NCBI GenBank assembly: GCA_958296105.1
Contig: OY282441.1
Coordinates: 2,563,800-2,627,799 of the forward strand
Length of the DNA stretch: 64,000 bases
Direction of reading: 5' to 3'
Source: an uncultured Dehalococcoidia bacterium
Lineage (GTDB): Bacteria > Chloroflexota > Dehalococcoidia > Lucifugimonadales > UBA1123
The notes under the pieces are model-generated. The model was not told the origin of the DNA and searched no databases. It saw only the letters and a program-made list of their open reading frames with translations. Below, piece after piece: positions 1 to 64,000 of the stretch. The position numbers and the translations under genes were made by a program. Positions within the stretch are counted from its first letter, which is position 1. The number at the start of each line of letters is the position of its first letter.

Positions 1-656
1 ATGGCGGCTAGGCTGTTGGCTACGGACATGCCCAGATCGTTGTGGCAGTGGACGCTCGTCACGGCGCGGCCTATGTTCGGCACGTTCTCCCTGATGAGCC
101 GAATGCGCTCGTAGAACTCCGCCGGAACGGTGTAGCCCACAGTGTCGGCGATGTTCACGGTGTTGGCGCCCGCCTCGATTACGGCTTCGAGCATGGTGTA
201 GAGGTACTCGATATCGGTGCGCGTGGCATCCATTGGGGAGAACTCCACGTCGTCGCAGTAGCTCTTGGCGCGCTCCACGGATGCAACCGCCATCTCCAGC
301 ACCTGCTCCGGGTTGCGGCGCAGCTGGTGCATGATCTGGACGTCCGAGCTGGATATGAACACGTGGACTCTAGGCCTCGCCGCGCCCTCGATGGCTCGCC
401 ACGCCTGTTCGACGTCTGGAATGTAGCAGCGAGCCAGGGACGCGATGATCGGACGCCGAACTTCACTGGCGATCCGCTGTACGGCGTCGAAGTCTCCGGG
501 CGAGCTGGCAGCGAACCCGGCTTCGATTATGTCGACGCCGAGGCGGTCGAGCTGCTTGGCTATCTCCATCTTCTCGGGCGTCGTCAGACCGATCCCCGCC
601 GACTGCTCGCCGTCGCGCAGGGTGGTATCGAATATCATTACCTTTTCTTCTGGCAT
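1..656 (-). CDS. leuA: 2-isopropylmalate synthase, N-terminal part (cut by window edge)
   Basis: First committed step of leucine synthesis: condenses acetyl-CoA with 2-oxoisovalerate. The visible N-terminus carries the DRE-TIM metallolyase signature: FDTTLRDGEQSAG near residue 8 supplies the catalytic Arg and metal-binding Asp, followed by the expected IEAGFAA strand. The ATG at 656 is preceded by AGGAGAAAA, a good ribosome site. About 218 residues are present; the C-terminal part, including any LeuA dimer/regulatory domain, lies outside the window. It is the last visible gene of the ilvB-ilvN-ilvC-leuA series on the same strand, about 205 bp after ilvC, so it probably shares the T-box leader control. 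Homocitrate or citramalate synthase are alternatives, but the context favours LeuA. Confidence 0.9.
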   Translation of the reverse strand, partial: MPEEKVMIFDTTLRDGEQSAGIGLTTPEKMEIAKQLDRLGVDIIEAGFAASSPGDFDAVQRIASEVRRPIIASLARCYIPDVEQAWRAIEGAARPRVHVFISSSDVQIMHQLRRNPEQVLEMAVASVERAKSYCDDVEFSPMDATRTDIEYLYTMLEAVIEAGANTVNIADTVGYTVPAEFYERIRLIRENVPNIGRAVTSVHCHNDLGMSVANSLAA

Positions 657-861
657 TTTTCTCCTCTAGTCATCGTTTTTCAGGGTCGGCGCGTATTGCG
701 CGTCTGCCGACCCGCCGTTGGGTCTGGGGCTAGGGGAGTATGTAAAGGGCGGCGCGGTCCGCCTGACCCGGCATTGCCAGAACCGGGTCTCTGTGGCGGA
801 CTGCGGGGGATGCCTCCGTGCAGCTCATTTGGATTGGTTCTCCTCTGCTCGTTCGAGCGCG

Positions 862-1860
862 CTAATCCGCGTCCTTCAGGAAGCTCATCATGCCGCGCAG
901 CTCTTTGCCCACCACTTCGATGGGATGCCCCGCGTTTTCCCGGCGCAGTCGGTTGAAGGTTGGGCGTCCCTCGTCGTTCTCGGCTATCCACTCGCGCGCG
1001 AAGCTGCCGTCTTGGATGTCGCCGAGTATCTTCTGCATGTTGGCTTTGACGCGCTCGTCTATGACCACCGGGCCGCGCGTGTAGTCTCCGTATTCCGCCG
1101 TATCGCTGACGGAGTAGCGCATGTACTCCAGACCGCCTTGGTAGAACAGGTCTACGATGAGCTTCAGCTCGTGCATACACTCGAAGTAGGCGGATTCAGG
1201 CTGGTAGCCTGCCTCGATGAGCGTCTCGAACGCCGTCTTGACCAGCTCCGCCACTCCGCCGCACAGCACCGCCTGCTCTCCGAACAGGTCGGTCTCCGTC
1301 TCCTCCTTGAACGTGGTTTCGAGGACGCCCGCCCGCGTGCAGCCGACCCCTCTGGCGTATGCCAGACCTACGCCCTCGGCGTCTCCGGTGACGTCTTGGT
1401 GGATGGCGAGCAGGCCGGGGACGCCCGAACCTCTGGTGAACACCTCGCGCATCCTGTGTCCCGGCGCCTTGGGCGCGACCATGGACACGTCCACGCTGTC
1501 GGGCGGGATGATCCACTCGTAGTGGATGTTGAAGCCGTGCGCGAACATCAGCGTCTTGCCCGGCAGCAGGTGGGGAAGGATCGACTCTCTGTACACCTCG
1601 GCTTGGACGTGGTCGGGAATCAGCACCATGATGACGTCCGACTCGCGCGCCGCGTCTTCGACTAGGCGCACCTTCAGCCCGTCGTTCTCGGCCGTCTCCC
1701 AGCTTCGGCTGCCCTCGTACAGCCCGACCATGACGTCTAGGCCGGAATCCTTCAGGTTGAGCGCGTGCGCGTGGCCCTGACTGCCGTAGCCTATGACCGC
1801 GATGGTCTTGTCCTCGACCAGCGACATGTCGGCGTCGTTTTCGTAGTAGATCTGTGCCAT
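862..1860 (-). CDS. ilvC: ketol-acid reductoisomerase, class I
   Basis: Converts acetolactate or acetohydroxybutyrate to the dihydroxy acid with NADPH and Mg2+. The Rossmann motif [17 protein letters not shown] is near residue 25, and the knotted C-terminal helical domain follows ([20 protein letters not shown]). I chose the start at [11 protein letters not shown] because that is where class I enzymes of about 330 residues usually begin. It has GGAAGG upstream and gives 332 aa. An in-frame ATG at 1932 would add 24 residues with no family match. It lies between ilvN and leuA in the same operon; the spacer to ilvN contains a GC-rich repeat. Confidence 0.95.
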
Positions 1861-1971
1861 TGAGGTGTTCACCTTCCCGTAGCCCTCCCCCGTCAGCGGG
1901 CCTTGGAGGGTATCTATATCCAGTTCAGTCATTCCGTAGCGGTCGGGGTCGGGCGATACCTGTCCCCAGTT

Positions 1972-2055
1972 CTCAGATGCACCCCTCCCTTTGGGTGAGG
2001 GTCAACTCTCAGATACACCCCTCCCCCTATGGGGGGAGGGCTTGGGTGGGGGTCA
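1972..2055. repeat. two GC-rich palindromic repeat units between ilvC and ilvN
   Basis: Two diverged copies of a unit beginning CAGATRCACCCCTCCC, each able to fold into a hairpin (CCTCCC...GGGAGGG, then GGGTGGGGGTC). A related element with CTCCC...GGGAG and a trailing GGGGGTGAG occurs at 62161-62204. It resembles dispersed REP/MITE-like intergenic repeats. It may attenuate or stabilise the ilvN-ilvC transcript, but that is inference. Confidence 0.55.
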
Positions 2056-2060
2056 GCCGT

Positions 2061-2618
2061 TCACAGCCCGCTTTCCATTCTCATACGCAGGCCTTCGGGC
2101 GCAGGCGCGCGGTCTGGCCCCATCCCTCGCCCCATTGCCACCGTGCCGGTTCGCATCACCTCCTGCACGCTGAAGCTCTGGAGCAGCTCGATGAGCGCGT
2201 CCACCTTCTCCTCGTCGCCTATCACCTCCACGATGAGCGAATCCGGCGCCACGTCCACGATGTTCGCGCGGAAGATGTCCACGATCTGCATGATTTCGCT
2301 TCGGTTCTGCACGTTCGACCTGACGCGAATCAGCGCCAGCTCCCTGCGGACGCTGTGGTCCTGGGACACGTCTACGACCTTGATCACGTCTATGAGCTTG
2401 TTCAGGTTCTTCGCCACCTGCTCGACCGTGGCAGGGTCTCCCTCCACCACGAAGGTCATCCGCGACAGGCCGGATATCTCGCTTGGGCCGACGGCTAGGC
2501 TGGCTATGTTGTAGCCGCGCCGCCTGAACATGTTGGTGATCCGATTCAGGACTCCCGGCTTGTCCTCGACCAGCGCGGTTATGGTGTGTCCGTCCTGCGA
2601 ACCGTTCTGAGTAGCCAT
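2061..2618 (-). CDS. ilvN: acetolactate synthase small (regulatory) subunit
   Basis: Regulatory subunit of acetohydroxyacid synthase; binds valine and activates the catalytic subunit. 185 aa. The ACT domain opens at residue 12 (ALVEDKPGVLNRITNMFRRR), followed by the typical YNIASLAVG and the second, C-terminal ACT-like domain (IMQIVDIFRANIVDV). The ATG at 2618 lies immediately after the ilvB stop (one base between), so translation is very likely coupled. The last 15 or so residues (MGRGMGPDRAPAPEG) are an unstructured extension of no recognised function. Confidence 0.95.
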   Translation of the reverse strand: MATQNGSQDGHTITALVEDKPGVLNRITNMFRRRGYNIASLAVGPSEISGLSRMTFVVEGDPATVEQVAKNLNKLIDVIKVVDVSQDHSVRRELALIRVRSNVQNRSEIMQIVDIFRANIVDVAPDSLIVEVIGDEEKVDALIELLQSFSVQEVMRTGTVAMGRGMGPDRAPAPEGLRMRMESGL

Positions 2619-2619
2619 G

Positions 2620-4314
2620 CTATCTGAGCGCCTCCTGTGGCTGCGGCTCCTCGATCATCTCGTTGACCGACATGCCCGAGGGAATCATCGGGTACACGTT
2701 CTCTTCCTGCTCAACTACGAAGTCCACGATCGCCGGGCCGTCGAACTTCATCGCGTCCATGATCGCGGGTCTGACCTGCGTCTTGTCCGTCACGCGCGCG
2801 CCGAAGATGCCGAACGCATCCGCCAGCTTCACGAAGTCCGGGTTGCCCGAGTAGCCGGTGGCAACGTATGAGCGCTCGTAGAACAGCTCCTGCCACTGCC
2901 TCACCATTCCCAAGAATCCGTTGTTGAATATGGCTATCTTCACCGGAATTCGGTTCTCGACCATAGTCGCAAGCTCGCACATGGTCATCTGGAATCCGCC
3001 GTCTCCGGCTATAGACCAGACTACCTTGCCCGGGCTGCCGACCTGCGCGCCCATCGCGCCCGGCACCTCGTAGCCCATCGCGCCCGCGCCTCCGGAAGAG
3101 ACCAGCGAACACGGCTCCCTGAACGTGTAGTGCTGCGCCGCCCACATCTGATGCTGTCCCACGCCGGTGACGATCGTAGCCTTGCCCTGAGTGGCTTCGG
3201 ATATCTCCTTGATCACGTACTGCGGAATGAGCTTGTCGGTCTTGCGCACCAGCATCGAGGGATGGTCTCGCTTCAGCTGCTCGACCTCGTTGAGCCACTC
3301 CAGCCTGTCCGCAGGCTCGACCCTCTTGTTCATCTCGATCAGGACTCGCTTCAGGTCGCCCACGATTGGCACGTCCACCGGAATGTTCTTGCCGATCTCC
3401 GTCGGGTCTACGTCCACGTGGATCTTCTTGGATCGGGTGGCGAAGGTCGAGGTGTCGCCGGTTATCCGGTCGTCGAAGCGCATACCGAGCGCGATGAGCA
3501 GGTCCGCCTCCTCTATGGCGAGGCTGGCGTATGCCATCCCGTGCATCCCCGGCATTCCCACGCTCAGCACGTGGTCTTCCGGAAAGCATCCTATACCGAG
3601 CAGCGTTGTCACCACCGGGATCTGCGCCGTCTCCGCCAGCTCCCTGAGCTCGTCGTAGGCGCGGGATATTATGACGCCGTGGCCGGCGAGGATCACCGGA
3701 CGGCGCGCGGAGTTGATCATCTGCGCGGCGCGGCGGATCATGCCGCTGTGTCCCTTCAGGTTGGGCTTGTATCCGGGCAGGTCTATCTTGTCGGGCCACT
3801 CGACTTCGACCTCTTCCGTGAAGACGTCTTTGGGAATGTCCACCAGCACGGGGCCGGGACGCCCCGAGTTGGCGATGTAGAACGCCTCTTTGATGACGCG
3901 CGCGATCTCCGATGCGTGCATCACCAGATAGTTGTGCTTGGTGATGGGCAGAGTGATGCCGGTGATGTCGGTCTCCTGAAAGGCGTCCGAGCCTATGGCG
4001 GCGCGCCCCACCTGACCGGTGACGATCACCATGGGGACGGAGTCCATCTGCGCGGTGGCGATGCCCGTTACCAGATTGGTGGCGCCGGGGCCGGACGTCG
4101 CCCATGCCACTCCGGGGCGTCCGGTGACTCTGGCGTATCCGTCGGCTGCATGAGCCGCGCCCTGCTCGTGGCGAACGAGGATGTGGCGAAGCTCAGGGTA
4201 CTCGGGCAGTATCTGATACAGGGGCAGTATGGCACCGCCCGGAAGCCCGAAAATCACGTCGACGCCCTCCCTGAGAAGGGCTTCGCAGACGATCTGTCCT
4301 CCGTTACGTCGCAT
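2620..4314 (-). CDS. ilvB: acetolactate synthase large (catalytic) subunit
   Basis: ThDP- and FAD-dependent acetohydroxyacid synthase, entry point of valine, leucine and isoleucine synthesis. 564 aa, normal for the family. N-terminal pyrimidine-binding domain with the catalytic Glu in LVRHEQGAAHAADGYAR (about residue 48); central FAD/TH3 domain; C-terminal PP domain with the ThDP motif GDGGFQMTMCELATMVENR and the closing NN of AIFNNGFLG. It is the first gene of the operon, about 80 bp downstream of the T-box terminator. Start ATG at 4314 (MRRNGGQIVCEALLREGVDV) fits the family. Confidence 0.96.
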   Translation of the reverse strand: MRRNGGQIVCEALLREGVDVIFGLPGGAILPLYQILPEYPELRHILVRHEQGAAHAADGYARVTGRPGVAWATSGPGATNLVTGIATAQMDSVPMVIVTGQVGRAAIGSDAFQETDITGITLPITKHNYLVMHASEIARVIKEAFYIANSGRPGPVLVDIPKDVFTEEVEVEWPDKIDLPGYKPNLKGHSGMIRRAAQMINSARRPVILAGHGVIISRAYDELRELAETAQIPVVTTLLGIGCFPEDHVLSVGMPGMHGMAYASLAIEEADLLIALGMRFDDRITGDTSTFATRSKKIHVDVDPTEIGKNIPVDVPIVGDLKRVLIEMNKRVEPADRLEWLNEVEQLKRDHPSMLVRKTDKLIPQYVIKEISEATQGKATIVTGVGQHQMWAAQHYTFREPCSLVSSGGAGAMGYEVPGAMGAQVGSPGKVVWSIAGDGGFQMTMCELATMVENRIPVKIAIFNNGFLGMVRQWQELFYERSYVATGYSGNPDFVKLADAFGIFGARVTDKTQVRPAIMDAMKFDGPAIVDFVVEQEENVYPMIPSGMSVNEMIEEPQPQEALR

Positions 4315-4392
4315 TTTTCAGAACCTCCGTGGGCCGGTCGGCGTGATCGGCCACGCCCTGCGCTGTGATTCAGGTATGAAAGCAGTCCAACT

Positions 4393-4421
4393 AAAAATCC
4401 CGTCCAAGCAAGGGACGGGAT
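4393..4421 (-). terminator. intrinsic terminator of the T-box leader
   Basis: Minus strand ATCCCGTCC-CTTGC-TTGGACGGGAT followed by TTTTA: a 9-bp GC-rich stem with a U tract, directly downstream of the T-box sequence. It would be read through when the antiterminator forms with uncharged tRNA. Confidence 0.92.
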
Positions 4422-4690
4422 CGGTCATCTCATCGAGGATACCCCGCGGTACCACCCAAGTTGTCCGAAGCGTCGCTCCGGACCTCTCTTCGGCTTGGTA
4501 ACGGCGCCACCCCGTCCCGACTTACACAGAGAAAGCAAGAGCGCGAGCCGGCGCAGCCATGCGGCCGGCGCCGTGTCCACTCTGAGCCTTCCCCTTCTGC
4601 CGGGATGCTCCTGGGCGAGTTCCCGCGGATGCTGGCGCCGGACTTCCACCTGACTCCGGCTCTCTGCCTGCCCGCGCTCCGTGGTACTAC
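4393..4690 (-). promoter_or_regulatory. T-box leader (tRNA-sensing riboswitch) of the ilv-leu operon
   Basis: On the minus strand the leader contains the near-invariant T-box GGGTGGTACCGCGG (plus strand 4446-4457 core), 22 bases before a GC-rich terminator with a U run. Upstream are Stem I landmarks: AGAGAGCC with GGTGGAAG (about 4640-4665), then GGGAACTCGCCC (about 4615-4626), where CTC sits in the position expected of the specifier codon, i.e. tRNA-Leu. UGGU of the T-box would pair with the ACCA end of an uncharged tRNA and favour the antiterminator. The class is seen directly; the Leu specifier and the exact 5' end are inferred by eye without folding. Confidence 0.9.
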
Positions 4691-4818
4691 TCCCAATCAC
4701 AGCGAATATGATCGAATCGGTATGTAAGATGTTCTGAAATAGTAGCACCGCGCTGGAAATGGTGTCAACGCGAGTCGAGGATAGCGTCCGCGCTGGACGC
4801 CGCTGGAAGTGGCGGCGT

Positions 4819-6879
4819 TCAGCCCAGCCCGAACAGCCCGAACAGCTCCCGGCGGCTCATTCTGGTGGACAGGTCCAGCGAAACGTCGTCTATGATCTCG
4901 TCGAACACGCCCTGCTTGCGCTCCAAGATGCGGTCTATGCGCTCCTCTATGGTGTTGGCGCAGGAGTATTTGATGACGTTGACTTTGACCGTCTGCCCCA
5001 TTCGATAGCTGCGGTCTTCGGCTTGGCGCTCTACGGCGGGGTTCCACCAGCGATCCAGATGGAACACGTAGGAAGCCTCTTGCAGGTTCAGCCCAAGCCC
5101 GCCGGCGCGCAGGGACATGACCAGCGCCTTGTGTTCGTCTCGCGTCTTGAATCGCTCTATGAGGGCGGCGCGCTCGCTCTGAGGAGTATCGCCCGTGAAG
5201 GTGAGCGGCTCGAACTTGCGCAGGCGTCTCGCGGCGGCGGCAACGCCGGAGACCTCGTTGGTGTACTGCGAGAATATCAGCGCCCTGTGTCCCTGCGCCG
5301 TCAGCCGCTCCAGCCTGTCCACTATGTCATCGAGCTTGCTGGACTCTCCGGTTTCGGGGTCGAAGTTGCATATCTGCTTGAGGCGCGTGATCTGCTCCAG
5401 CACGTGCTGCACGGTGGCTTCTTCGCCCAGCGACCTCAGATAGACGATTCCATCGTGTTCGGCTTTGTCGTAGCTGGCGCGCTGCTTGGGGTGAAGGTCT
5501 ATGGGCGACATCTCTATCAGCTTGGGCGGCAGGTCGTCCAAGACCTCGCTCTTCTTGCGCCGAAGCTGAAGCTCTCGGTGGCGGCTCAGCAGCGCGGGGC
5601 CGGGAACGTAGCGCTTTGGGGGTGATCGCCCGTCGTGATCTACGAATTCGAGAATGGACGCCAGCTCTTCTTCGTGGTTCTCGATGGGCGTGCCTGTCAG
5701 CGCCCATGAGCGGCATCTCTTCAGCCCCTTCAGCGCTCGGCTGGTATCGTTGCGGTTCTTGACGCGCTGCGCCTCGTCAGCGATGACCACGTCCCAAGCC
5801 CTCCCCCGCACTTGCGAACGCTCGAAGTCCGAGCGCAGAGTGTCGTAGCTGACTAGAGTCACGTCCGTTCGCGCCGTCCACTGCCATGAGCGCTCGCGCG
5901 CCGCGCCGCGTATGATGATGGCGGAAAGCTCCGGCGCCCACTTCGTCATCTCGCGCCGCCACTGGTCGAGCAGGCTGGCGGGGGCGACTACCAGACACCT
6001 CCGCACTTCCCCGCGCTTTCTCAGAAGACGCAGGGCGCTTATCGCCTGCACCGTCTTTCCCAAGCCCATGTCGTCTGCCAGCAGAAGCCGCTTCATGCCC
6101 ACCAGCGCGCCCACGCCCTCTTTCTGGAAGGGCATCAGATCACCGAACAGATCGTCCGCTTCGTACTTGCGCGGCAGGCCGGGCGCGCCGTTGGCGGACG
6201 CGCGCCGCGACATCCGAGCGGGAGACGCCAGAATCGCCCACAGACGTTCGTACAGCGCGAGCTGACGCTTCTGCGCGGGCGCGGCTCGATCGGCTTGCCG
6301 CGCGCGCTCGGCGGAGTTGGGAACGGCAGCCTGCCCCGCGCGCTCCGGCGGTGGAAGCAGGCTGACGACTGTGGCGATGCCCGGAAGCGCCATCATTCCC
6401 AGAACGCGCGCGTCCGCGAACGCCTCTTCGATGCAGGCGGCCGCTCGGCGGAACGGTTCGGCAGGGTCTTCGCGCGTCATCAGCGCGTCGAGAAGCGCGC
6501 GCGACTCGGGGGCGGGGTCGGCAGCCCAGATCGCTTGGGGACGCTCATGGGATTCGGTCTGCGAGATCAGGCAGATGCGCAGTCCATCGCTCCGCCCAGC
6601 GTGAAACGCAGACGCTGGGGCTTCGTCCGCCAGCGCCAGCGCGAGCGTCGGCGTGTGGGGAGCGGAGCGGATCAGCGAATCGGCGACTTCGAGAATCGCG
6701 CCCTCGTCCGCGTTTCGGACAGCTGCGCGGGTGAAGCGGAACGCCAGCGGCTCGCCCTCGGCGGATGTCTCGAACAGCGCGGCGCGAATGCCGCCGCCCC
6801 CCTCCTCGCGGACGAATCTCAGCCACGCCACCGCTTCGGGGCGCTGATTTTCGCGCGAGGCGTCGAATGGGATGAGCAT
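4819..6879 (-). CDS. SNF2/Swi2-family DEAD/DEAH helicase, candidate defence component
   Basis: Double-stranded DNA translocase of the SNF2 family, 686 aa. Helicase motifs: Walker A ADDMGLGKT (about residue 270), Walker B IADEAQ (about 368), motif III-like LTGTPIENH, and the C-terminal lobe with GGLGLNL and RQAEDRSYRMGQ (about 626). The first 200 residues form an Ala-rich domain I do not recognise. It is the last of four same-strand genes (10033 to 4819), 40 bp after a BrxD/DUF2791 ATPase gene. An ATPase of that family plus a helicase is the core of Shango and is also seen in BREX loci, so a phage-defence role is inferred. A general chromatin or repair remodeller is the alternative. Confidence 0.9.
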   Translation of the reverse strand: MLIPFDASRENQRPEAVAWLRFVREEGGGGIRAALFETSAEGEPLAFRFTRAAVRNADEGAILEVADSLIRSAPHTPTLALALADEAPASAFHAGRSDGLRICLISQTESHERPQAIWAADPAPESRALLDALMTREDPAEPFRRAAACIEEAFADARVLGMMALPGIATVVSLLPPPERAGQAAVPNSAERARQADRAAPAQKRQLALYERLWAILASPARMSRRASANGAPGLPRKYEADDLFGDLMPFQKEGVGALVGMKRLLLADDMGLGKTVQAISALRLLRKRGEVRRCLVVAPASLLDQWRREMTKWAPELSAIIIRGAARERSWQWTARTDVTLVSYDTLRSDFERSQVRGRAWDVVIADEAQRVKNRNDTSRALKGLKRCRSWALTGTPIENHEEELASILEFVDHDGRSPPKRYVPGPALLSRHRELQLRRKKSEVLDDLPPKLIEMSPIDLHPKQRASYDKAEHDGIVYLRSLGEEATVQHVLEQITRLKQICNFDPETGESSKLDDIVDRLERLTAQGHRALIFSQYTNEVSGVAAAARRLRKFEPLTFTGDTPQSERAALIERFKTRDEHKALVMSLRAGGLGLNLQEASYVFHLDRWWNPAVERQAEDRSYRMGQTVKVNVIKYSCANTIEERIDRILERKQGVFDEIIDDVSLDLSTRMSRRELFGLFGLG

Positions 6880-6919
6880 TTAGGGAGCCGTCCGTATGCG
6901 CGGGTCGCGTGGGGTGGAG

Positions 6920-8194
6920 CTAATCTTCGTCTCTGGACTCGCGTTCCAGATCCCGGTTCTCTTCGTAGTCAGTTTGGTATTTGACCTCCTCCATGGTGTC
7001 GGGGTTTCCCAGATTCAGGCGCAGCAGGTCCCACTCGTTGATGGCGGCTCGGATCTTGTAGCGCATCCTCGCCTGAATCCCACCGCCTCCGGCGCCGCTT
7101 TGGAGCTTCGGAGCGTCCCATCGGTACGCCTCGCCGTATATCTGGCGCAGACTGTCCAGCGCTATGTTCACGTCCTCATCGCTGGGAGGGGCGAGCGCGA
7201 GACACTCGTTCTCCAGCAGTCTCATGCCAATTTCGGCGCTGGCGGCGATGTGTTCCCATCTGAGGTTGTTTTCGAGTCTTACCCTTATGTAGTCGCGGTC
7301 TTTCTTCTCGCCGTCCGGGCTGATGACGTATGAAGCGAAGTCGTCCGTCACCGCGCCAACTGCCACCAGCCCCGAATAGGTCTCGGATACCTGCCCCATC
7401 CAGCGCGCTGTCTCGGCGTAAGACCTGCCGCGCTGAAGTATGGAGTACGAGCCGATAAGCTCTATCTCGTCTATCAGAACCACCCAGCCCTTGTATCCCG
7501 CCGCCTTGATTAGCTCTAGCAGGAATCTCAGGCGCTGGGGAGGCAGGTCGGCGGCTTTGGGAGCGCGGAATGGGTAGTTGCTCAGCTGCCCTATCGCTCG
7601 CAGACCGCCCCTTAGCTCTGTGACCCTCAGCTGATCGCCTCCCCAGAAAGACTCTATCTTGGCGTTTAGCTCTAGGTCGCCGTATCTTTCGTGGACTATC
7701 AGACTCGCGGGGAACATCGGGTGAATCGCCCCTTCGTTCATGGCGCGGTTCGCCCACTCGAAGAAGGCGGCGTACTCTTGGGAGTTCGTATCGAGCGCCT
7801 GCCCCAGCTCCTCTATGAGCCTTCCCATGCGCCCCTGAACCTGTCCGGCTTCTACTGCGGACTTGAAGACTTTGCCCAGATCGTACAGGGGCGTCTCCTT
7901 GCTGATGACGACCTTGCTGCACACGAACCCTCTCGAAAGCGCCATGTTCTGGAAGTGAGCCAGCATATGAGATTTTCCAGTGCCGAAACCTCCGGACAGC
8001 AGCATACCGCTGGAGGATCTCGCGCCCACGCCGTTGGATTCCGTCTCGTCGAGCATATTCGTGAACGTGGTCGTGGCTCTCGGCTGCCTGCATCCCAGTA
8101 TGCGCACCGCTTCCCTGTTGGGGACGCCGCTTCTCAAGGCTTCCAGCGCAAGCCGGTGGTTCGTCGTGGCCAGACTATTGTCAGAGCTGATCAT
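6920..8194 (-). CDS. BrxD/DUF2791-family P-loop ATPase
   Basis: AAA-like ATPase of the DUF2791 (BREX BrxD; Shango SngB-like) family, 424 aa. Family hallmarks: N-terminal HRLALEALRSGVPNREAVR, Walker A GGFGTGKSHML (about residues 68-78), FVCSKVVISKETPLYDLGKV, Walker B GWVVLIDEIELIG followed by LQRGRSYAETARWMGQ. ATG 8194 is preceded by AAGGAG nine bases upstream, so I prefer it to an ATG at 8227 that would overlap the previous gene. An acidic C-tail closes the protein. It sits between a degenerate paralogue and a SNF2 helicase; the ATPase presumably energises or loads the helicase. Family call is firm, the defence role is inferred from context. Confidence 0.88.
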   Translation of the reverse strand: MISSDNSLATTNHRLALEALRSGVPNREAVRILGCRQPRATTTFTNMLDETESNGVGARSSSGMLLSGGFGTGKSHMLAHFQNMALSRGFVCSKVVISKETPLYDLGKVFKSAVEAGQVQGRMGRLIEELGQALDTNSQEYAAFFEWANRAMNEGAIHPMFPASLIVHERYGDLELNAKIESFWGGDQLRVTELRGGLRAIGQLSNYPFRAPKAADLPPQRLRFLLELIKAAGYKGWVVLIDEIELIGSYSILQRGRSYAETARWMGQVSETYSGLVAVGAVTDDFASYVISPDGEKKDRDYIRVRLENNLRWEHIAASAEIGMRLLENECLALAPPSDEDVNIALDSLRQIYGEAYRWDAPKLQSGAGGGGIQARMRYKIRAAINEWDLLRLNLGNPDTMEEVKYQTDYEENRDLERESRDED

Positions 8195-8210
8195 GCCGCG
8201 AATCTCCTTC

Positions 8211-9185
8211 TTAGGACAGCCGCACAAGGGAGGCTATTGGGTTTGCCAAGTTCTTGTCTCTGACGTCGTTCATTATTCTGGTCTGGAGCGCTTGGTAGAT
8301 GGCGTAGCTCCTTGGGTGGTCTTCGTCTACGAAGTCCGGGTTCGTCGTCACCACCATCAGCATTCCATTCAGCCTGTCCACGCTGTCCACGAATTCGCGC
8401 AAGAGCTCGTAGTGGTCCATCGTCATGGGCCTCGTATAGTAGCGCTTGCCGTCCCTGGGGTTGCGCGCGAGCGTTACGCGGGTGTTATCCAGCAAGATCA
8501 CCGTGCCGGAATATCCCACGAACTCGACCCAGTGCAGCGCGGACTCAATGAAGTACCGTGCCGTAGTGCGGTTGATGGGCGTGTGTATGGCGAAAGGGCG
8601 GACGTTGCCCATGCGTGCGCTGACGCCCGTCAGCCAGTTTATGATCGGCCGCACCGCGCCTAGCCCCTGAGTCATGCGCTCCTGAGACATGATGCAGAGA
8701 TGCGTCATCGCCACGCGAAAATCCTTGCTCATCTGAAGGTTCTTGAACACGCTGTCCTGTATGGGACGCGCCATTCTCATGGACAGGTAGGACGAGTCCA
8801 GGCCGTTGGCTGCGGCTATGGCGTCCAAGACGCTGCCGGAAGCGGCGGGGTCTATGCCATCCACGGCAAAGCCCCGTTCGGACGCCAGACGCAGAACCAT
8901 GCGATTCGCCAGAAGCCGCCAGTCTATCTGGCGCGCCATTGCGAAGAATATGTCCTGCGGCATGTAGACGCGGCTCGTGACGGCGTCCACGTCTACGCAG
9001 AGGTAATCCAGCTCCGAGCAGCGCGCCTTGACAGCGTCTCTCAGATCGGATCTGAGGCGGTCGGACGTTACGGCGAACTTGATGGACGCTCCGCCGTCCC
9101 TGATGAACGTGGTCAGGTACTCACTGTCGAGGAAGCCGAGCCACCTGTGAAGGGGGATGGCGTCGTCTGTCGCATTGGCGATCAT
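8211..9185 (-). CDS. degenerate BrxD-like protein without a P-loop
   Basis: 324 aa protein whose order of segments parallels the downstream BrxD ATPase: an N-terminal region, a FAVTSDRLRSDLRDAVKARC stretch where the ATPase has its Walker A, then a domain ending in the hydrophobic strand GTVILLDN resembling Walker B, and a C-terminal MLMVVTTNPDFV strand. No GxxxxGK[ST] is present, so it should not hydrolyse ATP in the usual way. ATG 9185 overlaps the preceding stop by four bases (ATGA), so expression is coupled. I infer a structural partner of the active ATPase, perhaps in a mixed ring. The relation to DUF2791 is by eye and needs a profile comparison. Confidence 0.72.
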   Translation of the reverse strand: MIANATDDAIPLHRWLGFLDSEYLTTFIRDGGASIKFAVTSDRLRSDLRDAVKARCSELDYLCVDVDAVTSRVYMPQDIFFAMARQIDWRLLANRMVLRLASERGFAVDGIDPAASGSVLDAIAAANGLDSSYLSMRMARPIQDSVFKNLQMSKDFRVAMTHLCIMSQERMTQGLGAVRPIINWLTGVSARMGNVRPFAIHTPINRTTARYFIESALHWVEFVGYSGTVILLDNTRVTLARNPRDGKRYYTRPMTMDHYELLREFVDSVDRLNGMLMVVTTNPDFVDEDHPRSYAIYQALQTRIMNDVRDKNLANPIASLVRLS

Positions 9186-9985
9186 TGGTCGTCCTTGGTG
9201 AATCTGATTCCGTAGTAGGTGATGCGCTGACCGTCCGGCGCGATGAAATGGAAGAGATCCGATCTGCGGCGCGTCCCAGTGGATGATGGGAAGTCCACGC
9301 GGTGTCCTCTTCTGGTCGTCCTGGGTCCGTTGGTCTCGATCAAGTACAGATCGCGCGCGAAGTCGCTGCGTCCGTACTGTCTCCCCATTCCCGGAAAGGC
9401 GGTGAGCAGGCGGTACACCCTCTCCAGCCGCACCACGCGCCCCACGCCGTTGGTCATTGGATTGGAAGCCGAAGACTCGCTTACTATGTCGGAATAGACA
9501 GTGTAGAGAGACTGGAGGAATCCCTGATACGAACCTCTCCCCGGCTTTTGCTGTTTCCTCAACAGCGTCTTCGCCAGACGGGAGGGCTTTATGTTTCGCT
9601 CCAGCTTCCCGTCTATTCTGACGGCGGGATCCCCGCTCTGGATGCTCACAACGGAGGGGTACGAGATCAGGCTTCCGTCCTGTTCGTATATCTTCAGCCC
9701 AATTTCCTGAGCGGCGGCGATGAGCTCGGCGGCGTAGTTTTCGGAGAGGTAGCGCTCTTCGCCCTCCTCGTCGAACGGCCAAGACTGGCTGACGTTGCGC
9801 GCCTCTTGGCGCAGAACGTTCAGCGCCTCCTCGAGGCTGTGCCGAGATCGCCTGATTGCGTCGATGTTCCCTCTCTGGGAAGCCCCCTTCAGCGCACTGG
9901 CGCGCTTCTTCAGATCGTCCGCCGCCTTTCGCGTCGACTCCGCCGCTCGTTCGGTATCGCTGAACGCTTGCTCGAAGCTAATCAA
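9182..9985 (-). CDS. coiled-coil protein, first gene of the BrxD/SNF2 operon
   Basis: About 267 aa, no recognised family. Residues 1-75 are charged and heptad-like (DTERAAESTRKAADDLKKRA), typical of a coiled coil; the rest is a globular alpha/beta domain with IYEQDGSLISYPSVVSI and, near the end, a basic RRGHRVDFPSSTGTRRRSDL segment that could bind nucleic acid. Start choice: AAGGAG at 9992-9997 lies six bases before TTG 9985 but abuts ATG 9991; an ATG at 10033 is excluded because the promoter lies inside that reading. It occupies the place of the TerB-like gene of Shango, but no TerB-like sequence is visible. It may be the target sensor or DNA-binding subunit; function unknown. Confidence 0.75.
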   Translation of the reverse strand: MISFEQAFSDTERAAESTRKAADDLKKRASALKGASQRGNIDAIRRSRHSLEEALNVLRQEARNVSQSWPFDEEGEERYLSENYAAELIAAAQEIGLKIYEQDGSLISYPSVVSIQSGDPAVRIDGKLERNIKPSRLAKTLLRKQQKPGRGSYQGFLQSLYTVYSDIVSESSASNPMTNGVGRVVRLERVYRLLTAFPGMGRQYGRSDFARDLYLIETNGPRTTRRGHRVDFPSSTGTRRRSDLFHFIAPDGQRITYYGIRFTKDDQ

Positions 9986-10004
9986 TATCATCTCCTTATA
10001 TGTA

Positions 10005-10033
10005 ATTATAGGTGTTTTCCCTATTTTTGTCAA
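10005..10033 (-). promoter_or_regulatory. consensus sigma-70-type promoter of the BrxD/SNF2 operon
   Basis: Minus strand TTGACA (10028-10033), 17-base A-rich spacer, TATAAT (10005-10010): a perfect match to the housekeeping consensus. Transcription would start only about 10-15 bases before the first codon, leaving little more than the AAGGAG ribosome site as leader. The spacer and leader are AT-rich against a GC-rich background. Confidence 0.88.
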
Positions 10034-10353
10034 CCAAAGCTGGCGATATCCGCCTGATAGCCGCCGCGCCAGTCCGTCCTCGCCTGTGCAGACTCATAGA
10101 TACTCTCTCCGCAGACGCGGGGCGCGCGTATTTCGGTGGGCAGCCCGTCCGCGTCGGATGCGCTCGGCACGGCGTCGACCTCGCGCGCGATCACGCAGTC
10201 GGCCGCCGGTATCGCCGTACTGCGAGTATGGCGCGTGGCTTGCCTTCGGGCTCGGTCTGCCCCTTGCGCCCGAAGGCAATTGCTTTGCGCCCTTTCTCCG
10301 ATGTATTGTTTATGATAATGTCTCTCACTTCAGATTACACTCGCGGATGCGCC
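10034..10353. other. intergenic region, no gene seen
   Basis: Divergent spacer between the candidate defence operon and the next plus-strand gene. Open frames run through it on both strands but none shows family features or a ribosome site. Apart from the promoter at its left edge I see only a repeated GCCTTCGGG/GCCCGAAGGC palindrome near 10243-10275. Confidence 0.5.
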
Positions 10354-10956
10354 GTGACTAGATACCTGCTTGCGCTGCTGCTTGCCCTGATCGCCCTGAT
10401 CGCCTTGCCAGTTGGCGGCACGGCTCATGCCCAGTCCGATGAAGAAGAGTTCGATCCCCTTTTCGTGCGGCAGGCGGGGCCCTTCGACGTCGCGGTGAGA
10501 TGGCTGCCCCCTGCGCCGCAGGTGGGATTCATCAACATTGCCGTCAAGCCCACCCTCTCCGCTTCGGGGGAGTCGGTCGGAGACGCGAGGATCCGGCTGA
10601 TCGCGCAGGGCGAGGACAGAACGGGAATTCTCGCAAGGATAGCGGGCGAGAGCGAGACGGATTTCGAGGTGGTGGCGGTGAACTCGCCGGCAAGCCCCGA
10701 GATATACCGCGCCACCCTCAAGTTCGAGGAGGCGGGCAACTGGGTGCTGCGCGTGAACGTGAGCAGCCCGACCAGCGGAACGGCTGAGTTCGAGTCCCCA
10801 ATCGTCATCCTGCCCGCGCCAATCGAACCCGGCGCGCAGGGCGCATGGGCGTTTCTTGGAATCGTCATCGTCCTGTCTGCCGGCGGGGTCTACGTCGCCT
10901 GGTCCATCAGGAAGGCTCAAGCCGCTCGACAGGCGCATCAGCAAGGTCCACGATGA
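10354..10956 (+). CDS. secreted/membrane-anchored Ig-like protein with C-terminal helix
   Basis: Unrecognised exported protein, about 200 aa. With the GTG at 10354 it starts with MTRYLLALLLALIALIALPV, a standard signal peptide with a likely cut after AHAQ. The body (VRQAGPFDVAVRWLPPAPQV... WVLRVNVSSPTSGTAEF) is a beta-sandwich-like domain of the kind found in Ig-like or copper-resistance-type domains. A C-terminal transmembrane helix (FLGIVIVLSAGGVYVAW) and a basic tail (RKAQAARQ) anchor it with the domain outside. ATG 10318 would lengthen the N-terminus by 12 residues and is possible; neither start has a clear ribosome site. Its last 50 bases overlap the convergent gene. Confidence 0.72.
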   Translation: MTRYLLALLLALIALIALPVGGTAHAQSDEEEFDPLFVRQAGPFDVAVRWLPPAPQVGFINIAVKPTLSASGESVGDARIRLIAQGEDRTGILARIAGESETDFEVVAVNSPASPEIYRATLKFEEAGNWVLRVNVSSPTSGTAEFESPIVILPAPIEPGAQGAWAFLGIVIVLSAGGVYVAWSIRKAQAARQAHQQGPR

Positions 10957-11284
10957 ACAGCAGCCCGTCCATCTCGCGGTACGTCACCTCCACCGGCTCG
11001 GCAAGAAGCATATGCCCCCTTGCATGACTTGGGCTGAACTCCGCGAACCGCTGTCCCCTCTCTGCGTGAAATCTCAGCGCCGCGCCTGACCTATCCGTTA
11101 CTTCTATGGACTCCAATTCCAGCAGAGACCTTGCCTCCACGTCAGTGACCAGCCCCGTGAATACGAGCGTCTCTCCCCTCGTATCCGGCTGCGCCCCGCC
11201 GCATACCGCAAGCGCGGCCGGAGCCACGCCCAAGAGAATGGCTTGGCTCATGTACAGTAATCTGATCGACAAAAACGTGAACAT
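10907..11284 (-). CDS. small exported protein of unknown function
   Basis: About 125 aa, not recognised. N-terminal hydrophobic stretch (IRLLYMSQAILLGVAPAALAVC) looks like a signal peptide with an imperfect lipobox (LAVC, Val rather than Gly/Ala/Ser before Cys). The body has alternating strands (ETLVFTGLVTDVEARSLLEL... LLAEPVEVTYREMDGLLFIV), suggesting a small OB-fold or beta-barrel domain. Starts at 11284, 11251 or 11317 are all possible. It overlaps the 3' end of the plus-strand neighbour by 50 bp and lies divergently to the VWA protein gene, so it could be a real gene or a long antisense frame; the signal-like N-terminus favours a gene. Confidence 0.5.
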   Translation of the reverse strand: MFTFLSIRLLYMSQAILLGVAPAALAVCGGAQPDTRGETLVFTGLVTDVEARSLLELESIEVTDRSGAALRFHAERGQRFAEFSPSHARGHMLLAEPVEVTYREMDGLLFIVDLADAPVERLEPS

Positions 11285-11343
11285 CTTTCTCGTTGACTCG
11301 CAAACCAAGTCTTTCATATGTTGTACGACGGGGCTAGAGTAAC

Positions 11344-13464
11344 ATGCGAACATCTTACAAACTCATGCTGTTGGCGGCGTTTGCCGTCTTGATTGCCGCG
11401 CTGACGCCCACAGGCTCGGCGCGCGCTCAGGGACTTCCAGACCGATTGACGGTGGTTATGATAGACCGCGAGTCGATCTCCCGAGACTCCGCCTCGCTGG
11501 ATCTGGCTAGGTCCGTGATCGGCTTGCTGCTCCACTTGAAGGAGGGGCAGGCGTTCACCTTCGTATTCACCGATGATCTGGAAAATACGATCGGCCCCAT
11601 GGAGACCGATGCCGACGGGTTCAGAGACCTGCGCGCGAGCGTCGAGACCGATATGGCGTCCGCGCCCCCGTCGGGCGCGCTCGACCTCGTAGGCTCCCTT
11701 GCGGAGATCTACAACTACCTGAAGGGACTCCACGTCGATTCCAAGACGACGATCTACCTCATCACGGGCAGCGAATCCCCTGCGGATTCCGCGGCGCAGA
11801 TGGAGAAGCTCCCCCCCGTCTTGAGGTTGTTCGTCGAAGAGGGATGGGCTTTCTTCAACGTCACGACCCCCGCGACGGATGCCGGCCTGAAGGCGGCGCT
11901 CGACGAGATCAGCGCAGAGACCGGGGGCGAGTCTTTCGACCTCGCCATGTCGGACGGCCTCGAATCCATGTCGGAGCGCGTCCTGCTCCTCGATGCGAGG
12001 GGAACCCTCATCGAAATCGGTCAGACTACGCTCGCCTCCGGCTCCGTGTTCGAGGTAGAGGTGGGAGTCGTTCCGGGCACAGACACGCTGCACATTCTGT
12101 TTTTCCGAGAAGCGCCGATCACCTCCTTCAGACTGAAGAACCCGGACGGAATCGAATCGTCTGCCGGAGACCGCGCTTCGTCTTCAGTGATCGACCTTCC
12201 CCACGTCGTCATATGGGAGATCGTAGATCCGGTTCCGGGGACGTGGCGAATGGAGGTTAGGGGAACCGGCGGTCGCATGTCCGCGCACATGTACGCATCG
12301 AACAGGTATAGAGTCGAGCTTCAGCCAACCGGCGCGACTCCCGTGGGTCAGCCGTTCGGCATGGTCGTGGCTGTGCTGGAGGGCGACAGGCGCGCGCCGG
12401 TGGACGGCGTGACCATGACCGCCAGAGTAATTAGCCCGAGCGGAAGGTCGGTGCTGTACGAGCTCGCCGACGGCGGAACCGGCGGCGACGCCGTGGCGCG
12501 CGACGGCTTCTTCTCGACCACGCTCCCACCCGTGACGGAGGCGGGCGTGTACGATGTCGAGCTCAGCCTCATGTGGCAGGGAATCGACCACGCCGTAACC
12601 AGCCACTCTTCGTTCCGCGCTAAGCAGTTCCCGAGCGTCGACGTAACCGCCGAGGATCTGGACATTCTCGAACCCGGCGCCCGCGTGAAGGTCGCGTCGC
12701 TGCTCGTCAACATAGACGGACAGCCGTTCTCGGTGCCTGTGGACGATCTGAGCGTATCGCTCGCAGGCCAGGGGGATCTGGGCAATGTGGAGATCGTCCC
12801 TACAAGGCTCGTCTCCGCGGGCGAGGCGTTCGCTTTCGACGTGTTCTACACGCCGCAGTCCCAGTCTCTGGCGACTCTGGTAATCAACCTGAATCTGGTG
12901 TACGCGGACAGCCCGTTCTCCTACTCCACCGAGTCGCTGGTGGTCTCGTCCATTCAGCCTGCCCCGACTCCCATACCCCCGACTCCCGCGCCCACGCCGG
13001 CGCCGGCGCCGACCACCGTTCCGCACCCGACGCCCGAGCCGGTCGAGTACCAGTCGCCCGCGCCCATGATCGCGCTCATCGTCATCGGCGCGCTGGCGGC
13101 CATAATCCTCGCGGCGCTGCTGTACTGGCTGACTAGGCCAACGCCGTTCGGATACTTCTACACTGAGGACGGACAGCTGGTCATCGACTTCCGCGCCCTT
13201 CGGCGGACGCCTTCGGACAACCTGTTCTCGCGCAGCCTCGTCTCCGGCGAGGAGCTTGCGCTGCCCGGATTCGAGGGAGTCGCCTTCGAGTTCCGATCCG
13301 GCGAGGTCTCGATAGTCAGCACACAGGTATCCTCCCACGATGTCAGGGTGAACAACCAGCCCGTGACGGACTCCATGCTCATTCAGGACAACAGCTGGAT
13401 CGGCGCGCTCGGCAGGCTCTACGTCTTCTCGTCGCAGCCGCAGGATCGGGACGAAGACCAGTAG
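11344..13464 (+). CDS. membrane-anchored VWA/Ig-domain protein with FHA-like C-terminus
   Basis: 706 aa single-pass protein. Signal peptide at 1-28 (LMLLAAFAVLIAALTPTG, cut near SARAQ). Residues 30-225 read as a von Willebrand A-like fold (LTVVMIDRESIS, then TTIYLITGSESP), although the first strand lacks a full DxSxS metal motif. Next are Ig-like domains of the kind paired with VWA proteins (LHILFFREAPITSFRL; GQPFGMVVAVLEGDRRAPVDG). A Pro/Thr stalk near 545-570 precedes a transmembrane helix (MIALIVIGALAAIILAALLYW). The cytosolic tail (VRVNNQPVTDSMLIQDNSWI) looks FHA-like. It may sense an external ligand and signal to a phosphothreonine partner inside; that is inference. A terminator follows the stop. 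Confidence 0.82.
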   Translation: MRTSYKLMLLAAFAVLIAALTPTGSARAQGLPDRLTVVMIDRESISRDSASLDLARSVIGLLLHLKEGQAFTFVFTDDLENTIGPMETDADGFRDLRASVETDMASAPPSGALDLVGSLAEIYNYLKGLHVDSKTTIYLITGSESPADSAAQMEKLPPVLRLFVEEGWAFFNVTTPATDAGLKAALDEISAETGGESFDLAMSDGLESMSERVLLLDARGTLIEIGQTTLASGSVFEVEVGVVPGTDTLHILFFREAPITSFRLKNPDGIESSAGDRASSSVIDLPHVVIWEIVDPVPGTWRMEVRGTGGRMSAHMYASNRYRVELQPTGATPVGQPFGMVVAVLEGDRRAPVDGVTMTARVISPSGRSVLYELADGGTGGDAVARDGFFSTTLPPVTEAGVYDVELSLMWQGIDHAVTSHSSFRAKQFPSVDVTAEDLDILEPGARVKVASLLVNIDGQPFSVPVDDLSVSLAGQGDLGNVEIVPTRLVSAGEAFAFDVFYTPQSQSLATLVINLNLVYADSPFSYSTESLVVSSIQPAPTPIPPTPAPTPAPAPTTVPHPTPEPVEYQSPAPMIALIVIGALAAIILAALLYWLTRPTPFGYFYTEDGQLVIDFRALRRTPSDNLFSRSLVSGEELALPGFEGVAFEFRSGEVSIVSTQVSSHDVRVNNQPVTDSMLIQDNSWIGALGRLYVFSSQPQDRDEDQ

Positions 13465-13494
13465 CCGCTCGATACGAGGCTGGCCGAACATGAC

Positions 13495-13524
13495 AAGGGG
13501 CGCTCCGCAAAGGAGCGCCCCTTC
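13495..13524. terminator. hairpin terminator between convergent genes
   Basis: AAGGGGCGCTCC-GCAAA-GGAGCGCCCCTT, a 12-bp perfect stem lying between the stops of the VWA protein gene and the convergent cyclophilin gene. The T-rich tail (CTTCGGGTTT) is weak, so it may act in both directions as a bidirectional stop. Confidence 0.8.
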
Positions 13525-13547
13525 GGGTTTCATGGTATCCCGCCTCG

Positions 13548-14288
13548 CTACTCCTCCACGATCTTGATGCTGGTCACCACGTCGCCCTCGCTGGTGGCGG
13601 TCGATGGGTCGCGCAGCGTGATGCCGTTCACCACGTCCATCCCGCTCGACACCTTGCCGAACACCGAGTGGCAGGAGACGCCGGACGCCGAGCAGCTCTT
13701 GGGCGACCCGTCCGGGTTCAGCCCGTCCAGCTGCGTAACCGCGCGGAACGTTATGAAGAACTGGCTGCCGTTGGTGCCGCTGCCGTTTCTCTCCCCAGCG
13801 TTCGCCATGGACATGATGCCCTCGCTGTCGTGGCGCAGGTCAGGGTGAAACTCGTTGTCGAATCGGTATCCCGGCCCGCCGGTGCCTGTGCCAGTCGGGT
13901 CGCCGGACTGCGCCATGAAGTTGGCAAGCACGCGGTGGAACGTCACGCCGTCGTAGTAGCCTTCCCGCGCCAGAAAGACGAAGTTGTTCACCGTCATCGG
14001 TACTTTGTCCGCGTACAGCTCCACCTCGAACTTATCGCCCTTCGCCAGATTGAACACGGCGGTGTACTTCTTGGAGCTGTCTATCGTCATTGCCGGCGGA
14101 GAGTCCCACTGCTTGGGGCCGACGCGCTCGGGCATGGGAGTGGGATAAGCTATGGTGGGCTGGGGCTGCGTCGGCGGAGTGGGAGCGGACGGCTCGGACG
14201 TCGAAGCGCGCTCCTCGTCGGGAGAGGAGCAGGCGGCGAGCGCAGCTGCAAGCGCGACGAGCGCGACGACCGAAATCTTGAGTATCAT
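13548..14288 (-). CDS. lipoprotein peptidyl-prolyl cis-trans isomerase (cyclophilin type)
   Basis: Folding catalyst acting outside the membrane. 246 aa. Lipoprotein signal [20 protein letters not shown] with Cys at about residue 20, then a Pro/Thr-rich linker and a cyclophilin domain: [38 protein letters not shown] (catalytic Arg and the QxGD core), [38 protein letters not shown] 14288 has GGAGG six bases upstream; longer frames upstream lack support. An insertion with three cysteines ([15 protein letters not shown]) lies before the last strands and could form a disulfide in the extracytoplasmic space. Confidence 0.95.
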
Positions 14289-14522
14289 GTTCTGCCTCCA
14301 GTTTGGGGTTGGGGAGTGAGCCGCGCCAAGCGAGCGGCGCGCGAATTTCGGCAACATTCTACGCAGGCGGACTCTGGTTTGTCACCCTGCGGCTCACGAA
14401 AGACCCATCTCCCAGACATGGACGCGATGGGAGCAGGGGCAGCCGTGAACCTCGTGTTCGCAGCGGCCTGCGCAGCGGCGGCGTCCCAGCGGCGGACGCT
14501 GCGGCGGAAAGGCGCAGTCTGG

Positions 14523-15140
14523 CTAGTCGATCTCCATGAACCGCCGCCAGTCCCGCGTTCTGACCGATTCGGAAACCTCTTCGTACTGCCGCGCCAAGTG
14601 CGTTCCCGCCACCAGCGCGGACATGGCGAGGCACAAGACTATCTGGCCTGTCGACTGCCCCGTGCCTATCGTCAGCGCGTTCAGGGCAAAGAATATCCAC
14701 GCCACGGAGAGGACGGGCTTTCTGGTCGCCGCGAGCATCAGCAGACCGGAGACAGCGGAAAGCATGGTGATCTGCCAGAGCATGAACGCGGAGATGCCCA
14801 GCGCCGTCGCCGCGCCCTTGCCTCCCCTGAAACGCAGCGCGGGAGAGAAGTTGTGGCCAAGAGTCGCCATCAGCGCGGCGGCGTAGATCCATACGTCGGC
14901 GAGAGACAGCGTCTGCGCGACTGCCACCGCCAATATGCCCTTGCCCGCGTCCGCCAGCAGCACGAGAACGCCAATCGGCGCGCCAAGCCGCCGCGCCGCG
15001 TTGAGCGCGCCCGGATTGCCGCTGCCGAACCCTCGTATGTCTCCCTTGGAGAGCAGCCGCCCCGCTATGTACGCCGTGGGAATGGCCCCCAGCAGGAACG
15101 CCGCCACGAGACTGGCAACCCCCGCCAGCGCCTCGCTCAC
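14523..15140 (-). CDS. plsY: glycerol-3-phosphate acyltransferase PlsY
   Basis: Integral membrane enzyme that transfers acyl groups from acyl-phosphate to glycerol-3-phosphate, first step of phospholipid synthesis. 205 aa, normal length. The three PlsY motifs are visible: GAIPTAYIAGRLLSKGDIRG followed by GSGNPGALNAAR, LADAGKGILAV, and GHNFSPALRFRGGKGAATALG. Starts at GTG 15140, overlapping the aroQ-like stop by four bases (GTGA), so the two are translationally coupled. At least five hydrophobic segments are seen. Confidence 0.93.
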   Translation of the reverse strand: MSEALAGVASLVAAFLLGAIPTAYIAGRLLSKGDIRGFGSGNPGALNAARRLGAPIGVLVLLADAGKGILAVAVAQTLSLADVWIYAAALMATLGHNFSPALRFRGGKGAATALGISAFMLWQITMLSAVSGLLMLAATRKPVLSVAWIFFALNALTIGTGQSTGQIVLCLAMSALVAGTHLARQYEEVSESVRTRDWRRFMEID

Positions 15141-15574
15141 GCCGATTCCAGCGCCGCCAGCGCGCCCTGAATGCCGAGACGGTAGCCGTACAGCCCGAAC
15201 CCGGTTATGACGCCCTTGCACACGGTCGCCACCTGAGACTGGCCGCCGCGAGACGCGGGGTTGGATATGTGTATCTCGTAGACTGGGAAATCGACCTGCG
15301 CGATGGCGGCGACTATCCCCGGATGCCCCGATGAGTACGCCGCCGGATTGAACAGCGCCGCGCCCACGTCGCCCCTCTCGTGGCACTCGTACAGCTTGTC
15401 GATCACCTCGCCCTCGATGTTGGAGTGGAATATCTCCACCTCTACGCCCAGCTGCTCGGCGTAGCCGCCGATGCGCTCATCGTACTCTTCGAGGGTCTGA
15501 GTTCCGAAGATGTGCGTCTGCGCCTTCCCGCGCATGTTCATTCCGAGTCCGTGAAGCACGAGGATCTTGGTCAA
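15137..15574 (-). CDS. type II 3-dehydroquinase-fold protein with altered active site
   Basis: 145 aa, the length and fold pattern of type II 3-dehydroquinate dehydratase: ILVLHGLGMNM at the N-terminus, HSNIEGEVIDKLYE, LFNPAAYSSGHPGIVAAI, YEIHISNPASRGGQSQ and GFGLYGYRLGIQGAL. However the segment equal to LGxREPxIYG reads RGKAQTHIFG, so the catalytic Tyr is Phe and the catalytic Arg is Ala; the His of EIHISN is kept. It is therefore doubtful as an AroQ of the shikimate pathway. Its partners (an AceE-like enzyme, hydroxypyruvate isomerase family) suggest action on a related hydroxy or keto acid. Stop overlaps plsY by four bases. Confidence 0.82.
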   Translation of the reverse strand: MTKILVLHGLGMNMRGKAQTHIFGTQTLEEYDERIGGYAEQLGVEVEIFHSNIEGEVIDKLYECHERGDVGAALFNPAAYSSGHPGIVAAIAQVDFPVYEIHISNPASRGGQSQVATVCKGVITGFGLYGYRLGIQGALAALESA

Positions 15575-15592
15575 TTGACTGCCTCCACTCGC

Positions 15593-17974
15593 CTAGATTC
15601 CGAGCGCCGCGTAACACGCCGCCATGATGCTGTTCGAGTCTATGCGGTACTCGCGGTACAGGTCTTCCCTGGAGCCGGACTGCCCGAACTCCGTCACGCC
15701 CACGGGTATCACAGGCGCTCTGAGCGCGCTGCCGATCCACGCCAGAGAGTGAGGGTGACCGTCCGCCACGGTCACGATCGGCGCGCGCCTCGCCTCCGCC
15801 GCCACCGAGTCGGACATGAACATGTCCAGCGCGCCCTCGCCGTCCATGGCATCGTAGACAGACTGCTGGAACGACCTGTACAGCGGCCCCGGCCCAGTGA
15901 CGTTCACCACGTTGGCGAACACCCCCTCGTCCGCCAGCGCGTTGCTGGCGGCTACGGACTCGGGAACCATCGCGCCGCACGCCATGATGTTCACCACGTT
16001 CGAGGCGGGGCTGTACCCGGCGCTGCGGCTTCTGTCCACCAGCCTGTACGCGCCGTTGAGAACCTGCTGACGCATCCGCTCGCGCGCCGCGGGGTCATCG
16101 GGCGCCCTGAGCAGCCCCTGATCCACCCGCTTGCTGGTCAGGCGCAGATACGTGGATCGCCTCCTCTGGCGCACCTGCTCCAGGGCTGCGAGCATAATCC
16201 ACTCCAGCTCTTGCCCGAAGCACGGCTCGTAGAAATCCAGCTCCGGAATCTCTGAGCCGATGGAAGGCGTTATCAGGGACTGGTGCGCCCCGCCTTCGGG
16301 CGACAGCGAGACGCCGGAAGGCGTCCCCACCACTATGAACTTCGCGCCCGAATATACGCTGTACACGAATGCGTCCAGCCCGCGCCTGACGAACGGATCG
16401 TACAGCGTGCCGATGGGAAACAGCATCTCTCCGTCCGACTCGAACGACAGCCCCAGCTGCCCCAGCATCATAAACAGGTTGTTTTCGGATATTCCAAGCT
16501 GAATGTGCTGGCCTCTGGCGTGTTCGTCCCACCTGAGCGCCCTGATCGTGGACTCCTCCGGCATCGGCTCCTTCTCGGCTTCGCTCCACACGCCCACCCT
16601 GTTGATCCAGCCGCCCAGATTGGTCGAGCTTGCCACGTCAGGGCTGACGGTCACCACCCGCTCCGTGAGCTCGGGCAGGTTGCGCGAGAGCGCGGTAAGA
16701 ATCAGCCCGAACGCCTGCTGCGTTGCCATGCTCCCGGTGTATCGCTGGCCGAAGTCCGGCGGAATGTGCATCTCCGGCGCGTCGAACCTCGCCCTTCTGC
16801 CTATGCCCAGCATTCGTCTCGTGTCGCTGCACGTCTGGCCCGCCGGCGTGCCGGAGTCCATCCGCTCCCACTCGCTCCCGCGCGGAATGTCCAGCTCGCT
16901 CTGAAGCTGCGCCATCTGATGCGGAGAGAGTACCACCGAGTGGTTCTGAGGGTCGCCTATGGAGGGCAGCCGCCATCCCTTGAGCGTGTAGGCGAAGACG
17001 ATGTTGGGGCCAGCCTCCAAGTCCGTCTGCGCGAACGCCTCTCTGAGCATGGCGAAGTCGTGGCCTCCCAGATTGCGGAAAGACGCCTGAAGCTCCTCGT
17101 CGTCCCACCGCCCGATCAGGCGCGCCATGTCTCTCGGATAGCGCGAAGTTCTGGGCAGCCACTCCCTAAGCTGGTTGGGCGGCACCCTGAGCAGACGCTG
17201 ATACACCTCGTTGGACATCTCGTCGATCGCCAGCCTGAGCAGCTCGCCGTTCGGCTCGGAGAACTTCGCCTGAAGCCGCTTGCCGTACTTGGCGTCTATG
17301 ACCTTCCAGCCGTTGGCGTCGAACATCTCTCGCCACGCGCGCACGCGGATGCCGGGGATCACCCTGTCCAGACTCTGCCTGTTCATGTCCACCACCCACA
17401 GGATGTTGGCGAGCCCCTGCATCTCAGGCTCGGCTATCGCCTCCCACACCGAACCCTCGTCCAGCTCGGCGTCCCCGACCACCGCTATGTAGCGCCGCCG
17501 AGACTCCGAGCGCGAGAACAGGTGAGACCTGTTGTACTTGTCCACCAGCGCGGCGAAGTTCGGAGCCACCGGCCCCAGACCCACCGATCCCGTCGAGAAG
17601 TCCACGTCGTCCGGGTCCTTCGTCTGGCTTGGGTAAGCCTGCAAGCCGTGGAACTCCCTCATCATCGTCAGGTAAGACCTGTCCAGATTGCCCAGCAGGT
17701 ACTGGATCGCGTGATACACGGGGGAGGCGTGCGGCTTGACGGATATGCGGTCTTCGGCGCGCATGAAGTCGAAGTACAGAGACGTCATCAGCGTGACGAC
17801 CGACGCGCTCGACGCCTGATGTCCGCCAACCTTCGTGCCGTCCGAGCTGGGACGCACGTTGTTGGCGTGATGCACCATGTTCATCGCCAGCCACAGCACG
17901 CGGTTCTGAATCTGCTCCAGCACGCGGTCTTTGGCGATGTACTCCTCGTTGTTGGCGGTGTATATATTTGACAT
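15593..17974 (-). CDS. AceE-type thiamine-diphosphate 2-oxoacid dehydrogenase E1 / transketolase-like enzyme
   Basis: 793 aa ThDP enzyme of the homodimeric pyruvate dehydrogenase E1 group, shorter than E. coli AceE (about 887). N-terminal half has VGGHQASSASVVTLMTSLYF, DFSTGSVGLGPVAP and the ThDP motif GDAELDEGSVWEAIAEPEMQ ending in VVDMNRQS. The middle segment (IRALRWDEHARGQHIQLGIS) carries the conserved Glu-like region of the pyrimidine domain, and the C-terminal domain resembles transketolase. Starts with ATG 17974, 11 bp after hyi, and is followed 18 bp later by the aroQ-like gene. No E2/E3 gene is nearby, so the physiological 2-oxoacid is uncertain. Confidence 0.85.
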   Translation of the reverse strand: MSNIYTANNEEYIAKDRVLEQIQNRVLWLAMNMVHHANNVRPSSDGTKVGGHQASSASVVTLMTSLYFDFMRAEDRISVKPHASPVYHAIQYLLGNLDRSYLTMMREFHGLQAYPSQTKDPDDVDFSTGSVGLGPVAPNFAALVDKYNRSHLFSRSESRRRYIAVVGDAELDEGSVWEAIAEPEMQGLANILWVVDMNRQSLDRVIPGIRVRAWREMFDANGWKVIDAKYGKRLQAKFSEPNGELLRLAIDEMSNEVYQRLLRVPPNQLREWLPRTSRYPRDMARLIGRWDDEELQASFRNLGGHDFAMLREAFAQTDLEAGPNIVFAYTLKGWRLPSIGDPQNHSVVLSPHQMAQLQSELDIPRGSEWERMDSGTPAGQTCSDTRRMLGIGRRARFDAPEMHIPPDFGQRYTGSMATQQAFGLILTALSRNLPELTERVVTVSPDVASSTNLGGWINRVGVWSEAEKEPMPEESTIRALRWDEHARGQHIQLGISENNLFMMLGQLGLSFESDGEMLFPIGTLYDPFVRRGLDAFVYSVYSGAKFIVVGTPSGVSLSPEGGAHQSLITPSIGSEIPELDFYEPCFGQELEWIMLAALEQVRQRRRSTYLRLTSKRVDQGLLRAPDDPAARERMRQQVLNGAYRLVDRSRSAGYSPASNVVNIMACGAMVPESVAASNALADEGVFANVVNVTGPGPLYRSFQQSVYDAMDGEGALDMFMSDSVAAEARRAPIVTVADGHPHSLAWIGSALRAPVIPVGVTEFGQSGSREDLYREYRIDSNSIMAACYAALGI

Positions 17975-17985
17975 GTCCGTGACCC

Positions 17986-18759
17986 TTATCCGTCCCTCAG
18001 CCAGCCCAGCCCTTCTTCGGTGGTCGTCTTCGGTCTGTACTCGCAGCCTATCCAGCCCTCGTAGCCCAGCCCGTCTATCAGATCGAACAGGAACGGGTAG
18101 GCGATCTCGCCCGTTCCCGGCTCGTTGCGCCCCGGGTTGTCCGCGATCTGCATATGGGCGATGACGTCCAGATTGCCCTCGATGGTGCGCGCCAGATCCC
18201 CCTCCATGATCTGCATGTGGTAGATGTCGTGCTGGAGATACAGGTTGGCGGACGCGACCTCGCTGATGACCGACCTGCCCTGTCGGGTGCGCGTCAGCAG
18301 GAATCCGGGAATGTCCATCGTGTTGATCGGCTCTATGAGCAGTCGTATTCCAGCGTCATCGAGCAGCGGCGCCGCGAACCTGAGATTGTCCACGAACGTA
18401 TCGCGCGCCCTCTGCATAGATACGCTTCTCGGCACTATGCCCGCCAGACAGTTCACCTGCGGACAGCCGAGCGCGAGCGCGTACTCTATCGCCTTGCCCA
18501 CGCCGTCCTGAAACTCGCCCACCCTGTTCGGATCGCAGGCTATGCCCCGATCTCCGCCGTCCCAGTCGCCCGCCGGCAGGTTGTGGAGAACCTGCGCGAG
18601 GCCGCGCCTGCCCAGCAGCTCCGCCAGCAGATCGGGTTCGTAGTCATACGGAAACAGGAACTCCACGCCCTCGAACCCCGCGTTGGCGGCGGCATCGAAC
18701 CTGTCGAGGAAATCCACCTCGTTGAACATCATCGTCAAATTAGCGGCGAACTTGGGCAT
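17986..18759 (-). CDS. hyi: hydroxypyruvate isomerase family TIM-barrel protein
   Basis: Sugar-phosphate-isomerase-like TIM barrel, 257 aa, typical for Hyi / 2-oxo-tetronate isomerase (OtnI). Characteristic strands: MPKFAANLTMMFNE, GFEGVEFLFPYDY, LLIEPINTMDIPGFLLT with the metal-binding Glu, LQHDIYHMQIMEGDL (Asp/His), HMQIADNPGRNEPGTGEI and IGCEYRPKTTTEEGLGW (last Glu ligand). ATG 18759 follows GGGAGG at good distance. First gene of the run hyi - AceE-like - aroQ-like - plsY, suggesting glyoxylate/hydroxypyruvate or tetronate metabolism. The exact substrate cannot be read from sequence. Confidence 0.9.
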   Translation of the reverse strand: MPKFAANLTMMFNEVDFLDRFDAAANAGFEGVEFLFPYDYEPDLLAELLGRRGLAQVLHNLPAGDWDGGDRGIACDPNRVGEFQDGVGKAIEYALALGCPQVNCLAGIVPRSVSMQRARDTFVDNLRFAAPLLDDAGIRLLIEPINTMDIPGFLLTRTRQGRSVISEVASANLYLQHDIYHMQIMEGDLARTIEGNLDVIAHMQIADNPGRNEPGTGEIAYPFLFDLIDGLGYEGWIGCEYRPKTTTEEGLGWLRDG

Positions 18760-18997
18760 ACTCGCCTCCCCCTTCACTCGAACAGCCTATGAGGGAATTA
18801 TATTGCCGACAGCCCCAACCCTCAAGACGCATATCTTGGCGAATCGCCCTCCCGCTGGCTGCGGCTTCGATATGCCGCGCATCCCGTTCGCGCTGCGAAA
18901 GCTGGCGAATCGGCTGGCTGAACGATCTTCCCACTGGCATTGAACTTTTCCTTCACAGCAGTTTACTCTTTTCGTACAACTATTTCGGGAGGTCGCG

Positions 18998-20116
18998 GTG
19001 ACTGTAGAAAAGCCCGTCGAAGACCCTTCGGCTCGCTTGGACGAGATTTTGGCGCACCCGTCCACAGTGGTCTTTGCGGGAGACGGCGAGCCGCGCCGCC
19101 CGGAGGAGATGGCGCGCCGTCTGGCGCGGATAGCGTCCGAGCGCGGCATACGAGCGGACAGCTACTCGCTCGGCGGCGCGGTGGCGGATCTGGAAGATCG
19201 GTTCGCCCGCGTTCTCGGCAAGCAGTCCGCAGTATTCATGCCCACAGGCACGCTGGCGAACCATCTCGCCGTTCGCGGCCTGTGCGCCGGCAGACCGCGC
19301 GCCATAGTCCTGGAGCAGAGCCACCTGTACCACGACAGCGGAGACTGCGTTCAGCGCCTTAGCGGAATCAACCTCGTGCCGGTCGCGCCCGACCGCGCGC
19401 ACTTCACGCAGGAAGACGCGCGCGAAGCCGTCGCCCGTTCGAGCGGCGGAAGGGTCAGCAGCCCGGTGGGCGCGCTGGTGGTGGAAAGCCCCGTGCGCCG
19501 ACAGCGCGGGCGCGTCATGCCGTTCGACGAGATGAAACGGGTCGCGTCCTACTGCGCCGACGTGGGCATAGGAACACATCTGGACGGCGCGCGCCTGTTT
19601 ATGATGAGCGCGGCGACTGGAATCAGCCCCGCCGAGTACGCCGCCCTGTTCGATACGGTGTACGTCTCCCTGTACAAGTATCTGGGCGCGCCGTTCGGAG
19701 CCATACTCGCAGGAAGCGAGGAGTTCTGCCGCGACCTCTACCACGAGCGCAGGATGTTCGGCGGCGGGCTGCCGGGCTCCGCGCTCGCCGCCGCCCTCGC
19801 GCTGGACGGCCTGGACGGATTCGAGGAGCGGTTCGGGCAAGCCATGAGCAGGGCGCGCGCGCTGTTCTCGGACCTCGATACGATCCCCGGACTTGGCGTC
19901 CGAGCATACGAGAACGGATCCAACATATTCCGCTTGGAGCTTGCCCCCGGCGCGGATACGCGGCGGCTCGTCCGAAAACTCGCGCTCGCGCTCGTGTTCG
20001 TCAGCGTGGACGAGTCCGACGACTCCAGCATCCACCTGACGGTCAACACGAGCGTACTGCGGCAAACCAGCGAGGAGATATTCCGCGCGTTCGCGGGGGC
20101 GGTCGATGGTCCTTGA
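18998..20116 (+). CDS. threonine aldolase / beta-eliminating lyase family PLP enzyme
   Basis: Fold-type I PLP enzyme, 372 aa. Near residue 65 SYSLGGAVADLEDRFARVLG and MPTGTLANHLAVRGL match the threonine-aldolase family. The internal aldimine Lys is in YVSLYKYLGAPFGA (about residue 228), and the PLP-binding Asp in GIGTHLDGARLF (about 196). Likely cleaves a beta-hydroxy amino acid to glycine and an aldehyde, but related members act as tryptophanase-like lyases. Starts at GTG 18998 with GGGAGG five bases upstream. Ends inside the start of the YihY gene (11-bp overlap), divergent from hyi. Confidence 0.85.
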   Translation: MTVEKPVEDPSARLDEILAHPSTVVFAGDGEPRRPEEMARRLARIASERGIRADSYSLGGAVADLEDRFARVLGKQSAVFMPTGTLANHLAVRGLCAGRPRAIVLEQSHLYHDSGDCVQRLSGINLVPVAPDRAHFTQEDAREAVARSSGGRVSSPVGALVVESPVRRQRGRVMPFDEMKRVASYCADVGIGTHLDGARLFMMSAATGISPAEYAALFDTVYVSLYKYLGAPFGAILAGSEEFCRDLYHERRMFGGGLPGSALAAALALDGLDGFEERFGQAMSRARALFSDLDTIPGLGVRAYENGSNIFRLELAPGADTRRLVRKLALALVFVSVDESDDSSIHLTVNTSVLRQTSEEIFRAFAGAVDGP

Positions 20117-21104
20117 TCATGAGTCTATGCGCGCAGTCCGCAATCTGGTTCAGCGCTGCTCGGACAGAATCAATCAGAGATACGGCGGGATAATCGACCG
20201 CATTCGGAAGGTCTTCGTGATCGAGCTGACGGTTCGCACCGTCAGGGAGCTGTCCGAAGACGACGTAACGCACATGGCGGCTGGCGTGGCATACTACGCG
20301 CTCTTCTCGATATTCCCGCTGGTTCTCGGCTTGATCTCCGTGCTTGGGTTCTTCGTGAAGGCGGAGGACGTTCAGGAAAGAGTCGTGACGTTTACGTCCA
20401 GCTTCCTGCCCGGCTCCGAGCAGCTGATAGCGAACAACATAGACGCGGTGATAGGTCTGCGCGGCGCGCTCGGCCTCTTCTCGCTGCTCGGCCTGATCTG
20501 GTCCGGAAGCGCGATGTTCGGCGCGCTCAACCGCGCCATCAACCGCGCTTGGGACATTCACACCGATAGGCCGCTCTACATAAACAAGCCGCGCCAGTTT
20601 CTCATGGCTATGTGCGTAGGCGCTCTGTTCGCGCTGTCCGTATCGTGCGCGGCGCTGGTCAGGGTGGTCGGCGACATGGCAATGCTCAACGCCCCAGTGG
20701 TGGGGATGGTCGTAAACAACTCGGGCAGGATATTCCTGCAAGCGGCGTCCTTCACTCTGGTAGTCCTCATATTCCTGCTCGTCTACAGGTTCATGCCCAA
20801 CACCAAGACTTACTGGAAGTACATCTGGCCGGGCGCGCTCGTATCCGCCGCGCTGTTCGAGACTGCCAAGAACCTGTTCATCCTGTACCTCGAACGCAGC
20901 TCGTACCAGAACGTATATGGATCCATCGCGCCGGTCATGGTCCTGCTGCTGTGGGCGTACATCAGCAGCCTCATCATTCTTCTGGGGGCGGAGATATGCT
21001 CGGAGTACGAGCGCATGAAGCACAACGTGGAGCGCGGCGTCCTGCGCCACAAGCGACAGCGCCGAACCCCAAGACGAATCACGAAGCGCGCTACATCGGC
21101 ATGA
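20106..21104 (+). CDS. YihY/BrkB family inner membrane protein
   Basis: 332 aa polytopic membrane protein of the YihY/BrkB family, a conserved group of unproven function once misnamed RNase BN. Hallmarks: HMAAGVAYYALFSIFPLVLG (about residues 57-76), GLFSLLGLIWSGSAMFGAL with the following NRAINRAWDI, and APVMVLLLWAYISSLIILLG near 275-295. Six hydrophobic segments can be placed. A basic C-terminal tail (RHKRQRRTPRRITKR) would lie in the cytoplasm. ATG 20106 overlaps the upstream gene by 11 bp, so the two are probably cotranscribed. Confidence 0.92.
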   Translation: MVLDHESMRAVRNLVQRCSDRINQRYGGIIDRIRKVFVIELTVRTVRELSEDDVTHMAAGVAYYALFSIFPLVLGLISVLGFFVKAEDVQERVVTFTSSFLPGSEQLIANNIDAVIGLRGALGLFSLLGLIWSGSAMFGALNRAINRAWDIHTDRPLYINKPRQFLMAMCVGALFALSVSCAALVRVVGDMAMLNAPVVGMVVNNSGRIFLQAASFTLVVLIFLLVYRFMPNTKTYWKYIWPGALVSAALFETAKNLFILYLERSSYQNVYGSIAPVMVLLLWAYISSLIILLGAEICSEYERMKHNVERGVLRHKRQRRTPRRITKRATSA

Positions 21105-21187
21105 AGCCCATTGCGGCGGCGCGTTCCAGCCACTATAGTACAGAGTAAGATGCGGCGTAGGCTCGCGCTGAGATTGGGAGGCCCACT

Positions 21188-22282
21188 GTGACGACTGCCA
21201 ACGGAAACTTCAACGGGATTCAGGAGTACGCGGACGACCAGGGGCTGAAGCTCGACTGGATAGACCAGAAGGGCGAATGGGGCGTGAAGGCGTCTGTGGA
21301 CGGGCAGAAGGGACTCACCCTCTCGGATGTTCAGGTGGGCAGCTACGGCGACCCTCCCCCGCAGTCCGACAACCAGACCGGCAAGCCCAGAGGCGCGGCG
21401 TCCAGGCCCAACGCCTACCGCATCGGCGGGTATCAGGTGCGAACCAAGTCCGACATCTGGCTGGTCAACGCCTCCATGCTCTACGAGGAGGCGCTTCAGC
21501 GCCAGTGGAGCTCCGCGACTGATGTCCCTTGGCACACCATCAGACCGCTGCCTGACGACATAGAGCGCGCGCAGTGCCAGCTTGCCACGTTCCTGACAGA
21601 AGTCGAGTTCGTGGCGGCGGACGTGCCGGGGCGCTGGGTGGCAAGCACCTCGCCAGACTACTTCGAGCCTCGCATGTTCCTAATCACCCAGATAATGGAC
21701 GAGTCGCGCCATCTGGACGTGTTCCGCAAGCGCGCCCTCGCCAACGGCGGCGGGCTGATGCAGCGTCCCAACGTCACCACCAGCGGCGTGGTGGGCAGCA
21801 TAGACCTGTCTCGGGACTTTACGGAGATGTCTTCGCGCCTGCACATATCCGGCGAAGGCGCGGTGCTGAGCATCTTCCGCATGGGCGAGCTAATGGCGTA
21901 CAACGAGGCGGAGAAGCGCATCTACCGCCTAGCCGCGCAGGACGAATCGCGCCACGTGGCATTCGGCGTCATGCACATGCGCTACCTCGCCGAGACCGAG
22001 CCAGATCGCAAAGAAGAGGTCCACGAGTATCTGGACGAGGGCGAGCGAGCGCTTGTCGCCGGAAACCAGAACCCAGCCGCGCGCGACACCGCGCAGTCCG
22101 AGGCGCTGGCGATACTTCTCGGCGGCGGAGAGAAGAACTTCGACGAGGGCTACCGCAAGCTGTTGGCAATCCGCAAGCGTCAGGCCAAGGAGTACGTCCA
22201 GCGCATCCGCTCCGCCGGCTTCGGCGAGCGCTTCGACAACGGCCGCGCCCTCCCGGAGCTGATGGAGTACGTGAGGAGCTAG
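21188..22282 (+). CDS. ferritin-like diiron-carboxylate protein
   Basis: 364 aa helical protein of the ferritin/ribonucleotide-reductase-R2-like superfamily. Putative iron ligands are intact: LYEEAL in the first helix, DESRH (ExxH) near residue 172, Glu in SGEGAVLSIF near 223, and a second DESRH near 253. Such enzymes activate O2 for N-oxygenation, hydroxylation or deformylation; the substrate here is unknown. GTG 21188 follows GGGAGG at good spacing. A diverged paralogue at 24082 keeps the scaffold but not the ligands (see there). Followed 20 bp later by an unknown gene. Confidence 0.8.
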   Translation: MTTANGNFNGIQEYADDQGLKLDWIDQKGEWGVKASVDGQKGLTLSDVQVGSYGDPPPQSDNQTGKPRGAASRPNAYRIGGYQVRTKSDIWLVNASMLYEEALQRQWSSATDVPWHTIRPLPDDIERAQCQLATFLTEVEFVAADVPGRWVASTSPDYFEPRMFLITQIMDESRHLDVFRKRALANGGGLMQRPNVTTSGVVGSIDLSRDFTEMSSRLHISGEGAVLSIFRMGELMAYNEAEKRIYRLAAQDESRHVAFGVMHMRYLAETEPDRKEEVHEYLDEGERALVAGNQNPAARDTAQSEALAILLGGGEKNFDEGYRKLLAIRKRQAKEYVQRIRSAGFGERFDNGRALPELMEYVRS

Positions 22283-22302
22283 GAGTACGTGGGGCAAGCA
22301 TC

Positions 22303-22977
22303 GTGGCTGTAAGCGTTCAGGATGTTCTCAAAGCCAATCTAGTATTGGCTGGCGTTAGGCTGCTCAGCTCTCAAGAAGAACAAGCGAGATTTGGCCAAGA
22401 AGTAGGCACAGACGTTTCAGGGGCAGTAGCGGGCATAGCGGTGGAAATTCCGCTAGCCGGCCCCCAGACGCAGACGCTAGAACTAGGCCAAACGTTGACG
22501 CTCGCCAGAGACAGGATAACGCTAGAGCTCGTTCAAGACCAGACGACCATCAGCATCGAGTACCCGTCCAGAGACCAATTGGACAAACTAGCCAGTATTT
22601 CCATTCTGGCGATCAGGATTAGTGACATTAGCAATCACGATTTAAGGGCGGTTGGCTTCAATCTGGAAGTGGTTTACCAGCAAACATCGGGCTTGTCAGG
22701 CTACGAATTTTTGGCAAAGCGAGTGTTCACTCCCGACCTGTTCCAGTCGTCGGGGTATCGACTCCGTGGCGGGTCCGCCAATTTGCGTTTTACGCGTGGG
22801 GATGAAATTTGGAACATAGTTCTTGAGCCTCGTTTCGGCAATCCCAGAGAAACCCGGCTGTTTGCGAGTTTCAATCTGCACCAGAACACAAGTCGGATGC
22901 CAAAGCCGGATAGCATCAAGCCAACTCTGGAAAACGTGTGGGACCAAGCGCACCTCATTATGAGTCACTTCGACTGA
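22303..22977 (+). CDS. hypothetical protein, first of a three-gene unknown cassette
   Basis: 224 aa, not recognised with confidence. Starts at GTG 22303 (MAVSVQDVLKANLVLAGVRL) without a strong ribosome site. The pattern of strands (ITLELVQDQTTISIEYPS; LKVV-like VGFNLEVVYQQTSGLSG; LRFTRGDEIWNIVLEPRFG) recalls the TIGR04255 group of uncharacterised proteins, but this is only an impression. No signal peptide or membrane segment. Base composition is noticeably less GC-rich than the flanking ferritin-like genes, suggesting acquisition. Ten bases separate it from the next gene, so 22303-24069 is one transcript in all likelihood. Confidence 0.7.
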   Translation: MAVSVQDVLKANLVLAGVRLLSSQEEQARFGQEVGTDVSGAVAGIAVEIPLAGPQTQTLELGQTLTLARDRITLELVQDQTTISIEYPSRDQLDKLASISILAIRISDISNHDLRAVGFNLEVVYQQTSGLSGYEFLAKRVFTPDLFQSSGYRLRGGSANLRFTRGDEIWNIVLEPRFGNPRETRLFASFNLHQNTSRMPKPDSIKPTLENVWDQAHLIMSHFD

Positions 22978-22987
22978 GGAATTGGAC

Positions 22988-23659
22988 ATGACACTTGCCA
23001 CTCTACACGGATCGACTGCCATCCGAATGACGAATCGTAGCGTCTTGGATGATCAGCCCAAACTAATGGTCGCTGCGCGACGGGTGACGGGACGAATTGT
23101 ATGGGGGGCGACCTCCAAACTAGCCCAGCCCAAACTAATGGTCACTGCGCGAGGCGCATCGGTCCACTACGTTTCCACAACTTCGGCGTCGCAGTACCGA
23201 ATCAGCAGAATTCCAGACACCAACTCGCCAACAACGGAAAACTTGTTTACTATGCGCTTGTCGGATAGCTCAGAGTTCATCTGTCAAGCGCGCAGTGGGT
23301 GCTTGGCGTATCTTAAAGAAGCGATGGACGATCTCCTTCATGTCCAAGAAGAAGCCGAGGAAGAAGGGTGGGCAGCTCCGAGCGATGACACCATGAAGAT
23401 GGCTGAGCGTGTCTTCGGCGACATGTTCAGCTACGCCCCTCGCCCCTATGCGATCTACGCTATGCCCGGCGGCGCGATCGCAGTCGACGCGCATAGCCCT
23501 GAAGGAAGCAAAGTCGTCGTTCTATGCGACCCTAACGGCGGCGCGAGATGCTTGCTCTATCTCGACGGGGAGTTCGAGAGTCGAGACTACCACGACCCAA
23601 GCGTCTTGCCGGATGATTTCGTGAAGGACGCCTTGCGGAAGACAGGGGCGCGCTCGTGA
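22988..23659 (+). CDS. hypothetical protein with internal repeat, second of unknown cassette
   Basis: 223 aa, unrecognised. GAGGA precedes ATG 22988. The N-terminal third contains a directly repeated QPKLMVxAR segment and looks low-complexity; residues 75-220 form a compact domain: FTMRLSDSSEF, an acidic helix LHVQEEAEEEGWAAPSDDTM, PRPYAIYAMPGGAIAVDAHS and a C-terminal VLPDDFVKDAL. The shape (acidic helix, PGG turn, GxFxSRxY then LPDxFVxxAL) looks like a small conserved family found in multi-gene accessory cassettes. Its stop overlaps the next start by four bases (GTGA), a sign of coupled translation and probable complex formation. Confidence 0.68.
   Translation: MTLATLHGSTAIRMTNRSVLDDQPKLMVAARRVTGRIVWGATSKLAQPKLMVTARGASVHYVSTTSASQYRISRIPDTNSPTTENLFTMRLSDSSEFICQARSGCLAYLKEAMDDLLHVQEEAEEEGWAAPSDDTMKMAERVFGDMFSYAPRPYAIYAMPGGAIAVDAHSPEGSKVVVLCDPNGGARCLLYLDGEFESRDYHDPSVLPDDFVKDALRKTGARS
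23054..23152 (+). repeat. in-frame 27-bp direct repeat inside hypothetical gene
   Basis: CAGCCCAAACTAATGGTC plus CTGCGCGA occurs at 23054-23080 and again at 23126-23152 with one mismatch. The offset is 72 bp (24 codons), so the reading frame is kept. Recent duplication is the simplest explanation. Confidence 0.85.
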
Positions 23660-24069
23660 ACCTGCCGCCTCTAGTCGGAACGGACGAAAGGCTGGGCAGA
23701 CGAATTTCATCCCGAAGCCATCTCAGGCTGGTTCGGCGCGGCGGCGCTCCGATTAGCTTGTTTATGAGAGAGGATACGCGCTTCTTGTCAGTCGACAGGC
23801 TGCGCGATGACTGGTCGATGGACGCGACTGACGTCGCCATCAGATATGACAAAGGGCGGGATAGAACGTTTCGCGGGTGGGCGGCGGTTTCTCAGAATGA
23901 CGCGATGCAAAACGATAGAGTAGTCGAACCTTCGCCTATGCCGGATAACCGATATCACGCGGATATCGTCTTGCCTCTGACGGTCATGTTCGATAAGAAT
24001 GTATATGAGAAACACGCCATCGAGTTAGCCGCCCGAGCCCGTTGGCAGACGCCTAGTACGAATGAGTGA
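23656..24069 (+). CDS. hypothetical protein, third of unknown cassette
   Basis: 137 aa, unrecognised. Begins at GTG 23656, overlapping the preceding stop by four bases. Contains many dispersed charged residues that could be catalytic: MREDTRFLSVDRLRDD, RDRTFRGWAAVS, NRYHADIVLP and MFDKNVYEKHAIELA. A small hydrolase or toxin-like domain would fit this size and charge pattern, but nothing in the sequence proves it. It ends 12 bp before the ligand-less ferritin-like paralogue, so the three unknown genes sit exactly between the two paralogues. Confidence 0.66.
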   Translation: MNLPPLVGTDERLGRRISSRSHLRLVRRGGAPISLFMREDTRFLSVDRLRDDWSMDATDVAIRYDKGRDRTFRGWAAVSQNDAMQNDRVVEPSPMPDNRYHADIVLPLTVMFDKNVYEKHAIELAARARWQTPSTNE

Positions 24070-24081
24070 AAAGCCGGTTAC

Positions 24082-25185
24082 ATGACAAACGACGAAACAA
24101 AGCAGCCCGAGGACGCCCGTCCCAGACCCATCGGCGGACGCTCGCGCCGTCTCGTACTCGATGAGAGCGTCGAGGCGCCGCAGCCCTCGCTCGATTGGAT
24201 GTCTCGCACACTGCAATGGGATACCAGAGTCAGGCCGGGCAAGAGCGGCTTGCGCATCGGCGATCTCAACGTGGGCATCTACGGAGAGGTCCCCGACCAC
24301 TGGGAAGAGCAGACGCGAATGCCGCGCGGCGCATACCCGATGCCCGGCATTCCGCCCCTATCCATCGCCATACGCGACAAGCGCGACCTGTGGGCAGACA
24401 ACGCCGCCGACCTCTACGAAGAAGCCATACAGCGGCGCTGGGTTGCCGCCACCGACATCCCATGGCGCGCCATCGAGCCGCTTCCCGACGACGTCGAAGC
24501 CGCCATGTGCCAGCTTTGCACCGAGCTTAGCCAAGCCGCCAACGTCGAGTTCGAGACCATCGGCTACTGGCTTCAGCACATGTCCTACGGCTACCACGAG
24601 GTGAAGCTGTTTCTCGCCACCAACATGTTCGACGCCGGCCGTCACCATGAAGCGTTCAGAAAGCGCGCGCTCGCCAACGGCGGCGGTCTGGGCGTGGAGA
24701 GTCGCGGTCTGGTCAACCGCATGATTCTGGAGAGCAAGGGAGGCTGGTCGGAGACGAGCCTGCTTCTCCACCTGCTCAGAGGCACTTTCATCTTGGCGAT
24801 CTACCGCTATGGCGAGCGCTTCGCCAACAACCCCGCTGAGAAGGTACTGTTCGCGCGCGCAATGCAGGACAAGGCGCGCCACATCGCCTATGGACTTCAG
24901 CATCTGCGCTACGCGATCACCCACAAGCAGGACAAAGCGCAGGTGTTCACTCAGCTTCTGAACATCGGCGAGCGGATCTTCGTCCGCGAGCTCGACGAAC
25001 CCGCCATGCTGGAGCCGCTGGCTATCGTCTTCGGCGGCGGCATCGAGGGCGCGAGGGCAGGCATGGCTCAGGTCAGGCGCATGATGGCAGACTGGGCGCG
25101 CGGCTATCTCGCCGCCACCGAGTGGCTGGGAATCGCGCGGGATGCCGCCTTCCCCAAAGAGCTGGCGCAGTATCTGGAGGATTGA
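24082..25185 (+). CDS. ferritin-like paralogue lacking iron ligands
   Basis: 367 aa, clear paralogue of the 21188 protein: both have RKRALANGGG after helix 2, ATDxPW before helix 1 and a matching C-terminal layout. The metal ligands differ: DESRH becomes DAGRH near residue 183, the Glu of SGEGAVL becomes LRGTFIL near 232, and the second DESRH becomes DKARH near 262. The first-helix LYEEAI is retained. A diiron site as in the paralogue is therefore unlikely. I infer a structural or regulatory partner, possibly a heterodimer subunit. A hydrophobic change in the third helix (TFILAIYRYG) fits loss of the metal pocket. ATG 24082 starts MTNDETKQPED. Confidence 0.78.
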   Translation: MTNDETKQPEDARPRPIGGRSRRLVLDESVEAPQPSLDWMSRTLQWDTRVRPGKSGLRIGDLNVGIYGEVPDHWEEQTRMPRGAYPMPGIPPLSIAIRDKRDLWADNAADLYEEAIQRRWVAATDIPWRAIEPLPDDVEAAMCQLCTELSQAANVEFETIGYWLQHMSYGYHEVKLFLATNMFDAGRHHEAFRKRALANGGGLGVESRGLVNRMILESKGGWSETSLLLHLLRGTFILAIYRYGERFANNPAEKVLFARAMQDKARHIAYGLQHLRYAITHKQDKAQVFTQLLNIGERIFVRELDEPAMLEPLAIVFGGGIEGARAGMAQVRRMMADWARGYLAATEWLGIARDAAFPKELAQYLED

Positions 25186-25257
25186 GAATTCGCAGCTCGG
25201 AAATTAGACCCCACACCCGCGACGCGCCGCCCCCAGACCGGCGGACTGGAGCCTAAC

Positions 25258-25695
25258 TTGCCCCTGTTTCCCTCAGTCGAGTGGTTCGACGCCGTGCGCC
25301 GCGAGTTCAACTCCGATGAATCCGTGCGCGACGGCGGCGGCGGCACGTGCGACGCCAAAGTGGGCGTCAAGGTCGGCGGCGCGCTGTACCTGCTCGTGTT
25401 CGAGGGGTTCGAGTGCGCGTCCGCGTCCGAGATCGAAGAGTCCGCGCTCGCTTCCACCGACTTCTACCTAGACATGCCGCGAGAAGACTGGCGCGACATG
25501 GTCGCCAACATCGCCGAGAATGGCGAGGCAGACTTCGACCACACGCTGAACACGCTCGATCTCGACAGCGAGGACGGGCTGGCAATGTCCTACACAGGCG
25601 ACCAGTACCTTCAGGACCTGTTCTACAGATACAACCAGACGTTCCAGTACTTCTTCGATCTGTCGTCCAGAGTGGATACGGCCTTCGAGGAGTGA
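25258..25695 (+). CDS. SCP2-like small protein A
   Basis: 145 aa, starts at TTG 25258, which has GGAG six bases upstream; a TTG start is also used or available in its tandem paralogue. Pattern MPLFPSVEWFDAVRREFN, then CDAKVGVKVGG..YLLVFEGFEC and WRDMVANIAENGEADFDHTL resembles SCP2 sterol-carrier-like lipid-binding proteins. The fold assignment is by eye. It follows the ferritin-like genes on the same strand by about 70 bp and may act with them on a hydrophobic substrate. Confidence 0.65.
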   Translation: MPLFPSVEWFDAVRREFNSDESVRDGGGGTCDAKVGVKVGGALYLLVFEGFECASASEIEESALASTDFYLDMPREDWRDMVANIAENGEADFDHTLNTLDLDSEDGLAMSYTGDQYLQDLFYRYNQTFQYFFDLSSRVDTAFEE

Positions 25696-25700
25696 AGCGC

Positions 25701-26186
25701 GTGGACGCCACCCGGATTACGACCGCCAATGATCAGCCCAATCACCAAGAGAGAGCCGATTTGACTCTGTTTCCTTCCGTAGAGTGGTTCGAGAGTGTTC
25801 GTGAGATCGCCAACCGAGACCGAGCGTTTCGCAGGCTTGGCAGCTGCGACGCCAAGGTTGGCGTCAGGGTAGGAGAGCGCATCTACGCGCTCGACTTCGA
25901 GGCGTTCGAGTGCGCCGCAGTCAGCGAGATCCAAGAATACGCGCTCGCGGACGCGGACTTCGTTCTGAGAATGGATCCCGAGTCGTGGCGCTCGCTCTTG
26001 ACCAACGTGAAAGACAACGGCGGGGCCGACTCCGAGCATACCCTCAACACCCTGGACGTGCAGAGCGGCATAGTCCAGTCAGCCAATCCCTACGGACTGA
26101 ACAGCTTCGCCAGATACCATCTGACGCTTCAGCGGTTCTTCGACGTGTCTTGCCACATCGAGACCGAATTCGCGGACGCCGACTGA
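25701..26186 (+). CDS. SCP2-like small protein B, tandem paralogue
   Basis: Tandem paralogue of the preceding gene: LTLFPSVEWFESVREIA, SCDAKVGVRVGERIYALDFE and ADSEHTLNTLD line up with the first copy. GTG 25701 has GGAG eight bases upstream and gives 161 aa with a 20-residue leader; TTG 25761 would give 141 aa matching the paralogue's start exactly. Both are possible. Paralogue identity is about half by eye, so the duplication is old. Function unknown, likely lipid or hydrophobic ligand binding. Confidence 0.65.
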   Translation: MDATRITTANDQPNHQERADLTLFPSVEWFESVREIANRDRAFRRLGSCDAKVGVRVGERIYALDFEAFECAAVSEIQEYALADADFVLRMDPESWRSLLTNVKDNGGADSEHTLNTLDVQSGIVQSANPYGLNSFARYHLTLQRFFDVSCHIETEFADAD

Positions 26187-26216
26187 ACCGGACGCTGAAC
26201 CGACGGAGCGCGGAAA

Positions 26217-26498
26217 ATGCCCATATACGAGTACAGATGCCAAGACTGCCGACACAAGACCGACAAGCTGGTCAGGGGATTCGACGCGCCCGAATCGGTC
26301 GAGTGCCGCGCGTGCGGCGGCGAGAATACCCACCGCGTCATCTCGCGGGTCGCGTTTCACAAGTCGCTCGGCTCCCAGCTTCAGGATCTGGACAGCCGCT
26401 ACGACCGCATGGTGGACTCGGCAGCCGCAAGCACTTCGGACGCCGACCCCAACAGGTTCCTGGACAGCTCCATCCCCCTGGACGCCGCGGACAGGTAG
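26217..26498 (+). CDS. FmdB-family zinc ribbon protein
   Basis: 93 aa. Begins MPIYEYRCQDC, the FmdB/CxxC_CXXC_SSSS signature, with CxxC at about residues 8-11 and CRAC near 36-39 forming a zinc ribbon; a Ser/Asp-rich tail follows. FmdB was first described as a regulator of formamidase/amidase genes, but most members have no known role. ATG 26217 lies 30 bp after the SCP2-like gene and may be the last gene of that transcript. Confidence 0.9.
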   Translation: MPIYEYRCQDCRHKTDKLVRGFDAPESVECRACGGENTHRVISRVAFHKSLGSQLQDLDSRYDRMVDSAAASTSDADPNRFLDSSIPLDAADR

Positions 26499-26505
26499 TC
26501 AGCGC

Positions 26506-27618
26506 CTACTCCACCCGCGCATCCACCTTGTGGACCATGTTGTTGCCCATCCCCTGATAGTTCCACGGCTGTTCGGTGGGCTGGATTCTGCCCTCCTCGT
26601 CGGTGGCCCTTACGCACAGGACGCGCTCGCCCGGCATAGCGTCCCATTCGGCTGACCACGAGCGCCACGCGAACTCGCCGAGTCGGGGCCCCAGCTCCGC
26701 ATCCGTCCATGTGTGTCCGCCGTCCTCGCTGAACTCCACCCGCGCCACGTCCAGCCTGCCCGCCCAAGCCCTGCCCCGCACGGTGTGAGCGCCGCGCCGA
26801 ACCAGTCGGGTTCGCGTCAGGAAGTCGGGGACGCCGGGCGGAATCATCACCGAGCGCACACGGATCAGATCCACCGGGTCGCCCACATCGTCCGCGGATT
26901 GCGCGTAGCGGTACGTCCGCATCTGCTGGAAGCCGTCGAACGGCTCGGCAATCGCCTCTATCTTGGTCAGCCACTTGACACTGGTCATCCCGTACCATCC
27001 CGGCACCAGCAGCCTGAGCGGGTATCCGTGCTGCGGCTGAAGCGGCGCGCCGTTCATGCCGTATGCCAGCATGACCTCATCGCGCATCGCCTGTTCAATG
27101 GTGAGGCTGCGCTGATAATACTGAAGCTCGCCTCCCTGAACGCCCTGATCCACGCCTGTAAAGAGCAGCTCGACGGCGTCGCCCGCAACGCCCGCCTCTT
27201 CGAGAATCGGAGCCAGCGGCGTCCCCGTCCACTCGGCGGTGCCTATCGCTTCCAGAAGCCACGGCTGGCTGATTGCGCGAGGCTCCATCAGCGCGCGCCC
27301 GTTGCCCGCGCACTCCATCGTAACCGGAAGGCTGACGGGCGCGCGCGCCCTGACTTCGTCCATGTCCAGCGTGGCGGGTCTGCTGACCAGTCCGCCTATC
27401 TCCAGACTCCAGTCGTCCTCGCTGGCGTGGGGAATGTCGAAGTGGATGAGAAGGTAGTGCATTCCCGTTGGCGTGACGTCGTAGCGCAGCCCCTCCAGCG
27501 GCATTCCCCTGTTGCGCAGGGCAAGCTGAATCTCCTCGCGGTAGAACAGGTCGGTCTTGGCGGTCTTGTCACCGTCTCCCACCTGTCTGAATTCGTATGT
27601 AGCTCTCTGGCTGGACAT
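26506..27618 (-). CDS. sulfite oxidase family molybdopterin enzyme
   Basis: 370 aa, sulfite oxidase / YedY-type Moco domain followed by a Mo-co dimerisation (Ig-like) domain. Moco Cys in LPVTMECAGNGRALM (about residue 102); PWLLEAIGTAEWTGTPL, GYPLRLLVPGWYGMTSVKWL and the C-terminal GRAWAGRLDVARVEFSEDGG are family hallmarks. No Tat signal is seen, so it appears cytoplasmic unless the start is wrong. ATG 27618 (MSSQRATYEF) preferred; an upstream ATG at 27681 runs through a palindrome. Convergent with fmdB. Confidence 0.9.
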   Translation of the reverse strand: MSSQRATYEFRQVGDGDKTAKTDLFYREEIQLALRNRGMPLEGLRYDVTPTGMHYLLIHFDIPHASEDDWSLEIGGLVSRPATLDMDEVRARAPVSLPVTMECAGNGRALMEPRAISQPWLLEAIGTAEWTGTPLAPILEEAGVAGDAVELLFTGVDQGVQGGELQYYQRSLTIEQAMRDEVMLAYGMNGAPLQPQHGYPLRLLVPGWYGMTSVKWLTKIEAIAEPFDGFQQMRTYRYAQSADDVGDPVDLIRVRSVMIPPGVPDFLTRTRLVRRGAHTVRGRAWAGRLDVARVEFSEDGGHTWTDAELGPRLGEFAWRSWSAEWDAMPGERVLCVRATDEEGRIQPTEQPWNYQGMGNNMVHKVDARVE

Positions 27619-27639
27619 GAGGACTTCACCCCGCCGCAA

Positions 27640-27664
27640 CCCCTCTCCCATCGAGGAAGAGGGG
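27640..27664. repeat. palindromic GC-rich repeat
   Basis: CCCCTCTCCCATCGAGGAAGAGGGG can fold with CCCCTCT/AGAGGGG arms. It resembles the element at 62161-62204 (CCCTCTCCCTCGATGGGAGAGG) read in the same orientation, so it is one of a dispersed family. Confidence 0.6.
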
Positions 27665-27685
27665 ACTTTAACCGTCTGCAATTGC

Positions 27686-27834
27686 CGCCGCGCCGACTAC
27701 AGGATTACGACTTGGCGCAGGCTGTGGCGATGGAATCGGCAGCTGTCGCCGCGCCGATTACAGGATTACGACTTGGCGCAGGCTGTGGCGATGGAATCGG
27801 CAATTGTCGCCGCGCATATTACAGGATTACGACT
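27686..27834. repeat. 61-bp tandem repeat extending the 3' end of the dehydrogenase gene
   Basis: Units start CGCCGCGCC at 27686, 27747 and 27808 (offset 61 bp each); the first two are nearly identical, the third is partial. The core ACAGGATTACGACT of the third unit encodes the last codons (SVVIL, stop) of the MscR-like gene, so the other units are extra copies of that gene's 3' end plus spacer. Confidence 0.9.
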
Positions 27835-28904
27835 GAACGCAGCACCTCGCCGCGTTCCATCTTGTGGAACGCCTCCTCGACCTCGTCGAGCGCGATGGTC
27901 TCCGACACGAACGCCTCCAGATCGAGCCTGCCCTGAAGGTGCAGGTCTATGAACATGGGGAAGTCCCTAGTAGGCAGGCAGTCGCCGTACCACGAAGACT
28001 TGAGCGCGCCCCCCCTCCCAAAGACTTCGAGCATGGGAAGCTCGATCTTCATGTCGGGGCTTGGAACTCCGACCAGCACCACCGTACCCGCCAGATCGCG
28101 GGCGTAGAACGCCTGCTCGTAAGTGGCGGGATTGCCCACCGCCTCGATTGCCACGTCGACCCCGTTGCCGCCCGTCAGATCGCGTATCGCCTCTACCGGG
28201 TCGGTCTGCGTGGAGTCTATCGTGTGAGTGGCGCCGAACCCCTTCGCCCACTCCAGCTTCCTGCCGTCTATGTCCACGGCTATTATGGTGCGCGCCCCCG
28301 CTAGTCGCGCGCCGGCGATGGCGGCGTCCCCCACTCCGCCGCAGCCGATCACGGCGACCGAGTCGCCTCGGCTCACGCCGCCCGTGTTGACCGCCGCCCC
28401 AAGCCCTGCCATCACGCCGCAGCCGATCAGCCCCGCGGCCGCGGCTGAGGCGGCAGGATCGACCTTCACGGCTTGCCCGGCGTGAACTAGCGTCAGCTCG
28501 GTGAACGCGCCGATGCCCAGCGCGGCGGAGAGAGGGCTTCCGTCTGCCAGCGTCATCTGCTGAGCGGCGTTCATGCTGTCGAAGCAGTACCAAGGGCGAC
28601 CTCGAAGACACGAGCGGCAGCTGCCGCAGGGCGCGCGCCACGCTATGATCACGAAGTCGCCGGGCTGAACGTTGGATACGCCGTCTCCCACCTCTTCCAC
28701 GACGCCCGCGGCTTCGTGTCCGAGCAGGAAGGGGAATTCGTCGTTTATCGCGCCTTCTCGATAGTGGAGATCGGTATGACAGACCCCGCACGCCTCGACT
28801 CTCACCAGCGCCTCGCCCGGACCCGGATTGGGAACCAGGATATCCTCGATTGTGACCTCCGCTCCCTTGGAGCCTGCTATTACACCCTTGACTCGATTGG
28901 ACAT
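27819..28904 (-). CDS. zinc alcohol dehydrogenase, S-(hydroxymethyl)mycothiol dehydrogenase-like
   Basis: 361 aa class III-type MDR dehydrogenase. Catalytic Zn ligands in [14 protein letters not shown] and [12 protein letters not shown]; structural Zn Cys set in [17 protein letters not shown]; Rossmann motif [19 protein letters not shown]; then [15 protein letters not shown]. The run [20 protein letters not shown] and [15 protein letters not shown] closely match MscR-type formaldehyde dehydrogenases that use mycothiol. Chloroflexota are not classic mycothiol makers, so the true thiol cofactor is open. ATG 28904; downstream repeats begin at its stop. Confidence 0.88.
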
Positions 28905-29047
28905 GAGACTCGAACCTCCTGAATCACGCTGGCAGGGTTGGGCAGCCCAGCGAACCGCTCGTCCACGCCGCAGAGGGTGAACGACGAGACGGAGACGCCC
29001 GGACTCCCGCCAAGAACAAACCGACGTGATTCTATCAGATTGGATGC

Positions 29048-29144
29048 GTCATCGCCGCTGCGCCATGAATACCGCCGCCGCCATATCAGCGCGGACCGCA
29101 TTCAGCCCGCGCTGGAGGGCGTGTCATCGCCGCTGCGCCATGAA
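29048..29144. repeat. 22-bp direct repeat copying the MFS gene end
   Basis: GTCATCGCCGCTGCGCCATG plus AA occurs at 29048-29069 and 29123-29144. The second copy contains the last codons (MAQRR, stop) of the transporter gene; the first lies beyond the stop in the intergenic spacer, which also holds diverged GCCGCCGCC stretches. Confidence 0.85.
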
Positions 29145-30590
29145 CGCCGCCGCTATGATGGCTGTCAGGGCGATGCACGTCGCTATCAGGAAGAAATCGC
29201 TGAACAGCGACAGGCCGGCGTCTGTGAGATACGCTTGGAACTCGTCCACACGCGCTTGGGACTGCTCGGCGCTCTCACCCGGCAGGGGCAGAGGAAGATC
29301 GAGGCCAACCACCATCTGCTGAAACCTGCCTGCGCCCCACGAGGTCAGCGCCGCCAGCCCGAACGTCATGCCCACGACCCGCATCGCCGTAATGACGGCG
29401 GACGCCACGCCGCGCAGCCCGATATCCACGGAGTTGGTGGCGGCAAGCGCAATCGGCGCGATGAGCAGCCCGAAGCCGAACCCCGCCGTCGCCAGATGAA
29501 GGGCCATGGACGGGTCGGCTATGTCCAGCCCCCAGCCGCTCATCGAGCCGAACCCAACGGCGATCAGCGCCAGTCCGACCACGGCCGGCGCTCTGGGAGC
29601 CATCCGCTGGCAGGCGAAGCCGCCGATCACCGCGCCCAGCGGAATCGCCACCGTCATTCGCATCAGCATCAGGCCGCCGTCCAGCGGAGTCAGACCTAGT
29701 ACCGTGTTCGCCATGAGCGGAACAGTGACCATCCCTATGATGAGCGCGCCGCCCAGAAGCAGGTGCGTCAGGTTGGCGGCTGTGAACGAAGCGGCTCTGA
29801 ACATCGAAAGCGGGATCAGCGGCTCGGCGCTCGTCCTCTGGCGCAGAACGAACAGCCCGAAGCTCACGACCGCCGCCGCCGCATACCCCGCGAACAGAAT
29901 GTCCAGCGCGTCCACTCTGGACAGCGTCAGCGTGAGAGCGCAGAGACTGAGCGCGATCAGACCTCCGCTTGGATAGTCGATCTTGGCGCGATACCTGACG
30001 CTGGGACGCAGCAGCATCAGCAGAAAGACCAGCACGAGCAGACCGAGCGGAATGTTCATCCAGAACACCCAGGGCCAGTCCAAGAATCGGGTGACGAGTC
30101 CGCCCCACAGCGGGCCGATGACGCCGCCCGCCTCTGCCGACGCGCCCATGATCCCCAGCGGCACGCCTCGCTTTTCGGGCGGGAACAGGTCTGCGACTAT
30201 GGCGATGGATATGGGAACCAGCGCGCCCGCGCCGATGGCTTGGAACACCCGCGCCGCCACCAGCCAGTCTATGCTCGTGGTCAGCGCCGCGCACGCCGAG
30301 CCTGCCATGAACAGCAGCATGGAAGCCGCGTAAATGTCGCGCCGCCCCCACACGTCAGCCATCCTGCCCAGCAGCGGCATTGCCGCCACGTAGCCGAGCA
30401 GGTAGCCCGTTACCGTCCATGATGCGCGGTCCAGCTCGTTGATCTGGACGCCGAGGTCCAGCATGATGCTCGGAAGTACGGTGACGATGACCGTCTGATC
30501 GTCCGCGGCGATGAATACGCCCACGATCACCGGCGCCAGCGCCAGATACGGCGGGATTCGGCGGCTGCGGATGTTGGACAAGATGGGCAT
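29124..30590 (-). CDS. DHA2-type MFS transporter, partner of LprG-like lipoprotein
   Basis: 488 aa, about 14 hydrophobic segments. MFS motif A GRMADVWGRRDIYAAS between helices 2 and 3; D-containing first helix FIAADDQTVIVTVLPSIM; motif C-like GIMGASAEAGGVIGPLWGG. Starts at ATG 30590, 14 bp after the LprG-like gene, so the two form an operon. In mycobacteria the LprG-Rv1410c (P55) pair exports triacylglycerides and related lipids to the outer layers. By this parallel I infer lipid export; general drug efflux is the alternative. C-terminal MAQRR end is duplicated downstream. Confidence 0.88.
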   Translation of the reverse strand: MPILSNIRSRRIPPYLALAPVIVGVFIAADDQTVIVTVLPSIMLDLGVQINELDRASWTVTGYLLGYVAAMPLLGRMADVWGRRDIYAASMLLFMAGSACAALTTSIDWLVAARVFQAIGAGALVPISIAIVADLFPPEKRGVPLGIMGASAEAGGVIGPLWGGLVTRFLDWPWVFWMNIPLGLLVLVFLLMLLRPSVRYRAKIDYPSGGLIALSLCALTLTLSRVDALDILFAGYAAAAVVSFGLFVLRQRTSAEPLIPLSMFRAASFTAANLTHLLLGGALIIGMVTVPLMANTVLGLTPLDGGLMLMRMTVAIPLGAVIGGFACQRMAPRAPAVVGLALIAVGFGSMSGWGLDIADPSMALHLATAGFGFGLLIAPIALAATNSVDIGLRGVASAVITAMRVVGMTFGLAALTSWGAGRFQQMVVGLDLPLPLPGESAEQSQARVDEFQAYLTDAGLSLFSDFFLIATCIALTAIIAAAFMAQRR

Positions 30591-30604
30591 TCGCCGCGCC
30601 GCCC

Positions 30605-31294
30605 TCAGCGGGGCGGCTCTATCGAGACGGGTTCGTTGAACCCCGAAAGTATGATGGTGCGAACCACGCCGTCGGCTTCGGACGCGGTCACCCGCCCCTC
30701 GATGACCGCCCTCTCCAGAAACAGGGTGTCCGCGCCGATGGTCAGCTTCAGCTGCACCGCGTCGCCCGCCGCGGCCGTACCCAGTATTGGCTCTAGCGCG
30801 CCCACTCTCAGATCGCCGTCTACCCTGAAGGCGCTCTCCGATTGGGATGCCAGAGACGGATTTCGCATCTGCGCCATCATCGCGCCGATGCCGCTGCGAG
30901 GATCGAAGAACGCGAGCGGGCTGACTTCCGCCGGCACCTCTTCCCACGCCCCGTTCAGCGGATTGGTCATGTAGCTGTCTTCGCCAATCGTTACCAAGCT
31001 GGAGCGCACGGCGAAGCTGCCGAGCGTTCCGGTGAAGTCGACCGAAATCCTGTCCGGGCTGACCACGTCGCCCTCAGCCTCCGTGACGATCAGCGTCTCC
31101 GCAAGCGGCGTGCCGCCCCCCCTGTTGTGTTCCAGCCTGAAGTGAAAGGTCTCCAGCTCGCCCATGGCATCGCCTGATCGCTCGAGCAGGTCTGCAACGT
31201 TGACGGGGGTCGGAGTCGGGACAGGATCGGCCGTCGGCGCGGCGCGCTCGCAGGCAGCGAGGACGAGTACGGCGAAGACGAGTATCAGGCGCAT
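30605..31294 (-). CDS. LppX/LprAFG-family lipoprotein
   Basis: 229 aa. Signal peptide and lipobox MRLILVFAVLVLAAC at the N-terminus, then a Pro/Thr linker and a half-barrel lipid-binding domain of the LppX_LprAFG family: SGDAMGELETFHFRLEHN, PDRISVDFTGTLGSFAV, SSLVTIGEDSYMTNPLNGAWEEVP. ATG 31294 follows GAGGG by eight bases. Operon with the MFS gene downstream. Family members shuttle acylated lipids between membrane and cell envelope, which supports a shared lipid-transport task. Confidence 0.87.
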   Translation of the reverse strand: MRLILVFAVLVLAACERAAPTADPVPTPTPVNVADLLERSGDAMGELETFHFRLEHNRGGGTPLAETLIVTEAEGDVVSPDRISVDFTGTLGSFAVRSSLVTIGEDSYMTNPLNGAWEEVPAEVSPLAFFDPRSGIGAMMAQMRNPSLASQSESAFRVDGDLRVGALEPILGTAAAGDAVQLKLTIGADTLFLERAVIEGRVTASEADGVVRTIILSGFNEPVSIEPPR

Positions 31295-31386
31295 CTTTCG
31301 ACCCTCTCTATATATAGGAGATATCGAGGCGAGGATGGGAAAGCCCCCGGTCTTGACTCTCTCCCATCTGGAAAGGGGCCGAATCT

Positions 31387-31590
31387 CTAAGCTCCGGGAT
31401 ACCGGCTCTTGTCTGGGGCGAATATAGAGTCTTCCGGCAGATTCGGCATCCGCTTCCTGCGCACGAAGGCGGATACCACGCGACCGGATACCAAGCCGAT
31501 CCCGGCGACAGCGGCGATTCCGAACGGAACTCCCTTGAGGACCTGCCGCCGTGTAAACCCCTGTTTGGACTCTGTCTTCTTGTCGCTCAT
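31387..31590 (-). CDS. 67-aa protein with twin-arginine-like membrane anchor
   Basis: Very small protein: N-terminus MSDKKTESKQGFTRRQVLKG contains a Tat-like TRRQVLK motif followed by a hydrophobic segment (VPFGIAAVAGIGLVSGRVVSA) and a short charged tail (FVRRKRMPNLPEDSIFAPDK). It looks like a Tat signal/anchor without a passenger domain, as in small anchor subunits next to Rieske or molybdoenzymes, but no such gene adjoins it here. Function unknown. It precedes the LprG-like gene on the same strand by about 90 bp that include an AT-rich TCTATATATAGGAG stretch. Confidence 0.65.
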   Translation of the reverse strand: MSDKKTESKQGFTRRQVLKGVPFGIAAVAGIGLVSGRVVSAFVRRKRMPNLPEDSIFAPDKSRYPGA

Positions 31591-31718
31591 AACTGAAAGA
31601 CCCTTCGGAAGTGGACTCTTGCCCGAACCGTTGCCACGATATTAACAGACATCCCCCTTTGGGTGTAAGGTATAGACACTTTCGGCTGCACGAGCCGCCC
31701 ATATGATTGGAGGAGTAC

Positions 31719-32336
31719 GTGACAGACTCGCTGACCCGCGCCACGTTCGACATCCGGGAGATGGACCTTCCCGATATGGTTCTAGTCCAAGAGGATCTGC
31801 CGCCCGCCTACAGCGACTACGTTCTGCTTCGGAATGGCGAGCTGGACAATCGCGCTATGGCGGATCACGGATTTCGAGGGGCGAGCGAGGAGCGATTCCG
31901 CGCCATCGGGCGCATAGCTGGCTATCTGAGGGAGTTCGCGCCTCCACCGCCGCCGCTGGCTGCGGACGGCGTGGATTTTGCGGTGGCGTCGGTCGCCCAC
32001 CTGTTCCGCTCGCCGGAGGGCGTTCACGACTGGATGCGCGAAGTCTTTCTCAGCGGCTTTGCCGAGAACGTCGGCTCCGATGTTGGCGGCGGTCAGATAC
32101 TCGCAGGAATCGAACGCCTGAATCCCGAAGGCTTCTTCGATGAGGCCGTCGGACTCAAGACGGTACACTACACATCGGACAGCGCCATCTCTTCGACCAT
32201 AATAGACTTCAGGGTCGGACGAGTGCTCGGCGTGGTGTTCGTAGCCACCGTAGGCGACCATCTCAGACTCGAAGAAGCCACCGAGCTGGGTATCGAGATG
32301 GAGAAGCTGATCGTGGGCGTCGCGCTGGGACGATAG
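31719..32336 (+). CDS. hypothetical protein
   Basis: 205 aa, not recognised. GTG 31719 is preceded by GGAGG five bases upstream. Sequence: helical start (TRATFDIREMDLPDMVLVQE), central Pro-run YLREFAPPPPPLAADGVDFA, then alternating segments (VDFAVASVAHLFRSPEG; ISSTIIDFRVGRVLGVVFVA; LGIEMEKLIVGVALG). The layout recalls two repeated alpha/beta halves, each with an FA-V-HLF or V-Y-DF strand, as in cytoplasmic PsbP- or lipoprotein-like domains, but no signal peptide is present. Stands alone, divergent from the Tat-anchored gene. Confidence 0.75.
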   Translation: MTDSLTRATFDIREMDLPDMVLVQEDLPPAYSDYVLLRNGELDNRAMADHGFRGASEERFRAIGRIAGYLREFAPPPPPLAADGVDFAVASVAHLFRSPEGVHDWMREVFLSGFAENVGSDVGGGQILAGIERLNPEGFFDEAVGLKTVHYTSDSAISSTIIDFRVGRVLGVVFVATVGDHLRLEEATELGIEMEKLIVGVALGR

Positions 32337-32590
32337 GACGTTCGATAGATGTTCGAGCAGAATCCGCCGAAAGCCGCCCGTCTGCCCCGTCGCGCCTCCG
32401 GTGTGTCGCATCCTAGCGCGTCGGAGCGTCATTTCCCCCTGAGTGGTGATAGACTAGAGCCGTCAGAAAGCCGCAAGAGCGCAGTTTGCGAGGAGTGGAC
32501 AGCTAGAGCCGCCCCCTGTATGCCGCAGCCGCGCTTCTGCGAATTTCTCTGATCAGACACCAGATTGACGAGGAGTTCGGTAACAGCGCT

Positions 32591-34036
32591 ATGACCTTGC
32601 ACCCCGTCATCATGGCTGGAGGCTCTGGAACCAGACTCTGGCCACTCTCCCGAGAGTTCTATCCCAAACCGTTCCTGTCCATCGCAGACGGCCGCTCCAT
32701 GCTCCAAGACACGATCACGAGGCTGGACGGCATCGCGGACGTCGCGCCCCCTGTCATCGTGTGCAACGAGGAGCATAGGTTCTTGGTGGCGGAGCATACG
32801 CGGCAGATCGACCGCCTCCCTCGCTCCATCATCCTGGAGCCTGTCGGACGCAACACCGCGCCCACGCTCACGCTCGCCGCGCTCGCGCTCGAAGAGCAGG
32901 CGGACGACGGCGACGATCCGATCATGCTCGTACTCCCCGCGGACCATGTTATCCGCGACGCCGAGACGTTCCACGCGGCTGTAGCGGTGGCGCTCCGCCT
33001 GAGCGCGGCGGGCAGCATCGCAACGTTCGGCATAACGCCCGACTCGCCGAGCGTCTCCTACGGCTACATCAGAAAGGGATCGAGGCTCAGCGACGGCAGC
33101 GCATACGAGCTTGCCGAATTCATAGAGAAGCCAGACGTGGAGACCGCTCAGAGGATGGTCGAGACGGAGGAGTATCTCTGGAACAGCGGCATGTTCGTCT
33201 TGCGCGTCTCGGCTTGGCTGCGCGATCTGGAGCGGTTCAGGCCGGACATAGCGAAGGCGTGCCGAGACGCCCACGCCAAGGGCGCGCGCGATGGCATCTT
33301 CTACCGTCCGGAGGCGGATCTGTTCACCCAATGCCCCGTAGACACCATAGATTACGCCGTGATGGAGCGCATAGCGGGATCGAGCGATGGGCAGTCGCGC
33401 CAAGCCGTGGTCGTTCCGCTCGATGCGGAGTGGTCGGACGTCGGCTCGTGGGCTGCGATAATGGACGTGAGCGACAAAGACCACAGCGGCAACGTGGTTC
33501 GGGGAGACGTGTACACCCACGACATGCGCAACTCGATGATATTCGGACATCATCGGCTGGTGGCAGCAGTGGGGCTGGAGGGCGTGATCATAGTGGAGAC
33601 GCCCGACGCGGTGTTGGCAACCAATCGAGATCAGGTTGAGAACGTCCGCGCTCTGGTCGAGCAGCTCAGGCGCGAAGAGAGACCCGAACGGGAGAATCAC
33701 AGGCGCGTACACAGGCCGTGGGGCTGGTACGACCTCATAGATTCGGGCAGCCGTTTTCAGGTCAAGCGCATCACCGTCAACCCCGGTCAGGCGTTGTCAC
33801 TTCAGATGCACCATCTCCGATCCGAGCATTGGGTTGTCGTGAGCGGAGTCGCCAGAGTGATCAAGGGAGACGAGGATTTCCTGCTGTACGAGAACCAGTC
33901 CACCTACGTCAAGGTCGGAGAGAGACACAGGCTGGAAAACCCCGCCGCCATTCCACTGGAGATCATCGAGGTGCAGTCCGGCAGCTACCTAGGCGAGGAC
34001 GACATCATCCGATTCGAGGACAGATACAACAGATAG
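32591..34036 (+). CDS. manC: bifunctional mannose-6-phosphate isomerase / mannose-1-phosphate guanylyltransferase
   Basis: Type II GMP/PMI, 481 aa, the standard length. N-terminal nucleotidyltransferase: MAGGSGTRLWPLSREFYPKP (GTP-binding signature and catalytic Lys-Pro), VLPADHVIRDAETF, FIEKP (about 177). C-terminal cupin isomerase: HRPWGWYDLIDSGSRFQVKR and QMHHLRSEHWVVVSG with metal-binding His/Glu. It makes GDP-mannose for surface polysaccharide or glycans, consistent with the glycosyltransferase at 41260. ATG 32591. Confidence 0.96.
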   Translation: MTLHPVIMAGGSGTRLWPLSREFYPKPFLSIADGRSMLQDTITRLDGIADVAPPVIVCNEEHRFLVAEHTRQIDRLPRSIILEPVGRNTAPTLTLAALALEEQADDGDDPIMLVLPADHVIRDAETFHAAVAVALRLSAAGSIATFGITPDSPSVSYGYIRKGSRLSDGSAYELAEFIEKPDVETAQRMVETEEYLWNSGMFVLRVSAWLRDLERFRPDIAKACRDAHAKGARDGIFYRPEADLFTQCPVDTIDYAVMERIAGSSDGQSRQAVVVPLDAEWSDVGSWAAIMDVSDKDHSGNVVRGDVYTHDMRNSMIFGHHRLVAAVGLEGVIIVETPDAVLATNRDQVENVRALVEQLRREERPERENHRRVHRPWGWYDLIDSGSRFQVKRITVNPGQALSLQMHHLRSEHWVVVSGVARVIKGDEDFLLYENQSTYVKVGERHRLENPAAIPLEIIEVQSGSYLGEDDIIRFEDRYNR

Positions 34037-34212
34037 ACGGCAACAGGCAGCGTCCGAGCGCCCACTGCCAAAGTCTACCGTAAGCGACGATCCCCAGGCG
34101 GAGACCTCAGTTGAGTAAAACCCTTGCGTCGGTGGTTGCGCTGCTGTTCACCATAGAATACGCTTGCCTTGGCGCCTGAACCCACCAGTCCCGCACTGTC
34201 GGGAGACCCACA

Positions 34213-35602
34213 ATGACCACCCCGCACTTTTCGCGCTGCGTCACAGTTCTATACTTGGCGGCGCTCATTGGGATATTTTTCCTATCCCTCATCGTCGTTC
34301 CTGAAGCGTTTGCCGATACACCCACGCCCACATCATCCGGGAAGATAGCGTTCGTCTCTGATCGGGACGGGAACTTTGAGATATACGTGATGAACGCTGA
34401 CGGCTCAGGAGTCACCCGGCTCACGAATCATCGTGGGAGGGATGTGTCCCCGGCTTGGTCTCCTGACGGTCGGCGCATAGCGTTTGCTTCTAAACGGGAC
34501 GGGAACTGGGAGATCTACGTGATGAACGCAGACGGCACGGGAGTCACCCGTCTCACGGATCATCATCGTGGGGATCGTACTACCCCGGCCTGGTCTCCGG
34601 ACGGACGGCGCATAGCGTTTGCTTCTAATCTGGACGGGTTCTGGGAGATCTACGTGATGAACGCAGACGGCTCAGGAGTCACCCGTCTCACGGATCATAC
34701 TGAGGAGGATCGGCACCCGGCCTGGTCTCCGGACGGCGCATAGCGTTTCATTCTAAACGGGACGGGAACTGGGAGATCTACGTGATGAACGCAGACGGCA
34801 CGGAAGTCGCCCGGCTCACTGATACCGAGGGTGGTAATCTGTACCCGGCTTGGTCTCCGGACGGACGGCGTATAGCGTTTGCTTCTAATCGGGTCGGGAA
34901 CTGGGAGATCTACGTGATGAACGCAGACGGCACGGGAGTCACCCGTCTCACCGATCATCCTGAGGCTGATTGGTACCCGGCTTGGTCTCCGGACGGACGG
35001 CGTATAGCGTTTACTTCTGATAGGGGCGGGTCCAGTGACACAGAGATATACGTGATGAACGCGGACGGCTCGAGAGTCACTTGGCTCACGGATCATCCTG
35101 AGGTGAACGGGGGCCCAGACTGGACCAGTCAGCCCCCGCCGACACCCACGCCGATCTCGCCGACACCGACGAATACGCCTGTGCCACCAACACCCACGCC
35201 GATCTCGCCGACACCGACGAATACGCCTGTGCCACCAACACCCACGCCGATCTCGCCGACACCGACGAATACGCCTGTGCCACCAACACCCACGCCGATC
35301 TCGCCGACACCGACGAATACGCCTGTGCCACCAACACCCACGCCGATCTCGCCGACACCGACGAATACACGCCTGTGCCACCAACACCCACGCCGATCTC
35401 GCCCACGCCCACGCCCACGCCGATCTTGCCCACACCGACGAATATGCCTGTGCCACCTCCGCCGCCCACACCCACGCCGGAGAGATGCCTCTTCCCGGGT
35501 TGCACTACGGTGCCTTTTGATATTGATCTAGTGACCCTGACCTTGGTGGGTGTATTGCTGGCGCTGGTTACCCTCGGACTTCAGCTTTTTAGGCGGAGAT
35601 AG
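34213..35602 (+). pseudogene. PD40 beta-propeller surface protein, frameshifted (copy A)
   Basis: A secreted TolB-like protein broken twice. 34213-34743 gives a signal peptide ([21 protein letters not shown]) and PD40 units of the type [16 protein letters not shown]...[12 protein letters not shown]. At 34730-34740 one CGGA of a CGGACGGACGG run is missing relative to every other unit, shifting the frame into a stop. Further units continue at 34746-35140. A Pro/Thr stalk of 48-bp repeats then suffers a 2-base insertion near 35368 (AATACACGCC instead of AATACGCC). The final frame ends with FDIDLVTLTLVGVLLALVTL, a C-terminal membrane anchor. Copy B at 38069 is open. Phase variation by slippage, decay or assembly error are all possible. 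Confidence 0.8.
35141..35395 (+). repeat. 48-bp tandem repeats encoding a Pro/Thr stalk
   Basis: About five copies of a 48-bp unit coding PVPPTPTPISPTPTNT (16 residues). Copies are almost identical at the DNA level, so slippage is expected; a 2-base insertion sits in the last copy. The stalk would lift the propeller away from the membrane anchor. Confidence 0.9.
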
Positions 35603-35604
35603 CG

Positions 35605-36309
35605 ATGACCGACGACAAAACTGTGCAGCAGCGCGATGGCGGTGTTGCGGCGCGGGCAGTGGTGAACCTGCTGATCGTTGGGCTGCCCTTCCTCGCGGCG
35701 TGCATGTTTATCCTGATCAACAGCGACCTGTCGAGCCAGACATCGCGGCAGGCGTCACTGGCGATCATCTTCGTCGGGGCGCTGTTCGTCCTGGTCGGAT
35801 TCTACGCCAGCTTACTCCCCCGGCCCCGCTTGGAGTCCATGTGGGACGAGGAGATTCTGAAGGAGCGCCAGCCCTCGATGAAGCCCCCTTTAGTCCGGAT
35901 AGGCCTGAGCGTTCCCTTCTTTGTGGCTTCCGGATACCTCTTGGAGTTCACTGGGCAGGCCTACATCTATCCACTCGCGGCCTTCCTGATTGCCATGTAC
36001 CTGTACTTCCGGGGGGTCGTCACGTATTGGGTGAACCTCCACACCGCCTACTACGTTACCAACCGCCGAGTGGTGCATATGTACAAATTCTTCTCGCGGA
36101 ACACGACCGAAATATCGGTCAATCCCCAGACGGGCATCTCCGAGACCCAAAGTTTCATCGAGAGGCTCACGGGCAGAGGCAGCGTGCTGGTGACCAACAG
36201 CGTGGACGATCAGCAAAAAGTGCATATCAAGGAGATAGACAACCCCAACCCTGTGGCGGTGACCCTCAGCCGGCTAAAGGAGGCGACCCTCCGACAGCTA
36301 AGGCCATAG
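35605..36309 (+). CDS. membrane protein with bacterial PH-like domain
   Basis: 234 aa. Two pairs of hydrophobic helices (VVNLLIVGLPFLAACMFILI; LAIIFVGALFVLVGFYASLL; FVASGYLLEFTGQAYIYPLA; AFLIAMYLYFRGVV), then a C-terminal domain YYVTNRRVVHMYKFFSRNTTEISV...VLVTNS typical of the bacterial PH (YdbS/bPH_2) family. Starts two bases after the PD40 pseudogene stop, so it was cotranscribed with it. Degraded copies of this gene lie at 37560-37770 and 40912-41247, making this the only intact member. Likely a structural membrane protein; function unknown. Confidence 0.8.
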   Translation: MTDDKTVQQRDGGVAARAVVNLLIVGLPFLAACMFILINSDLSSQTSRQASLAIIFVGALFVLVGFYASLLPRPRLESMWDEEILKERQPSMKPPLVRIGLSVPFFVASGYLLEFTGQAYIYPLAAFLIAMYLYFRGVVTYWVNLHTAYYVTNRRVVHMYKFFSRNTTEISVNPQTGISETQSFIERLTGRGSVLVTNSVDDQQKVHIKEIDNPNPVAVTLSRLKEATLRQLRP

Positions 36310-36356
36310 ACGCCACCCCCACTTTCAGTGACGAGGGCGATACCATAGTTCTTTAC

Positions 36357-36711
36357 TCACCTTACGCGCAGTACAACGCCGTCGGACAGTTCGGCTGCCA
36401 TCTCCACCCCAGGCAGGGAGCGGATGTCTAAGTGGCTGTATCTGTACGGGTACTGAAGATTGGGAGCATAGAACCAGACGATGGCCATTTTGCCGTAGCC
36501 GCGTTCGATCCATCCCGCAAGATCATCGAGACCTACAGGAAAGGGGATTTGTGCATACCTGCCCACAGCGGCGGTCATGTCCGAGAACCAGAGTATGGAC
36601 GGGGCGTTGGAGAAGATCCTGCCTTCGAGACGGTTGGTCTTCAGGTACTTCAGCGTCTCCGAATCATTCCAGTACGGCGTTTCCGCTGTACCCGCGCTCC
36701 ACTCACACCGC
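36357..36711 (-). pseudogene. glycosyltransferase C-terminal fragment (copy A)
   Basis: Encodes the last roughly 110 residues of the membrane glycosyltransferase found complete at 41260-42771: AAVGRYAQIPFPV, IVWFYAPNLQYPYRYSHLDI and ELSDGVVLRVR align with few changes. At 36700-36711 the similarity stops abruptly (after GCGCTCCACT) where the HigA gene begins, and a 12-base deletion precedes it. It has no start and no N-terminal membrane part, so it is a remnant. Confidence 0.88.
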
Positions 36712-36963
36712 CTTCTCTCTCAGCCGCGCCTGCGCCAGATCGTAGCTTGCCTGCATCCGCATCCAGTGATCGGCGTCGCTCCATCCCTGTCGTTCCATCG
36801 CCAGCGCTGTCATGGGCGTAATGCCAGCTTGTCCGTTCATAATCAGAGACAGGTTATGACTGGTTATTCCGAGCTTTTTGGCGCACTCAGTCACAGTCCA
36901 TCCCCTCGCTTGTATTATGTCGAGGATTATTTCTCCGGGGGGTGGTGGGTCAAGCATGAGCAT
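36703..36963 (-). CDS. HigA-family antitoxin, second copy
   Basis: 86 aa XRE/HigA antitoxin: PPPGEIILDIIQARGWTV, helix-turn-helix CAKKLGITSHNLSLIMNGQA, then ITPMTALAMERQGWSDADHW typical of HigA. It lies 15 bp after a complete HigA gene (36979) and resembles it over its length, so toxin HigB is followed by two antitoxin genes. GGAAGG lies upstream of ATG 36963. It may autoregulate or neutralise a toxin elsewhere. Confidence 0.85.
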   Translation of the reverse strand: MLMLDPPPPGEIILDIIQARGWTVTECAKKLGITSHNLSLIMNGQAGITPMTALAMERQGWSDADHWMRMQASYDLAQARLREKAV

Positions 36964-36978
36964 ATCAGAACCTTCCGT

Positions 36979-37239
36979 TCACACCGCCGCTTCTTCCAAT
37001 CGAGCTTGCGCCAGATCGTAGCTGCTTTGTAGCCGCATCCAGATTTCGGCGTCATTCCAGCCGATGCGCTCCAATGACAACGCTATCTCAGGGGAAATGC
37101 CGGCCTGTCCGTCCAGTATGCGCGATAGCGTGCGCTGAGCTACTCCGAGTCGCTTGGCAGCCTCCGTCACCGTCAAATTTTTTCCGTTCACGTATTCGCG
37201 CACAAGGTCTCCGGGGTGGGATGGGTTGTACATAGACAT
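36979..37239 (-). CDS. higA: HigA-family antitoxin
   Basis: 86 aa: NPSHPGDLVREYVNGKNLTV followed by the HTH EAAKRLGVAQRTLSRILDGQ and ISPEIALSLERIGWNDAEIW. AGGAGG precedes ATG 37239. The partner toxin gene ends 11 bp upstream. In HigBA modules the antitoxin binds the toxin and represses its own operon through the HTH. Confidence 0.92.
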   Translation of the reverse strand: MSMYNPSHPGDLVREYVNGKNLTVTEAAKRLGVAQRTLSRILDGQAGISPEIALSLERIGWNDAEIWMRLQSSYDLAQARLEEAAV

Positions 37240-37250
37240 ACCAGCTCCTC

Positions 37251-37523
37251 CTAGTGATAATCTATCAGGTCGATATCCACTGCCTCGCCACCTTCGAAAC
37301 GGAAGACGATGCGCCAGTTGCCGGATACACGGACGCTCCAATAGCCTTGACGATTACCTCGTAACGGGTGCAGCCTCCAGCCGGGCACATCCATAATCCT
37401 CGGTGAGTGAGCGGCCTGTAGCAGTGTCAGCATGACCCGAATACGTTCCACATGCTCCGGATTCAGCCCGCGAGCGTCATTGCGTTCGTAGAATCTTCGC
37501 AGTCCTCTGTGCGCGAACCTCAT
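37251..37523 (-). CDS. higB: HigB/RelE-family mRNA interferase toxin
   Basis: 90 aa RelE-fold toxin of the HigB (PemK-independent) type: MRFAHRGLRRFYERNDARGL, then LHPLRGNRQGYWSVRVSGNWRIVFRF with the conserved basic residues, and VDIDLIDYH at the end. Toxin precedes antitoxin, the usual HigBA order. Expected to cut mRNA on the ribosome. Start ATG 37523. Intact, so the module is presumably active. Confidence 0.93.
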   Translation of the reverse strand: MRFAHRGLRRFYERNDARGLNPEHVERIRVMLTLLQAAHSPRIMDVPGWRLHPLRGNRQGYWSVRVSGNWRIVFRFEGGEAVDIDLIDYH

Positions 37524-37559
37524 GCGCGGTATTTTAGGGCGCGCAGTGTCACGGTACAA

Positions 37560-37930
37560 GAAGATTCTGGAGCGGGCTCCATTCTTCGCTGAAGCCTGCT
37601 TTCGCCCCCAATACATCCGTCGCCGTGACCAGAAGTTTCATCGAGAGGCTCACGGGCAGAGGCGGCGTGATGTGACCAACCCACGACCGTTCCGATTGCG
37701 GCTTGACCGTCGCGCTTGCCGAGAGCGCCATAGCCCGAAGAATCGGGGCCAGGATCACCGCGCCCATTACGGGAAGATGGGACGCCGCGCTCTTCGGGCG
37801 AAGGCCAGTCCAGAATCATCGTCACCGTCAGCCCGAACGACACCGACAGACTGCGCTGCGTCTGCCAGTCCGAGTCTGTCCTATGCGTCGAGATTGGGAC
37901 AGTGCAAGGCGACTGCCTGACAATCGGCGA
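37560..37930 (+). pseudogene. remnant of PH-domain gene and an unidentified coding fragment
   Basis: 37560-37770 matches the PH-gene remnant after copy B (40990-41245): GAAGTTTCATCGAGAGGCTC, CACGGGCAGAGGCGGCGTGA and CGCTTGCCGAGAGCGCC recur in order. Both remnants share the same internal deletion against the intact PH gene. Beyond 37770 a frame reading IIVTVSPNDTDRLRCVCQSE looks like part of another lost gene. The whole 37524-38068 spacer holds no intact gene. Its right edge carries the upstream region of copy B. Confidence 0.7.
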
Positions 37931-38068
37931 TCTCCTCACCGTCCCCTTTGGAAGGCCTCTCCCAAGCTCACCAAACCGGCTTGCCCAACGCGCCCTTCCG
38001 GTTTGACTGTCCTACCCAATAGTGTACAATCACCCTGAGGCCAGTCTCGCACTGTCGGGAGACCCACA

Positions 38069-40969
38069 ATGACCCCTGTAATCCGCCCGCACTTTTCGCG
38101 CTGCGTCACAATTCCATGCTTGGCAGCACTCATCGGGATATTCTTCCTATCCCTCATCGTCATTCCTGAAACGTTTGCAGATACGCCCACGCCTCCCGCT
38201 CCGTACATTACTAGCGGCCCAGTCATCGCCTCTCAGCCAAGCACAGACTCGGACGGTGACGGCGTAAAAGATACCTATGGACCAAGCGAGGTCATCCGGG
38301 TCGAAGTCGGATTTAGCGAACAGGTCTGTGGCACGGGATCGATTTCCCTAACGTTCCAGACAGGCAACGGCTCAGCGGCAGTGAAGGATGCGAATTACTC
38401 CGGCTGCGGTCCCAACGGTATCTCATTCAGCTATCTGGTTGCCAAGACGGACACAGACGATGACGGAATCAGTATCTCCGCCAATTCCATATCGTTCGCT
38501 ACCTACGACGGAGTAGTTCCGGACTCTGCACACGAAGCGGTCTCATCCCAACCCAACCAGAAAGTCAGAGGCAGTCTCCCGGATACTTTCCCGCCATACA
38601 TCTATGGTGGAGCGCCGCGCATCATAAATAGCCCACTGTCTGGAGATACCTATGGCAGGGGAGAGGCGATACAGATACGGGCTGAGTTCAACGAGGATGT
38701 CCTTGTCGATACTGGAGGCGGACTGCCATCTCTGGGATTGGAAATAGGCAGCGAGACCCACAGAGTGCAGTATGACGCAGAGGAGAGCGAAGCCACGCGC
38801 CTAGTCTTCATATACACGGTACAGGAAGGGGACAGGGATGATGACGGAACAATTTGGGTTCCTGCTGACAGCCTTCGCGTACCGTCGGGCGCGTCCATCA
38901 CCGATCTCGCCGGAAACAACGCGAGACTGTCTTGGGAAGTAAGCTCAGGGAGCTATTTCAAGGTCGATGGTACCGCTCCTACGCCTACGCCTGTGTCAAC
39001 TTCGACCCCAGCCACGCTCACACCTACGCCTGTGTCAACTTCGACCCCAGCCACGACCACATCATCCGGGAAGATAGCGTTTCAGTCTTATCGGGACGGG
39101 AACAGGGAGATATACGTGATGAATGCGGACGGTTCGGGAGTAACCCGTCTCACGGATAGTCCTGGGCATGATGGGACCCCGTCTTGGTCTCCGGACGGAC
39201 GGCGCATAGCGTTCGATTCCATTCGGGACGGGAACGCTGAGATCTACGTGATGAACGCGGACGGATCGGGAGTCACCCGTCTCACTGTTACTCCTGAGGA
39301 GAATCAGCACCCTGCCTGGTCTCCGGACGGACGGCGCATAGCGTTTCAGTCTTATCGGGACGGGAACAGGGAGATCTACGTGATGAACGCAGACGGCTCG
39401 GGAGCCACCCGTCTCACGAATCATCCTGAGGAGGATGGGTTCCCGTCCTGGTCTCCGGACGGACGACGCATAGCGTTTACTCGGGCTCTGGCCGGGAAGG
39501 GTGAGATACACGTGATGAAGGCAGACGGATCGGGAGTCACCCGTCTCACTGATACTCCCGAGGCTAATCAGTACCCGTCCTGGTCTCCGGACGGACGGAA
39601 GATAGCGTTTGCTTCTGATCGGGACGGAAACAGGAACATCTACGTGATGAAGGCAGACGGATCGGGAGTCACCCGTCTCACCGATCATACTGCGTGGGAT
39701 GGGAGCACCCCTGCCTGGTCTCCGGACGGACGGCGCATAGCGTTTCAGTCTCGTCGGGACGGGAACGATGAGATCTACGTGATGAACGCGGACGGATCGG
39801 GAGTCGTCACCCGTCTCACTGATCATTCTGGGTTCAATCGTAACCCGGCTTGGACCGGTCAGATCACACCTACGCCTACGTCTGTGTCAACTTCGACTCC
39901 AGCCACGACCACATCATCCGGGAAGATAGCGTTTCAGTCTTATCGGGACGGGAACAGGGAGATCTACGTGATGAAGGCTGACGGCTCGGGAGTCACCCGT
40001 CTCACGGATAGTCCTGGGCATGATGGGACCCCGTCTTGGTCTCCGGACGGACGGCGCATAGCGTTCGATTCCATTCGGGACGGGAACGCTGAGATCTACG
40101 TGATGAACGCGGACGGTTCGGGAGTCACCCGTCTCACGAATCATCCTGAGGAGAATCAGCACCCTGCCTGGTCTCCGGACGGACGGCGCATAGCGTTTCA
40201 GTCTTATCGGGACGGGAACAGGGAGATCTACGTGATGAAGGCAGACGGCTCGGGAGTCACCCGTCTCACGAATCATCCTGAGGAGGATGGGTTCCCGTCC
40301 TGGTCTCCGGACGGACGACGCATAGCGTTTACTCGGGCTCTGGCCGGGAAGGGTGAGATACACGTGATGAAGGCAGACGGCTCGGGAGTCACCCGTCTCA
40401 CTGATACTCCCGAGGCTAATCAGTACCCGTCCTGGTCTCCGGACGGACGGAAGATAGCGTTTGCTTCTGATCGGGACGGAAACAGGAACATCTACGTGAT
40501 GAAGGCAGACGGATCTGGAGTCACCCGCCTCACTGATCATACTGCGTGGGACGGGAGCACCCCTGCCTGGTCTCCGGACAGTCGGCGCATAGCGTTTCAG
40601 TCTCGTCGGGACGGGAACGATGAGATCTACGTGATGAACGCGGACGGTTCTGGAGTCGTCACCCGTCTCACTGATCATTCTGGGTTCAATCGTAACCCGG
40701 CCTGGATCGGTCAACTCACACCTACGCCTGTGTCAACTTCGACTCCAGCCACGCTCACACCTACGCCTGTGCCGACTTCGACTCCAGCCACGACCACACC
40801 TACGCCTGTGCCAACTCCGACTCCAACGCCCATGGCTACACTCGCGCACACACTACCCCCCGCCCCCACCCACGCCGGAGAGAGGCTTCTTCGCTCCGTG
40901 AACCAATATGCCTTTCGAGCCAGACATCGCGGCAGGCGTCACTGGCGATCATCCTCGTCGGGGCGCTGA
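38069..40969 (+). CDS. secreted double six-bladed PD40 propeller protein (copy B)
   Basis: 966 aa, open throughout. Signal peptide with the same sequence type as copy A ([20 protein letters not shown]). Residues 40-300 form two Ig-like/SWM-type domains (VIRVEVGFSEQVCGTGSISL; QIRAEFNEDVLVDTGG). Then two blocks of six PD40 units ([15 protein letters not shown]...[11 protein letters not shown]), each a likely six-bladed propeller, the second being an 852-bp tandem duplicate. Pro/Thr linkers separate the parts. The C-terminal 30 residues read through a PH-gene remnant in the wrong frame and end without the membrane anchor of copy A, so it is probably released or held otherwise. Ligand unknown; TolB-like propellers bind proteins or sugars. 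Confidence 0.85.
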   Translation: MTPVIRPHFSRCVTIPCLAALIGIFFLSLIVIPETFADTPTPPAPYITSGPVIASQPSTDSDGDGVKDTYGPSEVIRVEVGFSEQVCGTGSISLTFQTGNGSAAVKDANYSGCGPNGISFSYLVAKTDTDDDGISISANSISFATYDGVVPDSAHEAVSSQPNQKVRGSLPDTFPPYIYGGAPRIINSPLSGDTYGRGEAIQIRAEFNEDVLVDTGGGLPSLGLEIGSETHRVQYDAEESEATRLVFIYTVQEGDRDDDGTIWVPADSLRVPSGASITDLAGNNARLSWEVSSGSYFKVDGTAPTPTPVSTSTPATLTPTPVSTSTPATTTSSGKIAFQSYRDGNREIYVMNADGSGVTRLTDSPGHDGTPSWSPDGRRIAFDSIRDGNAEIYVMNADGSGVTRLTVTPEENQHPAWSPDGRRIAFQSYRDGNREIYVMNADGSGATRLTNHPEEDGFPSWSPDGRRIAFTRALAGKGEIHVMKADGSGVTRLTDTPEANQYPSWSPDGRKIAFASDRDGNRNIYVMKADGSGVTRLTDHTAWDGSTPAWSPDGRRIAFQSRRDGNDEIYVMNADGSGVVTRLTDHSGFNRNPAWTGQITPTPTSVSTSTPATTTSSGKIAFQSYRDGNREIYVMKADGSGVTRLTDSPGHDGTPSWSPDGRRIAFDSIRDGNAEIYVMNADGSGVTRLTNHPEENQHPAWSPDGRRIAFQSYRDGNREIYVMKADGSGVTRLTNHPEEDGFPSWSPDGRRIAFTRALAGKGEIHVMKADGSGVTRLTDTPEANQYPSWSPDGRKIAFASDRDGNRNIYVMKADGSGVTRLTDHTAWDGSTPAWSPDSRRIAFQSRRDGNDEIYVMNADGSGVVTRLTDHSGFNRNPAWIGQLTPTPVSTSTPATLTPTPVPTSTPATTTPTPVPTPTPTPMATLAHTLPPAPTHAGERLLRSVNQYAFRARHRGRRHWRSSSSGR
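39061..40764 (+). repeat. 852-bp tandem duplication inside the propeller gene
   Basis: ATCATCCGGGAAGATAGCGT begins at 39061 and again at 39913, and both 852-bp (284-codon) blocks stay nearly identical to about 40764. Only scattered substitutions (for example ACTGTTACTCC against ACGAATCATCC) separate them, so the duplication is recent. Confidence 0.92.
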
Positions 40970-41247
40970 TCGTCCTAGTCGGATTCTACGTCAGCGTACT
41001 CTCCCGCCCCGCTTGGATTCCATGCGGGACGAAGAGATTCCGGAGCTGCTCCATCCCTCGCTGAAGCCCGCTTTCGCCCCCAATACGTCCATCTCCGAGA
41101 CCCGAAGTTTCATCGAGAGGCTCACGGGCAGAGGCGGCGTGATAGTGACCAGCCCACGACCGTTCCGAAGGCGGCTTGGACGTCGCGCTTGCCGAGAGCG
41201 CCGTAGCCCGAAGAATCGGGGCGCAGGACCGCCGCGCCCATTGAACG
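40912..41247 (+). pseudogene. remnant of PH-domain membrane protein gene (copy B)
   Basis: GCCAGACATCGCGGCAGGCG, TCACTGGCGATCATC and GAGGCTCACGGGCAGAGG match the intact gene at 35605-36309. Most of the middle (helices 3-4 and the first strands of the PH domain) has been deleted and the frame is broken. The first part is now read as the C-terminus of the propeller protein in another frame. Confidence 0.85.
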
Positions 41248-41259
41248 TCGGCTCATAAC

Positions 41260-42771
41260 TCACCTTACGCGCAGTACAACGCCGTCGGACAGTTCGGCTA
41301 CCGTCTCCACCCCGGGCAGGGAGCGGATGTCGAGGTGGCTGTATCTGTACGGGTACTGAAGATTGGGAGCATAGAACCAGACGATGGTCGGTTTGCCGGA
41401 GTCGCCTTTGATCCACCTCGCAAGATCATCGAGGTCTACAGGAAAGGGGATTTGTGCATACCTGCCCACAGCGGCGGTCATGTCCGAGAACCAGAGTATG
41501 GATGGGGCGTTGGAGAAAATCCTGCCTTCGAGACGGTTGGCTCTCAGGTACTTCAGCGTCTCCGAATCATTCCAGTACGCGGGGTTGTAGGCGTTTCCGC
41601 TGTATCCGCGCTCCACTGCGTGGGCAGTCAGTCTGAGTTCCCTTTGCGCAGAGATTCCAGTGTGCGCCAGGACTCCAACCAAGATGATAGAAGCTAAAAC
41701 CCACTTGGCACGGTCGATCCTGCCTTCGCCGCCCATTGGCAGGAACCTGTCCAGCAGCAGCGCCCCCGTCAGCAGCAGCGGCACGTAAGCCGGCACCATG
41801 AAACGGCTGTATGTACTAGCCAAAGGCGTCAATGTTGCGGCAATGCCGATGAATGCCATGTACACCAGGGCGAACGCGCCGAATGGAAGGGCTGGCCACA
41901 GGCCAGAGGAGGTGTATTCATTCGGTGGGTGGCGGGTAGAGTTACGGTGAGACAGGACAGCAGCCGACGCGGCAGCCAGCGCTACCAGCCCGGCTGCCGT
42001 CCACAGGTAAACGTCCCAGTTCGGAAAACGCCAGATCTGTGACCACTGGTTGAATACGTCAATCGTCTGCCGCAGCGAGTCGGCTATGGACTGCCCCGTG
42101 GCGCTGCTTCTATCCCCTGTTGGCAGTCCCGATATTAGCCAGTTGCGCGCCATAACCGCTGCCAGGGGAATCGAGGTGACCGCGCCGAAGACGGCGGCGC
42201 GCTTCAGACGAACGGAGAACGCCATCTCCCGGCAAGCCAGCAGCAGCATGACCCCGGTGAGTATCAGCACAACCCCCGTGTAGCGCGACAGCGCGGCAAG
42301 GGCGGTGAATAGCGCGGCACAGAGCAGGGTTGACCAATCGGCCTTCCGGTCGAGGAAGGACTCCAGCCAAATCAGCGCCAGCAGAGTCAACAGGATGAAG
42401 ACCGCCTCCGACAGGAAAGCCCCAGCATAATGGTTGAGAGAATGCGCGGCCATAATGGACAGCGTGGCAAAAAGCGCTAGGAGGCGCGACCGGAGGCTGC
42501 GCCGCAGCCACAGGCCGGATGCCAGGATGGTCAAGCCGAAGGCGGCGGCGTTCACCAGCCGGCCCGTCTCCAGCGGCTCGATTCCGAACAGCATGGTGAA
42601 CGCCAGGAGCAGGTGGAACAGAGGCGGCTGTGTAACCACCTCTACGCCGTTGAAGTTCCGCAAGCCCTCGCCCGCAAGCAGGTTCATGGCGGTGGACAGG
42701 TAACCTGTGGAGTCCGCGCTAATAGCCGCGCCGTGGGTGGAAGTGCGGATCAGCGCGTGCGCCGTCCCCAA
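41260..42771 (-). CDS. GT-C family membrane glycosyltransferase (ArnT/PMT-like)
   Basis: About 503 aa, roughly ten hydrophobic helices. The first outer loop ISADSTGYLSTAMNLLAGEG has the acidic residue expected of GT-C enzymes using polyprenyl-phosphate sugars; then TQPPLFHLLLAFTMLFG and SRYTGVVLILTGVMLL. The C-terminal soluble domain includes IVWFYAPNLQYPYRYSHLDI. The TTG start at 42771 begins within the first helix; the open frame continues upstream to about 42950 (RRSQPDRFTLLIVLAAALGT) without ATG or GTG, so the true start is unclear. The C-terminal part also exists as a fragment at 36357-36711. May glycosylate lipid or surface protein such as the neighbouring propeller. Confidence 0.8.
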   Translation of the reverse strand: MGTAHALIRTSTHGAAISADSTGYLSTAMNLLAGEGLRNFNGVEVVTQPPLFHLLLAFTMLFGIEPLETGRLVNAAAFGLTILASGLWLRRSLRSRLLALFATLSIMAAHSLNHYAGAFLSEAVFILLTLLALIWLESFLDRKADWSTLLCAALFTALAALSRYTGVVLILTGVMLLLACREMAFSVRLKRAAVFGAVTSIPLAAVMARNWLISGLPTGDRSSATGQSIADSLRQTIDVFNQWSQIWRFPNWDVYLWTAAGLVALAAASAAVLSHRNSTRHPPNEYTSSGLWPALPFGAFALVYMAFIGIAATLTPLASTYSRFMVPAYVPLLLTGALLLDRFLPMGGEGRIDRAKWVLASIILVGVLAHTGISAQRELRLTAHAVERGYSGNAYNPAYWNDSETLKYLRANRLEGRIFSNAPSILWFSDMTAAVGRYAQIPFPVDLDDLARWIKGDSGKPTIVWFYAPNLQYPYRYSHLDIRSLPGVETVAELSDGVVLRVR

Positions 42772-43132
42772 CGCGGCAGCAAGGACGATGAGCAGGGTAA
42801 AGCGGTCAGGCTGCGAACGACGAAGGACAGCTGTCAGCGGGGTCGTGAACGATTCTCTGCGTAAACGAGAGCCAAGTCGGGAGAGGTGCAGTTTGCGTAT
42901 CGGTCGGCAGCGTCTCAGTTTGGGATCGCTCCTGTCACCATTTGCCCATCCATGTCAGGGTATCATGGGGCAGGTATCAGCGATCAACCCCATTCGCCAT
43001 TCTCGATTCGGGACGCAGGCGGGAGACTGAAGGGCGGTACATCGAGACCCAACCCCGTCACGGATTGGCAGAAGCCAAACGTGGTATCATGTAAGGAATC
43101 CCCAATGAACGAGTGATTGGCAGGCTAGAACT
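42772..43132. other. divergent spacer, no independent gene
   Basis: On the minus strand the glycosyltransferase frame stays open to about 42950 with a plausible first membrane helix but no standard start. The rest, to 43132, contains two TATCATG-containing stretches (42960 and 43085) and no ribosome site. The promoter of the 43133 gene should lie here. Confidence 0.45.
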
Positions 43133-44485
43133 ATGTCGTGTCAGAACCATGTGTGCGCGGATCTGATCTTGGTTGGCTGCGTGAAGAGCAAGGTCGACTA
43201 CCCAGCTCAAGCCAGATGCCTATACAAATCGCCACTCTGGAATTATCGCCGAGAGTACGCGGAATGTCTTGGCTGTGCTTGGTACATCCTCAGCGCCAAA
43301 CACGGGCTGCTCGATCCCCTCTCGGAGATCGAGCCGTATGACTTGGCGCTGTCAGACATGTCGGCGGCAGAGCGTCGAGAATGGTCTGAGCGTGTCCTTG
43401 CCGATCTGGTCAAGAAGCATCCATCGCTGTCGGGAAAAGTCGTCGAGATTCATGCAGGGAAGCCTTATGCCGAACACGGGCTCGAAGACGGACTGATCAA
43501 GATGGGGGCGACCGTTTGTCGACCGCTGAAGCATATGCGTGGCATCGGTTCACAAATCGCATGGTATAAAGAGCGGCTGGCTGCTGCGTGTTCCCATGCA
43601 CGCAGAAATGCCCGGCTGGCCGAAAAGATCGCTGGTGATTTCTACGGTGACGGGTTCGATCTGTCCGCGAGAGACGACCCGCCGAGCGGCGCATGGACGC
43701 AAATGCCGGAAGTCAAAGCTGTGCGCAAGCTGCGCGATTTGGGCGCGTCGGATCGTGAGGTGCGCCTGTTCCTGACCTTCATCTCAGCCATGGACCGCGC
43801 GCGAGACGCCAACCGCCTGTGGTGCGCGGGATACTGCCTATTCAAGAGTCGCCCGGAGCTTTTCGAGCCTGACATAGCGTCGTCCATCGAGATCGAGACA
43901 CTTCGCAAGCTGCTGTCCGAGAGTGGGGTTAGCCAGCGACACGAACAAGACGCGAAAGCATGGAGCAAAATTGCCCGCAGCCTGAGCTCTGGACATGGGC
44001 CGGTGCGCAGGGTCATCGACGACGGCATTGGAGACGCCTGCAAGCTGCTCGAGGATCTGCGGAGCGAATCTAGCAGCGGGTGTCCTCGATTTCCGCTTCT
44101 CAAAGGTCGCAAAATCGGGCCGATGTGGGTGCGGATGATTGCGTGGCCCGGCGGGGCGAAGATCGACCGTATAGGCGTCATCCCCGTTGCTGTCGACGTG
44201 CATGTGCGTCGCGTTACCGAGAACTTGGGTGTGACGGACACCCGACACCTTCGGCTCGAACAGGCTAGGCCGTGCATCCAGTCCGCTTGGCACAAAGCGG
44301 TTTCGTTGGCAAAGATCGGCGGGCCGCCAGAAATCGAAGGCACGTGCGCGGCGCTCGATCCTGCGCTGTGGTTCTTTGGCAAGTATGGCTGTAGCCACTG
44401 CGAGAAGGTGGGCAGTCGCGTACCCATTGGCAGAGCTTGCGACAGCTGTCAGTTTCCCTTTCCACCTGAAACCGAGCAGTGTTGA
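43133..44485 (+). CDS. DUF6884 protein fused to an HhH-GPD DNA glycosylase-like domain
   Basis: 450 aa, two domains. Residues 1-145: DUF6884-type (LILVGCVKSKVDYPAQA, CAWYILSAKHGLLDPLSEIE, GKVVEIHAGKPYAEHGL), a YaaA/7-deazaguanine-enzyme-related family. Residues 190-440: a helical domain with a helix-hairpin-helix (FPLLKGRKIGPMWVRMIAW) followed by PVAVDVHVRRVTENLG, matching the VDTHVxR catalytic-Asp strand of HhH-GPD glycosylases. It ends in CSHCEK...CDSCQF, a four-Cys metal site. Together this suggests recognition and excision or exchange of a modified base in DNA. It lies 500 bp before a restriction-modification pair. The domain pairing, to my knowledge, is unusual; function is inferred. Confidence 0.8.
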   Translation: MSCQNHVCADLILVGCVKSKVDYPAQARCLYKSPLWNYRREYAECLGCAWYILSAKHGLLDPLSEIEPYDLALSDMSAAERREWSERVLADLVKKHPSLSGKVVEIHAGKPYAEHGLEDGLIKMGATVCRPLKHMRGIGSQIAWYKERLAAACSHARRNARLAEKIAGDFYGDGFDLSARDDPPSGAWTQMPEVKAVRKLRDLGASDREVRLFLTFISAMDRARDANRLWCAGYCLFKSRPELFEPDIASSIEIETLRKLLSESGVSQRHEQDAKAWSKIARSLSSGHGPVRRVIDDGIGDACKLLEDLRSESSSGCPRFPLLKGRKIGPMWVRMIAWPGGAKIDRIGVIPVAVDVHVRRVTENLGVTDTRHLRLEQARPCIQSAWHKAVSLAKIGGPPEIEGTCAALDPALWFFGKYGCSHCEKVGSRVPIGRACDSCQFPFPPETEQC

Positions 44486-44587
44486 CGTCCGCGCTTGACG
44501 GCGAATCCATCGTGCGAGGTTGACCCTCACATTCGCGTCAGGGTCCGCTAGAATCTCGGTCCTGAATTTCAGCGCAGGGGTCGGGAT

Positions 44588-44885
44588 ATGAGCTTGGATA
44601 TCGGCGTGGTGCAGATTGACTACTCCGCAAGGCCGCCGCGCGGGGCTGCCTGCGATTTCGCTCGAAGCCTCATGTATGGAGATGGGCGATGAGTATTGGA
44701 GGGTAGCCGAAGCTGAGAACGTCTTCGTGGAGTTCGAGCGGGCGCGCCTGTTCGACCGCGCCGAGCGGTATGCCGCAGCGGGTCGACTATCGCCAAGAGA
44801 CGCCGACCGCGTATTGGGTTGGATCAGGGGGCTTGCGTGGAAGGATGGTCATGTCCTGCTGTATTTGGGCTGGGTGATTCCGTGA
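44588..44885 (+). pseudogene. small gene of a conserved unknown family, frameshifted
   Basis: 44588-44695 starts MSLDIGVVQIDYSARPPRGA and would continue as a helix FARSLM, but runs to a stop. From about 44670 another frame continues naturally with GDEYWRVAEAENVFVEFERA, then GRLSPRDADRVLGWIRGLAW and ends at 44885. Joined, they give one protein of about 98 aa, a layout known from small uncharacterised proteins (V-x-IDY start, FVEFER, tandem helices, LxWI). One base change in length near 44668-44676 separates the halves. It could be decayed, or a programmed frameshift. Confidence 0.6.
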
Positions 44886-44924
44886 ATGGCTCTTGTATCT
44901 CGTAAGTTTTGGATACTCAGCCGC

Positions 44925-44953
44925 TTGCAGATGCGATCCGGCGCTGATAACAT
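44925..44953 (+). promoter_or_regulatory. possible promoter of the restriction-modification pair
   Basis: TTGCAG (44925-44930), 17-base spacer, TAACAT (44948-44953): three to four matches per hexamer to the housekeeping consensus, about 65 bases upstream of the methyltransferase start. Confidence 0.4.
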
Positions 44954-45019
44954 AGCATCAATCCCCTCGCACGCATGATCTGATCCGTAGCCAGAGCGTC
45001 AGGAATTTGAGAGACCCAT

Positions 45020-46717
45020 ATGGTTGCAGCTGACAAGAATCGAGCTAGTGGCAGCCGTGACGATGGCGCAGGGCAAACCCGCGATGGTCACAAGCTACAG
45101 CCCGCTTTAATCCCATCCATTGAGTTCGATGCAGTCAATGAAACCATGACCGTATCCCAAGCGAGCGTCTGGGCGTCGAAGCGGACGGGACGCAATGTGA
45201 CACCATCCAACATCTCGTACCTAATCAAATATGGTCGTATCCATGGAATTGGCAAGAACGTCTCTTTGATGGTCAGCGTTGCCGACTTGGAGCGATACTA
45301 CCAATCCCGTTCTGGTCATAGCGAAGACGTTTACAGGCGCAGGCTTGGCGACGATCTAAACTGGCATCTGTCATTCGAGCAGTACAAAGAGTCTGAAACC
45401 ACCAAGCATGTTCACCGCCTGCATCCGTACAAGGGGAAATTCATCCCTCAACTGGTCGAGTACTTCATAGACTCCCATACAGATGAATTCAAGAGAGAAG
45501 CCTGTTTCTCTCCCGGAGACATCATCCTAGATCCATTTTGTGGCAGCGGCACGACATTAGTCCAAGCCAACGAATCAGGCATACACGCCATCGGAATTGA
45601 CGTGTCGCTGTTCAACTCGATGATTAGCAACTTGAAACTGTCCAATGTCAAACTGAACGATCTGGCAACGGCTGCTATGCTTGTCGAAAACTGCATAGCA
45701 GCCAACATAAATGGACAGAAGGCGCGGAGCTTCGAGGAAGATCTACTTGCCGAGCTCAAAACGTTCAACACGAAGTTCTTCCCGTCACCGGATTTTCGGC
45801 GGCAAGTGCGAAATGGTTCGATTGACCATGACCATTACACCACTGATAAAGATTCGCAGTTTCAGGCGATATACTATCGTCTGCTCGAAGAACACGATGT
45901 CAGCAGTGACATCGATGCAAACAGCGAAACTTTCCTCGATAGCTGGTACCACGAGTCGGTACGCAGTGAGATAGACAGCGCAATCAGCTTCATAGACGGA
46001 TATAGAGATCCGCTGTTGCGCGACATCCTGCGTATGATACTAAGTCGCACGATTCGATCATCTCGCGCCACTACGCACTATGATTTGGCTACACTGATAC
46101 GGCCCGTTACCGAGACGTACTACTGCGGAAAACACAGCAAAATATGCAAACCCCTCTTTTCCATGCTCAATTGGTGGAAGCGTTACTCCAAAGATACCGT
46201 AAGGCGAATGGCGCAGTTCAAGAGACTGCGTACTGACACATTCCAAGTTTGCTTGACCGGAGACTCTCGTGAGATAGACATATTCTCACATTTGCACGGT
46301 GTGAATAGCGGACTTGCCAGTTTGTCGCGCCAACAAAAGATTCGTGGGATATTCTCGAGTCCCCCATATGTCGGTCTGATCGACTATCACGATCAGCACG
46401 CCTACGCCTATGAGTTGTTCGGCCTGCCTCGAAACGACAGCGCTGAAATCGGACCGATGAGCTCTGGGCGCGGACGGCAGGCGCGAGACATGTACGTTGA
46501 AAGCATTGCCAGCGTACTCGTGAATTGCCAGAAATACATGATCCCTGACTACGACGCCTTCCTCGTGGCAAACGATAGATTCGGACTCTATCCGCGCATT
46601 GCCGAACTCGCCGGAATGGAAATAAAAAGAGAGTACAAGCGTCCAGTGCTGAATCGCGCGGAAGGTGACAAGGGCGCGTACTCGGAAACGATTTTCCATA
46701 TGCGAAGAAAGGACTAG
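45020..46717 (+). CDS. Type II DNA methyltransferase (amino-methyltransferase, likely m4C) with N-terminal HTH
   Basis: 565 aa. An N-terminal MerR-like DNA-binding segment (TVSQASVWASKRTGRNVTPS; HGIGKNVSLMVSVADLERYY) precedes the methyltransferase. AdoMet motif I DPFCGSGTTLVQANESGIHA (about residue 172) comes before catalytic motif IV SSPPYVGLIDYHDQHAY (about 448). SPPY favours N4-cytosine, although N6-adenine cannot be excluded. A roughly 250-residue helical insertion between them is the target-recognition region. ATG 45020 follows GAGAG. The restriction enzyme gene starts 2 bp after the stop. Codon use and AT content differ from the GC-rich surroundings, indicating transfer. Confidence 0.88.
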   Translation: MVAADKNRASGSRDDGAGQTRDGHKLQPALIPSIEFDAVNETMTVSQASVWASKRTGRNVTPSNISYLIKYGRIHGIGKNVSLMVSVADLERYYQSRSGHSEDVYRRRLGDDLNWHLSFEQYKESETTKHVHRLHPYKGKFIPQLVEYFIDSHTDEFKREACFSPGDIILDPFCGSGTTLVQANESGIHAIGIDVSLFNSMISNLKLSNVKLNDLATAAMLVENCIAANINGQKARSFEEDLLAELKTFNTKFFPSPDFRRQVRNGSIDHDHYTTDKDSQFQAIYYRLLEEHDVSSDIDANSETFLDSWYHESVRSEIDSAISFIDGYRDPLLRDILRMILSRTIRSSRATTHYDLATLIRPVTETYYCGKHSKICKPLFSMLNWWKRYSKDTVRRMAQFKRLRTDTFQVCLTGDSREIDIFSHLHGVNSGLASLSRQQKIRGIFSSPPYVGLIDYHDQHAYAYELFGLPRNDSAEIGPMSSGRGRQARDMYVESIASVLVNCQKYMIPDYDAFLVANDRFGLYPRIAELAGMEIKREYKRPVLNRAEGDKGAYSETIFHMRRKD

Positions 46718-46719
46718 GC

Positions 46720-47499
46720 ATGTTCTCGAAAGCAGCTATCGAAGCTATCTTGGAATCGTCGCTGCGTCAGAAGATGCAAAGCTACAATCCTGAGCCTTCT
46801 CATATGCCATTTCATACGCGCTTGCTTGGCAGAGATAGAATGGCGCTGTTTTCCTTTATTCATTCACTCAATACAAACTTCGGAACCGCTATCTTCGAGA
46901 AAGTGGCAGAGCAGATAGCCCTTGGCGCATTTGATGAAGTCTCACTACAGTACAAACTCAGCGGTGTCCTCTCACAAGACGCTCAGAGTGAGATAACGAG
47001 AATTATGAACGATTTAAGTGCAGGGACACGAGATCCCAACCATGAGATCGAAATAGAACAGATTCGTAAGCATTCTCGATCTGGGCGACGGATCGAGAAG
47101 AGGATGCGTAAAGCAGATATTTTCCTGATCAAAGAAGAAACCTTATATTTGATCGACATAAAGACTGCCAAACCAAATTTGGCCGGCTTCGAGAAGTACA
47201 AACAAGACATGCTGGAATGGGCAGGCACGATTCTCTACAGCAATCCAGATGCGGATGTGCGAATAGCAATTGCTATTCCGTACAATCCCTATGAGCCAAA
47301 CCCATATAGACGCTGGACACTGCGCGGCATGTTGGAGATCGAAGATCAGAGCCAACTAATGGTAGGGGCTGAGTTCTGGAACTTCCTTGCCGGAGGAGAG
47401 GATATCTACGAAGACCTACTGGAATGCTTTGAGAGTGTCGGCTATCGTCTGCGCCACGAAATTGATGACTATTTCAAGAGATTCGCGGGAAGCGGTTAG
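46720..47499 (+). CDS. TdeIII-family type II restriction endonuclease
   Basis: 259 aa. SHMPFHTRLLGRDRMALFSF and IHSLNTNFGTAIFEKVAEQI are the TdeIII family N-terminal signature. The nuclease core is RKADIFLIKEETLYLIDIKTAKPN, i.e. D...DIK of a PD-(D/E)XK fold, followed by IAIPYNPYEPNPYRRWTLRG. Family members with known specificity (TdeIII) cut GGNCC; the target here should be tested, not assumed. Starts 2 bp after the methyltransferase stop, giving M then R order so protection precedes cleavage. Low GC like its partner. Confidence 0.92.
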   Translation: MFSKAAIEAILESSLRQKMQSYNPEPSHMPFHTRLLGRDRMALFSFIHSLNTNFGTAIFEKVAEQIALGAFDEVSLQYKLSGVLSQDAQSEITRIMNDLSAGTRDPNHEIEIEQIRKHSRSGRRIEKRMRKADIFLIKEETLYLIDIKTAKPNLAGFEKYKQDMLEWAGTILYSNPDADVRIAIAIPYNPYEPNPYRRWTLRGMLEIEDQSQLMVGAEFWNFLAGGEDIYEDLLECFESVGYRLRHEIDDYFKRFAGSG

Positions 47500-47688
47500 G
47501 GACAAAATCAGATGGCGTCAGGAAGTGTCAGGCGAGCAGATACAGAAATTTACGCAGGGTTCGGCGGTTCTCTCGAAGCTCGGAAAGACCTTCATTCTCA
47601 CTATGCCCTGTTGTCAAAAGAGTGAAGCTGCCCCGCCCCCATCTCCTCTCACCCTAGATCGCCAATTAGAAAGAAGTCTATCATAGCA

Positions 47689-49206
47689 ATGAGCTTTCAT
47701 CGTCCCGCCCCAGTCGTCATGATACAGGGGACGGGATCGTCGGTCGGAAAGAGCTTCTTGGCGACTGGCCTCTGCCGCCTGTTCGCGCAGGACGGATACC
47801 GCGTCGCGCCGTTCAAGGCTCAGAACATGTCGCTCAACTCGGGGGTGACGCCCGACGGATTGGAGATAGGCCGCGCTCAGGTGGCTCAGGCAGAGGCCGC
47901 GCGCGTGGAGCCGATGGTCGAGATGAACCCCGTCCTGCTCAAGCCGGAGGGAAACAGAACGTCTCAGCTCGTCGTAATGGGCAGAATGAGCGGCGCGTTC
48001 CACTCTATGGATTTCCTCACGCGCAAGAGTCGGCTCTGGGACGCGGTGACGTCCGCGCTGGATACGCTGCGCTCTCGGTTCGACATCGTGGTGGCGGAGG
48101 GCGCGGGAAGCCCGGCGGAAATCAACCTGCGCGAGGGCGACATCGTGAACATGGCCGTCGCGCTCCACGCCCGAGCCCCCGTGTTCCTCGTGGGCGATAT
48201 AGACAGGGGCGGCGTGTTCGCCTCGCTCTACGGCACGCTTGCCCTCATCGCTGAACGCGAGCGCGAGCTGGTCAGGGGACTCGTCATCAACAAGTTTCGG
48301 GGCGACATAGACCTGCTGACTCCCGGACTCGACATGATCGAGGAGCTGACGGGCGTTCCGGTTGTCGGCGTGCTTCCGCATCTCACGGACGTGTACGTGC
48401 CGGAGGAGGACTCGCCCCAAATGGCTCGTGTGTCCTCGCACGTCAGCGGAAGCTGCGCGCTGGACATCGCCATAATCGCGCTGCCGCACATGGCGAACTT
48501 CGACGAGTTCGACCCGCTGGCGCGACGCGGCGCAGTGAGTCTGCGTTACGTCAGGCGTCGCTCCGAGTTCGGATCGCCCGATCTGGTCATCCTGCCCGGC
48601 TCCAAGATGACGGTGGCCGATCTGGAATACCTGATAGACACGGGGCTGGACTCGGACGTAATGCGGCATCTGGAAAGCGGCGGGCCGCTGATCGGCATAT
48701 GCGGCGGTATGCAGATGATGGGAAGGCGCATAAGCGACCCGCTCGGAATCGAGTCGGACACGCCCGAAGTCGACGGGCTTGGCATCCTCGACATCGACAC
48801 CCACTTCGCAGGCGACAAGCTGGCTGCGCGCGCGAGCGGCGAGGTGACGAGCGGCGGCGGACTTCTCGCGGGCGCAGAGGGGATGCGCTTCTCAGGGTAC
48901 GAGATACACGTGGGCGTCAGCGGCTCCCGCGGCCGCGCCGCGCCCGTAATGCGGACGGATGACGGAGACGCGCCCGTCGGATTCAGCGACGAATCGGGGC
49001 GAGCGCTCGGCGCATACGTCCACGACCTGTTCAAGAACGAAGATATTGCCGACTGCATCCTGAGCAACGTGTCGGCGATGCGCGGCTTGGCGCGCAGTCA
49101 CGAGGCAGATGAGTTCTCACAGGATGCGGAGTACGACAAGCTGGCTGCCCACCTGCGCGAGCGCCTCGACGTCTGCGCGGTGTACGCGGCGATGGGGCTG
49201 AGATAG
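47689..49206 (+). CDS. cobQ: cobyric acid synthase
   Basis: 505 aa, glutamine-dependent amidation of adenosylcobyrinic acid a,c-diamide at four positions in cobalamin synthesis. N-terminal P-loop MIQGTGSSVGKSFLATGLCR, FKAQNMSLNSGVTPDGLEIG and the VVAEGAGSPAEINLREGDIV signature; glutamine amidotransferase domain with ILPGSKMTVADL, nucleophile Cys in LIGICGGMQMMG and the HDLF catalytic His near the end. No other cobalamin gene or cobalamin riboswitch was seen nearby; the 190-bp upstream spacer shows nothing clear. Confidence 0.96.
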   Translation: MSFHRPAPVVMIQGTGSSVGKSFLATGLCRLFAQDGYRVAPFKAQNMSLNSGVTPDGLEIGRAQVAQAEAARVEPMVEMNPVLLKPEGNRTSQLVVMGRMSGAFHSMDFLTRKSRLWDAVTSALDTLRSRFDIVVAEGAGSPAEINLREGDIVNMAVALHARAPVFLVGDIDRGGVFASLYGTLALIAERERELVRGLVINKFRGDIDLLTPGLDMIEELTGVPVVGVLPHLTDVYVPEEDSPQMARVSSHVSGSCALDIAIIALPHMANFDEFDPLARRGAVSLRYVRRRSEFGSPDLVILPGSKMTVADLEYLIDTGLDSDVMRHLESGGPLIGICGGMQMMGRRISDPLGIESDTPEVDGLGILDIDTHFAGDKLAARASGEVTSGGGLLAGAEGMRFSGYEIHVGVSGSRGRAAPVMRTDDGDAPVGFSDESGRALGAYVHDLFKNEDIADCILSNVSAMRGLARSHEADEFSQDAEYDKLAAHLRERLDVCAVYAAMGLR

Positions 49207-49238
49207 ATCCACACTCAGAAACACGGAGGAGAGACGAA

Positions 49239-50114
49239 ATGGAAAAACGCACTCTCGGACGCACCGCGCATCGAAGCACGGTGGTCACGTTCGGCGCATA
49301 CTCGGTCGGATACGTGGGACAGGACGAAGCAGACGAGGCCATCCAGATGGTACTCGACCACGGCGTGAACCACATGGACATCGCGCCGAGCTATGCGCAG
49401 TCCATGGAGCGAGTGGCTCCGTGGATGCCCGAGCTCAAGGACAAGATGTTCCTCGGCTCCAAGACGCGCTTCCGAACGCGAGATGAGGCGTGGCGAGACG
49501 TCGAGAGCATCCTGAAGCGGATGAACGTAGAAGACTTCGATCTGTTCCAGCTCCACTCAGTGGACACGATAGACGAACTGGACAAGGCCACGTCTCCGGG
49601 CGGCGCGCTAGAGACGCTGATCGAGATGCGCGATCAGGGCCTCACGAAGTGGCTCGGAATCACCGGACACGGCCCATACGTCCCCAGTACCATTCTGGAA
49701 GGGCTGCGCCGCTTCGACTTCGACACGGTCATGTTCCCGTTGAGTCCGGCGATGGCGCGCGATCCGGACTACCGCCGCGACTCCGATGCGCTGCTGGCGG
49801 AGTGCGCGTCTCGGAACGTGGGCGTCCAGACCATCAAGATGATCGCGCGCGGCGGCTGGGGCGAGGGCCGGCGCGACTGCCACACTTGGTACGACCCGCA
49901 CCGCGATCAGAAAGAGATCGACCGCTCGCTGTGGTGGGTACTCTCCCAGCCGATGCACACCGCGCCCAGCTCGGGCGAGATCGGCCTGCTGCCCAAGGTG
50001 CTGGACGCCGCCGAACGCTTCAGCCAGCTGAGCGAGGCGGAACAGGCTGATGCGGTCGCCGCCCAGCGTCCACCGCTCCCACACCCCGCGCTCGCCATAC
50101 CGGCGGCGGACTGA
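49239..50114 (+). CDS. aldo/keto reductase family protein
   Basis: 291 aa. N-terminal LGRTAHRSTVVTFGAYSVGY, HGVNHMDIAPSYAQSMERVA (catalytic-type Asp with Tyr), LKDKMFLGSKTRFRTRDEA and VEDFDLFQLHSV (AKR signature). Good ribosome site GGAGAGACGAA before ATG 49239. The catalytic Asp-Tyr-Lys-His set appears intact: Asp and Tyr above, Lys in GSKTRF, His in LHSV. NAD(P)H-dependent reduction of an aldehyde or ketone; substrate unknown. 33 bp after cobQ but probably unrelated to it. Confidence 0.93.
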   Translation: MEKRTLGRTAHRSTVVTFGAYSVGYVGQDEADEAIQMVLDHGVNHMDIAPSYAQSMERVAPWMPELKDKMFLGSKTRFRTRDEAWRDVESILKRMNVEDFDLFQLHSVDTIDELDKATSPGGALETLIEMRDQGLTKWLGITGHGPYVPSTILEGLRRFDFDTVMFPLSPAMARDPDYRRDSDALLAECASRNVGVQTIKMIARGGWGEGRRDCHTWYDPHRDQKEIDRSLWWVLSQPMHTAPSSGEIGLLPKVLDAAERFSQLSEAEQADAVAAQRPPLPHPALAIPAAD

Positions 50115-50123
50115 GACGAATGT

Positions 50124-50927
50124 CTATCCGGTGCCCAAGTCCTGGTCGTCCAATCCGTACCACTTCACGCTGCCCGCCGAGATGTCCACCTCCACGAGGT
50201 TATCCATGCGAACCCCCGATACCACGGCGAGGGAATCCTGCCCAGTGAACCGCCGCAGGAACTGGGCGTTGCGCATGGCGCGGCTGGTATCGCGTCCGTT
50301 GACGGTATAGGATATTTCCACTGCGATGAAGCCGCGCTCTCCGGTCTGATTGTGGACAGCCTCCATAATCAGGTCAGCGCGGCGGAAACTTTGCAGGTCG
50401 CCTGCGGCGATGCCTTGAGTATCCGCCCTGTCCACCATAGTGATCAACTCTTCCATAGAGAGTACGCGGGTTTTCGTGTAGCCGAACTCAAGAGCGACAA
50501 GAATGCTTTGACCTCTCACAATCTCGCTGGCGTGACGTGAGCGGAAGATCCCCATATCGTGCTCGAATCTTCCCATCCGTGTATCCAGAGCTATGAGACG
50601 AGCGTTTATAGTTTCGAGCAGTTCGTGGATCGCCTCGAACCGCTTGTCCATCGCCTCAAACCGCTTGTCCACCGCCTCGAACCGGCGCTCGGTCGCTTCC
50701 ATGAAGCTCGCCAGCGTCTGTTCGAGTCTGTCCAAGCGCGCCTCGACTGCGGCCATGCGCACTTCCTGCGCGGCCATGCGCTCGTCGTTGGCTTTGGCGT
50801 ACTCCGCGAATCTGGCGGGCAACTCCAGCAGCTCGCGCGTCAGTACGCGGTTGCGCAAGGCTTCGGCCCACTGCGGATTTTCGTCCAGCAGGTGGATGAG
50901 GTCTTCTATTGTGTCGATAGTCGCCAT
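50124..50927 (-). CDS. coiled-coil protein with PD-(D/E)XK nuclease-like domain
   Basis: 267 aa. Residues 45-120 are a long coiled coil with repeated RFEAxDKRFEAMDKRFEA heptads. Residues 150-260 form a small alpha/beta domain with the order RRADLIMEAV, GFIAVEISYTVNGRDT, typical of PD-(D/E)XK-like nucleases of the DUF3782 type, where D and E-x-S stand for D and E-x-K. Lys is replaced by Ser, so activity is uncertain. Such proteins are multicopy in thermophiles and cyanobacteria, with unknown role. Solitary here, convergent with the aldo/keto reductase gene. Confidence 0.72.
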   Translation of the reverse strand: MATIDTIEDLIHLLDENPQWAEALRNRVLTRELLELPARFAEYAKANDERMAAQEVRMAAVEARLDRLEQTLASFMEATERRFEAVDKRFEAMDKRFEAIHELLETINARLIALDTRMGRFEHDMGIFRSRHASEIVRGQSILVALEFGYTKTRVLSMEELITMVDRADTQGIAAGDLQSFRRADLIMEAVHNQTGERGFIAVEISYTVNGRDTSRAMRNAQFLRRFTGQDSLAVVSGVRMDNLVEVDISAGSVKWYGLDDQDLGTG

Positions 50928-51050
50928 AGGTCACGCTTCGGTGTTTAGATTTAGGCATTATAGCAGCATATGGGATGCGCTGTCAGGGTAGGCTGTAATC
51001 GGCATTCTCTAGCGGGGGAGCGGACATTCGATCATCCGTTGGCTTGTCCA

Positions 51051-52244
51051 TCATACCACGCCTTCGCGCCGAAGCTCGCCCACGTCGTCTGCGGACATGC
51101 TAAGAATCTCGGCGAGAACCTCTTCGGAATGCTCGCCAAGCAGGGGCGGCGGATTTACGGCAGCCTCGCAGCCCTCGATTTTGATGGGATTCCCGATGAT
51201 CTGGTACTCCCCCCGCTTGGGGTCGTGGATATCCACGACCATCTCGCGCGCCCTGAGATGTGGGTCGTTCAGCACGTCCACCGAGTCCTGCACCGCGCCG
51301 GCGGGGATACCCAGCTCGGTCAGCGCGCCCATCGCCTCGAACTTGGTGACCGTCCGCGTCCACGCGCTCACGATCTCCTCGACCTCAGCCGGCCTCTCCC
51401 TGCGCGCCTGCTCGGTGGCGTATCGGGCATCTCCGATCAGGTCTGGCCGGCCGGCCAGCGCGAGAATCGAGTCCCAAGAGTCGCCCGACATCACCATAGC
51501 CACGTAGTCGTTGGCGCCGCCCGGCTTGCACGGATAGACGATCGCAGGCCCGCCCCAGGTGCGGTTGCCCTCCCGCTGGACGGGCTGGCCGGAGCCGAAC
51601 GTATCTATCATGCGAATACGCATGAGGTTGACCACGCCATCCTGCATGGAGACATCCACGCGCTGCGCCTTGCCCATGGCGTCACGCTGCCTGAGAGCCG
51701 CCAGAATGCCTATGGCAGCGTGCAGGCCGGAGCCGGAGTCGCCTACGCCGGGCGCGACGAACGTAGGCTGTCGCCCGGGCTCCCCCTGCGCGCTCATCGC
51801 GCCGCCCACCGCTTGGGCTATATGCTCGAAGCTCTTGACGTGGGCGTTGGGGCCATACGCGCCGAAGCCCTTGATCGTGCAGTAGACGATCTTCGGGTTC
51901 GCGGACTTCAGCGCCTCGTAGCCGAGTCCGAACCGCTCCATCTGGCCAGGACCGTAGTTCTCGACCACGACATCCGCCTTGCCGACGAGCGCCAAGAGTA
52001 TCTGACGCCCCAGCTCGGTCTTGAGATCGAGCGTAAGGCTGCGCTTGCCGGCATTGAAGACGATGAAGTAGAAGCTGTCGACGTCGTCAGACAGGGCGCG
52101 CTCTCGGCGCGTGCGGTCGCCCACTCCCGGCTCCTCGACCTTTATCACGTCCGCGCCGAGAAACGCCATTAGCTGAGTGCAGGAAGGCCCAGCCTGCACC
52201 TGCGTAAGATCGACTATTCGGATGCCCGAGAGCGGCGCTGCCAC
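51051..52244 (-). CDS. CaiB/BaiF CoA-transferase family protein
   Basis: 397 aa class III CoA-transferase. N-terminal LSGIRIVDLTQVQAGPSCTQ and FLGADVIKVEEPGVGDRTRR; catalytic Asp expected in VGKADVVVENYGPGQMERFG; FAPGVGD-type glycine loop (TFVAPGVGDSGSGLHAAIGI). C-terminal GIPAGAVQDSVDVLNDPHLR. GTG 52244 has AAGGAG six bases upstream; longer frames upstream are noise. Moves CoA between carboxylic acids (for example oxalate/formate, carnitine or bile acids). Next to a SelA-like PLP enzyme 26 bp away on the same strand. The CoA donor cannot be told. Confidence 0.93.
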   Translation of the reverse strand: MAAPLSGIRIVDLTQVQAGPSCTQLMAFLGADVIKVEEPGVGDRTRRERALSDDVDSFYFIVFNAGKRSLTLDLKTELGRQILLALVGKADVVVENYGPGQMERFGLGYEALKSANPKIVYCTIKGFGAYGPNAHVKSFEHIAQAVGGAMSAQGEPGRQPTFVAPGVGDSGSGLHAAIGILAALRQRDAMGKAQRVDVSMQDGVVNLMRIRMIDTFGSGQPVQREGNRTWGGPAIVYPCKPGGANDYVAMVMSGDSWDSILALAGRPDLIGDARYATEQARRERPAEVEEIVSAWTRTVTKFEAMGALTELGIPAGAVQDSVDVLNDPHLRAREMVVDIHDPKRGEYQIIGNPIKIEGCEAAVNPPPLLGEHSEEVLAEILSMSADDVGELRREGVV

Positions 52245-52270
52245 GTGATGCTCCTTCTCGGCGGCGAACC

Positions 52271-53419
52271 CTACCGCCCGAACTCGGCGGCTATGCGCTG
52301 GCCCACTATCTCCTCCTCGCCCTCGTACAGACCGAAGACGTGGATGTCTATATCCTGCTCGCCCTCGCGCACGCGCGTCCATATGGGCGGGTCGCCCGCC
52401 TTCAGCCTGTCCACCAGATCCTGCGCGGAGAAGCCGGCGATGGACGGGTCGATCTCTAGGTGAACTCCGAACGGCTGGTGTCCGATGATATTGTCCATCA
52501 TCTCGGCGCTGAGTCCTGGGATGCCCTTCAGCGGAGCCAAGATAGTCTGGCACTTCTGCTCGGTCTCCGCTAGGCGCGACTCGTGATCCATGGTGAACCA
52601 GCGCCTGACAGCTGCCACCGCGCCGATCATCTCCTGCCTGTCCACCTTGTGCGGCCTTCCGATTCCGCGTATGCGCCGCCCCTCGTAGCCCACGAACGAC
52701 TGGTAGCCGAGCTTGCGAATCATGTCCTCGGTGCCGAGCGCCAGCCCCGTGGACTGCGGAGCGCCCATGTACTTGGCAGCGATGCACTGGAAATCCGCGC
52801 CCATGCGCACGTACTTGCCGAAGTTGTCCAGAGGGTAGATCTGCCCCGCCGCGTCCACCGTTACCACGATGCCGTTCGCGCGCGCTATCTCGATGCAGTC
52901 CTCCAGCGGCAGGACGTTCGGGTCATGCTCCTGCTCCACCGCGTAGAAGTGGACGGCGGCGGTGTTCGGACCGATGGCGCTCTCCAGATCCTCGCGCGTC
53001 GTGCCCTCGTCGCTGCCGAACTCCACGAGCTTGGCTCCGGACGTCTCTAGGCAGCGGTCGTACCAGTAGCGCTGCCGTCTCTGGATCAGGAACTCGTTCT
53101 TCATGCCCGTAGTGTCCGGCAGCTGCTGGATGCGGTCGTCGTCGTCCCCCGCCATGACCGCGGCGGCTGCCAGTGTGAGCGCGGAGCCGGCGCCAGACGT
53201 AATCCACGCCGCCGGCACTCCCACCATATCGGCAACGGCGCGCCCTGCCTTCTCCTCCAGATCCATGAGCGGGATGTACGCCACGCCCGCCGCCGCCATC
53301 GCTTCTTGCACCTCTGGCACGGGCGTAGAGCCGCCCAGCATGGTCACGCTGCCGATGGCGTTGATCACCGGCTGCGCGTCGAGCTCCTTGTATATCTGTC
53401 CCCATTCCGAGTTAGCCAT
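52271..53419 (-). CDS. SelA-like / aminotransferase class V-fold PLP enzyme
   Basis: 382 aa fold-type I PLP protein, of the group annotated as SelA-like or D-glucosaminate-6-phosphate ammonia-lyase-like. PVINAIGSVTMLGGSTPVPE and AWITSGAGSALTLAAAAVMA at the N-terminus; Asp of VVTVDAAGQIYPLDNFGKYV (about residue 208) would bind PLP; Lys in CIAAKYMGAPQSTGLALG is the Schiff-base candidate. AGGAGG precedes ATG 53419. Not selenocysteine synthase itself, as no other Sec genes are seen. Same strand and 26 bp from the CaiB-like gene, thus one transcript. Confidence 0.87.
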   Translation of the reverse strand: MANSEWGQIYKELDAQPVINAIGSVTMLGGSTPVPEVQEAMAAAGVAYIPLMDLEEKAGRAVADMVGVPAAWITSGAGSALTLAAAAVMAGDDDDRIQQLPDTTGMKNEFLIQRRQRYWYDRCLETSGAKLVEFGSDEGTTREDLESAIGPNTAAVHFYAVEQEHDPNVLPLEDCIEIARANGIVVTVDAAGQIYPLDNFGKYVRMGADFQCIAAKYMGAPQSTGLALGTEDMIRKLGYQSFVGYEGRRIRGIGRPHKVDRQEMIGAVAAVRRWFTMDHESRLAETEQKCQTILAPLKGIPGLSAEMMDNIIGHQPFGVHLEIDPSIAGFSAQDLVDRLKAGDPPIWTRVREGEQDIDIHVFGLYEGEEEIVGQRIAAEFGR

Positions 53420-53516
53420 TCCATACCTCCTGAGTGAGACGTTTTTGAGATCGGATACAGGATACAACTTTTGGGCGCGCGGTGTGGGATTTTGCGCGGA
53501 ATGACGAGAGAGGAGT

Positions 53517-53622
53517 GAATGCAGTCCTCGAACCCTCCCGTCGAACGCTTGCCGTCGCTGACCGTTATCACGGGAAAGGACAAGGATCGAATGCAGCCCC
53601 CGAAGCCTCCTGTCGAACGCTC
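53517..53622. repeat. imperfect direct repeat, 72-bp offset
   Basis: GAATGCAG-CCTCGAACCCTCC-GTCGAACGCT-type sequence at 53517-53550 recurs at 53589-53622 with several changes. The stretch between holds CGGGAAAGG and GGAATGACG-like motifs, similar to degraded extragenic palindromic repeats. GGAATGACGG recurs near 60679. The 281-bp spacer has no gene. Confidence 0.7.
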
Positions 53623-53700
53623 TTGGCGATTCTCTCGTGTTAGGATCGAGGATGTGGACTTCCAGATGAAACGCCATGAGGATTACCGAGCAGGCAAGCT

Positions 53701-54447
53701 GTGACCACTTACGAGAACTTGACCGTCACCGACGGCGATCTGCTGTACGACATGCTAGACGGAGACTCGGTCTTCCAAGACTGCGATTTCGATGGCGCGG
53801 ACTTTGCCAACATCGAGGCAGACTCGCTCACGATGCGCGGATGCACCCTCGTTCGCGCCAACCTCGCCAACCTGTTGTGCGCAGAGCTGCGGATCGAGAG
53901 CTCGAACATGGAGGGGGCAGCGCTGCCGAGGAGCGAGGCGATCGAAGCCGTTCTCACGGATTGCAGCCTCTCGTCCGCAGACCTCAGAGGCGCCAGCCTG
54001 AACCTGTCCCGAATCACGGACTGCGACCTGTCGGGCGCGGATATGGACGGCGCCAACCTGTTCGGCGCAGACCTCACAGGCTCCAGGTTCAGAGGGGTGG
54101 ACCTGTCTCGCGCCAGAATGAACGGCGTCAAGATCGAGCGCGCCGACTTCAGCTTCGCCTCGCTGAGGGGTCACGCCTTCAGAGAGCGGCGACTGATCGG
54201 CGTCAACTTCACGGAGGCAGATCTGAGCGGCTGCGACTTCAGCGGCGCGGTGTTCGAGCGCTGCCACCTGACCGGCGCCTTCGTGGACGAGCTGACTCGG
54301 TTCGACGGCGCAGACCTGCGGGGCGCGCGCATATCGGGAGCGCATCTGGTGAAGGCCAGCCTGAAGGGAGCGCTGATGCTGCCGTCCCAGGTCAGCGCGC
54401 TGGTGTTCGACGGCTTCGGCATCGTCGTAGCGGACGACTCAGGTTGA
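53701..54447 (+). CDS. pentapeptide-repeat protein
   Basis: 248 aa quadrilateral beta-helix protein. A(D/N)LXX-type pentapeptides run from about residue 28 to 235 (DFDGADFANIEADSLTMRGC; DLSGADMDGANLFGADLTGS; NFTEADLSGCDFSGAVFERC). A short break near residues 155-165 (RGHAFRERRLIG) suggests two coils or a loop. GTG 53701 start. Related proteins mimic DNA to protect gyrase or act as structural effectors; the role here is unknown. Stands alone, with 100 bp to the next gene. Confidence 0.9.
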   Translation: MTTYENLTVTDGDLLYDMLDGDSVFQDCDFDGADFANIEADSLTMRGCTLVRANLANLLCAELRIESSNMEGAALPRSEAIEAVLTDCSLSSADLRGASLNLSRITDCDLSGADMDGANLFGADLTGSRFRGVDLSRARMNGVKIERADFSFASLRGHAFRERRLIGVNFTEADLSGCDFSGAVFERCHLTGAFVDELTRFDGADLRGARISGAHLVKASLKGALMLPSQVSALVFDGFGIVVADDSG

Positions 54448-54545
54448 CACGTCTGGACAGGAGCTTACAATTGGACCAAGACCTATCCTGTCTGTATCTA
54501 TGCCCGTCTATGTGAAATCACTCGAACCGCGCCAAGGAGAAAGCC

Positions 54546-55736
54546 ATGATTACCAAATTCGACAGCCTGTACGCCGGCCACGTCGACATGACGAACGTGG
54601 GATACGGCGGGGCAGCGGTCAACGACCGCCGCTTCTCCAACCAGCATCTCGTCACCGCCTACGACAAGGCTGAGGCGATAGCCAAGACGATGGACAGGCT
54701 CGGCTTCGATACGTTCTGGATGGCTGAGCATCACTTCCAGCCCGAAGGCTACGAGTGCCTGCCCAACATCCTGATGGAGGCGGTGCATCTGGCGCACGTC
54801 ACCGAGAACATCAATATCGGCTGCGGGTTCAACATCACCCCGATGTGGCATCCGCTGCGGCTGGCGGAGGACTTCGCAACCGCCGACATCCTGACGAAGG
54901 GGCGCACTGTCTTCGGTGTGGGGCGCGGCTACCACACGCGCGAGGTGGATACGTTCGGCGCGCCGCTGCTCGATCAGCAGGCAAATCGCAACCTGTTCGA
55001 GGAGCAGTGCGAGATCATCTTCCGCTCATTCGAGGAAGAGTCTTTCTCGCACAAGGGCGAGTACTACACCATTCCGCCGGCGGTGCCGTATCGCGGCTAC
55101 ACACTAGAGGAGATAACGCTGGTGCCGCGTCCGCTGAACCTGCCGGTCGAGTGCTGGCAGCCGATCCAGAGCGCAACGCCTCGCGGTCTCGCGTTCATGG
55201 CGAAGCACGGCATCAAGGGCGTCATCGGCGGCGGCGTGGCAGAGGGAGGCGCGATGCTCCGCGTGATCGAGAGCTTCCAGCAGGCAAACGCAGACGTGGG
55301 CCGCGATCTGGAGCTTGGCGAGAACCTGTCCATCGGCTTCCACTTCTACATCGCCGACACCCAAGAAGAGGCGATGGCAGTAGCGGGCAAATACTACGAG
55401 GAGAACCTGAAGATGTTCGGCCCGCTGCGCTTGGTGCGCGCGCTGAGCGAAGAGCAGATAGACGCCATGTCCGACCCCTCCCGCGCCCCCACAGCCGACC
55501 TGCCGCGCATCGAAGACGCGGTCAAGACTGGCGGCTTCTTGGCTGGGCCGCCGGAGCTCATCGTCGAGCAGCTGAAGAGACTCGAAGAGGCCTACCCCGG
55601 CCTGGATCGCGTGGGAGTCAGCCACCCCGTCGGAACGCCCCAGTCGGAGATTCTGGAGCAGCTCGAAATGTTCGCCGAACAGGTCATGCCAGCATTCAGG
55701 CGCGCGCCAGTGGCGGAGGCGGTTCTGGCGGACTGA
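54546..55736 (+). CDS. LLM-class (luciferase-like) flavin-dependent oxidoreductase
   Basis: 396 aa TIM-barrel flavoprotein. KTMDRLGFDTFWMAEHHFQP is the family's N-terminal loop with the WxxEHH motif. NINIGCGFNITPMWHPLRLA, FGVGRGYHTREVDTFG and PVECWQPIQSATPRGLAFMA follow the expected strands. The cofactor is probably FMNH2 or F420. AAGGAGAAAGCC precedes ATG 54546. Such genes are amplified in SAR202 genomes and are proposed to attack recalcitrant organic matter; the substrate here is unknown. Confidence 0.92.
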   Translation: MITKFDSLYAGHVDMTNVGYGGAAVNDRRFSNQHLVTAYDKAEAIAKTMDRLGFDTFWMAEHHFQPEGYECLPNILMEAVHLAHVTENINIGCGFNITPMWHPLRLAEDFATADILTKGRTVFGVGRGYHTREVDTFGAPLLDQQANRNLFEEQCEIIFRSFEEESFSHKGEYYTIPPAVPYRGYTLEEITLVPRPLNLPVECWQPIQSATPRGLAFMAKHGIKGVIGGGVAEGGAMLRVIESFQQANADVGRDLELGENLSIGFHFYIADTQEEAMAVAGKYYEENLKMFGPLRLVRALSEEQIDAMSDPSRAPTADLPRIEDAVKTGGFLAGPPELIVEQLKRLEEAYPGLDRVGVSHPVGTPQSEILEQLEMFAEQVMPAFRRAPVAEAVLAD

Positions 55737-55805
55737 GGGATTGACGAAGGGACGACGAAGGGACTGACGACTGAGGGACTGACCGCCCACGGCAGGGAGG
55801 ATATT

Positions 55806-56459
55806 GTGCCAAAGATCGAAGACATGTGGCTGACGCCGTGCGCGAGGCCGAACGGACTGCAAGCCGCTGAAGATGGGCTGTGGGTGATCTCCGCGGACGA
55901 CGACAGCCGCCTACAGAAGCTCGACTACGAGACGGGCGAGGCGATCATAGACGCGCCCACCGAGACTTACAGGTCCAGCGGTCTGACCGTCGGCGGCGGT
56001 CACGTCTGGGTGGCGTCGACCCACAGCTCGCGCCTGTACAAGCTCGACGAGGACGGCTCCACCGTCAGCTTCCACGAGCCGCCCGGAAGCGGCGCGCGAG
56101 ACCCCAGGGACGTCGGCCCAGACTACAACAGACCGCACGGCATGGAGTGGATCGAGGGCAAGATGTGGGTGGCGGCAAAGCCCGCGCTCAGGCTGTACCT
56201 GATCGACGCGCAGACGCTGGAGGTCGAGCGCTCGATTCCCACTCCGGGCGCGGCTCCGCACGGCATCGCCTGGGACGGCGAAACGATCTGGTGCGCCGAC
56301 AGGGCGATGAGCAGGATCCACCGTCTCGACCCCGAAAGCGGCGAGGTTTTGGACGAGATCGAAGTGCAGTCTCCCGAGCTGCACGGGCTGACAATGCACG
56401 ATGGGGCGCTGATCTTCTGCTGCGACCCAAGCCGCAGGGTGTGCCGCATAGAGGTCTAG
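55806..56459 (+). CDS. Vgb/NHL-type beta-propeller protein
   Basis: 217 aa, four to five repeats of about 45 residues: NGLQAAEDGLWVISADDDSR; GGGHVWVASTHSSRLYKLDE; EGKMWVAAKPALRLYLIDAQ; WDGETIWCADRAMSRIHRLD. This is a streptogramin-lyase (Vgb)/glutaminyl-cyclase-like propeller, here short of the usual six or seven blades. No signal peptide. GTG 55806 follows GGGAGG by five bases. It follows the LLM oxidoreductase by 70 bp and may be its accessory. Confidence 0.82.
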   Translation: MPKIEDMWLTPCARPNGLQAAEDGLWVISADDDSRLQKLDYETGEAIIDAPTETYRSSGLTVGGGHVWVASTHSSRLYKLDEDGSTVSFHEPPGSGARDPRDVGPDYNRPHGMEWIEGKMWVAAKPALRLYLIDAQTLEVERSIPTPGAAPHGIAWDGETIWCADRAMSRIHRLDPESGEVLDEIEVQSPELHGLTMHDGALIFCCDPSRRVCRIEV

Positions 56460-56472
56460 GCGCTGGACGAGA

Positions 56473-57294
56473 TCAATCGTCGTCCTCGTCCAGGCGCGCT
56501 TCCAGCCGCTGGAGAGCGTCCTGAGTGGCGCGAATCTCGCGCAGAAGCTCCTCTTTGGACACCGGACGCTCCATGTCGCGCAGACGCTCCAGTTTGGCTT
56601 CGTCCAAGTTGTTGATGATGATGGCTATGAACAGGTTTATCACAACGAACGTCCCCACTATGACGAAGCTGACGAAGTACAGCCACGCCATCGAGTGAAC
56701 TTCCATCGCGTTGTACATAACGACCGTCCAGCCTTCGAGCGTTATTATGTTGAACAGCGTCAGCGCCGATGCGCCCAGGTTGCGCCAGTTTTCCGGGTCG
56801 GCTTCGTGAAACAGGTGGTAGCCCATGATGGCGTAGATATAGACGATGATGCCCATTAGCATCATCACGTGTCCAACGCTTGGTATGGAGCGCACGAGCG
56901 CGGCGACTATCAGGCGCAGGTCTCTGATGGTGGATATGAGGCGCAGAACTCGCAGCAGACGCGCCAGACGCGCGATCATGGCGAACTGTCCGGTGGCGGG
57001 AATCAGCGCGAACACGATCACCAGAAAGTCGAATACGTTCCAGCCGTCCCTGAAGTATCCGGCCACGCGGGGCGACGCCGCGAACATCTTGACCAGCGCC
57101 TCGACGATGAATATGCCGAGCGCGATCTGGCTGGCGAGGTCGATCCACTCTCCGTATCGCTCGCTCAGATCGGGGGAGGTCCCCACCCCGAGCAGCGCGC
57201 CGTTGAGTATGATGATGGCGATTATGGAGTACTCGAACGCGGGCGCTTCGACCATGCTCCGAGTTATGTCTGTCAGCCGTCTCATGCGCGACAT
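56473..57294 (-). CDS. voltage-gated ion channel, NaChBac-like
   Basis: 273 aa, one six-helix channel unit. S4-like segment RLARLLRVLRLISTIRDLRL has Arg at every third or fourth position. Pore helix and filter ALTLFNIITLEGWTVVMYNA give TLEGW, similar to the TLESW of bacterial sodium channels. S6 VGTFVVINLFIAIIINNLDE. A C-terminal coiled coil (EELLREIRATQDALQRLEAR) is typical for tetramerisation. Selectivity is inferred: TLExW channels are usually Na+-selective. Convergent with the propeller gene. Confidence 0.93.
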   Translation of the reverse strand: MSRMRRLTDITRSMVEAPAFEYSIIAIIILNGALLGVGTSPDLSERYGEWIDLASQIALGIFIVEALVKMFAASPRVAGYFRDGWNVFDFLVIVFALIPATGQFAMIARLARLLRVLRLISTIRDLRLIVAALVRSIPSVGHVMMLMGIIVYIYAIMGYHLFHEADPENWRNLGASALTLFNIITLEGWTVVMYNAMEVHSMAWLYFVSFVIVGTFVVINLFIAIIINNLDEAKLERLRDMERPVSKEELLREIRATQDALQRLEARLDEDDD

Positions 57295-57480
57295 TATAGA
57301 CTAGCTGCCAGCGTCTCGGCACACGCTGAGCCGTATGAGCCATATTCGGATGAAGCCCAATCTCGTTCTCTCGTTCTTCACAGCCTTAGTTGGGATCCAA
57401 CCCGCTCACGTCCCCCAAGCGGAATCTCGCCGAACCGCCTGCGCCCTCGGTGTTTCGAGCCGAATAGAGACGAGACACGT

Positions 57481-58539
57481 TCAGCGCACCGCCTTCGTCA
57501 CCGCGGCCGATGCCACTTTGGGCAGCTCGCTGAGGATGACCGAACAGCGGTAGCCAACCGCGTCCGGCGCGCCCGCCCTCACGATCAGGATGTCGTCCGG
57601 CTCGGGAACGAAACGGGCGAACGTCTGATAGTCGGCGGGGTCAACGTCCCCTTCCAGCACCCTGACTATCTTCAGATCTGCGATGGAGCGCCCGATTCTC
57701 GGGTGCAGGTATTCGCGCACGTCGCGCTTCGTCCACTCGCCCCAGAACTCGGCTGATCCGCCAACCGTTATCGCCACCTGCCCTTGGCGCACGGGCAGCG
57801 TGTCGTCTCCCACCGAGTCCGAAGACGCCAGCGACGAGCCGAGAACGGATGCCACGTCCGCCACCGTGTCCAGCACCACCTCCTGAGAGTGGGACGCCGA
57901 GCGCACCTGCCGCGGCTCCCACGCCGCGAACACCGTGACCGCGCTCTCGTCGGCAGAGAACCCCCGCTCCACGTGCAGCGGATCCCATCTGGAGTCGTTC
58001 TCGTTCTCGGCGATGCAGTAGGTGTACTTTCCCGGATGCCCTATGACCGTCCTGTCGAACAGCCCCGGTATGGAAGCGCAGGCGTTCATCAGGATGAGCC
58101 TGATTGCGCGCCCGATGGTCGCGTTGGCCCTGTTGCCCGGCCCGAACAGGTTGTTGGAGAAGTTCATGCCCAGCTCGTCGACCGCCGGCCCGTTGACTAT
58201 GACCAGCACGGCCGCCCCGCCCTGGCTCGATGACGGCGCGATCAGGTTGAACTCCGGGTCTAGCATGGCTTCGGTCGCGGCGAGCGTAACGGGCATGTAC
58301 TCGGGCAGACACCCTGCCATGACCGCGTTGGCTGCGACCTTGCCCACCGTGATCTCCCGCCGCCGCTCCGGAATCGAGCCTAGAACCTCGTCCGCGGGGC
58401 GGTTGGCGCAGTCCAAGAACTCCCGAACGCGCTCCAGCGTGGGCGGCGTCACCGGCAGCCCGTCCGTCCATCCCAGCGCGTAGCAGCGCTCTATCGCTTC
58501 CACCGCGTCGCCCCACTCCGCCCTGACCGTATCCAGCAT
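57481..58539 (-). CDS. conserved hypothetical protein
   Basis: 352 aa, not assigned to a known family with confidence. Cytosolic, no signal peptide. Recurrent motifs include GWTDGLPVTPPTLERVREFL, ITVGKVAANAVMAGCLPEYM, MNFSNNLFGPGNRANATIGR, and GHPGKYTYCIAENENDSRWD; a Cys in AVMAGCLPEY and another in KYTYCIAEN could be catalytic or metal ligands. ATG 58539 is supported by AGGAGG five bases before it. I recall similar proteins of unknown role next to reductases and amidases. Some are described as UGSC-like, but that is not certain. Confidence 0.75.
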   Translation of the reverse strand: MLDTVRAEWGDAVEAIERCYALGWTDGLPVTPPTLERVREFLDCANRPADEVLGSIPERRREITVGKVAANAVMAGCLPEYMPVTLAATEAMLDPEFNLIAPSSSQGGAAVLVIVNGPAVDELGMNFSNNLFGPGNRANATIGRAIRLILMNACASIPGLFDRTVIGHPGKYTYCIAENENDSRWDPLHVERGFSADESAVTVFAAWEPRQVRSASHSQEVVLDTVADVASVLGSSLASSDSVGDDTLPVRQGQVAITVGGSAEFWGEWTKRDVREYLHPRIGRSIADLKIVRVLEGDVDPADYQTFARFVPEPDDILIVRAGAPDAVGYRCSVILSELPKVASAAVTKAVR

Positions 58540-58706
58540 GTCGCCCTCCTGACAGCAGTTTCGCACATTTTCACACAGACGCGCGCAGATGGACAGATGA
58601 GACCGCAGCGCTGCGCTCTGATTATCCCGCGCATCTGTGCAAACGCGGGGGCGCGATGGTGTATGATGACGATGTACGACCCACAGTTCGAGGAGACGCG
58701 CCCAAT

Positions 58707-58963
58707 ATGCCCGATCAGACACTCACCCGCTCAGTCCCCAACGCATTTTGAGACGGCTGAGCAGACTACGTTACCCGTGAGGTAAGCAGACTGGACGGAA
58801 TAAGCGAAGTGACCTTCGACCTAGCCGAGCGAGTGGCGACCGTAGCCTACGACCCGGCAGCGGCCGACGTCTCCGCAATCCGCGCCGCCATAGACCGCGC
58901 CAATGAGCTGATGCGCCCAGAAGACGACCAAGCCAAAGACGCGAGCCTTGTGCTGGGGTGAGA
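58707..58963 (+). pseudogene. heavy-metal-associated (CopZ-like) domain gene, decayed
   Basis: 58750-58963 encodes an HMA-domain C-terminal part: TREVSRLDGISEVTFDLAER, then VATVAYDPAAADVSAIRAAI and a charged end. It should be preceded by GMxCxxC, but the region has TGA stops (58749, 58758) and a shifted frame relative to ATG 58707 (MPDQTLT, the usual HMA start). The metal-binding cysteines are lost, so it is not a functional chaperone. Confidence 0.72.
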
Positions 58964-59029
58964 TTCGGCATCAGCGCCGTCGCGCGTGAATGCTATACTC
59001 GATGCAGCATCTTCGACAGGGAGCATCCC

Positions 59030-59263
59030 ATGAGGCAGGCGATAACGGCAACATACAGAGACGGAGTTTTCTACCCTGACGAGCCTTGCGACCTGCCCGA
59101 AGGGACAACGGTCAGAGTGGCGGAGCTGTCGAGGCCGCCGCTGGTTTCCGACCCGGAGGAGAGAAGGCGAATCCTCAAAGCCCTGGTCGACCGCATGGCG
59201 AAGAATCCGATCTCCGCAGATGCGCCCAAGCTGACTAGGGAAGATCTGCATGAACGCGGTTGA
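59030..59263 (+). CDS. AF2212/DUF104-type antitoxin
   Basis: 77 aa: ITATYRDGVFYPDEPCDLPE then GTTVRVAEL, matching the AF2212-like antitoxin family, with a C-terminal helical part (PEERRRILKALVDRMAKNPI) that would wrap a PIN-type toxin. AGGGAG lies eight bases before ATG 59030. The stop overlaps the start of a broken VapC-like gene. Family antitoxins neutralise VapC RNases by tight binding. Confidence 0.87.
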   Translation: MRQAITATYRDGVFYPDEPCDLPEGTTVRVAELSRPPLVSDPEERRRILKALVDRMAKNPISADAPKLTREDLHERG

Positions 59264-59663
59264 TTACGAATGTACTGATATACGTTCGTGACCCGCGCGA
59301 CCCTGTCAAACAGGCAGTGGCGCGTGATTTGGTTCTGACTCTCACGGATGCTGTCTTGTCTTGCTGTGGCAAGTTGCCTGCGAGTATGTTTCAGCGAGTC
59401 GAAAGCTGAGAGAGTTCGGATTCAGCCGCAGCGATGCGCTGGCCGATATCCAAGTTCTACGGAACACATGGCGTTTGGAACTGCCCCGTTGGTCTTTTCT
59501 GGAGGCAGCGGAGGGGCTTCTTGCCCGTTACAGCCTGTCTTTCTGGGACAGCCTGATAGTCGCCGCCTGTCACAATGTCGGCGTGGAGCGGCTCTACACC
59601 GAGGACTTCGACGCCTATCCACGAATCGGCGGTCTCGAAATCGTCAACCCATTTGCCGGGTAG
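59250..59663 (+). pseudogene. vapC: VapC-like PIN-domain toxin, frameshifted
   Basis: ATG 59250 overlaps the antitoxin stop. The expected VDTNVLIYVRDPRDPV start is present only when one T is dropped at 59262-59264 (GTTGATTACG for GTTGATACG). A second shift near 59348-59362 (TTGTCTTGCTGTGG) leads to LLWQVACEYVSASRKLREFG, which continues to 59663 (LLARYSLSFWDSLIVAACHN; YTEDFDAYPRI), with the conserved PIN Asp residues. Two frameshifts disable the RNase while the antitoxin remains intact. Confidence 0.82.
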
Positions 59664-59674
59664 GGATTGTGAAT

Positions 59675-60556
59675 CTAGGCGAACCGCACCTTGAACTGCG
59701 TCGGGTCCTGTCCGACGTGCCGGATGATTAATTCGGTGTTCTCGACATGCCCTTTGCCGGTGTGATTTAAGTCTATGTATAGATTGTTCACTTCATCTGA
59801 ACCTTTGAACGCAACCCCATGACTATGGACTGGCTCAGTATGAACGATATAGTGCTTAGTCGATCTCTTACCGATCGGGCAGTCGTTCGCCGATAGCTCT
59901 CCCTTAGCTGTCAATCGCCGAACGACTTCTATGGGCAAACTCCGCCAGTTCCGTAGCTCGACCTGAACGTTGTCCGGAAACAGCATTTCGACGGGGGGAT
60001 TATTACCTACGGCGCTTTCGCCGATTTCCGTCAACGGCTGCCAGATAGGTGGTGGTGGCGGGGGAGGAGGAGGCGGTCCAACCTGCCCCAAACTCGGCCT
60101 CCACAGCGCCAGCGCCTTCAGGCAGGTCTCGGCCGAGGACGGGTTCACCAAATCGAACTCGACAACCCGCTTCTCGTCTATCGGGACGGGCTTGTGGGTT
60201 TCGTAGATTTCCCAGCAGCTGCCGTCAGTGACCGAGAAGCGATTGGTTCCCTCCATCAAACAGTATTTGATCCCTTGCTCCAGAACCGAATCGCGCAGGG
60301 GCGTTCCCAGCTTCTTGGCTTCCACCATCATCGCGGGGCTGCCGTCGGCAAGAAGCGCGTAGTCTACCCTTCCGGAGCCTGATCTGTACTCTGGCCTCAC
60401 CAACGCCGGGTCCGACGTGTCCCATCCCAACTCTCGCAGCAGCGGGTCGATCAGCGCGTAGCGGGTGAGCCACTCGCTCCCCCTGAGATCGGCGCCATGT
60501 TCTTCGATCCGAGCTTTGAGCGTTTCGACCAGTTGAAAAAGACTTTCGAGCGGCAT
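59675..60556 (-). CDS. HsdR_N-type nuclease domain protein with poly-proline linker
   Basis: 293 aa. Residues 20-165: type I restriction enzyme R-subunit N-terminal-like domain, with GSGRVDYALLADGSPAMMVE AKK (D then E-x-K of a PD-(D/E)XK nuclease), followed by INRFSVTDGSCWEIYETHKP typical of the family. A run of ten prolines (about 165-175) links to a C-terminal domain of unknown type (VELRNWRSLPIEVVRRLTAK; HYIVHTEPVHSHGVAFKGSD). No helicase or methyltransferase gene is adjacent. It may be a solitary nuclease or antiphage factor. Near a broken TA pair. Confidence 0.75.
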   Translation of the reverse strand: MPLESLFQLVETLKARIEEHGADLRGSEWLTRYALIDPLLRELGWDTSDPALVRPEYRSGSGRVDYALLADGSPAMMVEAKKLGTPLRDSVLEQGIKYCLMEGTNRFSVTDGSCWEIYETHKPVPIDEKRVVEFDLVNPSSAETCLKALALWRPSLGQVGPPPPPPPPPPIWQPLTEIGESAVGNNPPVEMLFPDNVQVELRNWRSLPIEVVRRLTAKGELSANDCPIGKRSTKHYIVHTEPVHSHGVAFKGSDEVNNLYIDLNHTGKGHVENTELIIRHVGQDPTQFKVRFA

Positions 60557-60837
60557 ATCCGAGCTTCCCTTGTCGTGATTTGCGCTGATTGTATCAGAAA
60601 TAGCTCGGCATGTATTGGCTTTCCAGAATCGCTCCGATTCTCAAGCTGGGGGCAGTAGATACGTGGCAGTTTGTGCCGGAATGACGGAGCGCGATTTGCG
60701 CCTGCCTCTCACTCCTCGAAAATCGCTTCTCGCAATTTTCTTGTTGACAGACTAGCGCGCGCATCCTAACATTATCATCACCGCGTGCATAGCGTCGCTT
60801 ATGAGCGAGAAGCTCTGACTCACAGGAGAGTAACCGC

Positions 60838-62061
60838 ATGGATTTCGCCTACACGTACACCGAAGATCAGGAAGAGTTTCGCAAGGAGGTCAGGGCTTGG
60901 CTGGATGAGAACATCCCCGAAGAGATGAAGGCCCCCGTGGATCGCATGGAGCTTTCCCAGCGGCAGTACGACTACTGGCGCGACATGCACAAGACGCTGG
61001 CCGAAAAGGGATGGCTGTACCCCACCTATCCCAAGGAGTACGGCGGCGGCGGCCTCTCCGGCGAACACGAGACAATCCTTCAGGAGGAGTTCAGGCGCGC
61101 CCGCGTGGTTCCCGGCTTCACCAACGGACTTGTATTTCCGACGCTGCTCGTCTGGGCGGACGAGTCCCAGAAGGAGAAGTTCCTCAAGCCATTGCTCAGC
61201 GCCGATCAGGTGGCGTTCCAGAACTTCTCCGAGCCTAACGCAGGCTCCGACCTCGCCTCGCTCCAGAGCCGCGCCGTCAGGGACGGCGACGACTTCATCC
61301 TCAACGGCCAGAAGATCTGGATCAGCGGCATCGCCGAGCCTGACTTCCTGTTCGGCCCGTTTATGACCGATCCGGACGCGCCCAGACACCGTAACCTCGG
61401 CTACTTCATGGTGCCGTTCCCGTCCGAAGGCCTCTCGCAGGAGCGCATGGACCTGCTGTCCGGAGACGACCAGAGCGTATTCTTCTTCGACAACGTGCGA
61501 ATCCCCGGCGACCACCTCATCGGCGGCGACCATCAGGGCTGGCAGGTCACGCAGACCACCCTCGAAGTGGAACACGGCGGACGCGGCCAGGCGTTCCCGC
61601 AGGACGAGGCGCTAGACAACCTGCTCAGCTACGTCCGCGACACCAAGCGCAACGGCGGAATGCTGGGCGACGACCCGATAATCCAGCAGGAAGCGGCATC
61701 CGCCTACATAGACTCACACGTCCACGGCCTGATGAACCTGCGCAACTACGGCATGTATCAGGCTCGGCAGGAGATGACTTACCACGGCTCCCAGACGTCG
61801 ATGTTCGGCAAGCTGTACAAGATAAAGAACGCCGACCGAGCGCGCGACGTCATGGGCATGTACAGCCTGTGCGGAACGCAGGAGCCGCGAGCGCCCTTCG
61901 GAGGCGAGCCGGAGGTCTATCAGCGCGGCAGCCTAGTCGGCGCCCACCCTGCCGGAACCGTCGAGATTCAGAAAGTCATCATCGCGCGGCGCATCGGCAT
62001 CAGCCGCACCCGCGAGCGCGCCGCAGCCACCCCGTCCACCGCCGGAGTCGGCGGCGTCTAG
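60838..62061 (+). CDS. acyl-CoA dehydrogenase family protein
   Basis: 407 aa FAD enzyme that desaturates acyl-CoA. N-terminal FAYTYTEDQEEFRKEVRAWL; YPKEYGGGGLSGEHETILQE; FQNFSEPNAGSDLASLQSRA and DDFILNGQKIWISGIAE (FAD and substrate binding). The C-terminal quarter keeps QEMTYHGSQTSMFGKLYKIK; a catalytic Glu corresponding to the MCAD residue is not evident by eye, so the enzyme may use another residue or act on an unusual acyl group. GGAGAG lies upstream of ATG 60838. A stem-loop follows its stop. Confidence 0.92.
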   Translation: MDFAYTYTEDQEEFRKEVRAWLDENIPEEMKAPVDRMELSQRQYDYWRDMHKTLAEKGWLYPTYPKEYGGGGLSGEHETILQEEFRRARVVPGFTNGLVFPTLLVWADESQKEKFLKPLLSADQVAFQNFSEPNAGSDLASLQSRAVRDGDDFILNGQKIWISGIAEPDFLFGPFMTDPDAPRHRNLGYFMVPFPSEGLSQERMDLLSGDDQSVFFFDNVRIPGDHLIGGDHQGWQVTQTTLEVEHGGRGQAFPQDEALDNLLSYVRDTKRNGGMLGDDPIIQQEAASAYIDSHVHGLMNLRNYGMYQARQEMTYHGSQTSMFGKLYKIKNADRARDVMGMYSLCGTQEPRAPFGGEPEVYQRGSLVGAHPAGTVEIQKVIIARRIGISRTRERAAATPSTAGVGGV

Positions 62062-62090
62062 CCCGAAACACGTCACGTTCGGATAAGTCA

Positions 62091-62120
62091 GGGGACTTCT
62101 CGGTAATCTGGGAAGTCCCC
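62091..62120 (+). terminator. stem-loop after the acyl-CoA dehydrogenase gene
   Basis: GGGGACTTC-TCGGTAATCTGG-GAAGTCCCC: 9-bp perfect stem about 30 bp past the stop. The following bases (GCTGTTCTGTCCC) have only a weak U tract, so it might be an inefficient terminator or mRNA-end stabiliser. Confidence 0.55.
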
Positions 62121-62160
62121 GCTGTTCTGTCCCCTCTCACTCCTCATAACCGTACAACCG

Positions 62161-62204
62161 CTCCCTCTCCCTCGATGGGAGAGGTCCGGGGGTGAGAAGG
62201 TGAA
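62161..62204. repeat. dispersed palindromic repeat
   Basis: CTCCCTCTCCCTCGATGGGA-GAGGTCCGGGGGTGAG: an imperfect palindrome followed by a G-rich tail. Related elements are at 1972-2055 and 27640-27664 (and a weak one near 31360). The 290-bp spacer to the next gene otherwise holds nothing recognised. Confidence 0.6.
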
Positions 62205-62351
62205 CGGGGAACCCACCAAACTTAACCGCATCTTCCATCCCTATCCATTATGAAGATGCGATTGACTTGGGCTTGATCGGCGGTTGCCGTCAATTCCGAT
62301 TGCCATTACACTGTTGCTGACTAGGGGACGCCGTACTGGTGGAGATCACGG

Positions 62352-62615
62352 ATGGCAGTAAAGACAAGACACAGGGTGATCGTCAGGCGCAGGCTGCGCA
62401 GACCCGTATGGGATGGCATCGCGCGCATATTCGACTTCACAGGATCGCTGAACGCACATACGAGACCGCTTCCGCTTCCGCCTGATGTTGCCGATCAGCG
62501 CGCGATCTGGATGGATTGGAAAGTGGTAGCCGATGATCTGGAGACGGTTATGGGCAGTCAGGCGTCGGGCAGGGCTCCTGATCACCGTCGCGGGGCATAT
62601 CTGAAAGGTGGCTGA
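62352..62615 (+). CDS. hypothetical protein, linked to DUF2335 gene
   Basis: 87 aa, unrecognised. ATG 62352 is preceded by GGAG with seven bases of spacing. Basic N-terminal half (KTRHRVIVRRRLRRPVWDGI) followed by RPLPLPPDVADQRAIWMDWK. Overlaps the start of the DUF2335 gene by eight bases, so it is translationally coupled and likely works with it. May be a small membrane-associated or RNA-binding protein; no evidence for more. Confidence 0.68.
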   Translation: MAVKTRHRVIVRRRLRRPVWDGIARIFDFTGSLNAHTRPLPLPPDVADQRAIWMDWKVVADDLETVMGSQASGRAPDHRRGAYLKGG

Positions 62616-63084
62616 CGACAGGCTCGCAGCCGGTCCGCCCGATTCTACTGATCGAACATCTATCGAATCGGACAGGCGAACTGTCAAGGATGAATCACTT
62701 CCTGTTGCGTTTCAGCATACTTGGTCTGCGCCTTTGCCCCCACCTGCTACGCTTATCGAGTACAACGACGCCGTACCAGACGGGGCGGGACGAATCTTCT
62801 CGATGGTGGAAAGGCAGGCAAGCCACCGCATGGAGATGGAAGCTGTAACGACTGCGGCTGATTACAGGCTCGCTCAGACAGGGCAGTGGATCGGGTTGAC
62901 AGTGGTCATCGCTGTCCTAGCTCTGGCAGGATACTTGGCTTATCTGGGCGCGACCACTGCGGCGGCGGCGGTTGCGGGAATTGACTTGATTGGTCTTGCA
63001 GCAGTATTCGTATATGGCAGTCTCAGCAAGCGAGCCGTTCGTGAGATTCACCACGTAGAGGATGCCGACATAACTGTCGAGTAG
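62608..63084 (+). CDS. DUF2335-type membrane protein
   Basis: 158 aa, GTG 62608. A soluble N-terminal part ending with GAGRIFSMVERQASHRMEME, the DUF2335 signature, then two transmembrane helices (WIGLTVVIAVLALAGYLAYL; AAAAVAGIDLIGLAAVFVYG) with a short loop, and a basic, then acidic tail. Family function is unknown; it often occurs in mobile or phage-linked settings. Downstream is the HemL-like gene, 18 bp away. Confidence 0.82.
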   Translation: MADDRLAAGPPDSTDRTSIESDRRTVKDESLPVAFQHTWSAPLPPPATLIEYNDAVPDGAGRIFSMVERQASHRMEMEAVTTAADYRLAQTGQWIGLTVVIAVLALAGYLAYLGATTAAAAVAGIDLIGLAAVFVYGSLSKRAVREIHHVEDADITVE

Positions 63085-63102
63085 TCCGTCAGGAGTGGCA
63101 AC

Positions 63103-64000
63103 ATGCCGACAATCGAAGAGCGCTTCACGGAAAAGTTCAGCGGCTCGGTGGACTGGCACCGGCGCGGACACGAGTTGTTCGCCGGCGGAATCACCCATCA
63201 GACTCGGTTCACCTCGCCGTTCGCCGTCTACATCGAGCATGGCGAGGGTCCGTTCAAGTTCGATATAGACGGCAACGAGCTCGTCGATTACGTCATGGGC
63301 AACGGCAGCCTGATGATGGGACACAGCCCGGACGAGGTCACGGCTGCGGTCGTGGCTCAGGCGGCGCGAGGAACCCATCTCGGCGGCGCCACGACGCACG
63401 AGATACGCTACGCCGAGGCGGTCAAGCGGCTGATGCCCAGCCTGGAACGTGTGCGCTTTACGACATCCGGCACCGAGTCCACCTACCTAGCGCTCAGACT
63501 AGCGCGCGCGTACACCGGCAAGACCAAGATCGTAAAGTTCCACGAGCATTTCCACGGCTGGCACGACTACGTGACGCCGGAATCAGGCCAAGCGCTCGGA
63601 GGCGTGCCGCGCGAAGTCCTGGACACCGTGATCGTCTCGCCCGTCGACGTGGCAGCGCTCGACCGAATCCTCGCCGAGGACGACGACGTGGCAGCGGTGA
63701 TCGTGGAGTGCAACGGAGCGCACTACGGCACCTTCCCGCTGATGAACCCGAACTTCCTGCATGACGTCCGCGAGATCACGTCCAAGCGCGGCGTCGTGTT
63801 CATCATGGACGAGGTGATAACCGGATTCAGGCTGTCTCCCGGCGGCGCGCAGGTGCGCTGGGACCTGGAGCCTGACCTTACCACAATGGCGAAGATAGTC
63901 GCCGGAGGCCAGCCCGGAGCCGCGGTCGGCGGACGCGCCGACATCATGGAGCTTATGGCATTCAGAGACGATCCCGAGTGGGACAACATGCGCAGAGTGC
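63103..64000 (+). CDS. class III aminotransferase, glutamate-1-semialdehyde aminomutase-like (C-terminus cut by window)
   Basis: About 299 residues visible. AGGAG seven bases before ATG 63103. Family segments: HELFAGGITHQTRFTSPFAV, FDIDGNELVDYVMGNGSLMM, VRFTTSGTESTYLALRLARA, VFIMDEVITGFRLSPGGAQV with the PLP-binding Asp, and TTMAKIVAGGQPGAAVGG where the Lys of AKIVAGG forms the Schiff base. HemL makes 5-aminolevulinate from glutamate-1-semialdehyde, but many class III relatives in such genomes act on other amino acids. Chemistry is probable, the substrate is not. Not a closed frame, so its end lies beyond 64000. Confidence 0.9.
   Translation, partial: MPTIEERFTEKFSGSVDWHRRGHELFAGGITHQTRFTSPFAVYIEHGEGPFKFDIDGNELVDYVMGNGSLMMGHSPDEVTAAVVAQAARGTHLGGATTHEIRYAEAVKRLMPSLERVRFTTSGTESTYLALRLARAYTGKTKIVKFHEHFHGWHDYVTPESGQALGGVPREVLDTVIVSPVDVAALDRILAEDDDVAAVIVECNGAHYGTFPLMNPNFLHDVREITSKRGVVFIMDEVITGFRLSPGGAQVRWDLEPDLTTMAKIVAGGQPGAAVGGRADIMELMAFRDDPEWDNMRRV

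What the first reader, a model, noticed from the sequence alone, without database searches (positions are those of the whole stretch)
4819..10033. Candidate undescribed defence operon: coiled-coil protein, P-loop-less BrxD-like protein, BrxD ATPase, SNF2 helicase
Four genes, tightly spaced (4-bp overlap, 16 bp, 40 bp), in a single operon. The BrxD/DUF2791 ATPase plus SNF2/DEAD-like helicase is the core shared with Shango (TerB-like SngA, ATPase SngB, helicase SngC) and BREX. Here the TerB-like gene is absent. Instead there are a coiled-coil protein with a basic C-terminal domain and a second BrxD-like protein lacking its P-loop. No methyltransferase or PglZ is present, so it is not BREX. This subunit set is, as far as I know, not a named system.
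Basis: partly seen in the sequence, partly recalled or inferred. Interest (0 to 1): 0.87.

Follow-up and report, generated by a model that had tools for sequence, protein, structure and literature searches.

The report
BrxD-like ATPase pair with SNF2 motor
A small, mobile four-gene bacterial operon makes one live and one dead copy of a DNA-loading ATPase, a probable DNA-binding partner and a DNA-tracking motor; it is probably an unnamed anti-virus defence system, common in sponge symbionts and related to BREX and Shango, but its defence role is inferred and not shown.

Summary
Genes A (9182-9985), B (8211-9185), C (6920-8194) and D (4819-6879) form one minus-strand operon behind a perfect TTGACA-17-TATAAT promoter.

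A, B and C are a conserved unit: A lies beside B in 57 of 59 testable loci, C in 59 of 59. SNF2 gene D follows in only 35 of 50, and is a fusion of a small protein 'E' to SNF2. B is a decayed BrxD-type AAA+ protein: none of 53 aligned copies has a P-loop, but the fold is kept and it is under purifying selection. One relative (L144) still has the P-loop. C is the live ATPase. A is a coiled-coil hairpin plus a probable winged helix.

The cassette is sporadic, crosses phyla, fills a segment absent from same-genus genomes, and is common in sponge-symbiont genomes. A sister tetrad, with both ATPases intact and an Lhr/BrxHI-like helicase, sits on plasmids, beside type-2 BREX, and inside a DUF499-DUF1156-PLD anti-phage locus.

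Best reading: an unnamed DNA-targeting defence system (ORC-like loader plus translocase), neither Shango nor BREX. Defence is inferred; PADLOC genes are not enriched in its flanks.

The parts
10005..10033 (-). sigma-70 promoter, TTGACA-17-TATAAT, of the operon
   Evidence: only exact match in the window, expected 0.01; 12 of 12 matches
9182..9985 (-). gene A, 267 aa: coiled-coil hairpin, small beta-rich domain, probable winged helix
   Evidence: AlphaFold2 pLDDT 92.8; no family hit; beside B in 57/59 loci; C-terminal part aligned with the sister protein of L129, hhalign E 2e-4
9788..9976 (-). A residues 4-66, antiparallel coiled-coil hairpin
   Evidence: predicted helices 4-38 and 41-66
9242..9529 (-). 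A residues 153-248, probable winged-helix domain (inferred)
   Evidence: helices 153-171, 187-194, 206-219 then strands 228-231 and 245-248; conserved F209, R211, D212, Y214, G227; no PDB match to this part
8211..9185 (-). gene B, 324 aa: catalytically dead BrxD-like AAA+ protein
   Evidence: PF10923 4e-9; pLDDT 94.1, ORC/Cdc6/TnsC-like fold, Z about 10; P-loop in 0 of 53 aligned rows; dN/dS 0.06-0.19
9063..9095 (-). B residues 31-41, GGASIKFAVTS: first strand with the P-loop lost
   Evidence: alignment with L144, which reads SQIKFVVGRPGSGKTHLL here
8478..8504 (-). B residues 228-236, TVILLDNTR: Walker B position with Asp-Asn in place of Asp-Glu
   Evidence: alignment A3
6920..8194 (-). gene C, 424 aa: live BrxD-like AAA+ ATPase
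   Evidence: PF10923 8.5e-17; P-loop in 45 of 46 rows, invariant D242 E243
7970..7993 (-). C residues 68-75, Walker A GGFGTGKS
   Evidence: invariant G71, G73, K74, S75
4819..6879 (-). gene D, 686 aa: E domain fused to an SNF2 motor
   Evidence: SNF2-rel 1.5e-44, Helicase_C 9.5e-20; present in 35 of 50 loci
6400..6879 (-). D residues 1-160, the E domain, function unknown
   Evidence: a separate ORF between C and SNF2 in 9 loci; no Pfam hit

Best explanation
A horizontally moving, DNA-targeting anti-phage or anti-plasmid system. A is the DNA- or partner-binding scaffold (coiled coil plus probable winged helix). B (dead) and C (live) are ORC/Cdc6/TnsC-type AAA+ subunits that form a mixed assembly, in which only C hydrolyses ATP and B is a structural or sensing partner. 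This assembly forms on invading DNA and loads or switches on the SNF2 translocase D through D's E domain. D then tracks along the invader and blocks its replication or expression, or clears the way for a nuclease encoded elsewhere. Shown here: gene content, conservation, B's fold and lost P-loop, purifying selection, mobility, and the BREX-linked sister tetrads. Inferred: DNA binding by A, the B-C assembly, loading of D, and the defence outcome.
For: A-B-C collinear in nearly all loci with dN/dS about 0.06-0.26, also in loci without D. B is an AAA+ of ORC/Cdc6/TnsC type; C's weak profile hits in the PDB are TnsC, BrxC and helicase loaders. E is a separate gene in 9 loci and fused to SNF2 here, which argues that they work together. 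Sporadic: 9 of 147 genomes of the order and none of the 7 same-genus or same-family relatives. The operon fills a segment where same-genus synteny stops at about 4768 and resumes at about 10429. Phyla mix in the C tree. Sister tetrads lie directly after PglZ-BrxD-BrxHI on a conjugative plasmid, on a plasmid next to AbiEi/AbiEii, and between DUF499 and DUF1156/PLD anti-phage genes.
Against: No experiment. Flanking genes of the window's own family are no richer in PADLOC matches than random stretches of the same genomes (64 against 76 families). There is no nuclease in the cassette. Fifteen of 50 loci lack D, so D cannot be the only output. Neither phage records nor IMG/VR carry B, and the plasmid search found only one distant sister.
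Confidence: 0.55

Rival explanations
1. A regulator or genome-maintenance module: an SNF2 motor of the RapA or pilus-regulating type, with an ORC-like ATPase pair, acting on the host's own transcription, repair or replication.
For: D's SNF2 domain scores highest with broad SNF2 profiles, among them a pilus-regulating Snf2 family and SCO1167-type helicases; no nuclease; no defence enrichment in the flanks.
Against: Sporadic presence, movement across phyla, absence from same-genus genomes and a lineage-specific insertion do not suit housekeeping. Sister tetrads are embedded in BREX and DUF499/DUF1156 loci.
Confidence: 0.18
2. A transfer or transposition module: B and C act as a TnsC-like target selector, or as a maintenance factor of a mobile element.
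For: B's fold is close to TnsC (Z 9.8, tied with ORC); C's best PDB profile hit is TnsC (E 0.006); sister tetrads are found on plasmids.
Against: No transposase, integrase or relaxase recurs in the flanks; flanking genes differ from locus to locus.
Confidence: 0.1
3. A Shango or type-2 BREX variant: the same machine with a swapped helicase and a lost TerB subunit.
For: C matches BrxD (6e-15) and weakly SngB (9e-6); the sister helicases match BrxHI and SngC strongly.
Against: No TerB, no PglZ, no BrxC, no methyltransferase; D is SNF2 rather than Lhr-like; there are two BrxD-type subunits plus protein A, which neither system is known to have.
Confidence: 0.12

Closest known systems
Sister tetrad, e.g. 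Desulfomonile tiedjei pDESTI.01 DESTI_RS28080-28095 and Aulosira laxa NIES50_70940-70970
   Same: four genes in the order A-like, BrxD-like, BrxD-like, SF2 helicase; A-like C-terminus related; B and C equivalents related
   Different: both ATPases keep the P-loop; the helicase is Lhr/BrxHI-like, not SNF2; no name found for it either
Type-2 BREX BrxD-BrxHI dyad
   Same: BrxD-family ORC/Cdc6 ATPase next to an SF2 helicase; helicase loading proposed (PMC12839542)
   Different: no PglZ, PglW, BrxC or methyltransferase; SNF2 in place of BrxHI; second, dead ATPase and protein A
Shango (SngABC)
   Same: BrxD-family ATPase plus helicase in a small operon
   Different: no TerB protein; SNF2 in place of the Lhr-like helicase; two BrxD-type subunits
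Zorya type I ZorD and DpdE
   Same: best PADLOC matches of D (2.7e-78 and 5e-65), over the SNF2 motor
   Different: partner genes of those systems are absent; D has its own N-terminal E domain
ORC/Cdc6 and TnsC AAA+ proteins
   Same: fold of B (Z 10.1 and 9.8)
   Different: B has no P-loop and no C-terminal lid

Membership tests
Shango | TerB-domain protein SngA | tested here: not met
   no TerB match in any of the four proteins
Shango | BrxD-type ATPase SngB | tested here: inconclusive
   C matches SngB at 9e-6 over 48 residues, BrxD better at 6e-15
Shango | Lhr-like helicase SngC | tested here: not met
   D is SNF2; SngC is not among the 25 best PADLOC rows for D
BREX | PglZ, BrxC and methyltransferase in the locus | tested here: not met
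   none among the four genes; flanks are ilvBNC and unrelated genes; PF10923 occurs in the genome only in B and C; PglZ itself was not searched genome-wide
BrxC_BrxD family PF10923 | profile match above the curated cut-off | tested here: met
   B 36.2 and C 61.6 bits against 22.2
BrxC_BrxD family PF10923 | intact Walker A | tested here: not met
   for B: 0 of 53 rows; C has it in 45 of 46
Zorya type I | ZorA and ZorB motor proteins | tested here: not met
   A, B and C match no ZorA or ZorB model
Sister tetrad (unnamed) | A-like, two BrxD-like, SF2 helicase in this order | tested here: met
Sister tetrad (unnamed) | P-loop in both ATPases and Lhr-like helicase | tested here: not met
   B has no P-loop, D is SNF2
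Anti-phage system | protection against phage or plasmid | not testable with these tools
   needs an experiment

The most novel reading that the evidence does not exclude
A-B-C is a stand-alone DNA-sensing ATPase chassis, with a dead ORC-like subunit as obligatory partner, onto which different outputs are plugged: E-SNF2 in most loci, and perhaps an XPB-like ResIII helicase (L080) or McrBC (L040), while the sister branch uses an Lhr-like helicase. It would be a defence family of its own beside BREX and Shango.
Probability: 0.3. Interest if true: 0.8.

Novelty: new variant of a known kind. Interest (0 to 1): 0.62.

Why it matters
BrxD-type ATPases recur in BREX, Shango and related systems, but what they do is unknown; helicase loading is only proposed. 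Here the family has split into a live and a dead subunit with a fixed partner, in a cassette of about 5.2 kb, with a relative (L144) that still holds the ancestral P-loop and a sister branch with a different helicase. That makes the loader idea directly testable with few genes. It also points to a candidate defence unit shared across phyla in sponge symbionts, which are reported to be rich in defence genes (PMC5649159, PMC8163846), and which PADLOC 2.0 does not recognise.

Tried and rejected
Defence-island test: 147 flanking proteins against 147 from random stretches of some of the same genomes gave 64 and 76 PADLOC families at 1e-15, so no enrichment is claimed. The control happened to hold CRISPR, Druantia and Dnd-like genes, so it is a noisy test. 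A as a PD-(D/E)xK nuclease: E87, D103, D125 and K127 have a suggestive spacing and MutH appears in Foldseek, but at E about 0.9, and K127 is Arg in 8 of 55 rows; not pursued. PDB search with A: only the coiled-coil hairpin matches, so its C-terminal part is effectively untested. Viral contigs with B and with A, phage records with B and with C: no relatives. Looking for an exact empty site: in same-genus genomes the two flanking blocks lie on different contigs or at distant places, so this is a synteny breakpoint, not a clean empty site. D orthologue elsewhere in D-less genomes: only SNF2 proteins of 38% identity or less over any long stretch. Phylogeny: bins can hold foreign contigs, so single cross-phylum cases such as L032 and L034 (91% DNA identity in B) are not leaned on. 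A search centred on the Desulfomonile record was not accepted by the tool.

Full report
What is there. Four minus-strand genes are read in the order A (9182-9985), B (8211-9185), C (6920-8194), D (4819-6879), with a 4-bp overlap, 16 bp and 40 bp between them. A starts at TTG 9985, seven bases or so behind a GGAG, or at the in-frame ATG 9991. B and C both pass the Pfam cut-off of BrxC_BrxD; D is SNF2; A has no convincing family. In the whole 3.18-Mb genome PF10923 is found only in B and C.

Conservation. In eight relatives of the same order, A, B and C are collinear at 35-63% identity, and D follows in seven. A scan of named bacterial and archaeal genomes gave 63 loci. Where the contig is long enough, A lies directly upstream of B in 57 of 59, C directly downstream in 59 of 59, and D within 2.5 kb in 35 of 50. 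About 15 further hits from a phylum-wide and another class-wide sample keep the same order. Genomes without D next to C have no close orthologue elsewhere: the best SNF2 matches there reach 38% identity over long stretches, against 64-72% in two control genomes that have D. Several of these are single-chromosome assemblies (L038, L040, L047). A, B and C in D-less pairs are still under purifying selection (dN/dS 0.15-0.26 in L033/L036 and L043/L069). So the invariant unit is A-B-C, and D is usual but optional.

D is a fusion. The first 160 residues of D (E) are a separate ORF between C and the SNF2 gene in nine loci. E has no Pfam match. In single loci the place of D is taken by other genes: an XPB-like ResIII helicase directly behind C in L080, and McrB plus McrC behind C in L040. 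These are single cases and could be chance neighbours.

B is a dead ATPase, not a pseudogene. AlphaFold2 from 53 sequences gave pLDDT 94.1. Foldseek alone gave no significant PDB match (best E 0.013); the VIA second look ranks archaeal ORC2, TnsC and Orc1/Cdc6 among its best (Z 9.0-10.1, p97 and HslU also at 9-10), so 'AAA+ of ORC/TnsC type' is supported and finer placement is not. Profile comparison of B with C gives E 2e-4 over 206 columns. No B row of 53 has GxxxxGK[ST]; 45 of 46 C rows do. At the Walker B place most B proteins read Asp-Asn. dN/dS of B is 0.06-0.19, as low as for C. The relative L144 keeps the P-loop: it reads SQIKFVVGRPGSGKTHLL where B reads ASIKFAVTS, and it has more of the C-terminal lid. 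Compared with the sister proteins, B has lost its N-terminal segment, the P-loop and the lid.

A. The model (pLDDT 92.8) has a long helical hairpin (4-66), a small beta-rich part (100-129) and helices followed by strands (153-264). The order of elements at 153-248 fits a winged helix, and this stretch aligns with the A-like protein of Aulosira (hhalign E 2e-4) and, by eye, with those of other sister loci. No solved structure matches this part; the search was filled by the hairpin. DNA binding by A is therefore an inference.

The sister tetrad. The best plasmid hit of B led to Aulosira laxa AP018310: PglZ, BrxD and BrxHI of a type-2 BREX operon, followed at once by an A-like gene, two BrxD-like genes and an Lhr-like helicase. 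Its B and C equivalents match our profiles at 9e-13 and 1e-13. The same four genes lie on Desulfomonile tiedjei pDESTI.01 next to AbiEi/AbiEii, and in several Chloroflexota. In L205 the tetrad sits between a DUF499_antiphage gene and DUF1156_antiphage plus phospholipD_antiphage genes; in L150 it precedes a DUF1156 gene (these three matches are below the equivalog cut-offs and so mean relatives of those families). Both ATPases of the sister tetrad have a P-loop. This is the strongest tie to defence, and it is a tie of the sister, not of the window's own branch.

Mobility and ecology. Nine of 147 genomes of the order carry B, and none of the seven same-genus or same-family genomes. DNA similarity to three same-genus genomes runs from ilvC to about 4768, at the ilvB promoter, and resumes at about 10429; the operon fills the gap. 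In the C tree, phyla are mixed: Chloroflexota needs at least 6 changes on starred branches, Pseudomonadota and Acidobacteriota 3 each; bins may hold foreign contigs, but complete chromosomes take part. Many of the closer loci are from sponge-symbiont bins: the MPNP, MPMP, MPMO and MPNC records are Aplysina aerophoba bins (PMC5649159), and jk18x bins are from Caribbean Ircinia (PMC9531527). Other labels look like sponge projects but were not traced. The more distant loci (31-41%) come mostly from other habitats by their titles.

Defence neighbours. Of 147 flanking proteins, some match PADLOC models (type I methyltransferase, a methyl-directed restriction enzyme, type I CRISPR parts), but a control of 147 proteins from random stretches of some of the same genomes gave as many. 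The flank test neither supports nor refutes defence.

How it most likely works. B and C as ORC-like subunits, one dead and one live, resemble the mixed rings of replication initiators; the NAR 2026 survey proposes that BrxD loads BrxHI on DNA (PMC12839542). By analogy, A brings the B-C assembly to invading DNA, C's ATP cycle loads or triggers D through E, and D's translocation stops the invader. Each of these steps is inferred. Confidence that it is a defence system of this general kind: 0.55.

Known or new. No held paper describes the set; PADLOC 2.0 has no model for A or for the set. It fails defining features of Shango (TerB, Lhr-like helicase) and BREX (PglZ, BrxC, methyltransferase). It is best filed as a new variant of the BrxD-plus-helicase kind. 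DefenseFinder and recent machine-learning candidate lists were not available, so 'unnamed' means unnamed in what could be searched.

Noticed in passing
window 4408-4709 (-): T-box leader (RF00230, 97 bits) before ilvB, with a promoter at 4768-4739; same-genus synteny resumes here.
   Followed up: partly
window 45020-47499 (+): N6/N4 DNA methylase next to a TdeIII-type restriction endonuclease in the low-G+C part of the window, beside a DUF6884 gene at 43133-44485: a second, ordinary defence locus.
   Followed up: partly
window 38069-40969 (+): 966-aa protein of PD40/WD40-like repeats with a near-exact internal duplication.
   Followed up: no
L020 / L049 (13856-15337): second, shorter SNF2 gene (67% identical to D over residues 207-685) directly behind D.
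   Followed up: no
L017 / L052 (about 12850-14600): D is split after residue 480 by about 1.9 kb that holds a 508-aa ORF on the other strand, looking like an insertion.
   Followed up: no
L130 (9570-11624) and L153 (11743-13719): PLD-domain proteins of similar size, convergent with the cassette, next to a D-less A-B-C locus and next to a sister tetrad.
   Followed up: partly
L022, L027, L028, L065, upstream of A: a recurring gene, in L022 matching a type II methyl-directed restriction enzyme and an HNH model, just upstream of A in four Caldilineaceae.
   Followed up: partly
L032 and L034: A and B 88-91% identical in DNA between records labelled Nitrospirota and Entotheonella; recent transfer or a misbinned 3.8-kb contig.
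   Followed up: no
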